A DNA stretch of 53,663 bases from an uncultured Bacteroidales bacterium (GTDB lineage Bacteria; Bacteroidota; Bacteroidia; Bacteroidales; Paludibacteraceae), in NCBI GenBank assembly GCA_903927945.1, contig CAIYOZ010000042.1, forward strand, positions 1 through 53,663, read 5' to 3'. The notes under the pieces were generated by a model that made no database searches, was not told the origin of the DNA, and saw nothing but the letters and a program-made list of their open reading frames with translations. How positions within the stretch are numbered: the first letter of the stretch is position 1; each line of letters begins with the position of its first letter. Both the position numbers and the translations under genes were made by a program. Below, piece after piece: positions 1 to 53,663 of this stretch.

Positions 1-223
1 CACCCAGTAACAAACAGGCAATTTTTAAAGTGGCAAACATGCTATTCCCGGTATTCGCCACCGGAAATGAAAATTTGTTTTCAATCTGTGAAGCCTCAAA
101 TTTATCACCGATTTTGTCGATAATAGCCAGACGCTCTTTCTTGCGCACAAACAATTCAAACAACCTGAAAATACCAACGGTTACAATCCCTACAACCAGT
201 GGAACTAAAATAAAGTCCATCAT
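1..223 (-). CDS. Small membrane protein, possibly DUF6249-like (truncated by window edge)
   Basis: Reverse-strand translation MMDFILVPLVVGIVTVGIFRLFELFVRKKERLAIIDKIGDKFEASQ... is open to the window edge; one N-terminal TM followed by a basic KKERL segment. Not in the ORF track because it is truncated. Confidence 0.6.
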   Translation of the reverse strand, partial: MMDFILVPLVVGIVTVGIFRLFELFVRKKERLAIIDKIGDKFEASQIENKFSFPVANTGNSMFATLKIACLLLG

Positions 224-267
224 AATTTTTGTTTTTTAGATAAATAATTTCGTTCTTTGCAGTGTTT

Positions 268-293
268 GACGCTCTAACTTGAAAATGGTTACA
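268..293 (-). promoter_or_regulatory. ECF-sigma-type promoter for the leftward membrane protein gene
   Basis: Minus strand TGTAACC (293..287), 15-nt spacer, CGTC (271..268), with the same spacing as the promoter in front of the sigma gene. Confidence 0.55.
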
Positions 294-327
294 ATTTCAC
301 CTGTATTTTTTATTCTTTCCCGAATCT

Positions 328-354
328 TGTAACCAAAACGGTTTCTTTGCGTCT
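328..354 (+). promoter_or_regulatory. ECF-sigma-type promoter of the sigma factor gene
   Basis: TGTAACC (328-334), 15-nt spacer, CGTCT (350-354), about 10 nt before the ATG at 365. Confidence 0.55.
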
Positions 355-364
355 ATCGTACAAC

Positions 365-910
365 ATGGAGAATCAGGAAGAATTAATCTACATAAAGCGG
401 ATTTTGGAGGGCGAAACAAACTTGTTTTCCTGCTTCCTGGAGAAATACAGTTCTTCCATTTATTCATTGATTGTACGGATCATTCCTTCCAGGGAAGATG
501 CGGAAGAACTCGTACAGGACACTTTTCTTAAGGCCTTTAGAAAGCTGGTGACTTTTAAAGGCGATTGCAGTTTCTCTACCTGGCTCTACCGGATAGCCTA
601 CAATACGGCGATCTCGGAAACCCGAAAGAGAAAAATCATATTGCCATTGCTGGATGAGAAAATGATGGAGACCCTTACCGATGACGATATGGATACTCTG
701 TTTGAGAGGGACGAGGATGAAGTATTGTTGCAAAAGCTGGAAATTGCCATTGACCAACTGAATGTGGAAGAAAAGACCCTGATTACACTCTATTACTACG
801 AAGCTAAACCGGTAGCCGAAATAGCCGTGGTTTTCGAACAAACAACGGATAACATTAAAGTGAAGCTCTTCAGGGTAAGAAAGAAAATCTATGCATTAAT
901 GAATCAGTAA
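365..910 (+). CDS. RNA polymerase ECF-type sigma factor
   Basis: Sigma70 region 2 (EDAEELVQDTFLKAFRKL...FSTWLYRIAYN) and region 4 (AEIAVVFEQTTDNIKVKLFRVRKKI). The ORF-track start at 347 is TTG; ATG 365 preferred. Confidence 0.95.
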   Translation: MENQEELIYIKRILEGETNLFSCFLEKYSSSIYSLIVRIIPSREDAEELVQDTFLKAFRKLVTFKGDCSFSTWLYRIAYNTAISETRKRKIILPLLDEKMMETLTDDDMDTLFERDEDEVLLQKLEIAIDQLNVEEKTLITLYYYEAKPVAEIAVVFEQTTDNIKVKLFRVRKKIYALMNQ

Positions 911-916
911 AACCCT

Positions 917-1297
917 ATGAAACAAGATAAAGCAATTTTCAAGGCAGTCCATTCGCGTAAGAGTCCTATTCTATCAGCGGGCTTCAACTCCAGGATGATG
1001 GATCAGATTTATCATGCCGAAGCAAAAAGGAAGAAGCGTTCGTATATCCTCAGCCTGAGCTCCATTGCAGTGGCTTCACTAGGGTTGATTTCCCTGGCAG
1101 CATATTTGTTGAAAGATCATATTCCACTAAATGTCACCCTTCAATTTCCGGCATTCCTTTCATTGAATGAATTCATTAGCCGGTATGGTTTTAGTTTTTA
1201 TATCGGATTCCTAATCCTGCTTTTAATGATCATCGATACTACTTTTCGTACGTTCAGGCATAAACGGGAGAGTGATAAGTTCAGGCAATTCAAATAA
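917..1297 (+). CDS. Two-TM membrane protein co-transcribed with the sigma factor (candidate anti-sigma or regulator)
   Basis: 6 nt after the sigma gene stop; 126 aa with two hydrophobic segments. Confidence 0.7.
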   Translation: MKQDKAIFKAVHSRKSPILSAGFNSRMMDQIYHAEAKRKKRSYILSLSSIAVASLGLISLAAYLLKDHIPLNVTLQFPAFLSLNEFISRYGFSFYIGFLILLLMIIDTTFRTFRHKRESDKFRQFK

Positions 1298-1418
1298 TAC
1301 TTTGATTATTCCTTGCTAGATTATCAAAAGCCATTTCCATCTCTTTTTTATGCTTGAAATCATTCTAACGATCGGTCTAAAAGCACCCCTGGAATGACCC
1401 CATGTATCTTCCACAAAC

Positions 1419-1445
1419 GACCCCGTCGCTATTTGCGACAGGGTC
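1419..1445. terminator. Stem-loop, possible terminator
   Basis: GACCCCGTCGC-TATTT-GCGACAGGGTC, one mismatch; no strong T run on the plus strand. Confidence 0.4.
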
Positions 1446-1550
1446 GATAAAAATCTGTATTGAGAAGCATAATTCCGTTAAACGGATCCAGTTTCGCAAT
1501 TTTTCAGGCACGTAACATTGAACTCTTCACATCTTTACCCGTTGGTATGC

Positions 1551-1652
1551 CTTGGTCATACCTTTGTCATACCTTCGTCATACTTTCGTTTTTAGACATT
1601 ACATACATATTACATACATGTTACATATATATTACATATACATCACATAACT
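1551..1652. repeat. 11-bp-phased tandem repeat element
   Basis: CTTGGTCATAC/CTTTGTCATAC/CTTCGTCATAC (1551-1583), then ATTACATACAT/ATTACATACAT/GTTACATATAT/ATTACATATAC/ATCACATAACT (1598-1652). Confidence 0.8.
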
Positions 1653-1927
1653 ATATAGGTATGTAACATCTATTTAACATGTATGTAACGAGTATCTGTT
1701 TAAGATGTGATTTATAAAAACGAAACCATGAATAACCCTGGAGATAGGCAGGAGGTAGGCAAGTTAAGACGGCAGGGTAGGTTAGTTGTTGCCGATTGAT
1801 GAGTTCAAACAAAAAACAAGTTATTTTTTATGAATTATGCTCAAGAACATGATTTATGAACCAAAAAACTATGCTTTTTTGCGTTAATTTGTGCCCAGAA
1901 TAATAAATGTAAAAAATACAATTAATC

Positions 1928-3085
1928 ATGACTGTACAAGAATTAAAAGCTGCCTTCCAAACTGCCTATGGCCAGGAAGCAGAAGCTGTTTATTTTGCTC
2001 CCGGACGTGTGAATTTGATCGGCGAACATACCGATTACAACGGTGGATCGGTTTTCCCATGTGCCTTAAGTTTCGGAACATACCTGTTGCTTCGTAAAAA
2101 CGACAAGAAGATGGTCAATTTCCGTTCGTTGAACCAACCGGAGATCATCAGCCTTGCACTGGACCAACTCACTACACCCCTGGATAAATTGTGGGTGAAT
2201 TATCCCCTGGGAGTTCTTGCCCAGTTCATCAAACGTGGAATTAAAATTAAAGAAGGTTATGATATCCTGATCTGGGGTAACGTTCCTAACGGAGCCGGTC
2301 TTTCTTCTTCTGCCTCGTTGGAAGTGGTGACTGCTTATGCCATGAACGACCAATTGGCGACAGGATTTAACCGTACTGTGCTGGCACAGATCGGTCAAAA
2401 AGCCGAACATGAATTTGCATTCGTGAACTGCGGTATCATGGATCAGTTTGCATCTGCCAACGGTGCTAAAGACCATGCTATTCACCTGAATTGCGACACA
2501 TTGGAATTCGAACTCGTTCCGGTGAAACTGGAAGGAATAAAGATCCTCATCTCAAACACTCATAGTCCTCACAAACTGGATTCGGGCGCTTACAACCAAC
2601 GAGTTGCCGAATGCAAACTGGCGGTTGAACAACTGAATAAAGTTCGGCCACTCAAATACCTGGCTGAACTGACGGAAGCTGAGTTTGAAAAGATAGAATC
2701 AGCCATCACCGATGTGACTGCTCATAAGCGTGCCCGTCACGTCGTGGGAGAGGTACAACGTACCTCCGATGCTGTAAAAGCCTTGAAAGCGGGTGATATC
2801 GTGAAATTCGGCCAATTAATGAATGCCTCCCACGTTTCACTGCGTGACGATTATGAAGTAACCGGACCTGAGTTGGATACCATGGCCGAAGAAGCCTGGA
2901 AGATTGACGGTGTTATCGGCTCTCGTATGACAGGTGGTGGTTTTGGTGGCTGTACTGTTTCACTGGTAAAAGACGAAGCCATCGAACCCTTTATTGCCAA
3001 CGTAGGAAAAGCCTATGAAGCAAAAATCGGCATCAAACCCGAATTCTATATCGCCGAGATTGGTGACGGAGCGTGTAAATTGTAA
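1928..3085 (+). CDS. galK: Galactokinase
   Basis: GHMP kinase motifs APGRVNLIGEHTDYNGG and PNGAGLSSSASLEV; C-terminal GSRMTGGGFGGCTVSLV. Confidence 0.96.
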   Translation: MTVQELKAAFQTAYGQEAEAVYFAPGRVNLIGEHTDYNGGSVFPCALSFGTYLLLRKNDKKMVNFRSLNQPEIISLALDQLTTPLDKLWVNYPLGVLAQFIKRGIKIKEGYDILIWGNVPNGAGLSSSASLEVVTAYAMNDQLATGFNRTVLAQIGQKAEHEFAFVNCGIMDQFASANGAKDHAIHLNCDTLEFELVPVKLEGIKILISNTHSPHKLDSGAYNQRVAECKLAVEQLNKVRPLKYLAELTEAEFEKIESAITDVTAHKRARHVVGEVQRTSDAVKALKAGDIVKFGQLMNASHVSLRDDYEVTGPELDTMAEEAWKIDGVIGSRMTGGGFGGCTVSLVKDEAIEPFIANVGKAYEAKIGIKPEFYIAEIGDGACKL

Positions 3086-3134
3086 GTGAGAGTTAATTGG
3101 TTAATTAGTTAATTGGTTAATTGGTTTGAATGAG

Positions 3135-3265
3135 TTGATTAAGTTAATTGGTTAATCGGTTGACTGGTTTTCTAAAACTGCCATTCTTCAACTTTTCAAA
3201 CTTTCAAACTCTTACCTAATTAACCCCATAACCTAATTAACCGATCAACCAATTAACTTAATCAA
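3135..3265. repeat. 27-bp imperfect inverted repeat in the galK-galM intergenic region
   Basis: TTGATTAAGTTAATTGGTTAATCGGTT (3135-3161) versus AACCGATCAACCAATTAACTTAATCAA (3239-3265), one mismatch, within GTTAATTGG-rich sequence. Confidence 0.85.
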
Positions 3266-3286
3266 CCAATTAACTAATAACTAAAG

Positions 3287-4327
3287 ATGAAGACAGTAAA
3301 GGAATTACAAATTGAGATGGACGGTAAGCCGGTATCGCTATATACACTTTTCAATAAGAAAGGCATGTCGGTGGATATTACCAATTATGGGGCTAAGATA
3401 TTACGCCTGATGACTGCCGATAGAAACAGTAAATTTGAGGACGTGGTACTGGGATTCGACACACTGGAAGAAGTCATCGAAAAAGAAATCTATTTTGGTG
3501 CGATATGCGGCCGTTTTGCCAACCGGATCAAGGATGGCAGGTTTACACTCGATGGAGAGAAATATCAGCTTCCTGTGAACAATGGGACTAACTCCTTGCA
3601 TGGGGGTATCCATGGATATAACGAAAAGGTGTGGACGGTGAAATCGGTTTCACAACAGGAACTGGTACTTAACCTTCTTTCGCCCGATGGGGAAGAAGGT
3701 TATCCGGGTAATCTGGACATTACTGCCACCTATTTCCTGTCCGATGAAAACGAGTTGAAAATCCATTACGAAGCTACTACAGATAAACCAACGATCATTG
3801 GGTTGACCAATCACTCTTATTTCAACCTCAAAGGTGCCGGAAATGGAACAATCAGGGATCACCAATTGCAGATTAATGCAGACTTTTACACGGTATTGGA
3901 TGAATCATTTGCTTTGACAGGTGAAATTCGTCCGGTGGAAGGGACTCCCTTTGATTTCCGTAAACCAGTGGTTGTGGAAGAACGGGTGGATGATGAAGCA
4001 TTCGTTCCCGGCTGGGGATTGGACAATAACTGGTGTATCCGCAAACATCAGGCAGGCGACCTGGCATTGGCTGGAACAGTCTATGAGCCTGTCAGTGGAC
4101 GTAAGATGGAAACATTTACTACTCAACCCGGTTTGCAGGTCTATTCAGGAAACTGGATTGAAAACGTCATTGGCAAAGAAGGAAAGAAATATGACCGTCA
4201 GGATGCCATCTGCCTGGAGACACAAGGTTTCCCCAATTCACCGAACGTAGCCCATTTCCCAAGTCCGGTGCTGCGTCCCGAAGAAAAGTACGACGAATGG
4301 TGCGTATATAAATTCTCGGTAGAATAA
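3287..4327 (+). CDS. galM: Aldose 1-epimerase (mutarotase)
   Basis: GAKILRLMTADR, GRFANRIKDGRF, NGTNSLHGG, TNHSYFNLKG, CLETQGFPNSPN motifs. Confidence 0.95.
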   Translation: MKTVKELQIEMDGKPVSLYTLFNKKGMSVDITNYGAKILRLMTADRNSKFEDVVLGFDTLEEVIEKEIYFGAICGRFANRIKDGRFTLDGEKYQLPVNNGTNSLHGGIHGYNEKVWTVKSVSQQELVLNLLSPDGEEGYPGNLDITATYFLSDENELKIHYEATTDKPTIIGLTNHSYFNLKGAGNGTIRDHQLQINADFYTVLDESFALTGEIRPVEGTPFDFRKPVVVEERVDDEAFVPGWGLDNNWCIRKHQAGDLALAGTVYEPVSGRKMETFTTQPGLQVYSGNWIENVIGKEGKKYDRQDAICLETQGFPNSPNVAHFPSPVLRPEEKYDEWCVYKFSVE

Positions 4328-4346
4328 GAAGGATTTACGATTAAAG

Positions 4347-4392
4347 AAATAGCCAATCAAAGATCAGGAATGATATTGATTGGCTATTTTAT
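4347..4392 (+). terminator. Rho-independent terminator after galM
   Basis: AAATAGCCAATC / GATTGGCTATTT perfect 12-bp stem followed by TATTTC. Confidence 0.75.
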
Positions 4393-4554
4393 TTCTACAA
4401 GTGTCGCTTAATTTGAATTTAACAAGGACCTATGTTTGTAATTTTGTGTGGTTTTGTACACTCCTGACGGAATGAGTTTTAATAAATTCTAATGGAATAA
4501 ATCCTCAGGCACAACCGATATCATCTCACGTTGAAAATACCTGTTACGATTATT

Positions 4555-5232
4555 TTAATCTTCATAATCATCAAAATCTAATTTGAATTTATTGCCACTA
4601 TCCGATGCCAGAATGGTTATGGTTTTTTTCATCTTTCTATTATTTAGAATCAAAACCACATCATGTCTCCCCACTGATAAATTAGTGGTAAACGGTGTTT
4701 TGCCTGCTTTGACATGATCTATAAAGAGATTTGCTGATATCGGATATGTGAAAACTGCTGAAGGCTCATGATAAATTTCAACTGTTTTAGCCGAATCGAC
4801 AGGTGCTGCTCCAGGGACCGTATTATCGGGTGTTAATGTTTCATGAATACTGCTTGTTTCCAATTGGTACATAGCCCCTGTCGCCGGATCGACAATCAGC
4901 ATGCCGATCAACCCTCCGAAAATGATATTCCCCAGGTACCAGCCATTGAGCGTGCAATTCACAGGAACGGTCTTTTCGGCAAAACCATCCATGGTTAATT
5001 TGACCTTGTACGATTCACTTTCAAAAAATCCTGCACCCGATTTCAATAAAAATGTTGCCGGAGTCTGTCCGCTAAATACAGGAATTCCACTCCTGTTGGT
5101 AACTTGTATGGTTGCTCCTGCAGGTTCCGATTTCACGGTTAAATGATTATAGCCCGAAGATACGATGGAAGCACAACTGGTAAAAGCCAGAACGATCGAT
5201 AGAAATGTAATTGTCCTAAAAATTCTTTTCAT
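4555..5232 (-). CDS. PEGA-domain lipoprotein
   Basis: Lipobox LAFTSCASI; LTVKSEPAGATIQV is PEGA-like. Start placed at MKRIFRT rather than the upstream M. Confidence 0.75.
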   Translation of the reverse strand: MKRIFRTITFLSIVLAFTSCASIVSSGYNHLTVKSEPAGATIQVTNRSGIPVFSGQTPATFLLKSGAGFFESESYKVKLTMDGFAEKTVPVNCTLNGWYLGNIIFGGLIGMLIVDPATGAMYQLETSSIHETLTPDNTVPGAAPVDSAKTVEIYHEPSAVFTYPISANLFIDHVKAGKTPFTTNLSVGRHDVVLILNNRKMKKTITILASDSGNKFKLDFDDYED

Positions 5233-5299
5233 TTTATTTATTTGTTTATTTGTTTTATTGTCTAATTGCAACAACATCATTTCAAACGACCATCATTTC

Positions 5300-5480
5300 A
5301 ACGGAATAAATTCCATTGCTACAATATCGATCGTTCCTACGGAACTTCGTTGCAGCGGTTTTTAATGCCGTAGGCATGACCGATAGTGTAACCCGGTGGT
5401 TTTAACCCAGGGATAGAAGCCACAACCTTATGCCATAGTGCCGTAGGCACGGCCGATATCATGCTGCAAACTTTCAAATA
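5300..5480. repeat. Interspersed CCTACGG/CCGTAGG palindrome-rich repeat, copy 1
   Basis: GTTCCTACGGAAC, ATGCCGTAGGCAT, GTGCCGTAGGCAC palindromes plus ACCCGGTGGTTTTAACCC; similar to 8740-8880. Confidence 0.65.
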
Positions 5481-5487
5481 ACCTACT

Positions 5488-6180
5488 TCAACGAAATATC
5501 TTTGCAGTCTTTTCTCTGACAGGCAATTCCCCCCGGACAGAGTAATATAATTTGATAAAGTGCCATTGAAGATCCGAAGGAATGATGTTTGTCATACTCA
5601 CTGATTCAGTTAAACTGTTTGTAGTTGATGAATAGGCAGTGATTTTAAATACTACTTCATTCCACCCCTTTTTAAAAGTTACATCATAAAAATTTGTGGA
5701 ATTCTCTGTATATCCACCACCGGTATATGTTTCAATATGGGTTCCTTTCAGGGTTAAAGGCTTGTCTGTATAGATAAACGAGGAATAAGAAAGACCTGCC
5801 TTATTCAGACTATCGTTGGCATAATTACATCTTTGCAAATCCCCCTGAATACTATTATTCAGGTAGGCTCTGATAGCTACTGCCCCTCCCATTACTGTGG
5901 TGTCACTGATGGCAACACCGCTTAATGAGCCTATTTTTGATAACTCAGGGATCGTTAGATGGATTGTGAACTCACCGGTTGATAACACCAGACCAGAACC
6001 AACGTAATTAGTGTTCCTGGCTTTCACCGAATCCAGGGAATTGGCCACATAATTCACGATCTTTCCGCTGATGACTCCATCGCTGGTGATCGAACTGTTG
6101 CCTGTAGACACATCATCTTTTTGGCAACTGAAAAATGTCACACATACCGCTATTAATACCAGGTTGAAAATTGTTTTCAT
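5488..6180 (-). CDS. Small lipoprotein, paralog family member 1
   Basis: MKTIFNLVLIAVCVTFFSCQKDDVSTG lipobox; shares FFSCQKDD, IVNYV.NS.DS and N.I.SDLQW with two neighbours. Confidence 0.8.
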   Translation of the reverse strand: MKTIFNLVLIAVCVTFFSCQKDDVSTGNSSITSDGVISGKIVNYVANSLDSVKARNTNYVGSGLVLSTGEFTIHLTIPELSKIGSLSGVAISDTTVMGGAVAIRAYLNNSIQGDLQRCNYANDSLNKAGLSYSSFIYTDKPLTLKGTHIETYTGGGYTENSTNFYDVTFKKGWNEVVFKITAYSSTTNSLTESVSMTNIIPSDLQWHFIKLYYSVRGELPVREKTAKIFR

Positions 6181-6300
6181 CATACTGTTTTGTTTTAATT
6201 TATTTTCACCCTCCAAAATTACAACAAATATCCAGTTCATTAACACATTTTAGACAAATAGTTTTAAACAATCCAAACAATTACTTCATTTAAACAAAAT

Positions 6301-6333
6301 AAGACCGTTCAAACTCTCGGTCTGAACGGTCTT
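6301..6333. terminator. Bidirectional stem-loop terminator
   Basis: AAGACCGTTCA / TGAACGGTCTT perfect 11-bp stem; minus strand followed by ATTTTGTTT. Confidence 0.7.
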
Positions 6334-6366
6334 AATGTATATCGCTTACAGTGTATTATCCCCTTG

Positions 6367-7269
6367 TCAATTAAAAATGTGGTGGAGATATTCCACATTC
6401 AATCCGTAATTCTTTTTCACATTGTGTACGTCCGTTTGGTCGCGCGAACGCTCTACCACCAGCCATCCGCACCAGCCCATGTCCTGCAACACGGTTTTCA
6501 CCCGGTTCATATCCAGTTTTTTATCGTCGGAAAGTGTCACTCCGTCGGTATTGGTACAATGTATCTGGCAGATTCTGTCTTTTCCCAGTATGCGGAGTTC
6601 CCTGTATAGATCCCGTCCCAATACCAGCGGATTCTGAAAATTATAATAGATCTTTATGGCTTTCGAATCAATCTCCTTGAGTAGTTTTACCTCTCCCCGT
6701 GCATCCAGTGATGTTTCGATTCCAATTACCACGCCCGCCTGTTGTGCCATTTTCCCCACTACTTTCAACCGCTGAACGATCAGCGGACGCAATTCGGGGT
6801 GCTTGTTTAAATCGCACACACCCAACGGTAGAAAGCCTGTCTTCACTCCCATAGCCTGCATGGTAGTCAGGCAATCCTCCACCAAAGCCTGGTAGTTCTC
6901 CCGTTGTGCAAACGACTGTCCATAAAACCCCGACATAGCCACCGAGGAAATCACGATCTTGTTGTCTGCTGCCGTTCGGAGGAATAACTCCCTGAATTCT
7001 TTCTTTCGCAACTTGTTGTCAAACGAATCCCGTTGCCCGAGCGAACCCATATCCATCTCCACCCCATCGGCTCCAAGGGCACGTGCCAATTCAAATTCCC
7101 CGATCTTCTGACGCTTAAGGATCATCCAGTCGCACACCGATATCTTGAAACAATCGTGCCCGGTTTTGTTTGTACCTGTATCCGGAGGTGTAGCTTGCAG
7201 TCCGAAAACGCTACTCAACGTGCATACCAGGGGTACTATCCGTTTTCCCCAACTTCGTTTTATCATCAT
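6367..7269 (-). CDS. Sugar phosphate isomerase/epimerase (AP-endonuclease-2 / xylose isomerase-like TIM barrel), exported
   Basis: Signal-like N-terminus, then LGADGVEMDMG, GVVIGIETSLD, IKIYYNFQNP, GWLVVERSR. Confidence 0.85.
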   Translation of the reverse strand: MMIKRSWGKRIVPLVCTLSSVFGLQATPPDTGTNKTGHDCFKISVCDWMILKRQKIGEFELARALGADGVEMDMGSLGQRDSFDNKLRKKEFRELFLRTAADNKIVISSVAMSGFYGQSFAQRENYQALVEDCLTTMQAMGVKTGFLPLGVCDLNKHPELRPLIVQRLKVVGKMAQQAGVVIGIETSLDARGEVKLLKEIDSKAIKIYYNFQNPLVLGRDLYRELRILGKDRICQIHCTNTDGVTLSDDKKLDMNRVKTVLQDMGWCGWLVVERSRDQTDVHNVKKNYGLNVEYLHHIFN

Positions 7270-7359
7270 TCCTGAAGGTGTTAGTTTTACAGGGTAAGAC
7301 GAACACGATTCTGAATTGTAATCATAAACATCAGGATAATACTATGGCACTTAAACGAG

Positions 7360-7968
7360 TTACTTTTTCATTCTCAGTATCATCCTATCCTGAATCTTTG
7401 ACATAAACAACACCATACACATGGCACCAATCAGTGCAAATAGCATGTCCGACTGGGTATCCCATATATCACCCTGTGTACCCAGAAATGCTTCGGAGGA
7501 TTGACCTGACACCACAGCCACCAACCATTCAAAGAGTTCATAACAGGCACTTATACTTAAACACACACATACTGTCACAAATGAAAGCCAAGAACCACGC
7601 TTTACAACCTCCAGCCTGATAAACAATTCCCTTACCACCATTGCCGGAATGAAACCCTGTGCAAAATGTCCCACTTTATCATAGTTGTTGCGGCTTTGAT
7701 GAAATACCTCCTTTACCCAATCAAACAATGGCACCTGTGCATAGGTGTAATGCCCGCCAATAAACAGAATGTAACAATGAACCAGAATAAAGACATACGT
7801 CAGATAGGTGAATTGAAACTTCTTAAAAGTGAACATGAGCAGGATCAAGGCAAATATACCCGGAAATACTTCCAGTATCCAGGTGAAATAATCGTGAGGA
7901 TGAATCCCCGAAACAATCAATCCACTAATAAACAATATCAATAAAATAAAGTATTTCTTCATAGTCAA
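7360..7968 (-). CDS. DUF2238 (YjdF-like) integral membrane protein
   Basis: Multiple TMs with YDKVGHFAQGFIPAMVVRE and GTQGDIWDTQSDMLFALIGA, characteristic of the family. Confidence 0.85.
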   Translation of the reverse strand: MTMKKYFILLILFISGLIVSGIHPHDYFTWILEVFPGIFALILLMFTFKKFQFTYLTYVFILVHCYILFIGGHYTYAQVPLFDWVKEVFHQSRNNYDKVGHFAQGFIPAMVVRELFIRLEVVKRGSWLSFVTVCVCLSISACYELFEWLVAVVSGQSSEAFLGTQGDIWDTQSDMLFALIGAMCMVLFMSKIQDRMILRMKK

Positions 7969-8015
7969 TATCAGGTCTATTTAAATTTCATGTTGAATAC
8001 TCCGCAAACAAAAAC

Positions 8016-8666
8016 CTAAAATAATTCACGTTCTTCCTTCAAAGATTGCCATTGAAGGTCAGAAGTAATGTTATTTGTCACGCTGATTGATTCTGTAGTA
8101 ATGTTAGCACTTGAAGTATACGAAGTAAGTTTACGCACCAACTCATTCCACCCTTTATTAAGAGTTATATTAAAAACATATGATTGAGTTGTATTTAGAA
8201 ACATATATGTATTTACATGTGTTCCTTTCATAGTAAATGTTCTGTCCGAATAAATAAAATAGGAATATGCCATTCCCGTTACAGCAGTACTGTCATTGGT
8301 GTAATTGCATTTTTTCAATGCTCCCGCAAGATTTTTATTCAAATATGAATAAAACGTAACAGTTGATCCTATCATGGCATTTGGATCGCTTATCGTTAAT
8401 CCTTTTTCTGCAAGAATCATTCCTAATTCCGGGACTTCTAAAATGAAAGAAAAATCACCTGTCGTTGACACACTACCGGAACCATCAAGATATTCAATTA
8501 TGGCACTCACCGAATCAATCGAATTGGGTACAAAATTTACTATTTTCCCTTTTATTAATCCATCACTAGTTACAGAACTTTTACTTGCTGAAAGATCATC
8601 CTTTTGGCAACTGAAAAATGTAATGCATAATATGACTAAAATAAGCTTGAAAATTGTTTTCTTCAT
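8016..8666 (-). CDS. Small lipoprotein, paralog family member 2
   Basis: MKKTIFKLILVILCITFFSCQKDDLSAS; TNNITSDLQW C-terminal motif. Confidence 0.8.
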   Translation of the reverse strand: MKKTIFKLILVILCITFFSCQKDDLSASKSSVTSDGLIKGKIVNFVPNSIDSVSAIIEYLDGSGSVSTTGDFSFILEVPELGMILAEKGLTISDPNAMIGSTVTFYSYLNKNLAGALKKCNYTNDSTAVTGMAYSYFIYSDRTFTMKGTHVNTYMFLNTTQSYVFNITLNKGWNELVRKLTSYTSSANITTESISVTNNITSDLQWQSLKEERELF

Positions 8667-8739
8667 TTTATTTGGTTTGAAATTGTTATTCTTACCTACT
8701 CCGAATTACGTCTTTTTGTTCATTAGGAACTCGCGATTT

Positions 8740-8880
8740 CAATATCGCGATCTTTCTACAATATCCGTTCTACCTATGGAACATACTTGGTCCTGAAATT
8801 AATATGCTGGTGACATTTTGATATTATAATCCGGTGGTATTAGCCCCGTAGGTCATGTCAGATATTATAGTTTGATAATT
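8740..8880. repeat. Interspersed repeat, diverged copy 2
   Basis: CTACAATATCCGTTCTACCTATGGAAC ... AATCCGGTGGTATTAGCCC ... GATATTATAGTTTG parallels 5320-5480. Confidence 0.5.
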
Positions 8881-8894
8881 AAGGAAAAGGATTA

Positions 8895-9587
8895 CTATCT
8901 TAACGAAAATATCTTTACAGCTTTAACGCCACGAATATTTGAATAATCTGATTTGAAATAGCGCCATTGAAGGTCAGAAGTAATGTTATTTGTTAAACTC
9001 ACTGATAATGTTTCGCCTGTCGAGGTTGATGAATAGGCAGTTATTTTAGTCACTACTTCATTCCACCCAATAGTGAAAGCTACATTATAAAAAGTACTGG
9101 ATGTCTCTGTCTTAACACCATCAGTAGTTGTTTCTACATGTGTTCCATTCATCGTAAGAGGTTTGTTGAGATAAATATACGTCGAATATGCCATCCCAAC
9201 CTTTGATATAGTGTCATTAGTATAGTTACATTTTATCAACTCCCCGTTTGGATTGGAATTTAAAAATGAATTTATATTTTGTACTGGAGCTACAAAAGCT
9301 GTTGTATCACTCATTATGACACCGCTCAATTTCCTTTCCCATATTAATTGCATAACAGTTAATCCGATTGAAAATTCTCCTTTTGGAGATACTTTACCAC
9401 TACCGACAGGATGAATCATCACCGCACTCAACGAATCAATCGAATTGGGCACATAATTTACTATTTTCCCACTTAATGACCCACCACTGGTTACTGAACT
9501 GCTACCTGTTGATAGATCATCCTTTTGGCAACTGAAAAATGTAATACAAACCGCTAGTAAAATAAATTTGAATGTTGTTTTTATCAT
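8895..9587 (-). CDS. Small lipoprotein, paralog family member 3
   Basis: MIKTTFKFILLAVCITFFSCQKDDLSTGSSSVTSGG; shares IVNYVPNSIDS and LTNNITSDLQW. Confidence 0.8.
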   Translation of the reverse strand: MIKTTFKFILLAVCITFFSCQKDDLSTGSSSVTSGGSLSGKIVNYVPNSIDSLSAVMIHPVGSGKVSPKGEFSIGLTVMQLIWERKLSGVIMSDTTAFVAPVQNINSFLNSNPNGELIKCNYTNDTISKVGMAYSTYIYLNKPLTMNGTHVETTTDGVKTETSSTFYNVAFTIGWNEVVTKITAYSSTSTGETLSVSLTNNITSDLQWRYFKSDYSNIRGVKAVKIFSLR

Positions 9588-9861
9588 TCTTTGGTTTTTC
9601 TTTTTTTAGTGATACTGCTTCTTTAATATCAATATAATGAGTAAGATTTAGATCTGACGTAGTTTTGAAATTTGTAATTAAAAAGTCATTATTGATTCTG
9701 TATAACCTACTTCTTTTCACCCTACAAACATACTAAAATATTCATTCCCTTAACACATATTATCCAAATAGTTATAAACAAGTCCAAACAATTCCTTCAT
9801 TTAAACAAAATAAAACCGTTCAAACACTTATTCTGAAATGTTATTGGTAAAAAAACGTTAG

Positions 9862-10752
9862 TTACTTCACCTGACTAAAAGCCTCCAGGTATTTCTCAAT
9901 ATACTCCTCTTTCCGCTTGTTTTTATACTGCATGATATACCTCGGGTGTTCCAGTGCCACTATCTTTTCGAAGAAGCCGTAGCGGTTATTCAGTTCTCGC
10001 AGGTATTTCTCGTTCTTTCCCGTTCCCAGGCAGAAGCAGACATTCCGCTCCAGCCCCAAGGAAAGCTGTGTCGTGAGGTTCTCCACGATAAAATCAGATA
10101 CGCACCGGGTCAGTTCCTTGCTGTCGTAGTAGTTGTAATTCACCTCCCGGACTTTGCTGTCCAACTTCCCGTCCAAGCTACCGCCCAACCTTAAAGCGTA
10201 CGCAGTACCTTTAAGCGTTTTCTTTATTGGAAATGCAGACTCATTATCTTTGATCGTTTGGTCTTGCAAAGAAACGCTGTCATGTCCTTCGGACGACGAA
10301 AGGTTAATCGACGAAAGGTTTGTAGATGACAGGTTTGTAGACAACAGGTTTGTAAACCCCAGGGGGCATACCGCGCTGATGTAAAACTGCCGGTAGAATA
10401 CTTCTGGCCCACCGAATGCCCGGATCATGTCATAGATAAATACCGAGGAAGGTTCGTGCGCCCTGGGTCCTGCGTAGGGGATATCGCACTGTTCGGTCAG
10501 GTGTTTAGGGTCGGTAAAAGGGATACCCGTCAGTCCCGCCCCAAAGCGTCCGGGGTTTATGCCCAGGATCAGGTGCCGCGGGGCATGGTCGTTGTAGTAC
10601 TTCCTGTAAAATGCCGTGGAGACATCCATCACCGCCTCGTTTTCCCGGAAAGGGTTCATAATCCGAATCCCTTCAGGCAAACTGCCCCTGAAGTCAAGTG
10701 ATGCATTGAAATCGATTATCTTATCGGCCAGTGTTTCCATACTTATTGTCAT
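9862..10752 (-). CDS. SMUG2-like uracil-DNA glycosylase family protein with in-frame repeat insertion
   Basis: HLILGINPGRFGAGLTGIPFTDPKHL, FYISAVCPLGFT, VNYNYYDSKEL, CFCLGTGKNEKYL, LEHPRYIMQYK. Confidence 0.8.
   Translation of the reverse strand: MTISMETLADKIIDFNASLDFRGSLPEGIRIMNPFRENEAVMDVSTAFYRKYYNDHAPRHLILGINPGRFGAGLTGIPFTDPKHLTEQCDIPYAGPRAHEPSSVFIYDMIRAFGGPEVFYRQFYISAVCPLGFTNLLSTNLSSTNLSSINLSSSEGHDSVSLQDQTIKDNESAFPIKKTLKGTAYALRLGGSLDGKLDSKVREVNYNYYDSKELTRCVSDFIVENLTTQLSLGLERNVCFCLGTGKNEKYLRELNNRYGFFEKIVALEHPRYIMQYKNKRKEEYIEKYLEAFSQVK
10295..10354 (-). repeat. 15-bp tandem repeat x4 inside the SMUG2-like gene
   Basis: GACGAAAGGTTAATC GACGAAAGGTTTGTA GATGACAGGTTTGTA GACAACAGGTTTGTA; encodes (S/T)NLSS-type pentapeptides. 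Confidence 0.9.
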
Positions 10753-11603
10753 TCATCGAGCATCAGGTTCCTGGGATGGTCCTTGAGTTTTTTCAATTGT
10801 TCCCTTTCCACGGCACTGATACTTTTTGCTGGTAGTGGCAAGTCTTCGGGCATGGTACCACCCACACGTTCTATGGTTCCACGGACTTCCTTTCCCACAA
10901 TGAAATGGATATCATTGGCTTCATCGGATGTCGAGGCATTATCTTTTTTCAGTTTCTCTTCCGTCTGGGATATCCTGAACAGATTGGCAATCATTTCGGT
11001 ACTCCCCATAAAATCAAGTATCTTTTCACTCTTCTTTAATCCTTTCTTTGTATGGATATCTTCCACTCTCAACCCTCCGTAAAGTCCCATATAGCCTGCA
11101 TTTTGAAAGGTGGCATATTCTTCGTTGCTGATCACCCCGGCATTGTGGGCAGCCTCGGCAAGCATCTGGTTCCATTGCTTGATGTCTCCCCTGATGACCA
11201 GCCGCTTGTTATCTTCGTCGAGTTGATTAAAATAATCGGCAACTTCCTGTCTCCTGGTTTGAATGGCAAAATAGGTCTGTCCCAATGCTATCACCTCCTT
11301 GCGCGGATCGCCATTCTGAACAATCAGGTAACAAGCGTATCGGGTAAGTTTGTAATCAATTATAGGTTTTGATGCAACACCAGACTCAACCATTTTGCTG
11401 ACCTCAGCAAAATGGTTATCTATCTCATAACCACTGTTTTTACATGCCAATATTGCCCTTTCCAATACCTTGGCAAAATTCCGCCATTGTACATATTCCA
11501 GCACTCCGGCCAGCTCGCGCGCAACCCAATACTCACTGCCATCGTCCGAAAGATGTTTTATTTCTTCGAACAATGTGTACTCTTTTGCTTCCAAGTTACT
11601 CAT
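10749..11603 (-). CDS. dinD: DNA damage-inducible protein D-like
   Basis: ARELAGVLEYVQWRNFAKVLERAILACKNSG, TRYACYLIVQNGDPRKEVIALGQTYFAIQTRRQE; 4-nt overlap with the downstream SMUG2-like gene. Confidence 0.9.
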   Translation of the reverse strand: MSNLEAKEYTLFEEIKHLSDDGSEYWVARELAGVLEYVQWRNFAKVLERAILACKNSGYEIDNHFAEVSKMVESGVASKPIIDYKLTRYACYLIVQNGDPRKEVIALGQTYFAIQTRRQEVADYFNQLDEDNKRLVIRGDIKQWNQMLAEAAHNAGVISNEEYATFQNAGYMGLYGGLRVEDIHTKKGLKKSEKILDFMGSTEMIANLFRISQTEEKLKKDNASTSDEANDIHFIVGKEVRGTIERVGGTMPEDLPLPAKSISAVEREQLKKLKDHPRNLMLDE

Positions 11604-11813
11604 AGCCTGTTCTTTTTTAGGGAGATGAAACTATTATAGTTAACTTTGTAATTTTCTGTAAAAACGATAATTGCTTATTTTATCTTATAATCCACAAAAC
11701 AACACAACCCATTATATGTTTGTCAAACAAGCATATAAGTATAATGTTTAACCCCCGGGTACAAACAGTATTATGTTGATCACTTTCAAGTACCACATAA
11801 TTTTCATTATTTC

Positions 11814-12422
11814 TTAATTAATCACTGAGTCAATTTTTGATATAATATTGTATTGTCTGTATTCTAATATATTAGGATCAAAAAAATCCTTTTTGTTATA
11901 CGTTATCTTTATTGTTTTACCCATTAATGTGTTATAATTAGCTGTCAATTCGACATCGGAATGAATGAAGGACATCCAGTGAAATTTATAGATTTTACCA
12001 AAATCATCTCTTAAAGAGAATACCACAAAATTGGCATTTTCAATTTTAGTAACCACTCCTTCAATGATCTTTTCATTCTGATCCAATTCTATGTTTTTCG
12101 TGGCCCTCTTTGTGATTCTCGATAATCCATCAGGACACACTACTGCCATTTTAATTCCAATCAATTTGCCGAGTTTTTCTCCAACCTGAGCATCCATTTT
12201 ATCAAGATCAATGTCATAGTCGTGTTTCAACTGTTTTCTGTAAGGCATTGCCGCATCAATCATGCAAAGGCCAATCTTCATATTAAATTTAGTGGTCTCC
12301 AGCGTATCCGAAATATTATCCAGGGAATTACATGTTTTAAGTGTGATTTTATCGATATAAGTTTGAGAAAAGCAATGGATACCTGAAAAAAGAAATAAAG
12401 TAAAAATTAGAAAATGCTTCAT
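11814..12422 (-). CDS. Hypothetical secreted protein
   Basis: Signal peptide MKHFLIFTLFLFSGIHCFSQ; no recognised domain. Confidence 0.7.
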   Translation of the reverse strand: MKHFLIFTLFLFSGIHCFSQTYIDKITLKTCNSLDNISDTLETTKFNMKIGLCMIDAAMPYRKQLKHDYDIDLDKMDAQVGEKLGKLIGIKMAVVCPDGLSRITKRATKNIELDQNEKIIEGVVTKIENANFVVFSLRDDFGKIYKFHWMSFIHSDVELTANYNTLMGKTIKITYNKKDFFDPNILEYRQYNIISKIDSVIN

Positions 12423-12771
12423 TATCGGATTGTTTTAAATGAGAATTTATGTATACGATTGAAAAGAGGAAAGGTTTGACGAATTGAATATGATTACTGA
12501 AAAAAAGCTCTATTCCTTCAACTCCACAAACGTACGAAAAATAATTATTTTATTAACACATTTTGCATGATAAGTTTAAAAAAGGTAACAGGAAGTATAT
12601 CAAATTCAATCCAGGCTTTTCTTGTGAATAGGAATAATACCTTGTTTGTGTTACTAAACGCTTATTAAACAGGCTATTTACTTGTGCTCTGTTAATTCAG
12701 TTATTGGTATCACTACCGTGTTCCTTTCTCTGTATTTCGTTCTTTGTATCGATATACTTTGTATTTAGTTG

Positions 12772-12804
12772 CGAGGGGGTTCCGAGGGGGTTCCGAGGGA
12801 TGCA
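12772..12804. repeat. Short 11-bp tandem repeat
   Basis: CGAGGGGGTTC CGAGGGGGTTC CGAGGGATGCA. Confidence 0.6.
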
Positions 12805-13067
12805 GCCCTTTCAACCCCCAGTCAACCTCCTCCCATGTCCCTCCGATTCCCCTTGAAATATAAAACAAAAGGTAGTCAAGCTCCGGATGAACATAGGATG
12901 AACATGATCTCCGGTCAAGGCAGGCCCGGAAATACAAACGAAGAGCATACGGATAGAAAAAGGTTCAGGGAAGATTAAGAAGGCGAACCTGAAAATTCGT
13001 TTCCCGGAGGAATAGTTCCCGGAAGAATGGGTTCAGATGGATAGGCGCCAATACAATGGAGCTGAAC

Positions 13068-14630
13068 TCAATACTGTTGATGTTCAAGGACTGGATCGGA
13101 GGGTAGGTGTTCGCCGCTCTTTTGCTTTAGGACAACGCTCAGGGGTATATTCTTGATTTTGGCTTCTACCCAGGCGGTGAAGTCGAACACGCGCAGCAGC
13201 TGGAGCTCGAATTTGTTGTTGTGCAGTTCCAGGAGTTCGGGTTCTATCTTTACCCACAGGTTCAGCCGTTCCTTTTTGGAAAGGGTGTCGAGGGACTTGT
13301 TGAAGAGTTTCAGGATCAGGTGCTCGATCTGGTAGGTGCGTTCGTTGCTCTGGATATCGCGCCGTACCGACCGTGCTTCGGAGGCGATATAATCGTACTC
13401 GTTCAATTCGTACAACACCATCATGTTCACCAGCCTGATGGTTTTATACAGGGGCAGGGAATAAATGCTTTTCTCGCTGATCATCACCTGGGTGAGGCAT
13501 TTGCGGGCCCGCTTGAAATCCCGTGTGCCCAGATACACGAGGGCGGTGTAGAGCGTCAGTTGCACTTGCCGGGCGGCGGTCAGCAGGTCGGTATGGTCAT
13601 ACAAATCTTCCTTGTGGCGGTCGATCAATTCTTTGGCAGCTTCGAAATTCCCCCTGTCCAGGAAAGGGAACATCGTGTAGAGAAACACCACACACTGGAT
13701 CTGCATCCTGAAATGAGTGGATACCGTCACGATGTTGTTCAGCTGGTTGATGAAATAAGTCATCCCTTCATAATTGCGGATGGTGCGCAGGCTTTCCAGG
13801 ACACCCTCTATGGTCATCAGGTAATACATCGGGGGGTTGCTCAGCAGATGCTTGTTCTGTTCGAAGGTATTGTTCAGCTCGTAGAACGAGTGGAGCGCCG
13901 ATTTGTAGTCGCCCACATTGATCAGGTAATTCGATTGGAAGAGTTTATGCGTTTTCTGGGTTTCAAAGTTCTCGAACCCGAAGCTGGACACAATACTCAT
14001 TTCGCTAACTACCAGGTCGTTGAATTCCTGTTTTTGTTTGGTGGAACGCACCGTGCCCTTATAGAGGATACGGTGTTTGAGCAATTCGTACAGCGAGGCA
14101 TGTTCGTTGATCTTGCGGATCTTCTTGAGGGTATCGTTTATCCGGTACTGCTTGCTCAGCAGCTCATTCTCGGTGATATCCGGGAAATCAAGGCTCAGCA
14201 GGTAATCCAGCTCCATTTTGCGGGCAATGAGCAGGATGGAGAAATTCTCAAACTTCAGTGCTTCCTGCTGTACTCTGGCCAGCATCAGGAAACATTCCTT
14301 ATAAATGGACTTTTCATACAATACCTTCGCTTCCATCAACTGGTTGAACAATGAAAAAAAGTGATCCTGATTCCTCCGAAGCCGGGAGAGAATGGTGAGC
14401 AGCGTATCGAACAGGTAATTGATAGCGGTGTTCAATCCCACTTCTTTGCGGGACTTGATGAACTCTTCCTTGATGGCATCCCCGGAGGTGAGTCGGTTCT
14501 TTTCGATCAGTTTGTACAGGAAGACGTAATCGGCTTCATTTTCAACCACCCCGAATTCGGAGGAAATACTCTTCCGTTCCGATTTACTCAGGGAATTAAT
14601 AAGCATGATAAGCGAAGAGAACCTGGACAT
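13068..14630 (-). CDS. Roughly 520 aa all-helical (TPR-like) protein divergent from the ribokinase operon; candidate regulator
   Basis: Long helical repeat-like protein starting MSRFSSLIMLINSLSKSERKSISSEF; no signal peptide; divergent from rbsK-susCD. Confidence 0.75.
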   Translation of the reverse strand: MSRFSSLIMLINSLSKSERKSISSEFGVVENEADYVFLYKLIEKNRLTSGDAIKEEFIKSRKEVGLNTAINYLFDTLLTILSRLRRNQDHFFSLFNQLMEAKVLYEKSIYKECFLMLARVQQEALKFENFSILLIARKMELDYLLSLDFPDITENELLSKQYRINDTLKKIRKINEHASLYELLKHRILYKGTVRSTKQKQEFNDLVVSEMSIVSSFGFENFETQKTHKLFQSNYLINVGDYKSALHSFYELNNTFEQNKHLLSNPPMYYLMTIEGVLESLRTIRNYEGMTYFINQLNNIVTVSTHFRMQIQCVVFLYTMFPFLDRGNFEAAKELIDRHKEDLYDHTDLLTAARQVQLTLYTALVYLGTRDFKRARKCLTQVMISEKSIYSLPLYKTIRLVNMMVLYELNEYDYIASEARSVRRDIQSNERTYQIEHLILKLFNKSLDTLSKKERLNLWVKIEPELLELHNNKFELQLLRVFDFTAWVEAKIKNIPLSVVLKQKSGEHLPSDPVLEHQQY

Positions 14631-14836
14631 GATTATTTTTTCTGCAAGGATACAAATAAAGTTTCATATTTTATTACATGTTTGATAAAATTATGGCTGT
14701 AAATATAAATATTGTACTATTTTAATTATGTTATCTATCCTATAATCAGAAATATAGTGATAAATGACAAATATTTTATCTGTTTGAAATTGTTATAATG
14801 ACTTTATTGTTGTTTTTTTATCATTTAGAATCCAAT

Positions 14837-14844
14837 TATGTTTG
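14837..14844 (+). promoter_or_regulatory. Bacteroidota -7 promoter box upstream of ribokinase
   Basis: TATGTTTG matches TAnnTTTG exactly; GTTTG-TGTCAC-CAAAC palindrome overlaps it (14840-14855). Confidence 0.4.
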
Positions 14845-14900
14845 TGTCACCAAACAGGTAAACAGATTATCCAGAATTCTAATCTTTAATAATCCAGTCC

Positions 14901-15821
14901 ATGAGCTCAAAAAAGATCGTTGTTATAGGGAGTTGTAACACAGATATGGTGGTAAAATCGAACAGGTTACCGGTACCCGGAGAAACTGTCTTGGGGGGTG
15001 CGTTTATGATGAATCCGGGAGGTAAGGGAGCAAACCAGGCAGTGGCCATAGCGCGCCTGTCGGGAAATGTCACTTTCATTTGCAAGACGGGGAACGACCT
15101 GTTTGGCAGGCAATCCATCGAGATGTACAGCGAGGAAAATATCAATACCGAATATGTGTTTTCCGACCCGCAGCTGCCTTCGGGAGTAGCCCTGATCATG
15201 GTGGATACGAACGGTGAAAACTGCATTGCGGTAGCCTCGGGAGCTAACGGCAGTCTGAGCCCCCAGGACATTGACAAGGCAAAAGACATCATCGAAGCGG
15301 GCGATATCCTGTTAATGCAACTCGAGATACCCATGGAAACGGTGCAATATGCAGCCCGGCTGGCACACAGCAAAGGAATCAGGGTGATATTGAACCCGGC
15401 GCCAGCGGCATTCCTGCCTGATGAACTGTTGCGAAGCCTGTACGCCATCATACCGAATGAGAACGAAGCCGAAATGCTATCGGGTGTCAAGGTCTTCGAT
15501 TGGGAATCGGCACGCAAGGCAGCTGACCTGATTAGTTCGAAGGGTGTTGAAATCGTGGTGATCACCATGGGATCAAAGGGTGCCTTGATCAAGGAAGGAA
15601 CCGAATATCACGAAGTGCCGGTAGCCAAGATCAAGGCCGTGGATACCACCGCAGCAGGCGATACATTCTGCGGTGCATTGTGTGTGGCGATCTCCGAGGG
15701 GCAGTCGACACTGGAAGCCGTGAAATTTGCCAACCGGGCTGCGGGAATCACTGTGACACGTGAAGGGGCTCAGGCAGCGATTCCGTATAGGAAGGAATTG
15801 ACAATGACCCCAAGCCCCTAA
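14901..15821 (+). CDS. rbsK: Ribokinase
   Basis: PfkB motifs MNPGGKGANQAVAIARL and DTTAAGDTFCGALCVAISEG; VVIGSCNTDMVV N-terminus. Confidence 0.95.
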   Translation: MSSKKIVVIGSCNTDMVVKSNRLPVPGETVLGGAFMMNPGGKGANQAVAIARLSGNVTFICKTGNDLFGRQSIEMYSEENINTEYVFSDPQLPSGVALIMVDTNGENCIAVASGANGSLSPQDIDKAKDIIEAGDILLMQLEIPMETVQYAARLAHSKGIRVILNPAPAAFLPDELLRSLYAIIPNENEAEMLSGVKVFDWESARKAADLISSKGVEIVVITMGSKGALIKEGTEYHEVPVAKIKAVDTTAAGDTFCGALCVAISEGQSTLEAVKFANRAAGITVTREGAQAAIPYRKELTMTPSP

Positions 15822-16001
15822 AGGGGATGTGAAGAGGGGAGTTTATAGTTTATAGTTTATAGTCGGTAGTAAAGAAGTCGGTAGTAAGTGACAGACAATT
15901 AGGGTAGTAAGTTTATTTTTTTAATGAGAAAAGTGGAATTTAAAGTTTATAGAAACATAGGAGTAATTAGTTCTTAAACATCCCCTTTAGGGGCTTGGGG
16001 T
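15807..16001. repeat. 23-bp perfect inverted repeat flanking the rbsK-susC intergenic region
   Basis: ACCCCAAGCCCCTAAAGGGGATG (15807-15829) and CATCCCCTTTAGGGGCTTGGGGT (15979-16001) are exact reverse complements. Confidence 0.95.
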
Positions 16002-16028
16002 AATCACCTTAATCAACACATACATATT

Positions 16029-18983
16029 ATGAAACACAATCATCGAACTACACAACGAAAACCTTTTCTGTTGTTTTATTGCTGTCTGTTTTCCTTGTTT
16101 TTCACCAATACTATTTTTGCCCAGACATCGGAGGTGAAGGGTGTGGTGACGGATGAACAGGGAAATAAAATGCCCGGGGTAAATGTCATGATTGCCGGCA
16201 CTAGTAATGGTGTAGTGACCGACATTGATGGGATGTATCAGATACGCGTGCCGAATGAGAATGCACGACTGAAATTCTCCTTCATTGGGTACGCGATACA
16301 GGAAGTGGCTGTGAACAGGCAGAAGGTGATCAATATCACCCTGACGCAGGATGTGAAGACAATGGATGAAGTGGTGGTCATAGGCTACGGCAAGACGACC
16401 AAGAAGGAGGTGACAGGGTCTATCACTTCACTGAAGACTGAGGATTTCAATCAGGGTACTTTTACCGATCCGGCAGGGTTGATGCAGGGAAAGGTAGCCG
16501 GATTGTCGATAGTGAATCCAAACGGGAGCGATCCACAAGCAGGTTACGAAATAATACTACGTGGTACCAACACGCTTGAATCGGGACAAGGACCCTTACT
16601 GGTCATCGACGGCGTGATAGGAGGCGACATGAAAGACATCAACTTCCAGGAAGTGGAAACGATAGATATTCTGAAGGATGGCTCGGCTGCTGCTATCTAC
16701 GGTTCGCGGGGTACGAACGGGGTGATCATCATCACCACCAAGCGGGCTAAAAAAGGAAAAACAACTATAGAATATCAAGGACTTGTAACCTTTCAGGTGG
16801 CACCCCGGATGGTTCAAAACCTAACAGCAGGGGAATTCAGGGATGCTATTACCAAATATGCACCTTCCAAATCCGGAAGTATTTACGATGGTAATACCGA
16901 CTGGAATAAAGAAGTGACACGATCGAATCCTTTCAGTCAGAAACATAATCTGGCAATATCGGGTGGGACTGATCAGTTTTCACACAGAACCATCATTAAT
17001 GTGGAGCAGGACCAGGGTTTACTGAAAAATAATAACCTGAGCAAGATACTTGCCAGGACTAATATCCAACAAAAGGGCTTTGAGGGTTACCTGACCATCA
17101 ATTACAATGCTTTTTACTCCATGCGAAAATATAATCCTGCCGATTATGATATTTTTTATCAGGCATTCATTCATAACCCCACTGAACCAATTTATAGTAC
17201 TGCCGACCCTGCCACCGGAGGATATAATAAAGTGGATGGAATACAATATTATAATCCGGTTGCCATGTTAAAGGAAGGCAGCAAGAGTGGTGAAACCAAT
17301 GATTTTGGAGGAAATATCAGGGCTACACTGGATATCCCGGGAGTCAAAGGATTGAAATTCGATAATTTTTATTCGTACGAAAAATCCCGCTATGAATCGG
17401 ACCAGTACCTGACCAGGTATTACCCCAGTATCATAGGAACCAATGGAGAAGCCTCCATTCAGAACGGAGGCAGTTATAAATTGCAATATGAAAGTACGCT
17501 GAGTTATAGCGGTTCGTGGAACAGGCACACGATACAAGCCCTGGCCGGATATACGTATGAAGAGAATGGTGATAATTCCTCCGGCATGACGAATACCGGG
17601 TATGATACGGATATATTGGGTGCCAATAACATAGGATTAGGAACCGGATTATCGACAGGTACCGCCACCATGAATTCTTTCAGGGAAATGAGCAAGTTGA
17701 TCTCTTTCTTTGGAAGGGCGTTGTATAATTATGATGAAAAATACTTACTCTCTGCCTCGCTACGCCGGGAAGGATCTTCACGATTTGGATCAAATAATAA
17801 ATGGGGCTGGTTTCCGGCAGTCAGCCTGGGATGGCGGATGAACAAGGAAGAATTTATTAAGAATATCGACTGGATCAGTGATTTAAAACTCCGTGCCGGA
17901 TATGGAGCAACGGGGAATCAGGATTTTGGGAACTATAATTCGCTTGAATTGTTTAATGTGGCCGGTAAGTTCTATTATAACGGCCAGTGGATAAATTCCT
18001 ATAAGCCTACCCAAAATCCGAATCCTGATCTTCGCTGGGAGAAAAAGGAAGAAGTTAATCTGGGAGTTGATTTTTCATTCCTGAAGAATCGTGTGGGTGG
18101 TACAGTGGATTTATATTCCAGAAAGAGTACCGACTTGCTTTATATTTACAATGTTTCAGTTCCTCCGTTTGTGTACAACACCATATTTACCAACGTAGGA
18201 ATTATCAGTAACAAAGGTATTGAAATCACGCTGACAGGAGTTCCTGTACTTACGAAAAACTTCAAGTGGACTACTACGCTGACATTTAGTAAAAACAGCA
18301 ACATACTGGACAAATTTACGAATGCCGATTTTACAAATGGTTCTTATCAGGTCGGTTGGCTTTATGGAGATATCACCGTAAATACCCAACGATTACAACC
18401 GGGCAAGAGTATCGGTACTTTCTATGGTCCGGTATGGTTGGGAACTGATGCCACGGGTCACGATAAATTTAAAAACCAGGACAGTATAACAGGTGCAGTC
18501 GATCAAACCAAGTGGGAAGTGATCGGGCATGCCTACCCTGATTTTGTATTGGGCTGGAGTAATATCTTTACCTACAAACAATGGGATCTGGGATTTTCAT
18601 TGCGGGCATCCGTGGGTGGTAATATTATAAATACCTACCGGGTGTATTATGAGAATTTCACGATTATGGGATTAAAGAACATCGTGAAATCGCAACTGGA
18701 CCATCCTAATTTTATTGGTGATGCTGCTTATTCATCAAAATATGTTGAAGATGGATCGTATCTTAAACTGGATAATATCTCGATGGGATACAATATATCC
18801 ATCAAATCGAAATATATTTCAAAAATACGGGTGTACGGAGCAGCTCAGGACGTGTTCTGCCTGACTAAATATAAGGGGTTGAATCCGGAAGTTTCATTAA
18901 GCGGGTTATCACCGGGTATTGAAAATCTGACCTATTATCCTGTAACGACAGGATTGACTGTCGGTGTAAACGTGACATTTTAA
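16029..18983 (+). CDS. SusC/RagA-family TonB-dependent outer membrane transporter
   Basis: Carboxypeptidase-like N-domain, MDEVVVIGYGKTTKKEVTGS, GSAAAIYGSRGTNGVIIITTK, C-terminal GLTVGVNVTF. Confidence 0.96.
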   Translation: MKHNHRTTQRKPFLLFYCCLFSLFFTNTIFAQTSEVKGVVTDEQGNKMPGVNVMIAGTSNGVVTDIDGMYQIRVPNENARLKFSFIGYAIQEVAVNRQKVINITLTQDVKTMDEVVVIGYGKTTKKEVTGSITSLKTEDFNQGTFTDPAGLMQGKVAGLSIVNPNGSDPQAGYEIILRGTNTLESGQGPLLVIDGVIGGDMKDINFQEVETIDILKDGSAAAIYGSRGTNGVIIITTKRAKKGKTTIEYQGLVTFQVAPRMVQNLTAGEFRDAITKYAPSKSGSIYDGNTDWNKEVTRSNPFSQKHNLAISGGTDQFSHRTIINVEQDQGLLKNNNLSKILARTNIQQKGFEGYLTINYNAFYSMRKYNPADYDIFYQAFIHNPTEPIYSTADPATGGYNKVDGIQYYNPVAMLKEGSKSGETNDFGGNIRATLDIPGVKGLKFDNFYSYEKSRYESDQYLTRYYPSIIGTNGEASIQNGGSYKLQYESTLSYSGSWNRHTIQALAGYTYEENGDNSSGMTNTGYDTDILGANNIGLGTGLSTGTATMNSFREMSKLISFFGRALYNYDEKYLLSASLRREGSSRFGSNNKWGWFPAVSLGWRMNKEEFIKNIDWISDLKLRAGYGATGNQDFGNYNSLELFNVAGKFYYNGQWINSYKPTQNPNPDLRWEKKEEVNLGVDFSFLKNRVGGTVDLYSRKSTDLLYIYNVSVPPFVYNTIFTNVGIISNKGIEITLTGVPVLTKNFKWTTTLTFSKNSNILDKFTNADFTNGSYQVGWLYGDITVNTQRLQPGKSIGTFYGPVWLGTDATGHDKFKNQDSITGAVDQTKWEVIGHAYPDFVLGWSNIFTYKQWDLGFSLRASVGGNIINTYRVYYENFTIMGLKNIVKSQLDHPNFIGDAAYSSKYVEDGSYLKLDNISMGYNISIKSKYISKIRVYGAAQDVFCLTKYKGLNPEVSLSGLSPGIENLTYYPVTTGLTVGVNVTF

Positions 18984-19003
18984 TCCATTAAAAAATTAAG
19001 ATC

Positions 19004-20521
19004 ATGAAAATAATAATATTTACAGTGTTGCTTCTATCGACACTTTTTATAGGAAGCTGTACTGATTTAACGGAAACCGTCTATTCAGACCTTTCAGTAG
19101 ATCAATTTTTCACGAGCGAGCAAAATCTTTTACTGAATGCCGGTAGGGCTTATACGCTATTACAACCCTATCCTGAAGAACAGAAATTATGGGCACTGGT
19201 AACAGTCAGTTCAGACGAATGCGTTATTTGTACCCTGGCAGATGGCAGCTGGTATGACGGAGGACGTGATGATGAAATGAAAAAACATAACGTCACCACT
19301 TCCAATAAGATCAACCGGCTGGCATGGGAATATGTGTTTGGTGGTATTGCCGGTTGCAATGAAGTTCTCTACGAAACGGAGAGTTCAAAGTTTAATTTTG
19401 CCGGTAAAGATAAAATTGTAGGTGAAATCAAAGTTTTACGGGCATTATTCTACTATTGGGGAATGGATACCTGGGGTGATATACCCTTTTCGACAGATTT
19501 TACCTCTAAAACATTACCCGTCAAGAAATCACGTGCTTTTATCTATAATTTCGTCGAAAAGGAAATTAAAGATAATCTATCCTTACTTGATTCCACGGTT
19601 GCCGGTACAAATTATGGGCGTGTAACCAAAGGGTTGGCCTATACACTGTTGGCTAAATTATACCTGAATGCAAATGTATGGATAAACACTCCGCGATGGG
19701 CAGAAGCCGAACAAATGTGTGATAAGGTCATTGCCCTTGGTCAGTACAAACTCGAAGATAACTACTTTAATAACTTCGCGATTAAGAATGAAACTTCCAA
19801 GGAAAACATTTTTGTGATCGTGAATAATTCTCTCTTGACCCATAGTTTCTACTGGTATGATCTGACATTGAGCCCATTGAGTAAGAAGACATTTGCCACG
19901 AAGGAAACACCCTGGGATGGATACATTTGTCCACCGGATTTCTTCAACTCTTATTCGAACAATGATTTGAGGAAGAAGTCGTGGTTATACGGACAACAAT
20001 ATGATATTAATGGTAATAAATTATTCGAAATAGCAAAGAAAGATACCAACTGGTTTGTCTATAATCCAATTTTCCCTGAATCAGCTTACAAAGGCCGTAA
20101 TAAATGGGATGGTGCCCGTATGATCAAGTATCCATTTCAAACTGATGGATTAATCATGGGGACCCTGGACATGGACAATGACTTTGTATTGTTCAGGTAT
20201 GCCGATGTGGTGATGATGAAAGTAGAAAGCATGATGCAACAGGGTAAGACTACAGAGGCTACCCAATTGGCAGATTTTCAGAAGATACGTACCAGAGCAG
20301 GCATGCCACCTTACACTGCTGATCAACTCACCATGGATGAATTGCTGGCAGAGCGTGGTCGTGAATTTGTATGGGAAGGACACCGCCGGCAGGACTTAAT
20401 TCGATTTGGCAAATGGAACAATGCCTGGTATGCAAAACCTGTTACGACTACTGATCAGGTATTTCCCATTCCACAAACTGTACTGGACACAAATCCCGGT
20501 TTAGCCGGACCTCCTCAATAA
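19004..20521 (+). CDS. SusD/RagB-family surface glycan-binding lipoprotein
   Basis: Lipobox FIGSC; LRALFYYWGMDTWGDIPF; LLAERGREFVWEGHRRQDLIRFGKW; VFPIPQTVLDTNPGL. Confidence 0.96.
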   Translation: MKIIIFTVLLLSTLFIGSCTDLTETVYSDLSVDQFFTSEQNLLLNAGRAYTLLQPYPEEQKLWALVTVSSDECVICTLADGSWYDGGRDDEMKKHNVTTSNKINRLAWEYVFGGIAGCNEVLYETESSKFNFAGKDKIVGEIKVLRALFYYWGMDTWGDIPFSTDFTSKTLPVKKSRAFIYNFVEKEIKDNLSLLDSTVAGTNYGRVTKGLAYTLLAKLYLNANVWINTPRWAEAEQMCDKVIALGQYKLEDNYFNNFAIKNETSKENIFVIVNNSLLTHSFYWYDLTLSPLSKKTFATKETPWDGYICPPDFFNSYSNNDLRKKSWLYGQQYDINGNKLFEIAKKDTNWFVYNPIFPESAYKGRNKWDGARMIKYPFQTDGLIMGTLDMDNDFVLFRYADVVMMKVESMMQQGKTTEATQLADFQKIRTRAGMPPYTADQLTMDELLAERGREFVWEGHRRQDLIRFGKWNNAWYAKPVTTTDQVFPIPQTVLDTNPGLAGPPQ

Positions 20522-20563
20522 GAAATAATTGATCTATATGAAAGATTCATTAAAAAACTCTTT

Positions 20564-22546
20564 ATGAAAACAAAAGTATTATTATTCATCATACTCTTTG
20601 CTGGAATCTTTTTCTCCATGAATGTATCGGCAAAAAAGATCTCCGTGGCGGAACTCCGTGACAAGATTGCCGGGGCATGGATAGGCGAAATGATCGGGAA
20701 CATCTATGGGCTGCCTTTTGAAAATAAGAATGTCCTGGTACCCGGCTCGGATGAAAAATGGCCGTTAGGCTATACCAAGAACCTTGACAAGCTGGCAAAG
20801 ACCGGAGGAGCCTTTTCGGATGATGATACCGACTTTGAATATATCTACCTGATGCAAATGGAAAAATGGGGTTGCGAACCTACCTATGCCCAGTTGCGGG
20901 ATGCGTGGATGTACCATGTGCGCGATAAGGTATGGCTGGCCAACAGGGCTGCATTGGGACTCATGCATCATGGTTTTACACCTCCCTTTACCGGGATGAA
21001 GGAAAACAATCCGCACTGGTTCCAGATAGATCCCCAGTTGATCAATGAAATTTGGGGCTATACCGCACCGGGAATGATAAACTATGCCGTGGAGAAGTCC
21101 GATTGGGCAGCCCGTATTACCAGTGACGGATGGGGCGTGGAACCGACTATGTTCTACGGGGCATTATATTCGAATGCATTCTTTGAAAAGAACATTGAAA
21201 AACTGGTGGCAGAAGCGTTAAAACATCTGCCTGTGAACAGTCGGTATGCACAGACAGTCAAAGATATGGTTGACTTGTATCATTCCTATCCGAAAGACTG
21301 GAAGAAGGCACGTCAGGAGATGGCCACGAAATACTATATCAACGAAGACCCTATGACTAAAACTATCTGGAATGCAAACCTGAACGGGGCGTGTGGCATA
21401 CTGGCATTGCTCTATGGAAATGGTGACTTTCAGCGCACCATGGACCTGGCCTGTTCGATAGGATTCGATTGTGATAACCAGGCTGCCACCATGGGAGGTT
21501 TGTTGGGCGTCATGTATGGGGCGGAAGTACTGCCAAAAGCATTGTCATGCCCCATTCAAGGATGGACAAAACCGTTCAACGACCGGTATATCAATATCAC
21601 GCGGTACGACATGCCCGATGCGAGTATATCGGATATGATCGACCGGACGGTGAAGCAAGCCATCATTGTGGTGAGCAAGAACGGGGGTAAACTGGTGAAA
21701 CAGGATGGGAAAGATTACCTGCAAATCAATGAAAATGCAAAATTCAATGCACCTCTTGAATTTTACGTAGGGCCGAATCCAATACTGGAAGTTGGAAAAC
21801 CCATGGTATTTACCTACTATACGAAAGCAAATCAACAATACAACTGGAAATTAAAATCAGGGAACCTTCCCAAAGGAATTGCTTTTGAAAAGGGTAAAAT
21901 TATCGGAACCCCTGAAACGGCAGGCAAATATGAAATTGTATTGACACTGGATAACGGGAAGAAGACCATCGAAAAGTCATTCGAAATCCTGGTGCGTACA
22001 CCGAACATTGCATTAAAAGCCGATACCATTTATACCAATGTACGTACGCTGAATACGGCTGTACTTGATTCGTGCTGGTACACTTTTGGGAAACCAATGT
22101 ATGCCACATCGGTATCCGTCATAAACGATGGTGTTTTGAATGGCACAGGCTCGGTATTCTATTCCCTGGGGGCGAAAGCAAAACTGCCAAAGGTCGATTA
22201 TTTCGGTTATGGATGGAAGGAAGCGAAGACCATCAATATGATGGCCTTGCATACAGGCTGCCTGGAAGAATTTGGAGGGTGGTTCACGTCGCTGAATATA
22301 CAATACCAGGATGAAAACGGGAAATGGATCCCGGTGCCGAAATATACAAGCACACCGGCATTACCTGCCACTGATATTGTTTTCTTTCAACCTCATTTTG
22401 TGGAATTTGTATTTGAATTTGAACCTGTCAGGACAAAAGCTATCCGGATACTCGATGATACCAAAGTGCAGGATCACTGGAATAAGTATACAAAAAACGT
22501 ATCGGCATTTACTTCGATTACGGAGTTGAGCGTCTATGAGAAATAA
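20564..22546 (+). CDS. ADP-ribosylglycohydrolase family protein with He_PIG-type Ig domain and discoidin-like C-terminus
   Basis: DKIAGAWIGEMIGNIYG, FSDDDTDFEYI, GFDCDNQAATMGGLLGVMYG; LKSGNLPKGIAFEKGKIIGTPETAGKYEIVL is He_PIG-like. Confidence 0.88.
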   Translation: MKTKVLLFIILFAGIFFSMNVSAKKISVAELRDKIAGAWIGEMIGNIYGLPFENKNVLVPGSDEKWPLGYTKNLDKLAKTGGAFSDDDTDFEYIYLMQMEKWGCEPTYAQLRDAWMYHVRDKVWLANRAALGLMHHGFTPPFTGMKENNPHWFQIDPQLINEIWGYTAPGMINYAVEKSDWAARITSDGWGVEPTMFYGALYSNAFFEKNIEKLVAEALKHLPVNSRYAQTVKDMVDLYHSYPKDWKKARQEMATKYYINEDPMTKTIWNANLNGACGILALLYGNGDFQRTMDLACSIGFDCDNQAATMGGLLGVMYGAEVLPKALSCPIQGWTKPFNDRYINITRYDMPDASISDMIDRTVKQAIIVVSKNGGKLVKQDGKDYLQINENAKFNAPLEFYVGPNPILEVGKPMVFTYYTKANQQYNWKLKSGNLPKGIAFEKGKIIGTPETAGKYEIVLTLDNGKKTIEKSFEILVRTPNIALKADTIYTNVRTLNTAVLDSCWYTFGKPMYATSVSVINDGVLNGTGSVFYSLGAKAKLPKVDYFGYGWKEAKTINMMALHTGCLEEFGGWFTSLNIQYQDENGKWIPVPKYTSTPALPATDIVFFQPHFVEFVFEFEPVRTKAIRILDDTKVQDHWNKYTKNVSAFTSITELSVYEK

Positions 22547-22734
22547 GTCCGTCCAATCCACAGGTGAGAGATAAGCCGGAAAATAGGAAATATAGTTTTA
22601 GAAGGTTGTTTAAGGTTGAATGCTGTGAAAATTATCTGACCTCTTCCCCTGCCCCCTCTACAAGGGAAAGGGGAACTGAGGACCCGGATAAATGAGTATA
22701 CTGAAAGGTCGATTTTTATAATAACTAGAATTCC

Positions 22735-24357
22735 ATGATAAAAAAAATACTGTTTACATTCATCATTCTATTCCTGTCATTCGCTGTATCCTCTGAGAAC
22801 AGCAAGCTGTCACAGGTGACGGAAAAGAAACTTTCGAAACAGGCACTGCTCGACAAGATCAAAGGAGGCTGGGCGGGACAGACCATTGGGGTAGTGTACG
22901 GAGCACCTACTGAATTTAATTTTCAGGGCACGACCATTCAAAACTACCAGCCATTACCCTGGTATGAAGGAATCGTAAAATACTGGTGGGAAAAGAAGCC
23001 CGGCTTGTTTGATGATATTTACAATGACCTGACTTTTGCCGAAACGTTTGACAAGAAAGGGCTCGATTGTTCGATGGATACTTTGGCAGCTCATTTTGCC
23101 AGACCCGAATACCATTTGGCCCATGCCAACCAGGCAGCCAGGTACAACCTGCGCCACGGGATCATGCCACCTGCCTCGGGGAATTGGATGAACAATCCCC
23201 ATGCCGATGATATTGACTTTCAGATTGAAGCTGATTTTATAGGGCTCATGTCTCCCGGAATGATCAACCAGACGATGGACCTAGCCAACCGGGTGGGGCA
23301 TATTATGAACAGCGGTGATGGCTTTTATGGGGGTGCTTTTATATCGGGCCTTTACTCCACTGCTTTTGTATCTGATGATATTGCCGATATTATCCATACA
23401 GCACTGTCAACTATTCCAAAGGAAAGTCAATTTAACCAATGCATCAGTGACGTCATCAACTGGCATAAACTGTATCCTGATGATTGGGAGCGGTGTTGGT
23501 TTGAGCTTCACAAAAAGTGGAACAAAGATGTAGGTTGCCCGAAAGGGGTATTCCTGAGTTTTAATATCGACTCAAAAATAAACTCGGCCTACATTGCACT
23601 CGCCCTGCTTTACGGGAACGGCGATTATTCAAAGACACTGGAGATCGCAGTTCGTTGCGGACAGGATACCGATTCAAACGCCAGTCCGATAGGAGGAATC
23701 CTGGGGGTCATGAAAGGTTATTCGGGAATCCCGGCGTTCTGGTTGAACCCGTTAAAGGAAATTGAAGCCCTGAATTTCGAGGGAATGGATATTTCATTGA
23801 ATAAAGCCTATGAAATGAGCAACCGGCATGCCCTGGAACTTATACGCAAAAATGGAGGGAAGATACAGGGTGATGAAATTCACATTAAGCTTCAACAGCC
23901 TGCAGTGCTTCCCCTGGAACAGAATTTCGTGAAAACGATACCAATATGCCGCGACCGGAAAGATTGCTTTTTTACGGACCAATATACGTTTGATTTTAAG
24001 GGTAACGGTTTTGTGGTATACGGGAACCTGGTTTCTACCAGACATGTCACTGCCGATTATATCAACCGGGTATCCACCAGGCATATTGGTTCGGAGGTCT
24101 TTGGACTGGGTGAACCAACCGACCCCTACATTGCCCGTATGGAAGTATGGATTGATGGAAAGTTAGATAATACGGTTGAACTGCCCATGAAGAATACCTC
24201 CCGAAGATTGGAACCGGCCTGGAAATATCTCCTCCCTGAAGGGAAGCATCACGTAATATTGAAATGGTTGAACCGTGATCCGGTTTATTTGATACGGATC
24301 AATGACATTATTTATTATTCTGAAAATCAATTGCCCGATAAGTATTATCATAATTGA
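22735..24357 (+). CDS. ADP-ribosylglycohydrolase family protein (paralog 2)
   Basis: DKIKGGWAGQTIGVVYGAPTEF, LFDDIYNDLTF, CGQDTDSNASPIGGILGVMKG. Confidence 0.88.
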   Translation: MIKKILFTFIILFLSFAVSSENSKLSQVTEKKLSKQALLDKIKGGWAGQTIGVVYGAPTEFNFQGTTIQNYQPLPWYEGIVKYWWEKKPGLFDDIYNDLTFAETFDKKGLDCSMDTLAAHFARPEYHLAHANQAARYNLRHGIMPPASGNWMNNPHADDIDFQIEADFIGLMSPGMINQTMDLANRVGHIMNSGDGFYGGAFISGLYSTAFVSDDIADIIHTALSTIPKESQFNQCISDVINWHKLYPDDWERCWFELHKKWNKDVGCPKGVFLSFNIDSKINSAYIALALLYGNGDYSKTLEIAVRCGQDTDSNASPIGGILGVMKGYSGIPAFWLNPLKEIEALNFEGMDISLNKAYEMSNRHALELIRKNGGKIQGDEIHIKLQQPAVLPLEQNFVKTIPICRDRKDCFFTDQYTFDFKGNGFVVYGNLVSTRHVTADYINRVSTRHIGSEVFGLGEPTDPYIARMEVWIDGKLDNTVELPMKNTSRRLEPAWKYLLPEGKHHVILKWLNRDPVYLIRINDIIYYSENQLPDKYYHN

Positions 24358-24365
24358 GAAACAAT

Positions 24366-25922
24366 ATGAAAAAATTAATTCTGTACATTTCGCTATGTTC
24401 TTTCATGGCAAGTATATGCCCACTAATGAATGCCACCAATTTGACTTACGATAAGCCAGTAACGCTATCATTGGATGTTATAAAGGATAAAATAAAAGGA
24501 GGTTGGGCAGGTCAGACCATTGGATGTACGTATGGTGGTCCGACAGAATTCAAATACCGGGGTGCCATGATAAATGAAAAGACACCGGTCATCTGGTATG
24601 ATGATTATCTAAAAGATACATTTGCAGCCGATCCGGGACTGTATGATGATGTGTACATGGATATGACCTTTGTGCAGGTCATGGATCGCTTAGGGTTGGA
24701 TGCACCTGTTGATTCATTTGCAATGGCCTTTGCCAATGAGAACTACAAACTATGGCATGCCAATCAGGCAGCACGCTATAATATCCTGAAGGGTATCATG
24801 CCCCCCGCCTCGGGAAACTGGATCAATAATCCACATGCCGACGACATTGATTTTCAGATAGAATCAGACTTTATCGGGTTAATGTGTCCCGGAATGCTAA
24901 AGACTGCTTCTGCTATTTCCGATCGCATTGGCCATATTATGAATTATGGGGATGGCTGGTATGGAGGAGTCTACACGGCATCGTTATACAGTCTGGCATT
25001 TATAACGAATGATATTCCTGAAATTGTGAGTGAAGCGTTGAAAAGCATACCTCCTAAAAGCAAATTCAGGCTTTGCATTGAAGATGTCATCCGGTTGCAT
25101 AAAGAATATCCGGGGGATTGGAGGAGTTGCTGGTTTGAGGTTGAGAAGAATCATTCATTCGAAATCGGATGTCCTGAAGGAGTATTCAATGCCTTCGACA
25201 TTGATGCCACCCTCAATTCGGCGTATGTGACCATGGGGTTATTATATGGCGAAGGTGATTTCTATAAAACGATGGACATTACCACCCGAAGCGGCCAGGA
25301 TTCAGATAGCAACCCTGCAGTGGTAGCCGGAATATGGGGAGCCATTTTTGGGTATAGCAGAATTCCTGATTATTGGAAAAAAGGGTATGAAAAAATAGAG
25401 GAAGTAAATTTCCCTTATACCAAAATCACCTTGTCGAAGGTGTATGCCATGAATTTGAAAAACCTCCGGGAATTGGTGGTGAAGAATGGTGGAAAAGCAG
25501 ATGCAATATCCATGACACTAATACCGCAACGGCCGGTTGAAGTGCGATGGGAGCAATCTTTTACCGGACATTTCCCTACAGAGAGAAGAGTCATCAACAA
25601 GGAATTTCATGGAGAGCCTATTGTTATTCACTTTGATGGAAATGCCATCGTGGTCATGGGAAATATAAAACAGCTGCAACCCGACAACAGTAATTATGTG
25701 GCCACCCTGGAAGCCTGGATAGATGGCAAAAAAACGGATACTTTCAAAATGCCTTTCGATTATATAAAGCGAAAATATGATATTTTCTACACTTATAATC
25801 TGGAGAACGGACCCCATTCCCTGGAGATCAAATGGATGAATCCCCACGATAAATATGATATTTTGACAAAAGATGCGGTCATTTATTCAAACAAAGCACG
25901 TACAAACGTTCGATTATATTGA
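24366..25922 (+). CDS. ADP-ribosylglycohydrolase family protein (paralog 3)
   Basis: DKIKGGWAGQTIGCTYGGPTEF, LYDDVYMDMTF, SGQDSDSNPAVVAGIWGAIFG. The ORF-track start 24354 is TTG; ATG 24366 preferred (signal peptide). Confidence 0.88.
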   Translation: MKKLILYISLCSFMASICPLMNATNLTYDKPVTLSLDVIKDKIKGGWAGQTIGCTYGGPTEFKYRGAMINEKTPVIWYDDYLKDTFAADPGLYDDVYMDMTFVQVMDRLGLDAPVDSFAMAFANENYKLWHANQAARYNILKGIMPPASGNWINNPHADDIDFQIESDFIGLMCPGMLKTASAISDRIGHIMNYGDGWYGGVYTASLYSLAFITNDIPEIVSEALKSIPPKSKFRLCIEDVIRLHKEYPGDWRSCWFEVEKNHSFEIGCPEGVFNAFDIDATLNSAYVTMGLLYGEGDFYKTMDITTRSGQDSDSNPAVVAGIWGAIFGYSRIPDYWKKGYEKIEEVNFPYTKITLSKVYAMNLKNLRELVVKNGGKADAISMTLIPQRPVEVRWEQSFTGHFPTERRVINKEFHGEPIVIHFDGNAIVVMGNIKQLQPDNSNYVATLEAWIDGKKTDTFKMPFDYIKRKYDIFYTYNLENGPHSLEIKWMNPHDKYDILTKDAVIYSNKARTNVRLY

Positions 25923-25924
25923 TT

Positions 25925-27511
25925 ATGAAAAGGGTAACAGGCTCATACACTCTGATGTGTACAACGATTTTGCTTTTTGCAGTTGTTGTATCACTGTCAG
26001 CATGTACCGTACAAAAGCCTGAACCAATTGTGATCAACATTGTCAGGTATGGGGCGAGTATTTCGTTCCAGAGCAAGATACTGAAACGTACCATGCACTA
26101 TTCTATTTATTTGCCCGAAAAATACACGCGTGATAAGAAATATGCATCTGTCTATTTGCTGCATGGCTATGACGGGAATGAAACCGATTGGATGAAGGAT
26201 GGTGAAATTAATCTGACCATCAATGATTTTGAAAAGAGGGGGCTGATTGATCCCATGATTTATATCATGCCGCAGGGAGATAACAGTTATTATGTCAATG
26301 CCTATGACGGTACCGCGGACTATATGCGCATGATCACTGAAGAATTGGTGCCATTGATTGATGGTTCATATTCCACCGTGAAAGATAGAAATCACCGGGC
26401 AGTAGTTGGTTTTTCGATGGGTGGATATGGTGCATTGATACTGCCGGTAAAGAATCCGGGTTTGTTTTCAGTAGCAGCACCACTCAGTATGTCGTTCCGT
26501 ACCGATGCGCAATATTTAAATGAACCTCAATCAGTATTTGATGTCCAATGGGGACCTATATTCGGAGGGAAAGGAACCTCCGGGAATAACCGGTTGACTG
26601 ATTATTTCAAACAGAACAGTCCTTTTCATTTTTTTGCATTGCAAGAAGCAAGTGCATTCGATTCAATACATTATTTTATCGATTGCGGGGATGACGAGGA
26701 GACTTTATCCATCACGAACAATGCCATGCACGCGATCATGCGAAGTAAGAACATACCTCATGAATACAGGATGAGAAACGGTGCCCATACGTGGGATTAC
26801 TGGCGCTCGGCTATGACGGAAGTGTTACCTTATATTCAATCCTGTTTTACCGGGGTTGCATATCCCAAAGAAACAGGGTTGAGTACCTCCGAAGTCTTTT
26901 CGGGTACCATGACACAACAGACAGTTTCGGGAATTACCCTGAACATTTGCTTGCCTCTCAATTATATGACGTCGGGAATGAACTATCCAACCGTCTATTT
27001 TTTCCATGATGTGGAAAACAACCGTACTTCGGAAACAAATAAACTGGCCGCCGTGCTGGATTCATTACAAAAAGCTGTTCCCTTTATCCTGGTGGAATTG
27101 AACGCACACGATGTGGATGCAACGACTGTCAATTTCAACACTATCCTTACCTATATCGATCAAACATATCGCACGAAACTAAACAGTTATAACCGCATTG
27201 GCATTGGGAATAAGACAGGTGGGAAAGTTCTTTACAATGTAATCCTTGGAACCCCTGAATTCATGAATGTGGCATTTCTTTTTGATGCTTCATTGGGTAG
27301 CTCGTTTGAACCGCCCGTTGGGGGATACCTGTACCTGGATTGTCCGGATGACGGACTGAATTATGATAGCATGCAATTACTGTATTCTCTTTGCCGGGAC
27401 CGGAATATCTCCAATGAATTCAGGGTACGGAATGGACTTGACACCTACAATTCATTTTTACAGGGCGTTAAAAGCAGTACAGAAACTTTGGGTTATAAAT
27501 TGAATATATGA
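25925..27511 (+). CDS. Esterase D-like alpha/beta hydrolase lipoprotein, two hydrolase domains (C-terminal one degenerate)
   Basis: Lipobox SLSACTV; YLLHGYDGNETDW, VVGFSMGGYGAL; second domain YPTVYFFHD, GIGNKTGG. Confidence 0.85.
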   Translation: MKRVTGSYTLMCTTILLFAVVVSLSACTVQKPEPIVINIVRYGASISFQSKILKRTMHYSIYLPEKYTRDKKYASVYLLHGYDGNETDWMKDGEINLTINDFEKRGLIDPMIYIMPQGDNSYYVNAYDGTADYMRMITEELVPLIDGSYSTVKDRNHRAVVGFSMGGYGALILPVKNPGLFSVAAPLSMSFRTDAQYLNEPQSVFDVQWGPIFGGKGTSGNNRLTDYFKQNSPFHFFALQEASAFDSIHYFIDCGDDEETLSITNNAMHAIMRSKNIPHEYRMRNGAHTWDYWRSAMTEVLPYIQSCFTGVAYPKETGLSTSEVFSGTMTQQTVSGITLNICLPLNYMTSGMNYPTVYFFHDVENNRTSETNKLAAVLDSLQKAVPFILVELNAHDVDATTVNFNTILTYIDQTYRTKLNSYNRIGIGNKTGGKVLYNVILGTPEFMNVAFLFDASLGSSFEPPVGGYLYLDCPDDGLNYDSMQLLYSLCRDRNISNEFRVRNGLDTYNSFLQGVKSSTETLGYKLNI

Positions 27512-29079
27512 GCACGAAAAAGACAGTGATATGGATACTCTTGCTTTTTGCATGTTCAGTACATGCAGAAGAGTTTCGTGTGCAAGAGAATCTGTCATTT
27601 AAGAGTTCCATTTTAAACATGGAGATCGGATATTCAATTGTGCTGCCGAATGATTATTTTACGAGTGGAAAATCATATCCTGTCCTCTATTTCCTGCATG
27701 GGTTGGGTGATAACGATGCCTCGTGGCTTGAATACGGGCAGGTAACCCAATATATGGATCACCTGGTGAACGAACATATCATCTCTCCATTTATCTGTGT
27801 CATGCCCCAGGGGTTCAGAAGTTATTATTCCAACTTTTATACAGGAGATTTCCCCTATCAGGATATGTTTGTCCGGGAATTGGTTCCATTTATCGATAGC
27901 AATTACCGAACGATTCGCACAGCCGGAGAACGTGGTGTCATGGGATATTCCATGGGTGGGTTCGGAGCATTGGTTTTGCCCCTTAAATATCCCGATATAT
28001 TCCATGTGAGCATTCCATTGAGTGCCTCCATTCGAACGGACCATCAATATGCCACCGAAGAACAAAAGGGTTGGGACCAGCAATGGGGGAAGATTTTCGG
28101 TGCCGAACACAACACAGGAGATGCCCGGATCACTGATTATTACAAGCAAAATTCACCTTACCATCTCATCAAATCCATGAAAGCTGAAGACCTTAGAAAA
28201 ATCGCCTTTTTTATGGAAAATGGTGACAAGGAAAACACCCTTTGCCGGAGCAACGAAGATCTGCACATGTTGATGGTCGAAAAAGATATTCCTCATGTCT
28301 ACCATGTCAGGGCCGGAGCCCATGAGTTTAAGTTCTGGTGCGAAGCAATTCCCGAAGCTTTTCGTTTTGCCGATTGTTCATTCACTAATAAACCTTATAA
28401 AGAAGCTGAAACATTCGAAGATACGACTGTTTCTCAAAGACAACTGTTTTGGAAAGAAGAAGCTACTTTTTCCGGTAGGAAACTAAGTATCTTCTACCCT
28501 GAAAATCCAATATCAGTAAAACGTAATTACCCGACTGTTTATTTTGTATCCAGCCTGGACAAGGAAGATCAGGAGAAGCTCATTTCCCTTTATCAGCAGG
28601 ATTTACAGAAAGAACTGCTCGCTCCGATCATATTTTGTTTTGTGCAACCCGATCCGGATAGTTTGTTTCTCCGTAATGTCATACAATATATGGAAAAGAA
28701 CAAATCCTCCCGGGAAGGACGACGATTCAGGGCAGTGTGGAGCTATCAAAACGGGGGAGCTAATGTATTGGAACAGGCATTAACACCGGATCAATTTACA
28801 GCTTGTGTGTTTACGGATTCAAACCTGCAAATAAAGTTGCCAGGCCTTGAACAACTCATCGCAGACCACGAATCCATCAAGGATAATATCCGGTGGTATA
28901 TTGATACTCCTCCATCAGGGGATTCCTATTTGGCGAATGGTTATCTGCATATAAACCTGAGAGAACATGGATTTATTCATGAATACAGGGTTCGTCATAA
29001 CTATAAAGATGACTTTTCATTCTTACTGTCGGGATTTTCACCGGCCATATCGTATGTGAGCAAGAGATTTCATAATTAA
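27508..29079 (+). CDS. Esterase D-like alpha/beta hydrolase, two hydrolase domains (C-terminal one degenerate)
   Basis: YFLHGLGDNDASW, VMGYSMGGFGAL; second domain YPTVYFVSS, VWSYQNGGA; ATGA overlap with the previous gene. Confidence 0.85.
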   Translation: MSTKKTVIWILLLFACSVHAEEFRVQENLSFKSSILNMEIGYSIVLPNDYFTSGKSYPVLYFLHGLGDNDASWLEYGQVTQYMDHLVNEHIISPFICVMPQGFRSYYSNFYTGDFPYQDMFVRELVPFIDSNYRTIRTAGERGVMGYSMGGFGALVLPLKYPDIFHVSIPLSASIRTDHQYATEEQKGWDQQWGKIFGAEHNTGDARITDYYKQNSPYHLIKSMKAEDLRKIAFFMENGDKENTLCRSNEDLHMLMVEKDIPHVYHVRAGAHEFKFWCEAIPEAFRFADCSFTNKPYKEAETFEDTTVSQRQLFWKEEATFSGRKLSIFYPENPISVKRNYPTVYFVSSLDKEDQEKLISLYQQDLQKELLAPIIFCFVQPDPDSLFLRNVIQYMEKNKSSREGRRFRAVWSYQNGGANVLEQALTPDQFTACVFTDSNLQIKLPGLEQLIADHESIKDNIRWYIDTPPSGDSYLANGYLHINLREHGFIHEYRVRHNYKDDFSFLLSGFSPAISYVSKRFHN

Positions 29080-29105
29080 ATTAATTACCATTAAAACACA
29101 AAATT

Positions 29106-30113
29106 ATGTTCATTGTTGAAAATTATTCGTTGGCTGTAATGTTTTGCATTGTCACTATGCTTTGTTGGGGTTCATGGGGTAACACACAGAAACTGGCGGC
29201 AAAGACCTGGCGTTACGAACTATTCTATTGGGATTACGTCATTGGGATTGTCCTTTTCAGTCTGATATTGGGATTTACCCTGGGAAGTTTTGGTGAAGGG
29301 GGACGATCGTTCATCATGGATCTGAAACAAGCAGATTCGAGCAATATCTGGAGTGCTATAGTGGGTGGGATTGTATTTAATGCAGCCAACATACTGCTAT
29401 CGGCTTCCATTTCTATCGCTGGGCTGGCAGTGGCTTTTCCATTGGGGGTAGGCATAGCCTTGGTGCTGGGAGTCTTTGTGAACTATTTCAATGCGCCCAA
29501 GGGTGATCCTGTGATCCTGTTTACCGGGGTAGCACTCATCACGCTGGCTATTATTTTTAATGGCATTGCAGCCGGTAAAATTAAAAAAGACGACAAAGGG
29601 ACTTCAAATCAAAAGGGAATCGTACTAGCTGTCTTTGCAGGGTTGTTGATGGCCTTCTTCTATAGGTTTGTGGCAGCCTCGATGGACCTGAACAACTTTG
29701 AACATCCGGCAGCAGGGATGTTGACCCCCTATGCTGCCTTCTTTATTTTTGCCCTGGGGATACTGGCAAGTAATTTTGTATTCAACTCCCTGATTATGAT
29801 GAAACCATTTGTGGGAGCTCCTGTCAGGTACAAGGATTATTTTAACGGAAATTTAAGGACTCACCTGATTGGCGTACTCGGTGGGACTATCTGGGCCCTG
29901 GGTACTTCGCTGAGTTATATTGCTGCGGGAAAGGCCGGTGCTGCCATATCCTATGCATTGGGACAGGGAGCCACCATGATTGCTGCCATTTGGGGCGTAT
30001 TTATCTGGAAGGAATTTAAAGGTGCTTCGAAACAGATAAACGGACTCTTGGCTCTCATGTTTTTATTATTCATTACCGGACTTATCCTGATTATCGTTTC
30101 CGGAGGAAATTAA
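29106..30113 (+). CDS. GRP/RhaT-like (DMT superfamily) sugar transporter, probable ribose transporter
   Basis: 10-TM pattern; MLCWGSWGNTQKLA, FNAANILLSASISIAGLAVAFPLGVGIALVLG; co-directional with ribokinase and SusCD. Confidence 0.8.
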   Translation: MFIVENYSLAVMFCIVTMLCWGSWGNTQKLAAKTWRYELFYWDYVIGIVLFSLILGFTLGSFGEGGRSFIMDLKQADSSNIWSAIVGGIVFNAANILLSASISIAGLAVAFPLGVGIALVLGVFVNYFNAPKGDPVILFTGVALITLAIIFNGIAAGKIKKDDKGTSNQKGIVLAVFAGLLMAFFYRFVAASMDLNNFEHPAAGMLTPYAAFFIFALGILASNFVFNSLIMMKPFVGAPVRYKDYFNGNLRTHLIGVLGGTIWALGTSLSYIAAGKAGAAISYALGQGATMIAAIWGVFIWKEFKGASKQINGLLALMFLLFITGLILIIVSGGN

Positions 30114-30169
30114 ATAGATTATTTTTCATTCACTAAACAATAATTGTGTAACATTAAAAAAACAAGATC

Positions 30170-31438
30170 ATGAAAAAGAATTATTCTTTATCGCTGGTTA
30201 CCGCAATTGGCTTAATGTTTTTAGGAACAATTCAGGCATTTGCAGTGGATTACACCATTTCGTTTACGGGTACCGGGAAAAGTACCACCGTAGGGAGTGT
30301 AATCGTTCAGAATCTTACAAAAGGTACTACGGCTACAGTGCCGGGCGGGAGTTCTTTAACCCTGACCGTTGTAGCCGGACTCGATCAACTGGTAGCAGAT
30401 AAAGGCGGTCTGCGTATTTATTCGAACGCAGTGGATGGAAACTCCACCGTACTATTCATGGCTAAGAATTCAGGAAGCACTCAAATTAGCGCCTATGGAT
30501 TGGATGGTCGAAAAATCGTAGGAAGGACTGAAAACTTACTGGCAGGTCAAAACTCCTTTCAGGTTTCATTACAAAAAGGTGCTTATTTTGTTCGGGTAGA
30601 TGGCGTAGGATATTCCTTCGCTGCCAAACTGATCAATCAGAGCAGTTCGAAAAGCAACCCTCAGATTACTATGTTAGCCACTGGAAATGGAGGATCGCCG
30701 GTGATGCAAAAAAGCAAAAGTACAGCCACTGCCATGGATTACACCATCGGTGATCAATTGCTTTATAAGGGAATTTCAGGAAATTATGCCACCATAGTGA
30801 CGGATATTCCAACAGCCAGCAAGACCGTGAATTTCAATTTTATTGAATGCCTGGATGCCGATGGTAACTACTACGCAGTGGTTAAAATAGGTACGCAGAC
30901 CTGGATGGCGGAAAACATGAGAACCACAAAATACAGGACCGGTACTATTCCGAATATCACAGTGGCTGCTGATTGGGGAAACACGACTTTGGTGACAGGT
31001 GCCTGGTGCTACCTCAATGGAGATGCGACCAATAATACCCGCATTGGCAAATTATACAACTGGTTTGCCGTCAATGACACCCGGAATATTGCTCCGGTAG
31101 GTTGGCATGTCCCAAGTATAGTTGAATATACTACGTTAGGTACGTTTTTAGGTGGTTTTGATGTTGCCGGATTAGCTATGAAGGAAACCGGAACGACAAA
31201 CTGGTTAACAGACGCCTTTGGGAGTACAAATTCAAGCGGCTTCTCTGCCAGGGCAAGTGGCAAGTGCAATAGCAGTGGCGTCATGAACGATTTTGACTAT
31301 AACTACTTGTGGACAAATGTTGAGTTTAGTGCTACGAATGGTACCTGTGCATTTTTGGCAGGACCTAACGCTAATTTTGATATTACCTATAGTCCCGGTA
31401 AACGGAATGGTTTCTCACTTCGTTGCATCATGGATTAG
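30170..31438 (+). CDS. FISUMP-domain (Fibrobacter succinogenes major paralogous domain) secreted protein
   Basis: VVKIGTQTWMAENMRTTKYRTG, GKLYNWFAVND, PVGWHVPSIVEYTTL, NGFSLRCIMD. Confidence 0.85.
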   Translation: MKKNYSLSLVTAIGLMFLGTIQAFAVDYTISFTGTGKSTTVGSVIVQNLTKGTTATVPGGSSLTLTVVAGLDQLVADKGGLRIYSNAVDGNSTVLFMAKNSGSTQISAYGLDGRKIVGRTENLLAGQNSFQVSLQKGAYFVRVDGVGYSFAAKLINQSSSKSNPQITMLATGNGGSPVMQKSKSTATAMDYTIGDQLLYKGISGNYATIVTDIPTASKTVNFNFIECLDADGNYYAVVKIGTQTWMAENMRTTKYRTGTIPNITVAADWGNTTLVTGAWCYLNGDATNNTRIGKLYNWFAVNDTRNIAPVGWHVPSIVEYTTLGTFLGGFDVAGLAMKETGTTNWLTDAFGSTNSSGFSARASGKCNSSGVMNDFDYNYLWTNVEFSATNGTCAFLAGPNANFDITYSPGKRNGFSLRCIMD

Positions 31439-31477
31439 TCATTCAATGAAATGAAAAGTTATATCAACTGAATACAG

Positions 31478-31517
31478 GAAAGTTAACTGATAATCTATCA
31501 GTTGACTTTCTTTTATT
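31478..31517 (+). terminator. Rho-independent terminator
   Basis: GAAAGTTAACTGATA-ATC-TATCAGTTGACTTTC then TTTTATT. Confidence 0.75.
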
Positions 31518-31601
31518 ATCACTTTTTCAAAGAATTTCATATTCAAAGGGTCCTGACAACATAACAGTGAAAGAAGCAATTTATTAAACAACTCTTTAAA
31601 C

Positions 31602-32816
31602 ATGGACAAATCAATCGCTGAAGCTGGAAATAATGGAGAAAAAGTTCGTTCTGATTGTTATATTACTCTTGAACTGACAAGTGAAGGAGGAATAAATACT
31701 GAATTGATATCAAAGGTAGAGGCACTCTATGGAGACTCAATTTTGATTCTTTGTAAAGACATGTTTCGTTTTTTTGGAATAGAAAATGCCAGGTTGAAAG
31801 TTGAAGATAAAGGAGCCCTCCCTTTTGTACTGGCTGCCCGGATAGAAGCTGCCATAAAGAGCTTGATAACCACAACTAAAGAATACCTGTTCGAAATGTA
31901 TGAGGAATATAGATATTCTACCGCCCGCGACCGTCCCCGGATGACCAGGTTATACCTACCTGGCAATACACCTTCCTTAATGATCAATGCCGGCATTCAT
32001 ACCCCAAATGGAATCATCCTTGACCTGGAAGATGCTGTAGGTGTGAATAAAAAAACTGAAGCCCGCTACCTGGTTCGTAATGCCCTCAGAAGTGTAGATT
32101 TCATGGGTGCGGAACGAATGGTGCGGATCAATCAGTTGCCTTTAGGATTTGAGGATCTGGATTTCATTATCCCACACAACGTGAACCTGATCCTGCTTCC
32201 TAAATGCGAAAATGCGGGGCAGATTCATCAGTTGAATGAGAAAATAAATGAACTTAAAAAGCTTGCAGGAGTTACGAACCCTGTTTGGATCATGCCCATT
32301 ATCGAGAATGCCATGGGTGTGATGAAAGCCCTGGAAATAGCTCAGGCGGCAGAAAATGTGGTGGCTATGTGTATCGGCCTGGAAGATTATACGGCTGACA
32401 TTGGTGCCAAAAGGACCAATGGTGCGAATGAATCTTTTTTCGCCCGCTGTCAGGTGTTGAATGCATGCAAGGCAGCCAGAATACAAGCTATTGATTCGGT
32501 GTTCTCTGACATTGGAGATATGGAAGAACTTAAAGAAAATGTGCTTCGTTCGAAAGCGATGGGTTTTGAAGGTATGGGGTGTATCCATCCTCGTCAGATT
32601 AAGGTGATCTATGAAAATTTTAGCCCCGATGAAACGGAAATAAAAACTGCCGAAAGAATTGTCATCGCATTTGAAGAAGCGACTAAAAAAGGCCTGGGCG
32701 TTGTATCCCTGGGTACAAAAATGATTGATGCGCCGGTAGTAAAAAAAGCCAGACAAACCATTGATCTGGCCATTCGAATGGGAAAGCTTGACTCAAATTG
32801 GATGGAATTGATTTAA
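31602..32816 (+). CDS. citE: Citrate lyase acyl carrier (CitD) / beta subunit (CitE) fusion
   Basis: N-terminal CitD-like AGNNGEKVRSDCYI and LKVEDKGALPFVLAARIEAAI; then CitE LYLPGNTPSLMINAGIHTPNGIILDLEDAV and GLEDYTADIGAKRT. Confidence 0.9.
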   Translation: MDKSIAEAGNNGEKVRSDCYITLELTSEGGINTELISKVEALYGDSILILCKDMFRFFGIENARLKVEDKGALPFVLAARIEAAIKSLITTTKEYLFEMYEEYRYSTARDRPRMTRLYLPGNTPSLMINAGIHTPNGIILDLEDAVGVNKKTEARYLVRNALRSVDFMGAERMVRINQLPLGFEDLDFIIPHNVNLILLPKCENAGQIHQLNEKINELKKLAGVTNPVWIMPIIENAMGVMKALEIAQAAENVVAMCIGLEDYTADIGAKRTNGANESFFARCQVLNACKAARIQAIDSVFSDIGDMEELKENVLRSKAMGFEGMGCIHPRQIKVIYENFSPDETEIKTAERIVIAFEEATKKGLGVVSLGTKMIDAPVVKKARQTIDLAIRMGKLDSNWMELI

Positions 32817-32844
32817 AATCCACAGATTGAAAAAAGGAGTAAAT

Positions 32845-34407
32845 ATGTCGATCAATGATAAATTTATCATAAATGCAGCCGGACGAAAAGTTCCTGTAGA
32901 AGTAAACGGGCTAGCGGTTATTCCTTTCAGGGGCGTTGGAAAGTTCATCCCCAATGGGAATAAACAAGCACCACGAATTCCCTCGTGTGTAGAATATCCT
33001 TCAGATGGGAATAAATTAGTTCCTTCATTAAAAGAATCCTTGCTTCAGGCTGGCTTAAAGAACGGAATGACTCTGTCGACCCACCATCATTTCCGTAACG
33101 GGGATTTAATAGCCAATCAGGTTTTTGATCTGGCCTCGGAGATGGGCATCAAAGATCTTGTATGGTTTCCTTCTGCTTCTTTCGAATGCAACGTTTATTT
33201 GATCAAATACCTGGAGGATGGTACTATCCATCATATTGAAGGGAGTATGAATGGCTCTCTGGGTCGATTTACCTCGCAGGGGAATATGAAAGGCATGGGA
33301 ATCCTTCGATCCCACGGAGGAAGGTATCAGAGTGTCCAGGATGGCGAAGTTCATATTGATATTGCCATCATTGCTGCTCCTTGTGCCGACATGTTTGGGA
33401 ATGCCAACGGAACAAACGGACCTGCTGCCTGTGGTTCTTTGGGATTTGCCCTGGTCGATTCGGAATATGCCTCTAAGGTGATTGTGGTTACTGATAACCT
33501 GGTTCCATTCCCATGCGTACCCTGGCAAATTCAGGGGAATCATGTGGATTATGTGGTACAGGTAGATCAGGTAGGCATCCCCGAGAAAATTGTGTCGGGT
33601 ACTACCGAAATAACCAAAAGTCCGGACAGGCTTTTTCTGGCTGAGTTAACCGCCAGGTTTTGTGAAGCAAGCGGTATCCTCCGGGATGGCTTTTCATTCC
33701 AAAGTGGTTCGGGGGGTGTTTCTCTGGCGGTATCGGCCTATTTCAGGGAAATAATGGTAAAGAAAGGAATCAAGGCCCGTTTTGCCCGGGGAGGCAGTAA
33801 TAAATACCTGGTATCCATGTTGGAGGAAGGGCTTATTGATTATATCATTGATGGACAAACTTTCGACCTTGAAGGGGTGCGTTCCATGCGGGAGAATTCT
33901 AACCACGTATGGTCAAGTCCCTTTACAAGTTATAATTATCACAGTAAAGGGAATTTTGCATCCCTGGTGGATGTCGTCATCCTCGGTGCCACCGAAATAG
34001 ATATCAACTTTAATGCAAATGTGGTTACCCATTCCGATGGTTATCTGTTGCACGGCATAGGTGGCTGGCAAAACTGCTTGTTTTCTAAAACAGTCATTTT
34101 AACTGTACCCCTATTCAGGGATAGGATTCCTGTGATAAAGGATGAAGTAACTACCCTCTGCGGTCCGGGTGAATTGATTGATGTGGTCGTTACGGAACGG
34201 GGAATTGCTATCAATCCATTGCGAACCGATTTAATTGAAATAACCAAAGATTCAGGATTGCCTGTATTTACTATCAATGAACTTAAAGAACTGGCTGAAA
34301 AAATATGTGGCAAACCATCACTGCCGAAGTTTACCGATACTCCGGTTGCTGTGGTTAAATGGGTAGATGGTACAGTGATAGATACCATTTGGCAAGTAGA
34401 AAAATAG
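32845..34407 (+). CDS. citF: Citrate lyase alpha subunit (citrate CoA-transferase)
   Basis: GLKNGMTLSTHHHFRNGD, GGRYQSVQDGEVHIDIAIIAAPCAD, FQSGSGGVSLAVS. RBS AGGAG before ATG 32845; the 32827 start is TTG. Confidence 0.93.
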   Translation: MSINDKFIINAAGRKVPVEVNGLAVIPFRGVGKFIPNGNKQAPRIPSCVEYPSDGNKLVPSLKESLLQAGLKNGMTLSTHHHFRNGDLIANQVFDLASEMGIKDLVWFPSASFECNVYLIKYLEDGTIHHIEGSMNGSLGRFTSQGNMKGMGILRSHGGRYQSVQDGEVHIDIAIIAAPCADMFGNANGTNGPAACGSLGFALVDSEYASKVIVVTDNLVPFPCVPWQIQGNHVDYVVQVDQVGIPEKIVSGTTEITKSPDRLFLAELTARFCEASGILRDGFSFQSGSGGVSLAVSAYFREIMVKKGIKARFARGGSNKYLVSMLEEGLIDYIIDGQTFDLEGVRSMRENSNHVWSSPFTSYNYHSKGNFASLVDVVILGATEIDINFNANVVTHSDGYLLHGIGGWQNCLFSKTVILTVPLFRDRIPVIKDEVTTLCGPGELIDVVVTERGIAINPLRTDLIEITKDSGLPVFTINELKELAEKICGKPSLPKFTDTPVAVVKWVDGTVIDTIWQVEK

Positions 34408-34480
34408 CCTAAAAGGCATAAGATTCAGGACCCAAGGTAAGAAACAATGATCGTAAATGGAATAATTATCCTAAAAAAAC

Positions 34481-35764
34481 ATGAGTGAATCAACGTTGGC
34501 TTTACTGGGTTTGGGAATGATAACCACTTTTATCACGCTCATCCTGACCAAGCGGCTTTCCCCGTTTGTGGCACTAACCCTTATCCCGATTCTCTTTGGA
34601 CTGATGACCGGGGCCGGGTTGGGATTAGGCAAAATGATGGAAAACGGGATTAGGGATACAGCACCTACAGGCGTGTTGATTATGTTCGGTATTCTGTATT
34701 TTGGAATCATGTTTGAAGTAGGACTCTTTGAACCATTGATTATTAAATTTTTACAAATTGCCAAAGGTGATCCCTTGAAAGTCATTATGGGAACCTGCGT
34801 ACTCTCATTCATCGTAGCAATGGATGGCGATGGAGCAGCTACTTACCTGATCATCGTCGGAGCCATGCTTCCGGTGTATAAACGGCTTGGAATAAATCCG
34901 TTAATTCTGACTTGCATATTGACGCTATGTGTAGGCATAATGATCAAACTTCCCTGGACGGGGGCAAATGCCCGTGTGTTGAGTGCACTACATCTTAATC
35001 CGTCTGAGCTTTTCAATCCGATTATTCCGGCTATGCTGGCATCAATGGTTTGGGTTTTAATGGTGGCTTATTATTTCGGTTTAAAAGAGCGGAAGCGGCT
35101 GGGAATTCAACTTATTGAAATTACTGAAAGCAAGGAAATAAAAAATAAAGTGCTCTATTTTACCAATCTTTTGCTAACCATTGTTCTGATAGTTGCATTG
35201 GTTTCAGGATTATTCCCTATTGCAGTAACCTTTATGGTGGGTCTCGCCATTGCCCTGATTCTCAATTTTCCGAATCTTGAAGAACAACGAAAACGATTAG
35301 CAGCACATGCCGCCAGCGCACTCTCAGTAGGTTCCATGGTTTTTGCAGCCGGTATATTCACAGGCATACTGTCCGGTACAAAAATGCTGAACGCCATGGC
35401 TCAAAGTTTTATACGCATCATTCCCGATTCATTAGGACCCAATATGGCGGTAATCACTGCCATAACCTCTATGCCATTCACTTATTTTATCAGCAATGAT
35501 GCCTATTATTATGGAATCATTCCGTTAACTGCCGTCACAGCCTCCCATTTCACGGTTCCTGCCATTGAAATCGGAAGAGCATCCTTGATGGGGCAATCAG
35601 TTCATATGCTAAGCCCGTTGGTTGCCTCCACCTATTTGTTGATAGGACTGGCAGACGTGAGCTTTGCAGCACATCAACGATTTACGCTTAAATGGGCTGT
35701 TGGTTCCGTATTGGTGATGACGCTTGTAACGATTTTAACCGGCGTTATCACGATTTATTTATAA
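34481..35764 (+). CDS. CitMHS-family citrate transporter
   Basis: TM-rich; LGLGMITTFITLILTKRLSP, DGDGAATYLIIVGAMLPVYKRL, SNDAYYYGIIPLT. Confidence 0.9.
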   Translation: MSESTLALLGLGMITTFITLILTKRLSPFVALTLIPILFGLMTGAGLGLGKMMENGIRDTAPTGVLIMFGILYFGIMFEVGLFEPLIIKFLQIAKGDPLKVIMGTCVLSFIVAMDGDGAATYLIIVGAMLPVYKRLGINPLILTCILTLCVGIMIKLPWTGANARVLSALHLNPSELFNPIIPAMLASMVWVLMVAYYFGLKERKRLGIQLIEITESKEIKNKVLYFTNLLLTIVLIVALVSGLFPIAVTFMVGLAIALILNFPNLEEQRKRLAAHAASALSVGSMVFAAGIFTGILSGTKMLNAMAQSFIRIIPDSLGPNMAVITAITSMPFTYFISNDAYYYGIIPLTAVTASHFTVPAIEIGRASLMGQSVHMLSPLVASTYLLIGLADVSFAAHQRFTLKWAVGSVLVMTLVTILTGVITIYL

Positions 35765-35861
35765 AATTCTTTTGAATATACTATCTGATTAAATTCTAAA
35801 AATACTACTTAACCTGCTGACTTATTGGCTTAATTAATTCAATACCTATAAATTACTATTT

Positions 35862-35897
35862 GAAAACAGAGTTGCTTAAAAAGTAACTCTGTTTTTA
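35862..35897 (+). terminator. Rho-independent terminator after the citrate operon
   Basis: GAAAACAGAGTTGCTT-AAA-AAGTAACTCTGTTTTT. Confidence 0.85.
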
Positions 35898-35987
35898 GTT
35901 ATATCCAAGGTCTGAAATACTCCAAATTAGAGGTTCGATTATCGAATGGATTTAGATTATAGCAGACTTTACCTGTTATCTATGTAC

Positions 35988-36187
35988 CTCCTTAGATCCT
36001 CCTTAGTAATTCCTGCAAGAGTCTTTATAAATAGTTTACGAAAAAGATTCTAAAAGCAAACGAAATACATAGATAAAACATATCTATTTAGATATGTCTT
36101 TTCTATGTATTATATATGTATTATCTATGTATTATTTATGTAATGTCTAAAGACTCTTGCAGGAATTACTAAGGAGGTTCTAAGGAG
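35988..36187. repeat. 40-bp inverted repeat enclosing 11-bp-phased direct repeats
   Basis: Arms 35988-36027 and 36148-36187 (one mismatch); inside CTATGTATTAT/ATATGTATTAT/CTATGTATTAT/TTATGTAATGT (36103-36146). Confidence 0.9.
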
Positions 36188-36439
36188 TTAGTGTATAGAC
36201 ATACGGAGGGATGGAATAACCCCAAAATGTGGAAAAATATCTCATTACAGGAGTCGAAAATAAGTTGCAGATATGTGGCAGGTAATTATCCTGGAATGTT
36301 TTCAGTGTATCCTGGATGGTGTTGTTATTGATACTTTTGAGGTTCCGGTGAAAGGGCTTGAACTCTTTGAAGTCTCAACCGTTATATACATCCAATGACA
36401 TATGTTTTCACTCCTTAAATTACTTAAATCGAATAAATT

Positions 36440-37489
36440 ATGGATATTGCACGAAGATCAGCCCACAATCCCCTTCTACGCCCGTCAGACCTGAAAGCGG
36501 GAATAGGCGGAATGGAAATAACCTGCCTGCTCAACCCCGGGGTATTCAGGATGAACAACAAGACCTGGCTGTTGCTGCGCGTTGCGGAAAGGCCCCAACA
36601 AATAGCCGATAAAATCAGTTTCCCCATCTATACCCCCGAAGGAACCATTGAAGTACTCAGCTTTGATAAGAATGATCCGCAGCTGGATGCCACTGATCCA
36701 CGAGTGATCATGTACAAGGGGAAAAATTATTTAACCACGTTATCCTATTTGAGGTTGGTTTGCAGTGATGATGATATCCATTTTGGAGAAGATCCGGCCT
36801 ACCCGCCTATATTCGGGCAGGGTGATCTGGAGGCCTTCGGGATTGAAGATTGCCGGGTAGCCAGCATGGAAGATGGTTATTACCTCACCTTTACCGAGGT
36901 ATCTTCCGTGGCGGTAGGTGTAGGGTTGATAGCTACTCATGATTTTCAACATTACGACCGACTGGGAATGATTTTCCCACCCCACAACAAGGATTGTGCT
37001 TTGTTTGAGGAAAAGATCAACGGGATGTATTACGCCCTGCACCGTCCCAGCAGCCCTGAATTAGGCGGAAACTATATCTGGCTGGCCGAATCACCCGACA
37101 GGGTTCACTGGGGAAACCACAAATGCGTGGCTGTAACCCGTGAAGGCAGTTGGGATGAAGCCAGGGTAGGCGCAGGAGGTGCACCGATAAAAACATCAGA
37201 AGGCTGGCTGGAAATATACCACGGAGCCAGCCGTGATCACCGCTATTGCCTGGGAGCCTTGTTGCTCGATCTAAATGATCCTTCAAAAGTACTGGCACGA
37301 AGCAAGGAACCGATTATGGAGCCTATCGCCGAATATGAAAAAACAGGATTCTTCGGAAATGTAGTGTTTACCAACGGACATTACGTACAGGGGGATACCG
37401 TGAAAATATTCTACGGGGCGAGCGATGAAGTGATATGCAGTGCTGAATTCTCCATCACAGAAATACTCAACTCATTAAAAACTACGTGA
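36440..37489 (+). CDS. GH130-family glycoside phosphorylase/hydrolase
   Basis: NPLLRPSDL, NPGVFRMNNKTWLLLRV, DPRVIMYKGKNYLTTLSYL, GIEDCRVASMEDGYYLTFT, GAGGAPIKTSEGWLEIYHGA. Confidence 0.88.
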   Translation: MDIARRSAHNPLLRPSDLKAGIGGMEITCLLNPGVFRMNNKTWLLLRVAERPQQIADKISFPIYTPEGTIEVLSFDKNDPQLDATDPRVIMYKGKNYLTTLSYLRLVCSDDDIHFGEDPAYPPIFGQGDLEAFGIEDCRVASMEDGYYLTFTEVSSVAVGVGLIATHDFQHYDRLGMIFPPHNKDCALFEEKINGMYYALHRPSSPELGGNYIWLAESPDRVHWGNHKCVAVTREGSWDEARVGAGGAPIKTSEGWLEIYHGASRDHRYCLGALLLDLNDPSKVLARSKEPIMEPIAEYEKTGFFGNVVFTNGHYVQGDTVKIFYGASDEVICSAEFSITEILNSLKTT

Positions 37490-38757
37490 TGGCCAACAAA
37501 TTAGCAGGAGAATATCTATTCTTCAAATCGCAGCCCAAAAACATACGTACACTCTTGATCACCAACATGCTCTATGGACTTATTCTGCCCATTATAGAGA
37601 TTTTTGTGGGGGCGTACATCATGCGAAACACAGGTAACTCATCGTATGTGGCTATCTTTCAGCTTTTCATGTATGTAGGGGTTGTGAGCACTTCTATCCT
37701 CAATGGTGCTTTGTTGAAGATATTTAAAGTGAACTGGCTGTACAGTTTTGGGATTATGCTTTCAGCAGTTGCCTTGATGGTGATGATGTTTGTTCATTCC
37801 ATTGGTATCGTTCAGTTAGGCTTTGCAGGCTTTGCTATAGGTGCTTCTACAGGATTCTTTTGGACTAACCGTTATTTATTGGCCCTTAATTCAACAAACG
37901 ACAAGAATCGTAACTACTTCTTCGGGTTGGAATCGTTCTTTTTCTCCCTGTGGAGCATAGTGGTACCTTTAACGGTGGGTGCTTTTTTAGGAACCATCAA
38001 CGGAAAAGTGTGGTTTGGTCATACTGTAGATGTCAACATGGGATATGAAATTATTACCGTGGTTATATTTTTTATTGCCATCGCAGCCTGCCTGGTCTTG
38101 TCGAAAGGTGACTTCGTCAATCCTATACAGAAGAAATTCATTTATTTCAAATACCATGTGTTATGGCAGAAGTTTTTGGCATTGGCGAGCCTGAAGGGAA
38201 TGGTACAGGGCTTTCTGGTGACGGCACCGGCTATCCTGGTCATGAAACTGGTGGGGAACGAAGGATCATTGGGACTAATTCAGGGAGTGGCAGGTGGAGT
38301 AACGGCTATCATAGTCTATGTGCTCGGTCGTATAGCAAAACCTGAACACCGGATGCGGATTTTCGGATTTGGATTGGTAGTGTTCTTTATTGGGACAATG
38401 GTGAATGGAATCATGTTCTCGGCGATCGGAGTGATCATTTTCGTACTCTGTAAAGTGTTGTTCCAGCCACTCCATGACCTGGCTTATTTTCCGACTATGA
38501 TGAAAACGATTGATGCGGTGTCAGCTATCGAGAAGCGGAATGAATATGCCTATATCCTGAGCCATGAAGTCGGATTGTTCTTTGGTCGCGCCGGTGGAAT
38601 GATCCTGTTTATATCCTTGTATAATTTTGCTTCAGAGACATTCGCTTTGAAATATGCCTTAATCATTGTCGGGGCATTGCAATTGATATCCTTGCCATTA
38701 GCGAAACATATTATCAAGGAAATTGATACAAGATATAAAGTAACGATTAGTGATTAG
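37486..38757 (+). CDS. MFS-type transporter
   Basis: 12-TM pattern; GFAIGASTGFFWTNRYLLALNSTNDKNRNYFFG; ATGA overlap with GH130. Confidence 0.85.
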   Translation: MMANKLAGEYLFFKSQPKNIRTLLITNMLYGLILPIIEIFVGAYIMRNTGNSSYVAIFQLFMYVGVVSTSILNGALLKIFKVNWLYSFGIMLSAVALMVMMFVHSIGIVQLGFAGFAIGASTGFFWTNRYLLALNSTNDKNRNYFFGLESFFFSLWSIVVPLTVGAFLGTINGKVWFGHTVDVNMGYEIITVVIFFIAIAACLVLSKGDFVNPIQKKFIYFKYHVLWQKFLALASLKGMVQGFLVTAPAILVMKLVGNEGSLGLIQGVAGGVTAIIVYVLGRIAKPEHRMRIFGFGLVVFFIGTMVNGIMFSAIGVIIFVLCKVLFQPLHDLAYFPTMMKTIDAVSAIEKRNEYAYILSHEVGLFFGRAGGMILFISLYNFASETFALKYALIIVGALQLISLPLAKHIIKEIDTRYKVTISD

Positions 38758-38800
38758 TGATAAGTGATTAACGATAAGTGATAAATGTTAAATGTTAAAA
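38757..38800. repeat. GTGATWA/ACGATAAG short-word repeat after the MFS stop codon
   Basis: Near-tandem GTGATTAGTGATAAGTGATTAACGATAAGTGATAAATG; a related stretch lies at 40100-40190. Confidence 0.7.
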
Positions 38801-38928
38801 GTGCTATATTAAAATTTGGTGGTTTTAAATGATCGAAAATATAGGAGACGATGGTAATTACACATCCCCTTCAGGGGTTTGGGGTTATTATTATTAATTA
38901 TAAATTATGAATTGTCAATTATTAAGCT

Positions 38929-40101
38929 ATGAGTATCTCAACGAACGAATTAAAGATAGGCATCGTGGGTGCGGGTGGTTTTGCGGAATTCGCATCACAG
39001 TCTTTTTTGAAGGTGCCGGGAGTTAAAATTGTTGCGATTTTTGATATAAACAGCACTGCTGCTAATAAAATGGCAAAGGACCTGTCAGCCATACCTTTTA
39101 GCGAATATGAGTCATTCCTGGGTAACCGTGAAATGAGTCTTGTTTATATTGCTACCCCTCCCTATTTACATTTCTCCCAATCGAAAGCGGCCTTACTGGC
39201 AGGAAAGCATGTGATCTGCGAAAAGCCGGCAGCACTGAAGACATTGGAAGCGGAGGAACTTGTTGCACTGGGAAGAAGTAAGAAATTACTCTATGTAGTC
39301 GACCTGATGCAGCGGTACAATCCATTAAGCGATGTGGTCAAAAAAATCATAAAAGAAAAAATGCTCGGGGAATTCGTTCATGGTTTCTTTGAAAATTATG
39401 CCAGTGATGAAAAACTAACTAAAGATCATTGGTTTTGGGATGAAGCGAAAAGCGGTGGGATCTTTATTGAGCATGGAGTTCATTTCTTTGATTTGTTTTC
39501 AGGATGGTTGGGAAAAGGGGAAGTCATTCATTCAGCCCAATGGCAGCGTCCGAATGTGGAAGAAAAGATCATAGACCGTGTTCAGGCTATCGTAAATTAT
39601 CCCGATGGTCCGGTTAATTTCTACCATGGCTTCGACCAGCCAAAGATACTCGATCGTCAGGAAATGAGACTGGAGTTTGAAAAGGGAGATATTTCACTCT
39701 ATGAATGGGTCCCTGTAAAAATGAGGTTGCATGGGTTACTTGGCGACGAGCAACTTGAAAAACTTAAGATCTCCCTTCCGGGGTGTTCTATTATCAGACA
39801 CAGTGCCACAATTTCCACTTCTGATTATGCCAGTTCAATGATCGATGAGAGTTCATCATCTACAAAGACTCAAAAAGTGATGGGACGATTTAAAAATGTG
39901 GTTTTTGATCAATTTATCACGGTGGAATATGGTAGCAACGCAGAAAAACAAGATCGCTATGAGTTACTGCTCACTTCCATGATCAAAGACCAATGGAATT
40001 GGATACTTGATAACTCGGCGGTCAGGGTCATAGACGATACGAATGCGGTTGAATCATTGCGGATGGCAGAAATGGCGACAAATGTGGCAATCAATTTTTA
40101 A
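38929..40101 (+). CDS. Gfo/Idh/MocA-family oxidoreductase
   Basis: IGIVGAGGFAEFASQSF, YIATPPYLHFSQSKAALLAGKHVICEKPAAL, GGIFIEHGVHFFDLF. Confidence 0.92.
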   Translation: MSISTNELKIGIVGAGGFAEFASQSFLKVPGVKIVAIFDINSTAANKMAKDLSAIPFSEYESFLGNREMSLVYIATPPYLHFSQSKAALLAGKHVICEKPAALKTLEAEELVALGRSKKLLYVVDLMQRYNPLSDVVKKIIKEKMLGEFVHGFFENYASDEKLTKDHWFWDEAKSGGIFIEHGVHFFDLFSGWLGKGEVIHSAQWQRPNVEEKIIDRVQAIVNYPDGPVNFYHGFDQPKILDRQEMRLEFEKGDISLYEWVPVKMRLHGLLGDEQLEKLKISLPGCSIIRHSATISTSDYASSMIDESSSSTKTQKVMGRFKNVVFDQFITVEYGSNAEKQDRYELLLTSMIKDQWNWILDNSAVRVIDDTNAVESLRMAEMATNVAINF

Positions 40102-40190
40102 CGATAAGTGATAAGTGATTAACGATTAGTGATTAACAAATAAGGATGAATGAAAAGTGATTAACGATTAACAAAAGATGAATAGTGATT
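40100..40190. repeat. GTGATWA/ACGATAAG short-word repeat after the oxidoreductase stop codon
   Basis: ACGATAAGTGATAAGTGATTAACGATTAGTGATTAAC ... AGTGATTAACGATTAAC ... AGTGATTAA. Confidence 0.7.
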
Positions 40191-40213
40191 AATTTTAAAT
40201 GATTATCGCTAAT

Positions 40214-41941
40214 ATGAAAAAATATAAATCAACTCTCATTTTCGTTTTCCTGGCAGGAATCATGTTTTCCTGTGTGGCGAATGATAACTTCGGAAAGGCA
40301 ATCATCCAAACGGCCATTCCAAGGATAGAATTGATGTCCAATTCCCCACAACCCTATAAGATCATTGATTGGAAACAAAAGGCGAAAGACTATGATGCCT
40401 ACGTTTTCGATTTCAACCCTGATATGCCTGCCGGTAAAATGATCTGGCTGGATAGTAGCCAACGCAACCTTCCCCAGACAACCTTTGGCCTCTATACGGC
40501 TATTCACGATGTCCGTCAGGGACCCACCCATAATAACGGCGAGTTCCATGAAAGCCTGAATTCACTTTCGGCTATCCTGGGTGCCGGCCTTATGGGAATT
40601 GACAAGACACATCAGAACGGATATAACTACGTGAAGATGATTCAGAACTACTTCAATTCGGGTACCGGATGGAATATCATGATGAACAACACCAGTCCTG
40701 AAATAGCGCAACAGGGTGGTGGATACGGTCGCGACTGGTGGTATGATGTGTTGCCCAATGTACTGTTTTATGCCGTGAGTGATGTATTTCCGAACGTGTC
40801 AAATGCAGATTACATCCAGCGCAGCATTGCTGAAAAGTTTTGCAAGGCGGACTCTGTGCTCCAAGGCAATTACAATTGTTCGTATTTCGATTATGGTAAA
40901 ATGAAAGGAATGGTCAACAAGATACCTTTTCAGCAGGATGCTGCCGGTGGTCATGGCTATGTGTTGTATGCCGCTTACCATAAATATAAAAATGCACGAT
41001 ACCTGGCTCATGCAAAATCCGCTATTGCCTCCCTGAACAACCAGAAAGAAAGCCGTTTCTATGAGATATTACTTCCGATGGGAATTTATACGGCTGCCCG
41101 GTTAAATGCAGAACAAGGAACGAAGTACGATATTAAGAAAATGATCAACTGGGTGTTCGAAGGGTGCAAGAATCCAAAAGCGCGCAATGGTTGGGGTGTG
41201 ATTGTGGGGAAATGGGGTGATTTTGATGTCAGCGGTTTACAGGGCAGCATCATTGATGGTGGCGGATATGCCTTTTTAATGAATAGTATGAAAATGGCCT
41301 TGCCACTCGTTCCTATGGTAAAATATGATCCCCGTTTTGCCAGGGCCATCGGGAAATGGATGCTGAATAATGTCAACTCCGCACGCCTGTTTTTTCCGAA
41401 TGAGATTCCCGATCGTAACCAATGGTTGCCGGAAATGAAAAACTACACTCATTCCCTGGTGGCTTATGAAGGACTCCGTTATGAAGATTGTTACCATAAA
41501 CTAGCCCTGGTAGGAGTTCATCCGGTAGCCTTGGGTGATGGCCCGAACTGGAATCCGGGGAATCCGAAAGAAACTATGTTCAGCCTGTATAGCACTTCAC
41601 CTGTTGGAATCATGGGAGCGATAGTCGATACCACGGATGTGAGAATGATTCTGCGTCTCAATTGCAATGCCACTGATTTTTACGCAAACACCAAATACCC
41701 GACCTATTTGTATTACAACCCATACTCTATAAACAAAACGGTCATCTATCATCCTTCGGGATTGGTGGATGTATTTGATATTGTATCCAAGACTTATGTG
41801 GCCAAAGATATTTCGAGTGGAACACAAATTACCCTGCCGGCTGATCAGGCGCGAATCCTGGTGGAAATTCCTACCGGGTTGGTGATTGAACGAAAAAAGG
41901 AATTCCTAGTTGTGAACGGAATTACGATATCATTTAAATGA
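40214..41941 (+). CDS. Secreted/lipoprotein of unassigned family, candidate glycan-active enzyme (paralog of 50169..53282)
   Basis: Lipobox IMFSC; IPRIELM..SPQPYKIIDWKQKAKDYD, RDWWYDVLPNVLFYAV, LPMGIYTAARLNAEQGTKYDI; C-terminal PTYLYYNPYSINKTV beta-sandwich-like. Confidence 0.75.
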   Translation: MKKYKSTLIFVFLAGIMFSCVANDNFGKAIIQTAIPRIELMSNSPQPYKIIDWKQKAKDYDAYVFDFNPDMPAGKMIWLDSSQRNLPQTTFGLYTAIHDVRQGPTHNNGEFHESLNSLSAILGAGLMGIDKTHQNGYNYVKMIQNYFNSGTGWNIMMNNTSPEIAQQGGGYGRDWWYDVLPNVLFYAVSDVFPNVSNADYIQRSIAEKFCKADSVLQGNYNCSYFDYGKMKGMVNKIPFQQDAAGGHGYVLYAAYHKYKNARYLAHAKSAIASLNNQKESRFYEILLPMGIYTAARLNAEQGTKYDIKKMINWVFEGCKNPKARNGWGVIVGKWGDFDVSGLQGSIIDGGGYAFLMNSMKMALPLVPMVKYDPRFARAIGKWMLNNVNSARLFFPNEIPDRNQWLPEMKNYTHSLVAYEGLRYEDCYHKLALVGVHPVALGDGPNWNPGNPKETMFSLYSTSPVGIMGAIVDTTDVRMILRLNCNATDFYANTKYPTYLYYNPYSINKTVIYHPSGLVDVFDIVSKTYVAKDISSGTQITLPADQARILVEIPTGLVIERKKEFLVVNGITISFK

Positions 41942-42061
41942 GGTTTTCTAACAAACTTATTCATTTGTAAATTGTTTTATTATGGATGGATTCAAATTAA
42001 TTAATTACTAAATATCAAACATATAGATAATAAATAATACTAATAGCTCATACCGATTATT

Positions 42062-45000
42062 ATGAAAAAAACGCAGTTTATTATTTATTTTAGTATTTTC
42101 TGCCTGTGCCTTCAGGCTCAAAATGTAACGGTCACCGGAATTGTGAAAGACGCAACCACGAGTGAACTTTTGATAGGAGTAAACTTAGTTGTACCGGGGT
42201 CGAATACAGGTACTGTCACCGGAGTTAATGGTGATTTTTCAATTTCGGTGCCGGTCAATTCAACCTTACGGGTGTCGTATATCGGTTATCAGGTCCAGGA
42301 GTTTAAAGTCACAGAAGCGAAAGTACTGAATATCTTGCTGGTTTCTGAATCGAAGCAAATCGATGAAGTAGTCGTGGTGGGTTATTCTGTGCAAAAAAGA
42401 CGTGACGTTCTGGGAGCTGTAAGTAAAGTAAATAATGAAGAACTGACCAAAATACCGGTAGCCTCAGCACAGGATGCCTTGCAAGGAAGGGTTGCCGGGG
42501 TAGAAGTTTCAGCACAAACCGGAGCACCGGGAGCACCTATTTCTGTCCGTATACGTGGTGCCAGTTCTATTAATTCCAGCAATGATCCGCTTTACATAGT
42601 GGATGGCATACCGGTGGAAGGAGCTTTGAATAATCTTTCACCTAACGATATCGATAACATGACCATTTTGAAAGATGCATCCTCGGCTGCCATTTATGGA
42701 TCACGTGCCAATAACGGGGTAGTATTGATTACCACTAAACAGGGGAAATCAGGGGAAGCCAGGGTGACATATAATGCCCAGGTAGGCTTCCAAACACATG
42801 GATACCTGACACCCATGACCACTACACAGCAATACATACAACTGTATAATGAAGCAGCAAATAACGATAATTTAGTATTAAGCGCACCACGTCCTCTCAT
42901 AACAGGTGCATTGGTAAAAGATTTTCCGAATATAAATCATTTGGCTTCCATTTTTCAGACAGCACCCATTCAATCTCATGAATTATCCATCAGTGGGGGG
43001 AACGATAAAACAACGTATTTGGTATCTGCCAACTATTATAATCAGGTGGGAATCCTGAATCATACCGGTTACGACCGTTTCAGCATGCGATCAAATATTA
43101 ATTCCGAAGTAAAGAAATGGTTGCATGTGGGATTAAACGTCAGTGGTGGCATTTCAAATAGTCGGATGGTGTCAAGTTCGGGTGATGGATTTGTCGCTGA
43201 AGGGGGAAGTGTGATTCGTTATGCCTATTTTAGATCACCGGCGATACCCATAAAAAATACTGCCGGGCAATATGTTGACTTACCTTCTGATTTTTACGGT
43301 GATGCCGCCTATAACGTTTTCTTTGGTGATGGTTACAGTCCCGAAGGACTGGCAGCTAATACCGACAGGACACTGCAAATAAAAACCCTGTTGGCTACGG
43401 GAAATGTGTTGATTAATTTTCCGGCCAATCTCTTTTTGAAAACAACCCTGGGTGTCGATTATGCTAACAGTGGATCACGGGAATACGATGTGACCTGGGG
43501 TTCGGGGAATCGAATCAATAACCCGAATGCATTAGATATTTCGAATAATACGAATACAAACTGGACCATAAACAGCACCTTGAATCACAGCATTAAATTG
43601 GGAGAAAACAGCAACCTGACTTCCCTGATTGGTGCGGAGGCAATCAAAAATTCTTCGGTTGGACTATCAGCCAGTGATCGGAATTTTGCTTCGAATGATC
43701 CGAATTTCCTTTTCATTGGGAACGGGGTAGCATCACCTCCCCTGACAACTAATGTGACAGGCAGCCAAGGTGAATCAGGGTCAACCCTGCTTTCCTACTT
43801 TGCAAACGCTAATTACAATTACGCCCAAAAGTATTATTTATCCGGGATCATCCGCAGGGATGGATCATCCCGCTTCATAGGAAAGAACCAGTGGGGAACA
43901 TTTTATTCGGCTTCTGCCGGTTGGAATATCGATACCGAAGAATTTATGAAAGATATGGCTAATATCAGTAAATTAAAACTCCGGGTAGGGTATGGATCTA
44001 TCGGAAATCAGAATATTGCGCTCTATGCAAACCTGGACCAGTATTCCCCTAATTATTACTATACTTTTGGGGGAAATCCCACAAAGGGGTATGCTCAGAC
44101 ACAACTTGGCAATACAAATTTAAAATGGGAAACCAGCAATCAGTTCAATGCAGGGGTGGATCTGGAAATGTTTAAAGGAGTGTTCGGCGCTTCACTTGAT
44201 TACTTCAACAAACTATCCACTGATATGTTGGTCATAGCACCATTACCTCCTTCCGTAGGGAACGCATCACCAGCTTATATTAACAGCGGGAGTATGCTCA
44301 ATACCGGAGTCGACCTGGAGCTGTTTTACCGGAAAGAATATAATAAAGGCGGATTTAATATCACTTTAAATGGTGGATACCTTCATAATAATGTGGTGAA
44401 GTTAAATGCCCCTCTGGTAGGAGGACTTTTAGGAGGTGCATATGCTACTCAGACGGTGGTTGGCCAACCAATAGGTGCTTTTTACCTGTATCAGGTAGCG
44501 GGAATTTTTCAAAATCAAAGTGAAATTCTGACTTCCCCATTTCAAGGTACGGGCATTCAACCCGGTGATGTAAAATACGTGAATCAAAACGGAGATAATG
44601 TCATCGATGCAAGGGATCGTAAATACATGGGGAGTGCCATACCAACTTTCACGGCAGGGTTGACTCTTTCAGGGCACTATTCTGGATTCGATATTTCAGT
44701 ATTTTTCCAGGGAGCTTACGGGCAAAAAATTTATTCCAAGGTAAACGAGGATATAGTTGGTTTTTATCGTGGATTCAATGTGGCAGAAAGTTATTATACA
44801 CAACACTGGACTCCGTCAAATCATTCCAACACCCAGCCCCGTGCTTCGTGGTTAGCTTCTGCGAACAATATTATGGCTTCCTCCCGCTTTTTGGAAGATG
44901 GATCTTACACCCGGTTGAAGAACCTGCAAATCGGTTATACCATTCCCAATACTAAAAAAATTAAAATTGAGAGAATCCGGGTATACCTGGCCGGTACAAA

Positions 45001-45151
45001 CTTATTGACTTTTACAAAGTTCACGGGACTTGATCCTGAAATGACCGTCAGTACCAATTCCGCATCCGAAGGTGACCGTGCCAATGGAATTGATTGGGGA
45101 ACGTATCCTGTGGCGGTGAGTTATACTTTTGGATTGAATGTAACCTTTTAA
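42062..45151 (+). CDS. SusC/RagA-family TonB-dependent outer membrane transporter
   Basis: IDEVVVVGYSVQKRRDVLGAVSKV, IRIRGASSINSSNDPLYIVDGIPV-type plug, DASSAAIYGSRANNGVVLITTK, C-terminal YTFGLNVTF. Confidence 0.96.
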   Translation: MKKTQFIIYFSIFCLCLQAQNVTVTGIVKDATTSELLIGVNLVVPGSNTGTVTGVNGDFSISVPVNSTLRVSYIGYQVQEFKVTEAKVLNILLVSESKQIDEVVVVGYSVQKRRDVLGAVSKVNNEELTKIPVASAQDALQGRVAGVEVSAQTGAPGAPISVRIRGASSINSSNDPLYIVDGIPVEGALNNLSPNDIDNMTILKDASSAAIYGSRANNGVVLITTKQGKSGEARVTYNAQVGFQTHGYLTPMTTTQQYIQLYNEAANNDNLVLSAPRPLITGALVKDFPNINHLASIFQTAPIQSHELSISGGNDKTTYLVSANYYNQVGILNHTGYDRFSMRSNINSEVKKWLHVGLNVSGGISNSRMVSSSGDGFVAEGGSVIRYAYFRSPAIPIKNTAGQYVDLPSDFYGDAAYNVFFGDGYSPEGLAANTDRTLQIKTLLATGNVLINFPANLFLKTTLGVDYANSGSREYDVTWGSGNRINNPNALDISNNTNTNWTINSTLNHSIKLGENSNLTSLIGAEAIKNSSVGLSASDRNFASNDPNFLFIGNGVASPPLTTNVTGSQGESGSTLLSYFANANYNYAQKYYLSGIIRRDGSSRFIGKNQWGTFYSASAGWNIDTEEFMKDMANISKLKLRVGYGSIGNQNIALYANLDQYSPNYYYTFGGNPTKGYAQTQLGNTNLKWETSNQFNAGVDLEMFKGVFGASLDYFNKLSTDMLVIAPLPPSVGNASPAYINSGSMLNTGVDLELFYRKEYNKGGFNITLNGGYLHNNVVKLNAPLVGGLLGGAYATQTVVGQPIGAFYLYQVAGIFQNQSEILTSPFQGTGIQPGDVKYVNQNGDNVIDARDRKYMGSAIPTFTAGLTLSGHYSGFDISVFFQGAYGQKIYSKVNEDIVGFYRGFNVAESYYTQHWTPSNHSNTQPRASWLASANNIMASSRFLEDGSYTRLKNLQIGYTIPNTKKIKIERIRVYLAGTNLLTFTKFTGLDPEMTVSTNSASEGDRANGIDWGTYPVAVSYTFGLNVTF

Positions 45152-46594
45152 ATGAAAAGAACCATGAAAAAAATACATTATATAGTGATTCTCTCAGTGG
45201 TAGGCTTGATGGCTTCCTGCTCCGATTTTTTAAACGAGCAGCTAAAAGTTACCTACACTTCTTCCAACTTCTATACCACAGCCGATAATGCGAGTGCAGC
45301 TGTGACAGGTATCTACAACTCCCTTTACGGCAATCTCCTATGGGCGTTTGGGGATATTGCCTCCGACGATGCAGTAAATGGATCCGGAAATGATCCGTTT
45401 GGCATTTTGGATATTAATAACTTTACAGCCAACAGTGCTAATGGACTGATATTGTCTTTTTGGCAATCCACTTATGAAACCATCGCCCGGGCTAATAATG
45501 CGATATACTATATAGCACCCATGAATATAGATGCCACACTCCGGGATCGGCTAGTGGGGGAAGCTAAATTTTTAAGAGCCTATTCGTATTTCAACCTGGT
45601 GAATGTTTATGGGAAGGTTCCTTTGAAACTATTACCCCAACTTACCTCTGCCACTATCAATGTACCATTGAGTGAAGTACCAGCCATTTATGCTCAAATT
45701 GAAAAAGATTTAAAGGAAGCTGCAGCTGTGTTACCACCATCATATTCCTCAGATGGGGGGCGTATTACTAAAGGTGCTGCTTACGGTATGCTGGCTAAAG
45801 CAGATTTGTATGAAAAGAAATACACCGAATGCCTGACGAATATTCAGGCACTCGAAAATCTTAATCAGTATAAATTGCTTACAAACTATGCGAACCTATT
45901 TAAAGCAGGGGCTGAAGATAGTTCGGAAGTCATTTTCGGACTGCGTTTCAGTAATTCTATTTCTGCAGTGGGTAATATATTAAATGTTGATTTTTCACCG
46001 TCTATCGAAGGAGGTTATTTCTTTGATGCACCTACCCAAAGCTATGTGAATACTTTCTCGGACAGCACGATCCTCAAAACCGTCGATCCACGGTTGGATG
46101 CTTCCATAGGACGTGATGGTAAACCCTGGTTCAATAAAAGAACATTTTCGGCTTCATGGTCGCCGGCAACCGGTTATCTGGTAAAGAAATATAATGAAGA
46201 TTCGATTTTCACGAATCCACTGGATAAATCAACGTATGTTCCGAAAAGTCGATCGATGGTCCCTTACCATTATATGCGCTATGCTGATATTTTATTGATG
46301 AAAGCGGAAGCGTTGAATGAATCGGGAGGTGCGGGTGCAGCAATAGAGCTTAACAAGGTTCGGGCCAGAGTTGGTTTGGCACCCACGACGGCGGCTACAC
46401 AAACTGATTTGCGAACAGCCATTATGAACGAACGCCGTAAAGAACTGGGTTTTGAATTCCATCGATATTTCGACTTGATGCGATATGGACAAGCTGTGGC
46501 AGAAGCAGCATTAGGAAGTGGTTTCAGCTATGCAAAAAATCGTTACTTCCTAATTCCTCAACTGGAGCTGGATACGAATACAGCTGTGAAATAA
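45152..46594 (+). CDS. SusD/RagB-family lipoprotein
   Basis: Lipobox LMASCSDF; FLRAYSYFNLVNVYGKVPL; INERRKELGFEFHRYFDLMRYG-type motif; LIPQLELDTN. Starts directly at the end of susC. Confidence 0.95.
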   Translation: MKRTMKKIHYIVILSVVGLMASCSDFLNEQLKVTYTSSNFYTTADNASAAVTGIYNSLYGNLLWAFGDIASDDAVNGSGNDPFGILDINNFTANSANGLILSFWQSTYETIARANNAIYYIAPMNIDATLRDRLVGEAKFLRAYSYFNLVNVYGKVPLKLLPQLTSATINVPLSEVPAIYAQIEKDLKEAAAVLPPSYSSDGGRITKGAAYGMLAKADLYEKKYTECLTNIQALENLNQYKLLTNYANLFKAGAEDSSEVIFGLRFSNSISAVGNILNVDFSPSIEGGYFFDAPTQSYVNTFSDSTILKTVDPRLDASIGRDGKPWFNKRTFSASWSPATGYLVKKYNEDSIFTNPLDKSTYVPKSRSMVPYHYMRYADILLMKAEALNESGGAGAAIELNKVRARVGLAPTTAATQTDLRTAIMNERRKELGFEFHRYFDLMRYGQAVAEAALGSGFSYAKNRYFLIPQLELDTNTAVK

Positions 46595-46854
46595 TAGATA
46601 AAATCATATGAGTATTAATAATTAACTAAATTAATTTAATCAGATAAACTCTTAGGGGGTTTAAATGAGCAGTTTTCAAAAAAACAGCCGAAAACTAGCT
46701 ATATGAAAAGTTCTTTAATCAATGAAACATTTTTTGCTTTTGGTTAATTGCATTTCTGGTTACATAGAAAAAGAAAAAGAATCAGGAATTCAACTTTTTA
46801 AAATGGAATCAAAAATATCTCAATTATAAAAACAACATTTAATAATACAACATC

Positions 46855-47928
46855 ATGAAAAAGAATCTTTTTAGAAATGTATTTATGGCAGTTATTGCAA
46901 TGACAATTTTTGCCAATGTTTTCACAGGATGTAAATCGAAAGACAATAATCCACCGGTTACAGCTGATAAGACGAAATTAAATGCCTTGATAGACTCTTG
47001 TACGACGATTGCAGCAGGTGCAACCACTGCCAATTATTCGCAAGCTAACATTGATGCTTTTAATGCTACTCTTACTTCAGCAAAGACTGCAGCTGCCAGT
47101 ACCACCATTACACAAGCGGCTGTCGATAATTTAGTCATATCATTAAGGGCTGCAAAGAATGCCTTTTTAGCAACAGCATTCGCTGCAATACCTGCAGGTT
47201 CGTTGACCTTTGCCTTGAAATTTGATGAAGGATCGGGGACTTCGCTCACAACTACCGGAGCGAAAGCCTGGACAGCAACACTAATGGGTGGACCTATTGC
47301 TGGACACACCGGTTTACCAACATTTGTGACCGGTCATAAGGGAACAGGATATGCTATGCATTTTGGACTTGGGTCACATCTTGAAATTAGTAATAATACA
47401 GCGGCTGATTTGACGAAAAGCCAACTTTCAATTGCCGTCTGGGTAAAAACTGATACGATTTATGGTAATAATTACATCATTTCCTATAACACGTACCATA
47501 CCTGGAAATTCCAATTACAAGATGCAAATAATCCGTTCTTTACATTTGCTTCTACGGCAGGTATTCTCGATGCAGATGATCATACGGGTGGTTCAGTTCC
47601 GAATGCAACATGGAACCACTTGGTTGTGACGCTGGATTTAACAGCAGGTTTAGAAACGTTTTATATCAATGGTGTAAACGTATGGCAGTGGAAAAAAGGA
47701 ACAACGAATTCAGATACTGACAAAACAAAGATTTTCTTAAGTGGAACATTAGTTCCTCCTACTACTGCTACACCTCTGGAGATTGGACTTGATTTTCCAA
47801 TAGGTACTCCTCTTCCAACAGCTTTTAGTAACATAAGTTATTTTAAAGGTTCACTGGATGATCTTGAATTCTATAACATAGCGTTAAGTGATGGTCAGGT
47901 GACAGGTTTATACAATAGTGAAAAATAA
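46855..47928 (+). CDS. FIVAR + LamG/concanavalin-like lipoprotein (surface glycan-binding candidate)
   Basis: Lipobox FTGCKSKD; FIVAR-like KLNALIDSCTTI...AAVDNLVISLRAAKNAF; LamG ALKFDEGSGT...LEISNNTAADLTKSQLSIAVWVKTD. Confidence 0.85.
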   Translation: MKKNLFRNVFMAVIAMTIFANVFTGCKSKDNNPPVTADKTKLNALIDSCTTIAAGATTANYSQANIDAFNATLTSAKTAAASTTITQAAVDNLVISLRAAKNAFLATAFAAIPAGSLTFALKFDEGSGTSLTTTGAKAWTATLMGGPIAGHTGLPTFVTGHKGTGYAMHFGLGSHLEISNNTAADLTKSQLSIAVWVKTDTIYGNNYIISYNTYHTWKFQLQDANNPFFTFASTAGILDADDHTGGSVPNATWNHLVVTLDLTAGLETFYINGVNVWQWKKGTTNSDTDKTKIFLSGTLVPPTTATPLEIGLDFPIGTPLPTAFSNISYFKGSLDDLEFYNIALSDGQVTGLYNSEK

Positions 47929-47957
47929 TATGAAAGCTGATCTTTTGTAATCTTTAG

Positions 47958-47997
47958 AAGGGACTTGTCTTAGCAATAAGCCAGGTCCCTTTGATTT
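47958..47997 (+). terminator. Rho-independent terminator
   Basis: AAGGGACTTG...CCAGGTCCCTT then TGATTT. Confidence 0.6.
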
Positions 47998-48000
47998 ATG

Positions 48001-48063
48001 TGTTCCGTGTTCCGTGTTCCGTGTTTCGTGTTCCGTGTTCCGTGTTCAGAGTTCAGAGTTTGA
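48001..48063. repeat. 7-bp tandem repeat (TGTTCCG)
   Basis: TGTTCCG x3, TGTTTCG, TGTTCCG x2, TGTTCAG, AGTTCAG, AGTTTGA. Confidence 0.9.
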
Positions 48064-48250
48064 AGAGTTTGAAGTTTTGTTCTGCGTTCCGTGTTATAAG
48101 AGTTTGATGTTTGAAAGGTTTGGAAGTTATGAACCAGAAGGTATTTAGCATCCCATATCCAACGTTCAATATTGCTAACAAACCCATTCAACCAATCAGC
48201 CAACCAATCAACTAATCAATCACCCATTCAACCTATCAACCAATTAACCA

Positions 48251-49879
48251 ATGTCCAAATTCCTGATAACTTTCCTGTTTTTCTGTGTTATGAACAGCAC
48301 GGCAAAACCTGTACAGGTAAATACTACATCACCCTGGTGGAAGGGAATAGCTTTTTATCAGATTTATATGCCTTCTTTTCAGGATAGTGATGGCAATGGC
48401 ATCAGTGATTTTAAAGGAATGACCTCACGACTCGATTACCTTCAATCATTGGGGATCAAGGGCATCTGGCTTACCCCTTTTCTCACATCTCCCAAAGTGG
48501 ATAACGGTTACGATGTAGCCGACTACTATCAGATCGATCCGGTGTATGGATCAATGGATGATTTCAATCGTTTTTTAGAAGAAGCACATAAACGGGGAAT
48601 AAAAGTCATCATGGACATGGTGCTCAACCATACTTCCACAGACTGCAAGTGGTTCAAGGAATCACGCAAATCAAGGGACAATCCCTATCGCGATTATTAT
48701 ATATGGAAAGACCAACCCAATAACTGGGAATCATTCTTTGGAGGTGGAGCGTGGAAATATGATAGCATTACCAACCAGTATTACCTGCATAAATTCGATG
48801 TCCGCATGGCTGATCTTAACTGGACAAACCCGGCAGTAGTCAACGAAATTAAAAAAGTACTCCGTTTCTGGCTCGACAAAGGAATCGACGGTTTTCGTTT
48901 TGATGTCATCAATTTCCTCCATACCGATGATGTCACTACCGATAATCCCATCAAAGCGGGGAAACAACAACACCTCTATGATATCAACCAACACGGGATA
49001 CAAAAGGCAATATCTATCATTAAATCGACAGTAAGTGAATATCCCGACCGTTTTACGGTAGGCGAAGTGGGTAGCGATCAAATCGAGGTGCTCACTCAAT
49101 ACCAATCCCCTCAATTGTTGGATGTGGTCTTTAATTTCAACTTTGGAAGTATACAGGCTTTTTCAGTAGAACGACTTTTCAACGAGTTGCAAAGCATGGA
49201 GAAGAATATGCCCAGTTACCCTACCCTGTTTTTTGGCAGTCATGACAATCCCCGATTGATGAACCGACTGGCAAATGGCAATATCCAACGTGCAAAAGCA
49301 TTGGCTGCCTTGATTCTCACTGCCAAAGGAGTACCCTTTATTTATTACGGGGAAGAGATTGGCATGCAGAATATCACAGCCAACACCTTTGATGAAATCG
49401 AGGATATACAAGGTAAAACATTCTACCAACTAGCAAGAACTGCCGGAAAATCTCCCGATGAGGCACTTGCAGATGGTAATAAAAACAGCCGTGACAAATC
49501 ACGATCTCCTATGCAATGGGACGACTCCTCGAATGCAGGTTTTACTACAGGTAAACCCTGGATTAAAATAAATGACAATTACAGGGATATAAATGTTAGA
49601 AAAGAACTACAAGATAAAAGCTCTTTACTATACACCTATAAGTCACTCCTGATTTTGCGCAACAAGGAGAAAACCCTTCAATACGGAAGCTATGAAAAAC
49701 TGGAAAAGAAGAATGACATGATCCTCTTTACCAGGACCTTTAAGAAAGAGAAAATTAGCATCATTATAAACTTTGGTAATGAGCAAAGTGTTCGATTACC
49801 GGAGGGAGCAAAGATTCTCATGGGGAATAACTTGTTGCGTCCGAATGAATTTTTAATCTATAAAATTGTCGGACGCTGA
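48251..49879 (+). CDS. GH13 alpha-glucosidase / alpha-amylase family protein
   Basis: YQIYMPSFQDSDGNGISDFKG, GFRFDVINFL (nucleophile), FTVGEVGS (acid/base), FFGSHDNPR, SRSPMQWDDSSNAGF. Confidence 0.94.
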   Translation: MSKFLITFLFFCVMNSTAKPVQVNTTSPWWKGIAFYQIYMPSFQDSDGNGISDFKGMTSRLDYLQSLGIKGIWLTPFLTSPKVDNGYDVADYYQIDPVYGSMDDFNRFLEEAHKRGIKVIMDMVLNHTSTDCKWFKESRKSRDNPYRDYYIWKDQPNNWESFFGGGAWKYDSITNQYYLHKFDVRMADLNWTNPAVVNEIKKVLRFWLDKGIDGFRFDVINFLHTDDVTTDNPIKAGKQQHLYDINQHGIQKAISIIKSTVSEYPDRFTVGEVGSDQIEVLTQYQSPQLLDVVFNFNFGSIQAFSVERLFNELQSMEKNMPSYPTLFFGSHDNPRLMNRLANGNIQRAKALAALILTAKGVPFIYYGEEIGMQNITANTFDEIEDIQGKTFYQLARTAGKSPDEALADGNKNSRDKSRSPMQWDDSSNAGFTTGKPWIKINDNYRDINVRKELQDKSSLLYTYKSLLILRNKEKTLQYGSYEKLEKKNDMILFTRTFKKEKISIIINFGNEQSVRLPEGAKILMGNNLLRPNEFLIYKIVGR

Positions 49880-49894
49880 TATCCGGTCAACCAC

Positions 49895-50127
49895 ATCCGA
49901 TCAACCGCTTATTTCAGCGGTTTGTCGGATAGCGGAAAGTAAAATATGAGTGTGTTCTTCTATGCGTCAAACCGAAAGAAAAGAATCGGTTAGACGCAAG
50001 ATACGATCAACTGCTTATTCAGTGGTTTGTCGGATAAAAAGAAAAAAGACCACTATGCGTCAAACCGACAAAATAATCGGTTAGACGCAAGATCCGATCG
50101 ACAGCGTATTTCAGCGGTTTGTCGGAT
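49895..50127. repeat. Alternating hairpin array A-B-A-B-A
   Basis: A (ATCCGATCAACCGCT..AGCGGTTTGTCGGAT) at 49895-49930, 50001-50035, 50092-50127; B (TGCGTCAAACCGA..TCGGTTAGACGCA) at 49963-49998 and 50056-50089. Confidence 0.85.
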
Positions 50128-50168
50128 AGAAAGATAAAGATTGAATACCCATTTACAAATTATTTATC

Positions 50169-53100
50169 ATGAAAAGTATATTATTTAGTATTCTGTTTTG
50201 TTGTTCCATTTTTTTATGTCAGGCTCAGCAACTCTCCATTCCACGAATTGACCTAATGCACAATATGCCCACTCCCTATGCCATGCGTGACTGGAAAAAG
50301 GTAGCATTGAACTATGATAATCTGGTGTTCAACACCAGCCTCACCGGTACTTATTTACCCCTGACAAACATTAACGCTGGCAGTGGAGTCAATTACCCAA
50401 GTGTGAATGACATTCACATGGATTCCTACGTAGGTCAGACTGATCATGGAACAGTCGCTGAAGCTATCAATATTATTCCAGCTGTAGTGGGAGCATCCCT
50501 CATAAGGATAGATAAATCGAACCAGGCAAATACCAATTGGGTAGTAAAAGTAAAGGACTTTTTCAACCGTCAAAACGGGGAGAATGTCTATTTGAATAAT
50601 TACTCAGCCGGTACCGGTAGTGATTGGTGGTATGAAATAATGCCCAATGTGTACTTCTACCAGTTGTATTCATTATATCCAACCATTGATACCGATTTCC
50701 CCATTCAATTTACCACCATTGCTAACCGGGAATTCGGGGTGCTGAATAAACTCGGGGGAACGATCCAACCCTGGAGTCCACCCAATATGAACTACCGGGC
50801 TTTTGAATTAATTTCAGGGACACCCAATGCCACCAGCGTTCCCGAACCGGAAGCAGCAGGTTCCATATCATGGCTGATGTATCAGGCCTATCTCCAGACC
50901 TCTAATTTCAAATACCTGGAAGGTGCAGAGCTTGCCCTGGATTTCCTGCAAAATTGGAGCAGCAATCCTTCCTATGAGATACAATTGCCCTACGGGATTG
51001 AAACGGCTGCCCGCATGAATGCCGTTGAAGGAACCAATTACAATATCCTCAAGTTTTTGAACTGGACTTTCTCTGCCGGGCAAGGAACTCTACGTGCCTG
51101 GGGTACCATTGTGGGAAACTGGAATGGTTACGATGCCTCGGGTTTAATTGGCGAAGCAAATGATGCCGGAAACGATTATGCCTTCTCCATGAATGGCTTT
51201 CAGCATGCATCAGCCTTAACACCGGTCGCAAAATACGATAAGAGGTTCTCGCGCGAACTGGGAAAATGGTTGCTGAACCTGGCCAATGCCAGTCGTTTAT
51301 ACTACCGGAATGGCTTGCCTCAGGTGAATCAGGAACCGGCCAGCTATGTGTGGTCCCAACAAAATGATACAGCATCCTGCATCCCGAACGAATCAATGAA
51401 ACAAACCCAAAATAGCATATCACCTTTTTCTACAGGCGATGCCATTCGAGGCGGCGGAGCTGCTACCAACCTGTCCTTATACAGTGGATCGAGCGTAGGA
51501 TACCTGGCATCCATTATCTCCACTACGAATGTGACCGGAATCCTTCAGGTTGATTTGAACAAGACCGATTTCAGGGGAGATAAGACCTATCCCACTTATT
51601 TATATTACAACCCGGCGGTAACTTCCCAATCCGTTCAACTCGCCTTGCCCTCCGGAAACTTCGACATATATGACGCCATTACTGAAAAGGTGCTGAATAC
51701 GAATGCCAGTGGGGTCATCAGTTTCAATATTCCATCGGATAGTGTCAGGCAGTTGGTAATCTATCCTACAGGTAATACGACTTTAATCAAAGGTCGGCTC
51801 AAATCAGTCAACGGGCATGTGATCGATTACCATGTGGGCTATAATTATACAAACCCGTTGCGTATCAAAGCATTTTCAGTATCGGATACTGTTGTTCAGA
51901 AATTGAATACCCTGAACCTGTATTGCCTCCCGGAAAATACGGTCACTACTAACCCTTCGTTCCAATGGTTTCAAAACAATCAGCTGGTAGCGACCACGAC
52001 GGTCGGGAACTATACGTGGACTGCTCCCTCGACACCGGGAAAATATCAGTTAAGTTGCAAAGTATCCGAGAATGGTGATACGGTGACGTCTGCTTCATTG
52101 CCGGTGAATGTGGTGAATCTGCTGGTGGTTGCCCCTGTTATTACGGATATTACGTTTTCATCAGCCATGCCTTTTGACCTGGGAGCCACAGTGACGGCAT
52201 CGGCAGTCCTCAATACCCCGTTGGTGACCTATTCCTGGAGTTCCATATATGGCACCCTGACCAATAACCTGACTGTCTCCCCGACCTGGATTGTACCGAA
52301 TGGACCCGGAGTATTTCCGATAATACTCACGGCAACGAATTCAGCAGGCTCTACCTCTTTTACAAAACAAATTCTGGTAAAGGATCTTACACAACGTTCG
52401 GAACCGACCCCATTGATCTATTATCCCTTCAACGGCGATACGAAGAACCATGCTCAGAATGCTTTTAATGGAGTGTCGGTGAATGCTGTACCTACTACAG
52501 GTGCTAACAATATTGCCAATGGAGCCTATGAGTTCCCCTCAAACGCCTCCTATATCGATACTAAGAATGACGACGCCCTTAATTTCCAGGATAAAATAGC
52601 TATCTCTTTTTGGGTAAGGCCCGATGCATTTCCCCCGTACGAACAGTTTATCATATCCCATGGCAGTTGGGAAGAGCGTTACAAAATATCCATTATCCAG
52701 GGCCAAACAGTGCGGTGGACCGTTAGAACGAATGTAGCTACCGTGGATCTGGATGCCGATACCACCCTTCAAATCGGCAAATATGACCACTACATTGCCA
52801 TTTATACGGGTTACTCCATGGAATTATACCGGAATGGACACCTTTCTTCCTTTAAACCTCATTCAGGACTGATTCAACAGACTTTCAAAAACCTGACCAT
52901 TGCCCGTAAAGACGACTTAACAACAGATTATAATCTTGTGGGAGCAGTCGATGAGGTCCGGATATATGATGATGACCTTTCCCAACAGCTACTGCAACTT
53001 TTACCAACGACTTTTAAATTGTATGCTACAAAATCCGATTCCATTTCAGCTACAACCTTTAAAGTCTATCCGAATCCCTTTATGGGTCAATTATCGTTTA

Positions 53101-53282
53101 ACGTGCCTTCCGGTGAAACTGTGTTGCGTAAGGATGTCTTTGACTTGCTCGGTAAACAGGTGTTTCTGTCCACTGATCCCTCATCGAACGTACAGTTAAC
53201 CATTCCGAATGGATTTTATATCTTTAGAATAACGACTGTCAGTGGAAAAACCTACAAGGCCAAGATCATTAAGAAGAATTGA
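50169..53282 (+). CDS. Large secreted multidomain protein: unassigned N-terminal family, Ig-like domains, LamG domain, T9SS sorting domain
   Basis: Signal peptide; IPRIDLMHNMPTPYAMRDWKKVALNYD, SDWWYEIMPNVYFYQ; LamG YPFNGDTKNHAQNAFNGV; C-terminal FKVYPNPFMGQLSFNV...NGFYIFRITTVSGKTYKAKIIKK. Confidence 0.85.
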   Translation: MKSILFSILFCCSIFLCQAQQLSIPRIDLMHNMPTPYAMRDWKKVALNYDNLVFNTSLTGTYLPLTNINAGSGVNYPSVNDIHMDSYVGQTDHGTVAEAINIIPAVVGASLIRIDKSNQANTNWVVKVKDFFNRQNGENVYLNNYSAGTGSDWWYEIMPNVYFYQLYSLYPTIDTDFPIQFTTIANREFGVLNKLGGTIQPWSPPNMNYRAFELISGTPNATSVPEPEAAGSISWLMYQAYLQTSNFKYLEGAELALDFLQNWSSNPSYEIQLPYGIETAARMNAVEGTNYNILKFLNWTFSAGQGTLRAWGTIVGNWNGYDASGLIGEANDAGNDYAFSMNGFQHASALTPVAKYDKRFSRELGKWLLNLANASRLYYRNGLPQVNQEPASYVWSQQNDTASCIPNESMKQTQNSISPFSTGDAIRGGGAATNLSLYSGSSVGYLASIISTTNVTGILQVDLNKTDFRGDKTYPTYLYYNPAVTSQSVQLALPSGNFDIYDAITEKVLNTNASGVISFNIPSDSVRQLVIYPTGNTTLIKGRLKSVNGHVIDYHVGYNYTNPLRIKAFSVSDTVVQKLNTLNLYCLPENTVTTNPSFQWFQNNQLVATTTVGNYTWTAPSTPGKYQLSCKVSENGDTVTSASLPVNVVNLLVVAPVITDITFSSAMPFDLGATVTASAVLNTPLVTYSWSSIYGTLTNNLTVSPTWIVPNGPGVFPIILTATNSAGSTSFTKQILVKDLTQRSEPTPLIYYPFNGDTKNHAQNAFNGVSVNAVPTTGANNIANGAYEFPSNASYIDTKNDDALNFQDKIAISFWVRPDAFPPYEQFIISHGSWEERYKISIIQGQTVRWTVRTNVATVDLDADTTLQIGKYDHYIAIYTGYSMELYRNGHLSSFKPHSGLIQQTFKNLTIARKDDLTTDYNLVGAVDEVRIYDDDLSQQLLQLLPTTFKLYATKSDSISATTFKVYPNPFMGQLSFNVPSGETVLRKDVFDLLGKQVFLSTDPSSNVQLTIPNGFYIFRITTVSGKTYKAKIIKKN

Positions 53283-53548
53283 ATATAAGCCACATAGAAA
53301 CACATAGCAAGAACACATAGAAACACATAATTTAATATTAAGAATGAATAGGAATCATAGTTTAAATTTGGAAGTCAACTTTTTTGTGCAATTTTACCAA
53401 AACTTTCTATATAATCAGATGTCATCGATATGACAAAACATGATTAAATATCATAAATTTAACTATATAGAACTGTGTGAATATTAACTATGTGGTGCTA
53501 TGTGTCCAGATTTATTTTTTCAGTATTTTACAACAAATGCTCCAGATC

Positions 53549-53663
53549 ATGAAACCAATCAAGTATACCGTTGTTCTTCTGTTTATCGCCCTTTCTTCCA
53601 TTCTTCAGGCAGGTGAACTGAATTTAAAACTCAGGGGTGATTCATCCTCCGGCTTTTATGTCG
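53549..53663 (+). CDS. Exported protein, truncated by window end
   Basis: ATG at 53549; MKPIKYTVVLLFIALSSILQAGELNLKLRGDSSSGFYV, signal peptide then open to the edge. Confidence 0.6.
   Translation, partial: MKPIKYTVVLLFIALSSILQAGELNLKLRGDSSSGFYV

Follow-up and report, generated by a model that had tools for sequence, protein, structure and literature searches.

The ribose locus at positions 13068-30113 of the analyzed DNA, a 53,663-nucleotide contig of an uncultured Bacteroidales bacterium (the window), may be specialized for a ribofuranosyl glycan or conjugate with ester-linked citrate, or a close di- or tricarboxylic acid. We hold this reading tentatively, a little short of even confidence. 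On its predicted proteins, the locus is a rus-type ribose locus, because the 520-aa product of its divergent gene passes the NCBI model for the BT2802-family ribose utilization protein; the preliminary description of this DNA had called it rus-like, and the model bears this out. This RusR-family protein is the strongest single item for the assignment. Its gene is present in a single copy in the genome, and ten RusR-like proteins from relatives likewise pass the model. Together, the predicted RusR, ribokinase, and RusT mark the system as one for ribose. All ten open reading frames of the preliminary description were found, in the order and on the strands it gave, and are listed here with the gene that follows them.

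13068..14630, minus strand, divergent: rusR-type protein (BT2802-family ribose utilization protein; NF058569, 626 bits, cut-off 550)
14901..15821, plus strand: ribokinase, RbsK (TIGR02152, 376.7 bits, cut-off 299.65; PF00294)
16029..18983, plus strand: SusC-like TonB-dependent transporter (TIGR04056, 739 bits)
19004..20521, plus strand: SusD-like surface lipoprotein (PF07980, 86.6 bits)
20564..22546, plus strand: ARH1, secreted ARH-fold protein with Ig-like and CBM32-like C-terminal domains (PF03747, 104.8 bits; PF05345)
22735..24357, plus strand: ARH2, secreted ARH-fold protein with a C-terminal extension (PF03747, 129.6 bits)
24354..25922, plus strand: ARH3, ARH-fold protein (PF03747, 125.9 bits)
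25919..27511, plus strand: EST1, lipoprotein esterase (PF00756, 134 bits, residues 52-305)
27508..29079, plus strand: EST2, secreted esterase (PF00756, 114 bits, residues 33-286)
29106..30113, plus strand: rusT, GRP/DMT-type sugar transporter of the inner membrane (PF07168, 78 bits; PF06800, 32.7 bits)
30170..31438, plus strand: FISUMP-domain protein with a T9SS sorting motif (PF09603, TIGR04183)

All three ARH proteins score above the PF03747 gathering threshold of 26.2. The FISUMP-domain gene occupies the slot held in most relatives by a DUF4595 lipoprotein, a type encoded in 42 of the 55 triple-ARH loci and not found in the window. It is possible that the product of this slot, of either kind, is a surface binder. 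A lipobox-like signal is present in 42 of 57 SusD homologues, and RusT homologues in the related loci number 67. The 4-nt overlaps reported earlier stand in part: that of EST1/EST2 (ATGA) is the sole firm one, whereas those of ARH2/ARH3 and ARH3/EST1 depend on TTG starts. The first in-frame ATG codons, at 24366 (ARH3) and 25925 (EST1), would leave gaps of 8 and 2 nt instead. The intergenic stretch 22600-22712 was considered as a repeat and rejected, since it is single copy genome-wide.

Just beyond the coordinates of the preliminary description, which missed them, lie genes for a citrate transporter and a citrate lyase.

31476..31512, plus strand: terminator-like hairpin separating the cit genes from the rus block (17-pair stem with 4 G-C pairs, T-rich tail; from a consensus scan only)
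31602..32816, plus strand: citE-like lyase subunit with a fused CitD-like acyl-carrier domain (PF03328, 159 bits; PF06857, 55.7 bits)
32827..34407, plus strand: citF, citrate lyase alpha-type subunit (TIGR01584, 531.6 bits, cut-off 501.45)
34481..35764, plus strand: CitMHS-family citrate transporter (TIGR00784, 538.9 bits, cut-off 259.7)

Four lineages of the phylum (Bacteroidales, Cyclobacteriaceae/Flammeovirgaceae, Ferruginibacter, and Flavobacteriia) share the block in the syntenic order rusR-rbsK-susC-susD-ARH1-ARH2-ARH3-EST1-EST2-rusT, a recurrence that puts the arrangement far beyond chance. In a sample of 247 genomes of the order, searched with ARH1 alone, every genome with a close ARH1 homologue (five besides the window) carries the block. 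A DASS or CitMHS transporter gene adjoins it in 5/5 of these other loci (L012/L117, L120, L121, L156, and L157); in L156, a CitMHS copy 78% identical to that of the window follows rusT and a lipoprotein gene. DASS and CitMHS swap at the same position though they are unrelated, and citrate is a known substrate type for both. Members of the Cyclobacteriaceae, Flammeovirgaceae, Gelidibacter, and Lutibacter have the citrate genes within the cluster itself, where they separate rusR from rbsK in the order rusR | DASS-citE-citF-rbsK-susC-susD-ARH1-ARH2; Gelidibacter salicanalis PAMC21136 (L028/L147) is an isolate with this arrangement. Downstream linkage is found in the window and in L008, L016 (Ferruginibacter sp. 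HRS2-29), and L143. On the sequence examined, a cit gene accompanies 20 of 32 EST2-positive loci and none of the 28 loci without ARH1/ARH2. The block-linked citF genes are spread over several parts of the citF tree. We propose that the esterified moiety is a citrate-like acid because the linkage of cit genes to this block recurs in other lineages.

Co-occurrence within genomes points the same way at lower strength. CitF scores above its cut-off in 26 of 42 triple-ARH genomes versus 1 of 24 others, and the co-occurrence has p ~0.01 with the window excluded. Since CitF is found in 101 of the 247 sampled genomes of the order (41%), this association is weak by itself, and the argument is therefore one of physical linkage. 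Several observations count against the ribose-citrate reading. The literature searches brought up no ester or glycan that combines ribose with citrate. The block is present without a CitF over the cut-off in L005-L007, three near relatives of the window at about 70% identity, citrate linkage is absent from rumen and gut loci that lack EST2, and the terminator-like hairpin parts the rus block from the cit genes in the window. In many Bacteroidales the transporter gene alone is adjacent, and citE and citF are elsewhere in the genome.

The acid may also be something other than citrate, given the score of CitE and the missing CitG. The window CitE falls below the TIGR01588 citE equivalog cut-off (258 vs 443.4 bits). 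No CitG, the enzyme that forms the classical prosthetic group, was found in the 97.7% complete window genome; 12/12 relatives with the CitF type of the window also lack it, and 4/4 relatives whose CitF is of the classical type have it. The attachment serine of the carrier domain (RSD motif) is kept in 21/21 sequences.

The "double esterases" of the preliminary description do have a two-domain layout with an intact triad in the first domain, but the second domain is degenerate. Each protein has one complete Ser-Asp-His triad, invariant in EST1 (S166/D258/H290, 61/61) and in EST2 (S148/D240/H272, 33/33). The second half of both is a diverged alpha/beta-hydrolase copy. Two active domains per esterase were ruled out, as PF00756 matches the N-terminal half alone and the nucleophile position of the second domain has no conserved serine. 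The earlier suggestion of an acylated ribosyl substrate agrees with this enzyme set, and the acyl group could be an ordinary one. In that case, EST1 and EST2 would remove acetyl or feruloyl groups from a ribofuranosyl glycan, ARH1-3 would free ribose, and citrate would be a separate molecule from the same food source, with co-regulated genes. We regard this as possible but rather doubtful. Membership of both esterases in PF00756 fits it, as do the nearest solved structures to EST2, the feruloyl-type esterases 7xrt and 7xrv. The block also works without linked cit genes in L005-L007 and the rumen loci, and a terminator-like hairpin precedes citE in the window. Against it stand the cit genes that four lineages carry between rusR and rbsK, the citrate-type transporter beside the block in every other locus of the order sample, and the lack of cit genes at loci without ARH1/ARH2.

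An ADP-ribose substrate with an ester linkage or an O-acyl group (protein Glu/Asp-ADP-ribose, O-acetyl-ADP-ribose, or poly-ADP-ribose), which the preliminary description had named as one possibility, now appears improbable. All three hydrolases belong to PF03747. The ARH1 structure model resembles ARH3 structures as well as CBM32 domains, and the ARH3 model matches ARH3/DraG structures in fold. Metal-site residues are kept in all 191 rus-type ARHs, with the late DxD motif in 55/55 ARH1, 51/51 ARH2, and 85/85 ARH3 sequences. The first-site acidic residues are kept in altered form, as an invariant SDDDT motif in ARH1 (55/55) and as DDxYxD in ARH2 (51/51) and ARH3 (85/85), two proteins that are 43% identical. 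These acidic sites would suit an ADP-ribosyl substrate. Conversely, the glycine-rich GNG[A/S]xMR loop occurs in 0/191 rus-type ARHs versus 10/11 canonical PF03747 proteins, as judged from motif counts and a MAFFT alignment; hhalign of ARH1-3 with canonical ARHs gave partial alignments only. The locus encodes no Nudix enzyme, pyrophosphatase, phosphatase, or nucleotidase. The missing loop, the absence of these enzymes, and the CBM32-like tail of ARH1 together argue against ADP-ribose, which would also leave the citrate link unexplained. ARH1 is likely a glycan-bound ribosidase, and the window ARH3 is likely of the RusGH type; its homologue is the only ARH in the simple, Parabacteroides-type rus loci. 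General scavenging of nucleosides or RNA fragments by duplicated broad-range hydrolases is highly improbable. Although the locus shares its core genes with simple rus loci, nucleoside hydrolase genes occur in 11 of 29 loci without ARH1/ARH2 and in only 1 of 55 triple-ARH loci, and esterases play no part in releasing nucleosides.

Gene content, conservation, intact catalytic motifs, the lack of the GNGxxMR loop, and the linkage between ribose and citrate genes are observed directly. For the ribose-citrate conjugate, we infer enzyme specificities, the ester itself, and an order of steps. The conjugate would be taken up across the outer membrane by SusC/SusD, aided in most relatives by the accessory lipoprotein, and its ester bonds would be cut by EST1 and EST2, acting either at the surface or in the periplasm. 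With the ARH metal site but not the canonical ADP-ribosyl-binding loop, ARH1, ARH2, and ARH3 would then hydrolyze successive ribofuranosyl linkages. Ribose would be imported by RusT and converted to ribose-5-phosphate by RbsK. The freed acid would enter through CitMHS or DASS and be split by the CitE/CitF lyase, with RusR presumably sensing the substrate.

If this is true, ribose and a citrate-like acid can be named as two products of a substrate absent from the literature searched, and a vague "ribose PUL" becomes a concrete hunt for a molecule. It would also suggest that some "ADP-ribosylglycohydrolase" annotations in Bacteroidota PULs denote ribofuranosidases acting on glycans or conjugates rather than enzymes of ADP-ribose signaling. 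A broader proposal, to which we lean less than to its opposite, is that nature holds a ribofuranosyl-citrate ester, as a conjugate or a glycan, not yet described and common enough in freshwater, marine, sludge, and gut environments for Bacteroidota across the phylum to maintain a system dedicated to it. In that event, the secreted ARH1-3 families would be a new kind of glycan-active ribofuranosidase derived from ADP-ribosyl hydrolases.

The rus (ribose utilisation) locus of Bacteroides thetaiotaomicron, BT2802-BT2809, was reportedly described by Glowacki et al. in 2020. It has in common with the window a RusR-family protein, ribokinase, SusC/SusD, an ARH-family hydrolase, and a GRP-type ribose transporter. 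The window adds two ARH families, two esterases, and linked citrate transporter and lyase genes; conversely, it has one ribokinase and no nucleoside hydrolase. The simple rus loci of Parabacteroides, Prevotellaceae, and Bacteroides (L045-L054, L067, and L073) share rusR, rbsK, ARH3 (52-55% identity), and rusT with the window, whereas they lack ARH1, ARH2, EST1, EST2, the DUF4595 lipoprotein, and cit genes, and frequently have a nucleoside hydrolase. The lyase resembles citrate lyase CitDEF in its CitF, which passes TIGR01584, and in the CitD-like carrier domain fused to CitE, but departs from it in the low CitE score and missing CitG noted above. The ADP-ribosyl hydrolases ARH3, DraG, and Tri1 (PF03747) and the window ARHs are alike in fold and acidic metal-site motifs. 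Unlike them, the window proteins are secreted, have SDDDT or DDxYxD in place of TDD[TS], lack the GNGxxMR loop, and carry extra beta domains. Finally, EST1 and EST2 share the catalytic Ser-Asp-His N-terminal domain of CE1-type feruloyl and acetyl esterases (PF00756; PDB 7xrt, 7xrv, and 5vol) and differ from them in the fused, degenerate second domain and in their location within a ribose locus.

The preliminary description had named ten genes as an expanded rus-type block, and all of them were found at their positions in the window. They are listed here with the citrate-type genes that lie just downstream.

13068-14630, minus strand: RusR-family protein (NF058569, 'BT2802 family ribose utilization protein', 626 bits, cut-off 550)
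Ribokinase, rbsK (TIGR02152)
SusC (TIGR04056)
SusD (PF07980)
20564-22546, 22735-24357 and 24354-25922: ARH1, ARH2 and ARH3, ADP-ribosylglycohydrolase-fold proteins (each PF03747)
25919-27511 and 27508-29079: esterases EST1 and EST2 (each PF00756)
29106-30113: rusT, GRP-type transporter (PF07168/PF06800)
31602-35764: citE carrying a fused CitD-like carrier domain, then citF and a transporter gene of the CitMHS family

The genome (draft, 4.47 Mb, 450 contigs, 97.7% complete) has a single RusR-family gene and, outside the locus, one further PF03747 gene, of canonical type.

Scanning genome contigs with ARH3 as query yielded 80 loci, and the same-arrangement loci nearest to the window are labelled Paludibacter sp. 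or Bacteroidales. Most loci that have both ARH1 and ARH2 share the gene order rusR-rbsK-susC-susD-ARH1-ARH2-ARH3-EST1-EST2-rusT, across Bacteroidales, Cyclobacteriaceae, Flammeovirgaceae, Ferruginibacter, Gelidibacter and Lutibacter; rumen and gut Bacteroidales carry a version without EST2. The simple type, found in Parabacteroides and others, consists of rusR, rbsK, ARH3, frequently a nucleoside hydrolase, and rusT. Therefore, ARH3 is probably the core rus hydrolase, with ARH1, ARH2 and the esterases as an added set. The nucleoside hydrolase occurs in 1/55 triple-ARH loci, compared with 11/29 other loci. One mosaic rus locus (L043:405-13911) combines rusR, a co-oriented ARH1, a different SusC/D pair, rbsK, ARH3 and rusT, without ARH2 or esterases.

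As a less biased check, ARH1 alone was searched against 247 genomes of the order. Besides the window, five close homologues were obtained, all within the same block; in one of these (L121) the contig stops inside rbsK, and rusT was undetected by the scan. Remoter homologues (38-44%) lie in unrelated loci. Short ARH1 homologues of 38-41% identity in non-rus clusters (L122:9521-10777, L106:11521-12777), the former adjoining, by eye, apparent GH92, CocE-like esterase, GH2 and acylase genes, suggest ARH-fold enzymes in other glycan systems.

The citrate-type genes are repeatedly linked to the block. A DASS or CitMHS transporter, with or without citE/citF, lies 3' of it in L008, L012, L016, L018-L021, L024-L026, L034 and L036, and one or the other is adjacent in all five loci of the order sample. 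The arrangement rusR / DASS-citE-citF-rbsK-susC-susD-ARH1-ARH2, with a citF-rbsK gap of 221-651 nt, is seen in L138 (Cyclobacteriaceae), L150 (Flammeovirgaceae), L147 (Gelidibacter) and L149 (Lutibacter). On the sequence at hand, a cit gene is present in 20/32 EST2-positive loci, a lower bound as some stretches are short, versus 0/28 loci without ARH1/ARH2, a few of which are contig fragments. At the genome level, CitF occurs in 26 of 42 triple-ARH genomes versus 1 of 24 others; it is common in the order at large (101/247). In the citF tree the linked genes do not group together but fall at several positions, suggesting that linkage arose, or was lost, more than once. In the window, citE is preceded by a terminator-like hairpin, so its co-transcription with the block is at most putative.

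The genes fall into two matching halves: one has the ribosidases with a ribose transporter and a ribokinase, the other the esterases with a citrate-type transporter and a lyase. Most simply, this reads as a single substrate yielding two products, which we infer to be joined by an ester. The main rival is that free citrate is used beside a differently acylated riboside.

In both esterases the triad is complete in the first domain but not in the second. Lipobox-like signals are common among homologues of SusD, ARH2, ARH3 and EST1, but EST2 homologues seldom have one (1/32); the EST2 of the window has, by eye, an ordinary signal peptide. Thus, judging from sequence, the ARHs and esterases are probably exported. 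A DUF4595-type lipoprotein occurs in 42/55 triple-ARH loci; conserved 3' of rusT in loci of this type (L025:15961-16734 and equivalents), it is a candidate surface binder of the substrate. None occurs in the window, where a FISUMP protein with T9SS sorting takes its place. Farther downstream, a separate cluster (36440-41941) encodes a GH130-type mannoside phosphorylase, an MFS transporter, a Gfo/Idh/MocA dehydrogenase and a 580-aa protein that matches no Pfam family. Downstream of a triple-ARH block in a Paludibacter MAG (L006:14951-18468), a 637-aa heparinase II/III-type lyase-like protein and a sulfatase, assigned by eye, possibly belong to the next PUL.

The first-site acidic residues and the late DxD motif are invariant in all three ARH families (SDDDT in 55/55 ARH1; DDxYxD in 51/51 ARH2 and 85/85 ARH3). 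Conversely, the GNG[A/S]xMR loop, presumably at the ADP-ribose site of ARH3/DraG, is present in 0/191 rus-type ARHs versus 10/11 canonical PF03747 proteins; in the MAFFT alignment a largely conserved stretch with FQI[E/D] lies opposite it. AlphaFold models of ARH1 and ARH3 (mean pLDDT 79 each) match ARH3/DraG folds, and that of ARH1 also matches CBM32 domains. Confidence is low in the relevant loops, so the models give no firm picture of the pocket.

CitE, with its fused CitD-like domain, and the full-length CitF (31602-34407) are of a divergent type, this CitF scoring about 435-486 bits to PF04223. CitG is absent from the window's genome and 12/12 relatives with this type, and present in 4/4 genomes with classical CitF; the carrier-domain serine is kept (21/21). 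Therefore, the lyase may rely on a different cofactor or act on a related acid, for instance citramalate, and its prosthetic group or substrate may differ from that of textbook citrate lyase. The published rus system of B. thetaiotaomicron is the parent system, reportedly described with a survey of variants carrying diverse enzymes, and the window's locus is a variant of it; what a specialist would not expect is the inferred ribose-citrate pairing and the missing ADP-ribose loop of the rus-type ARHs.
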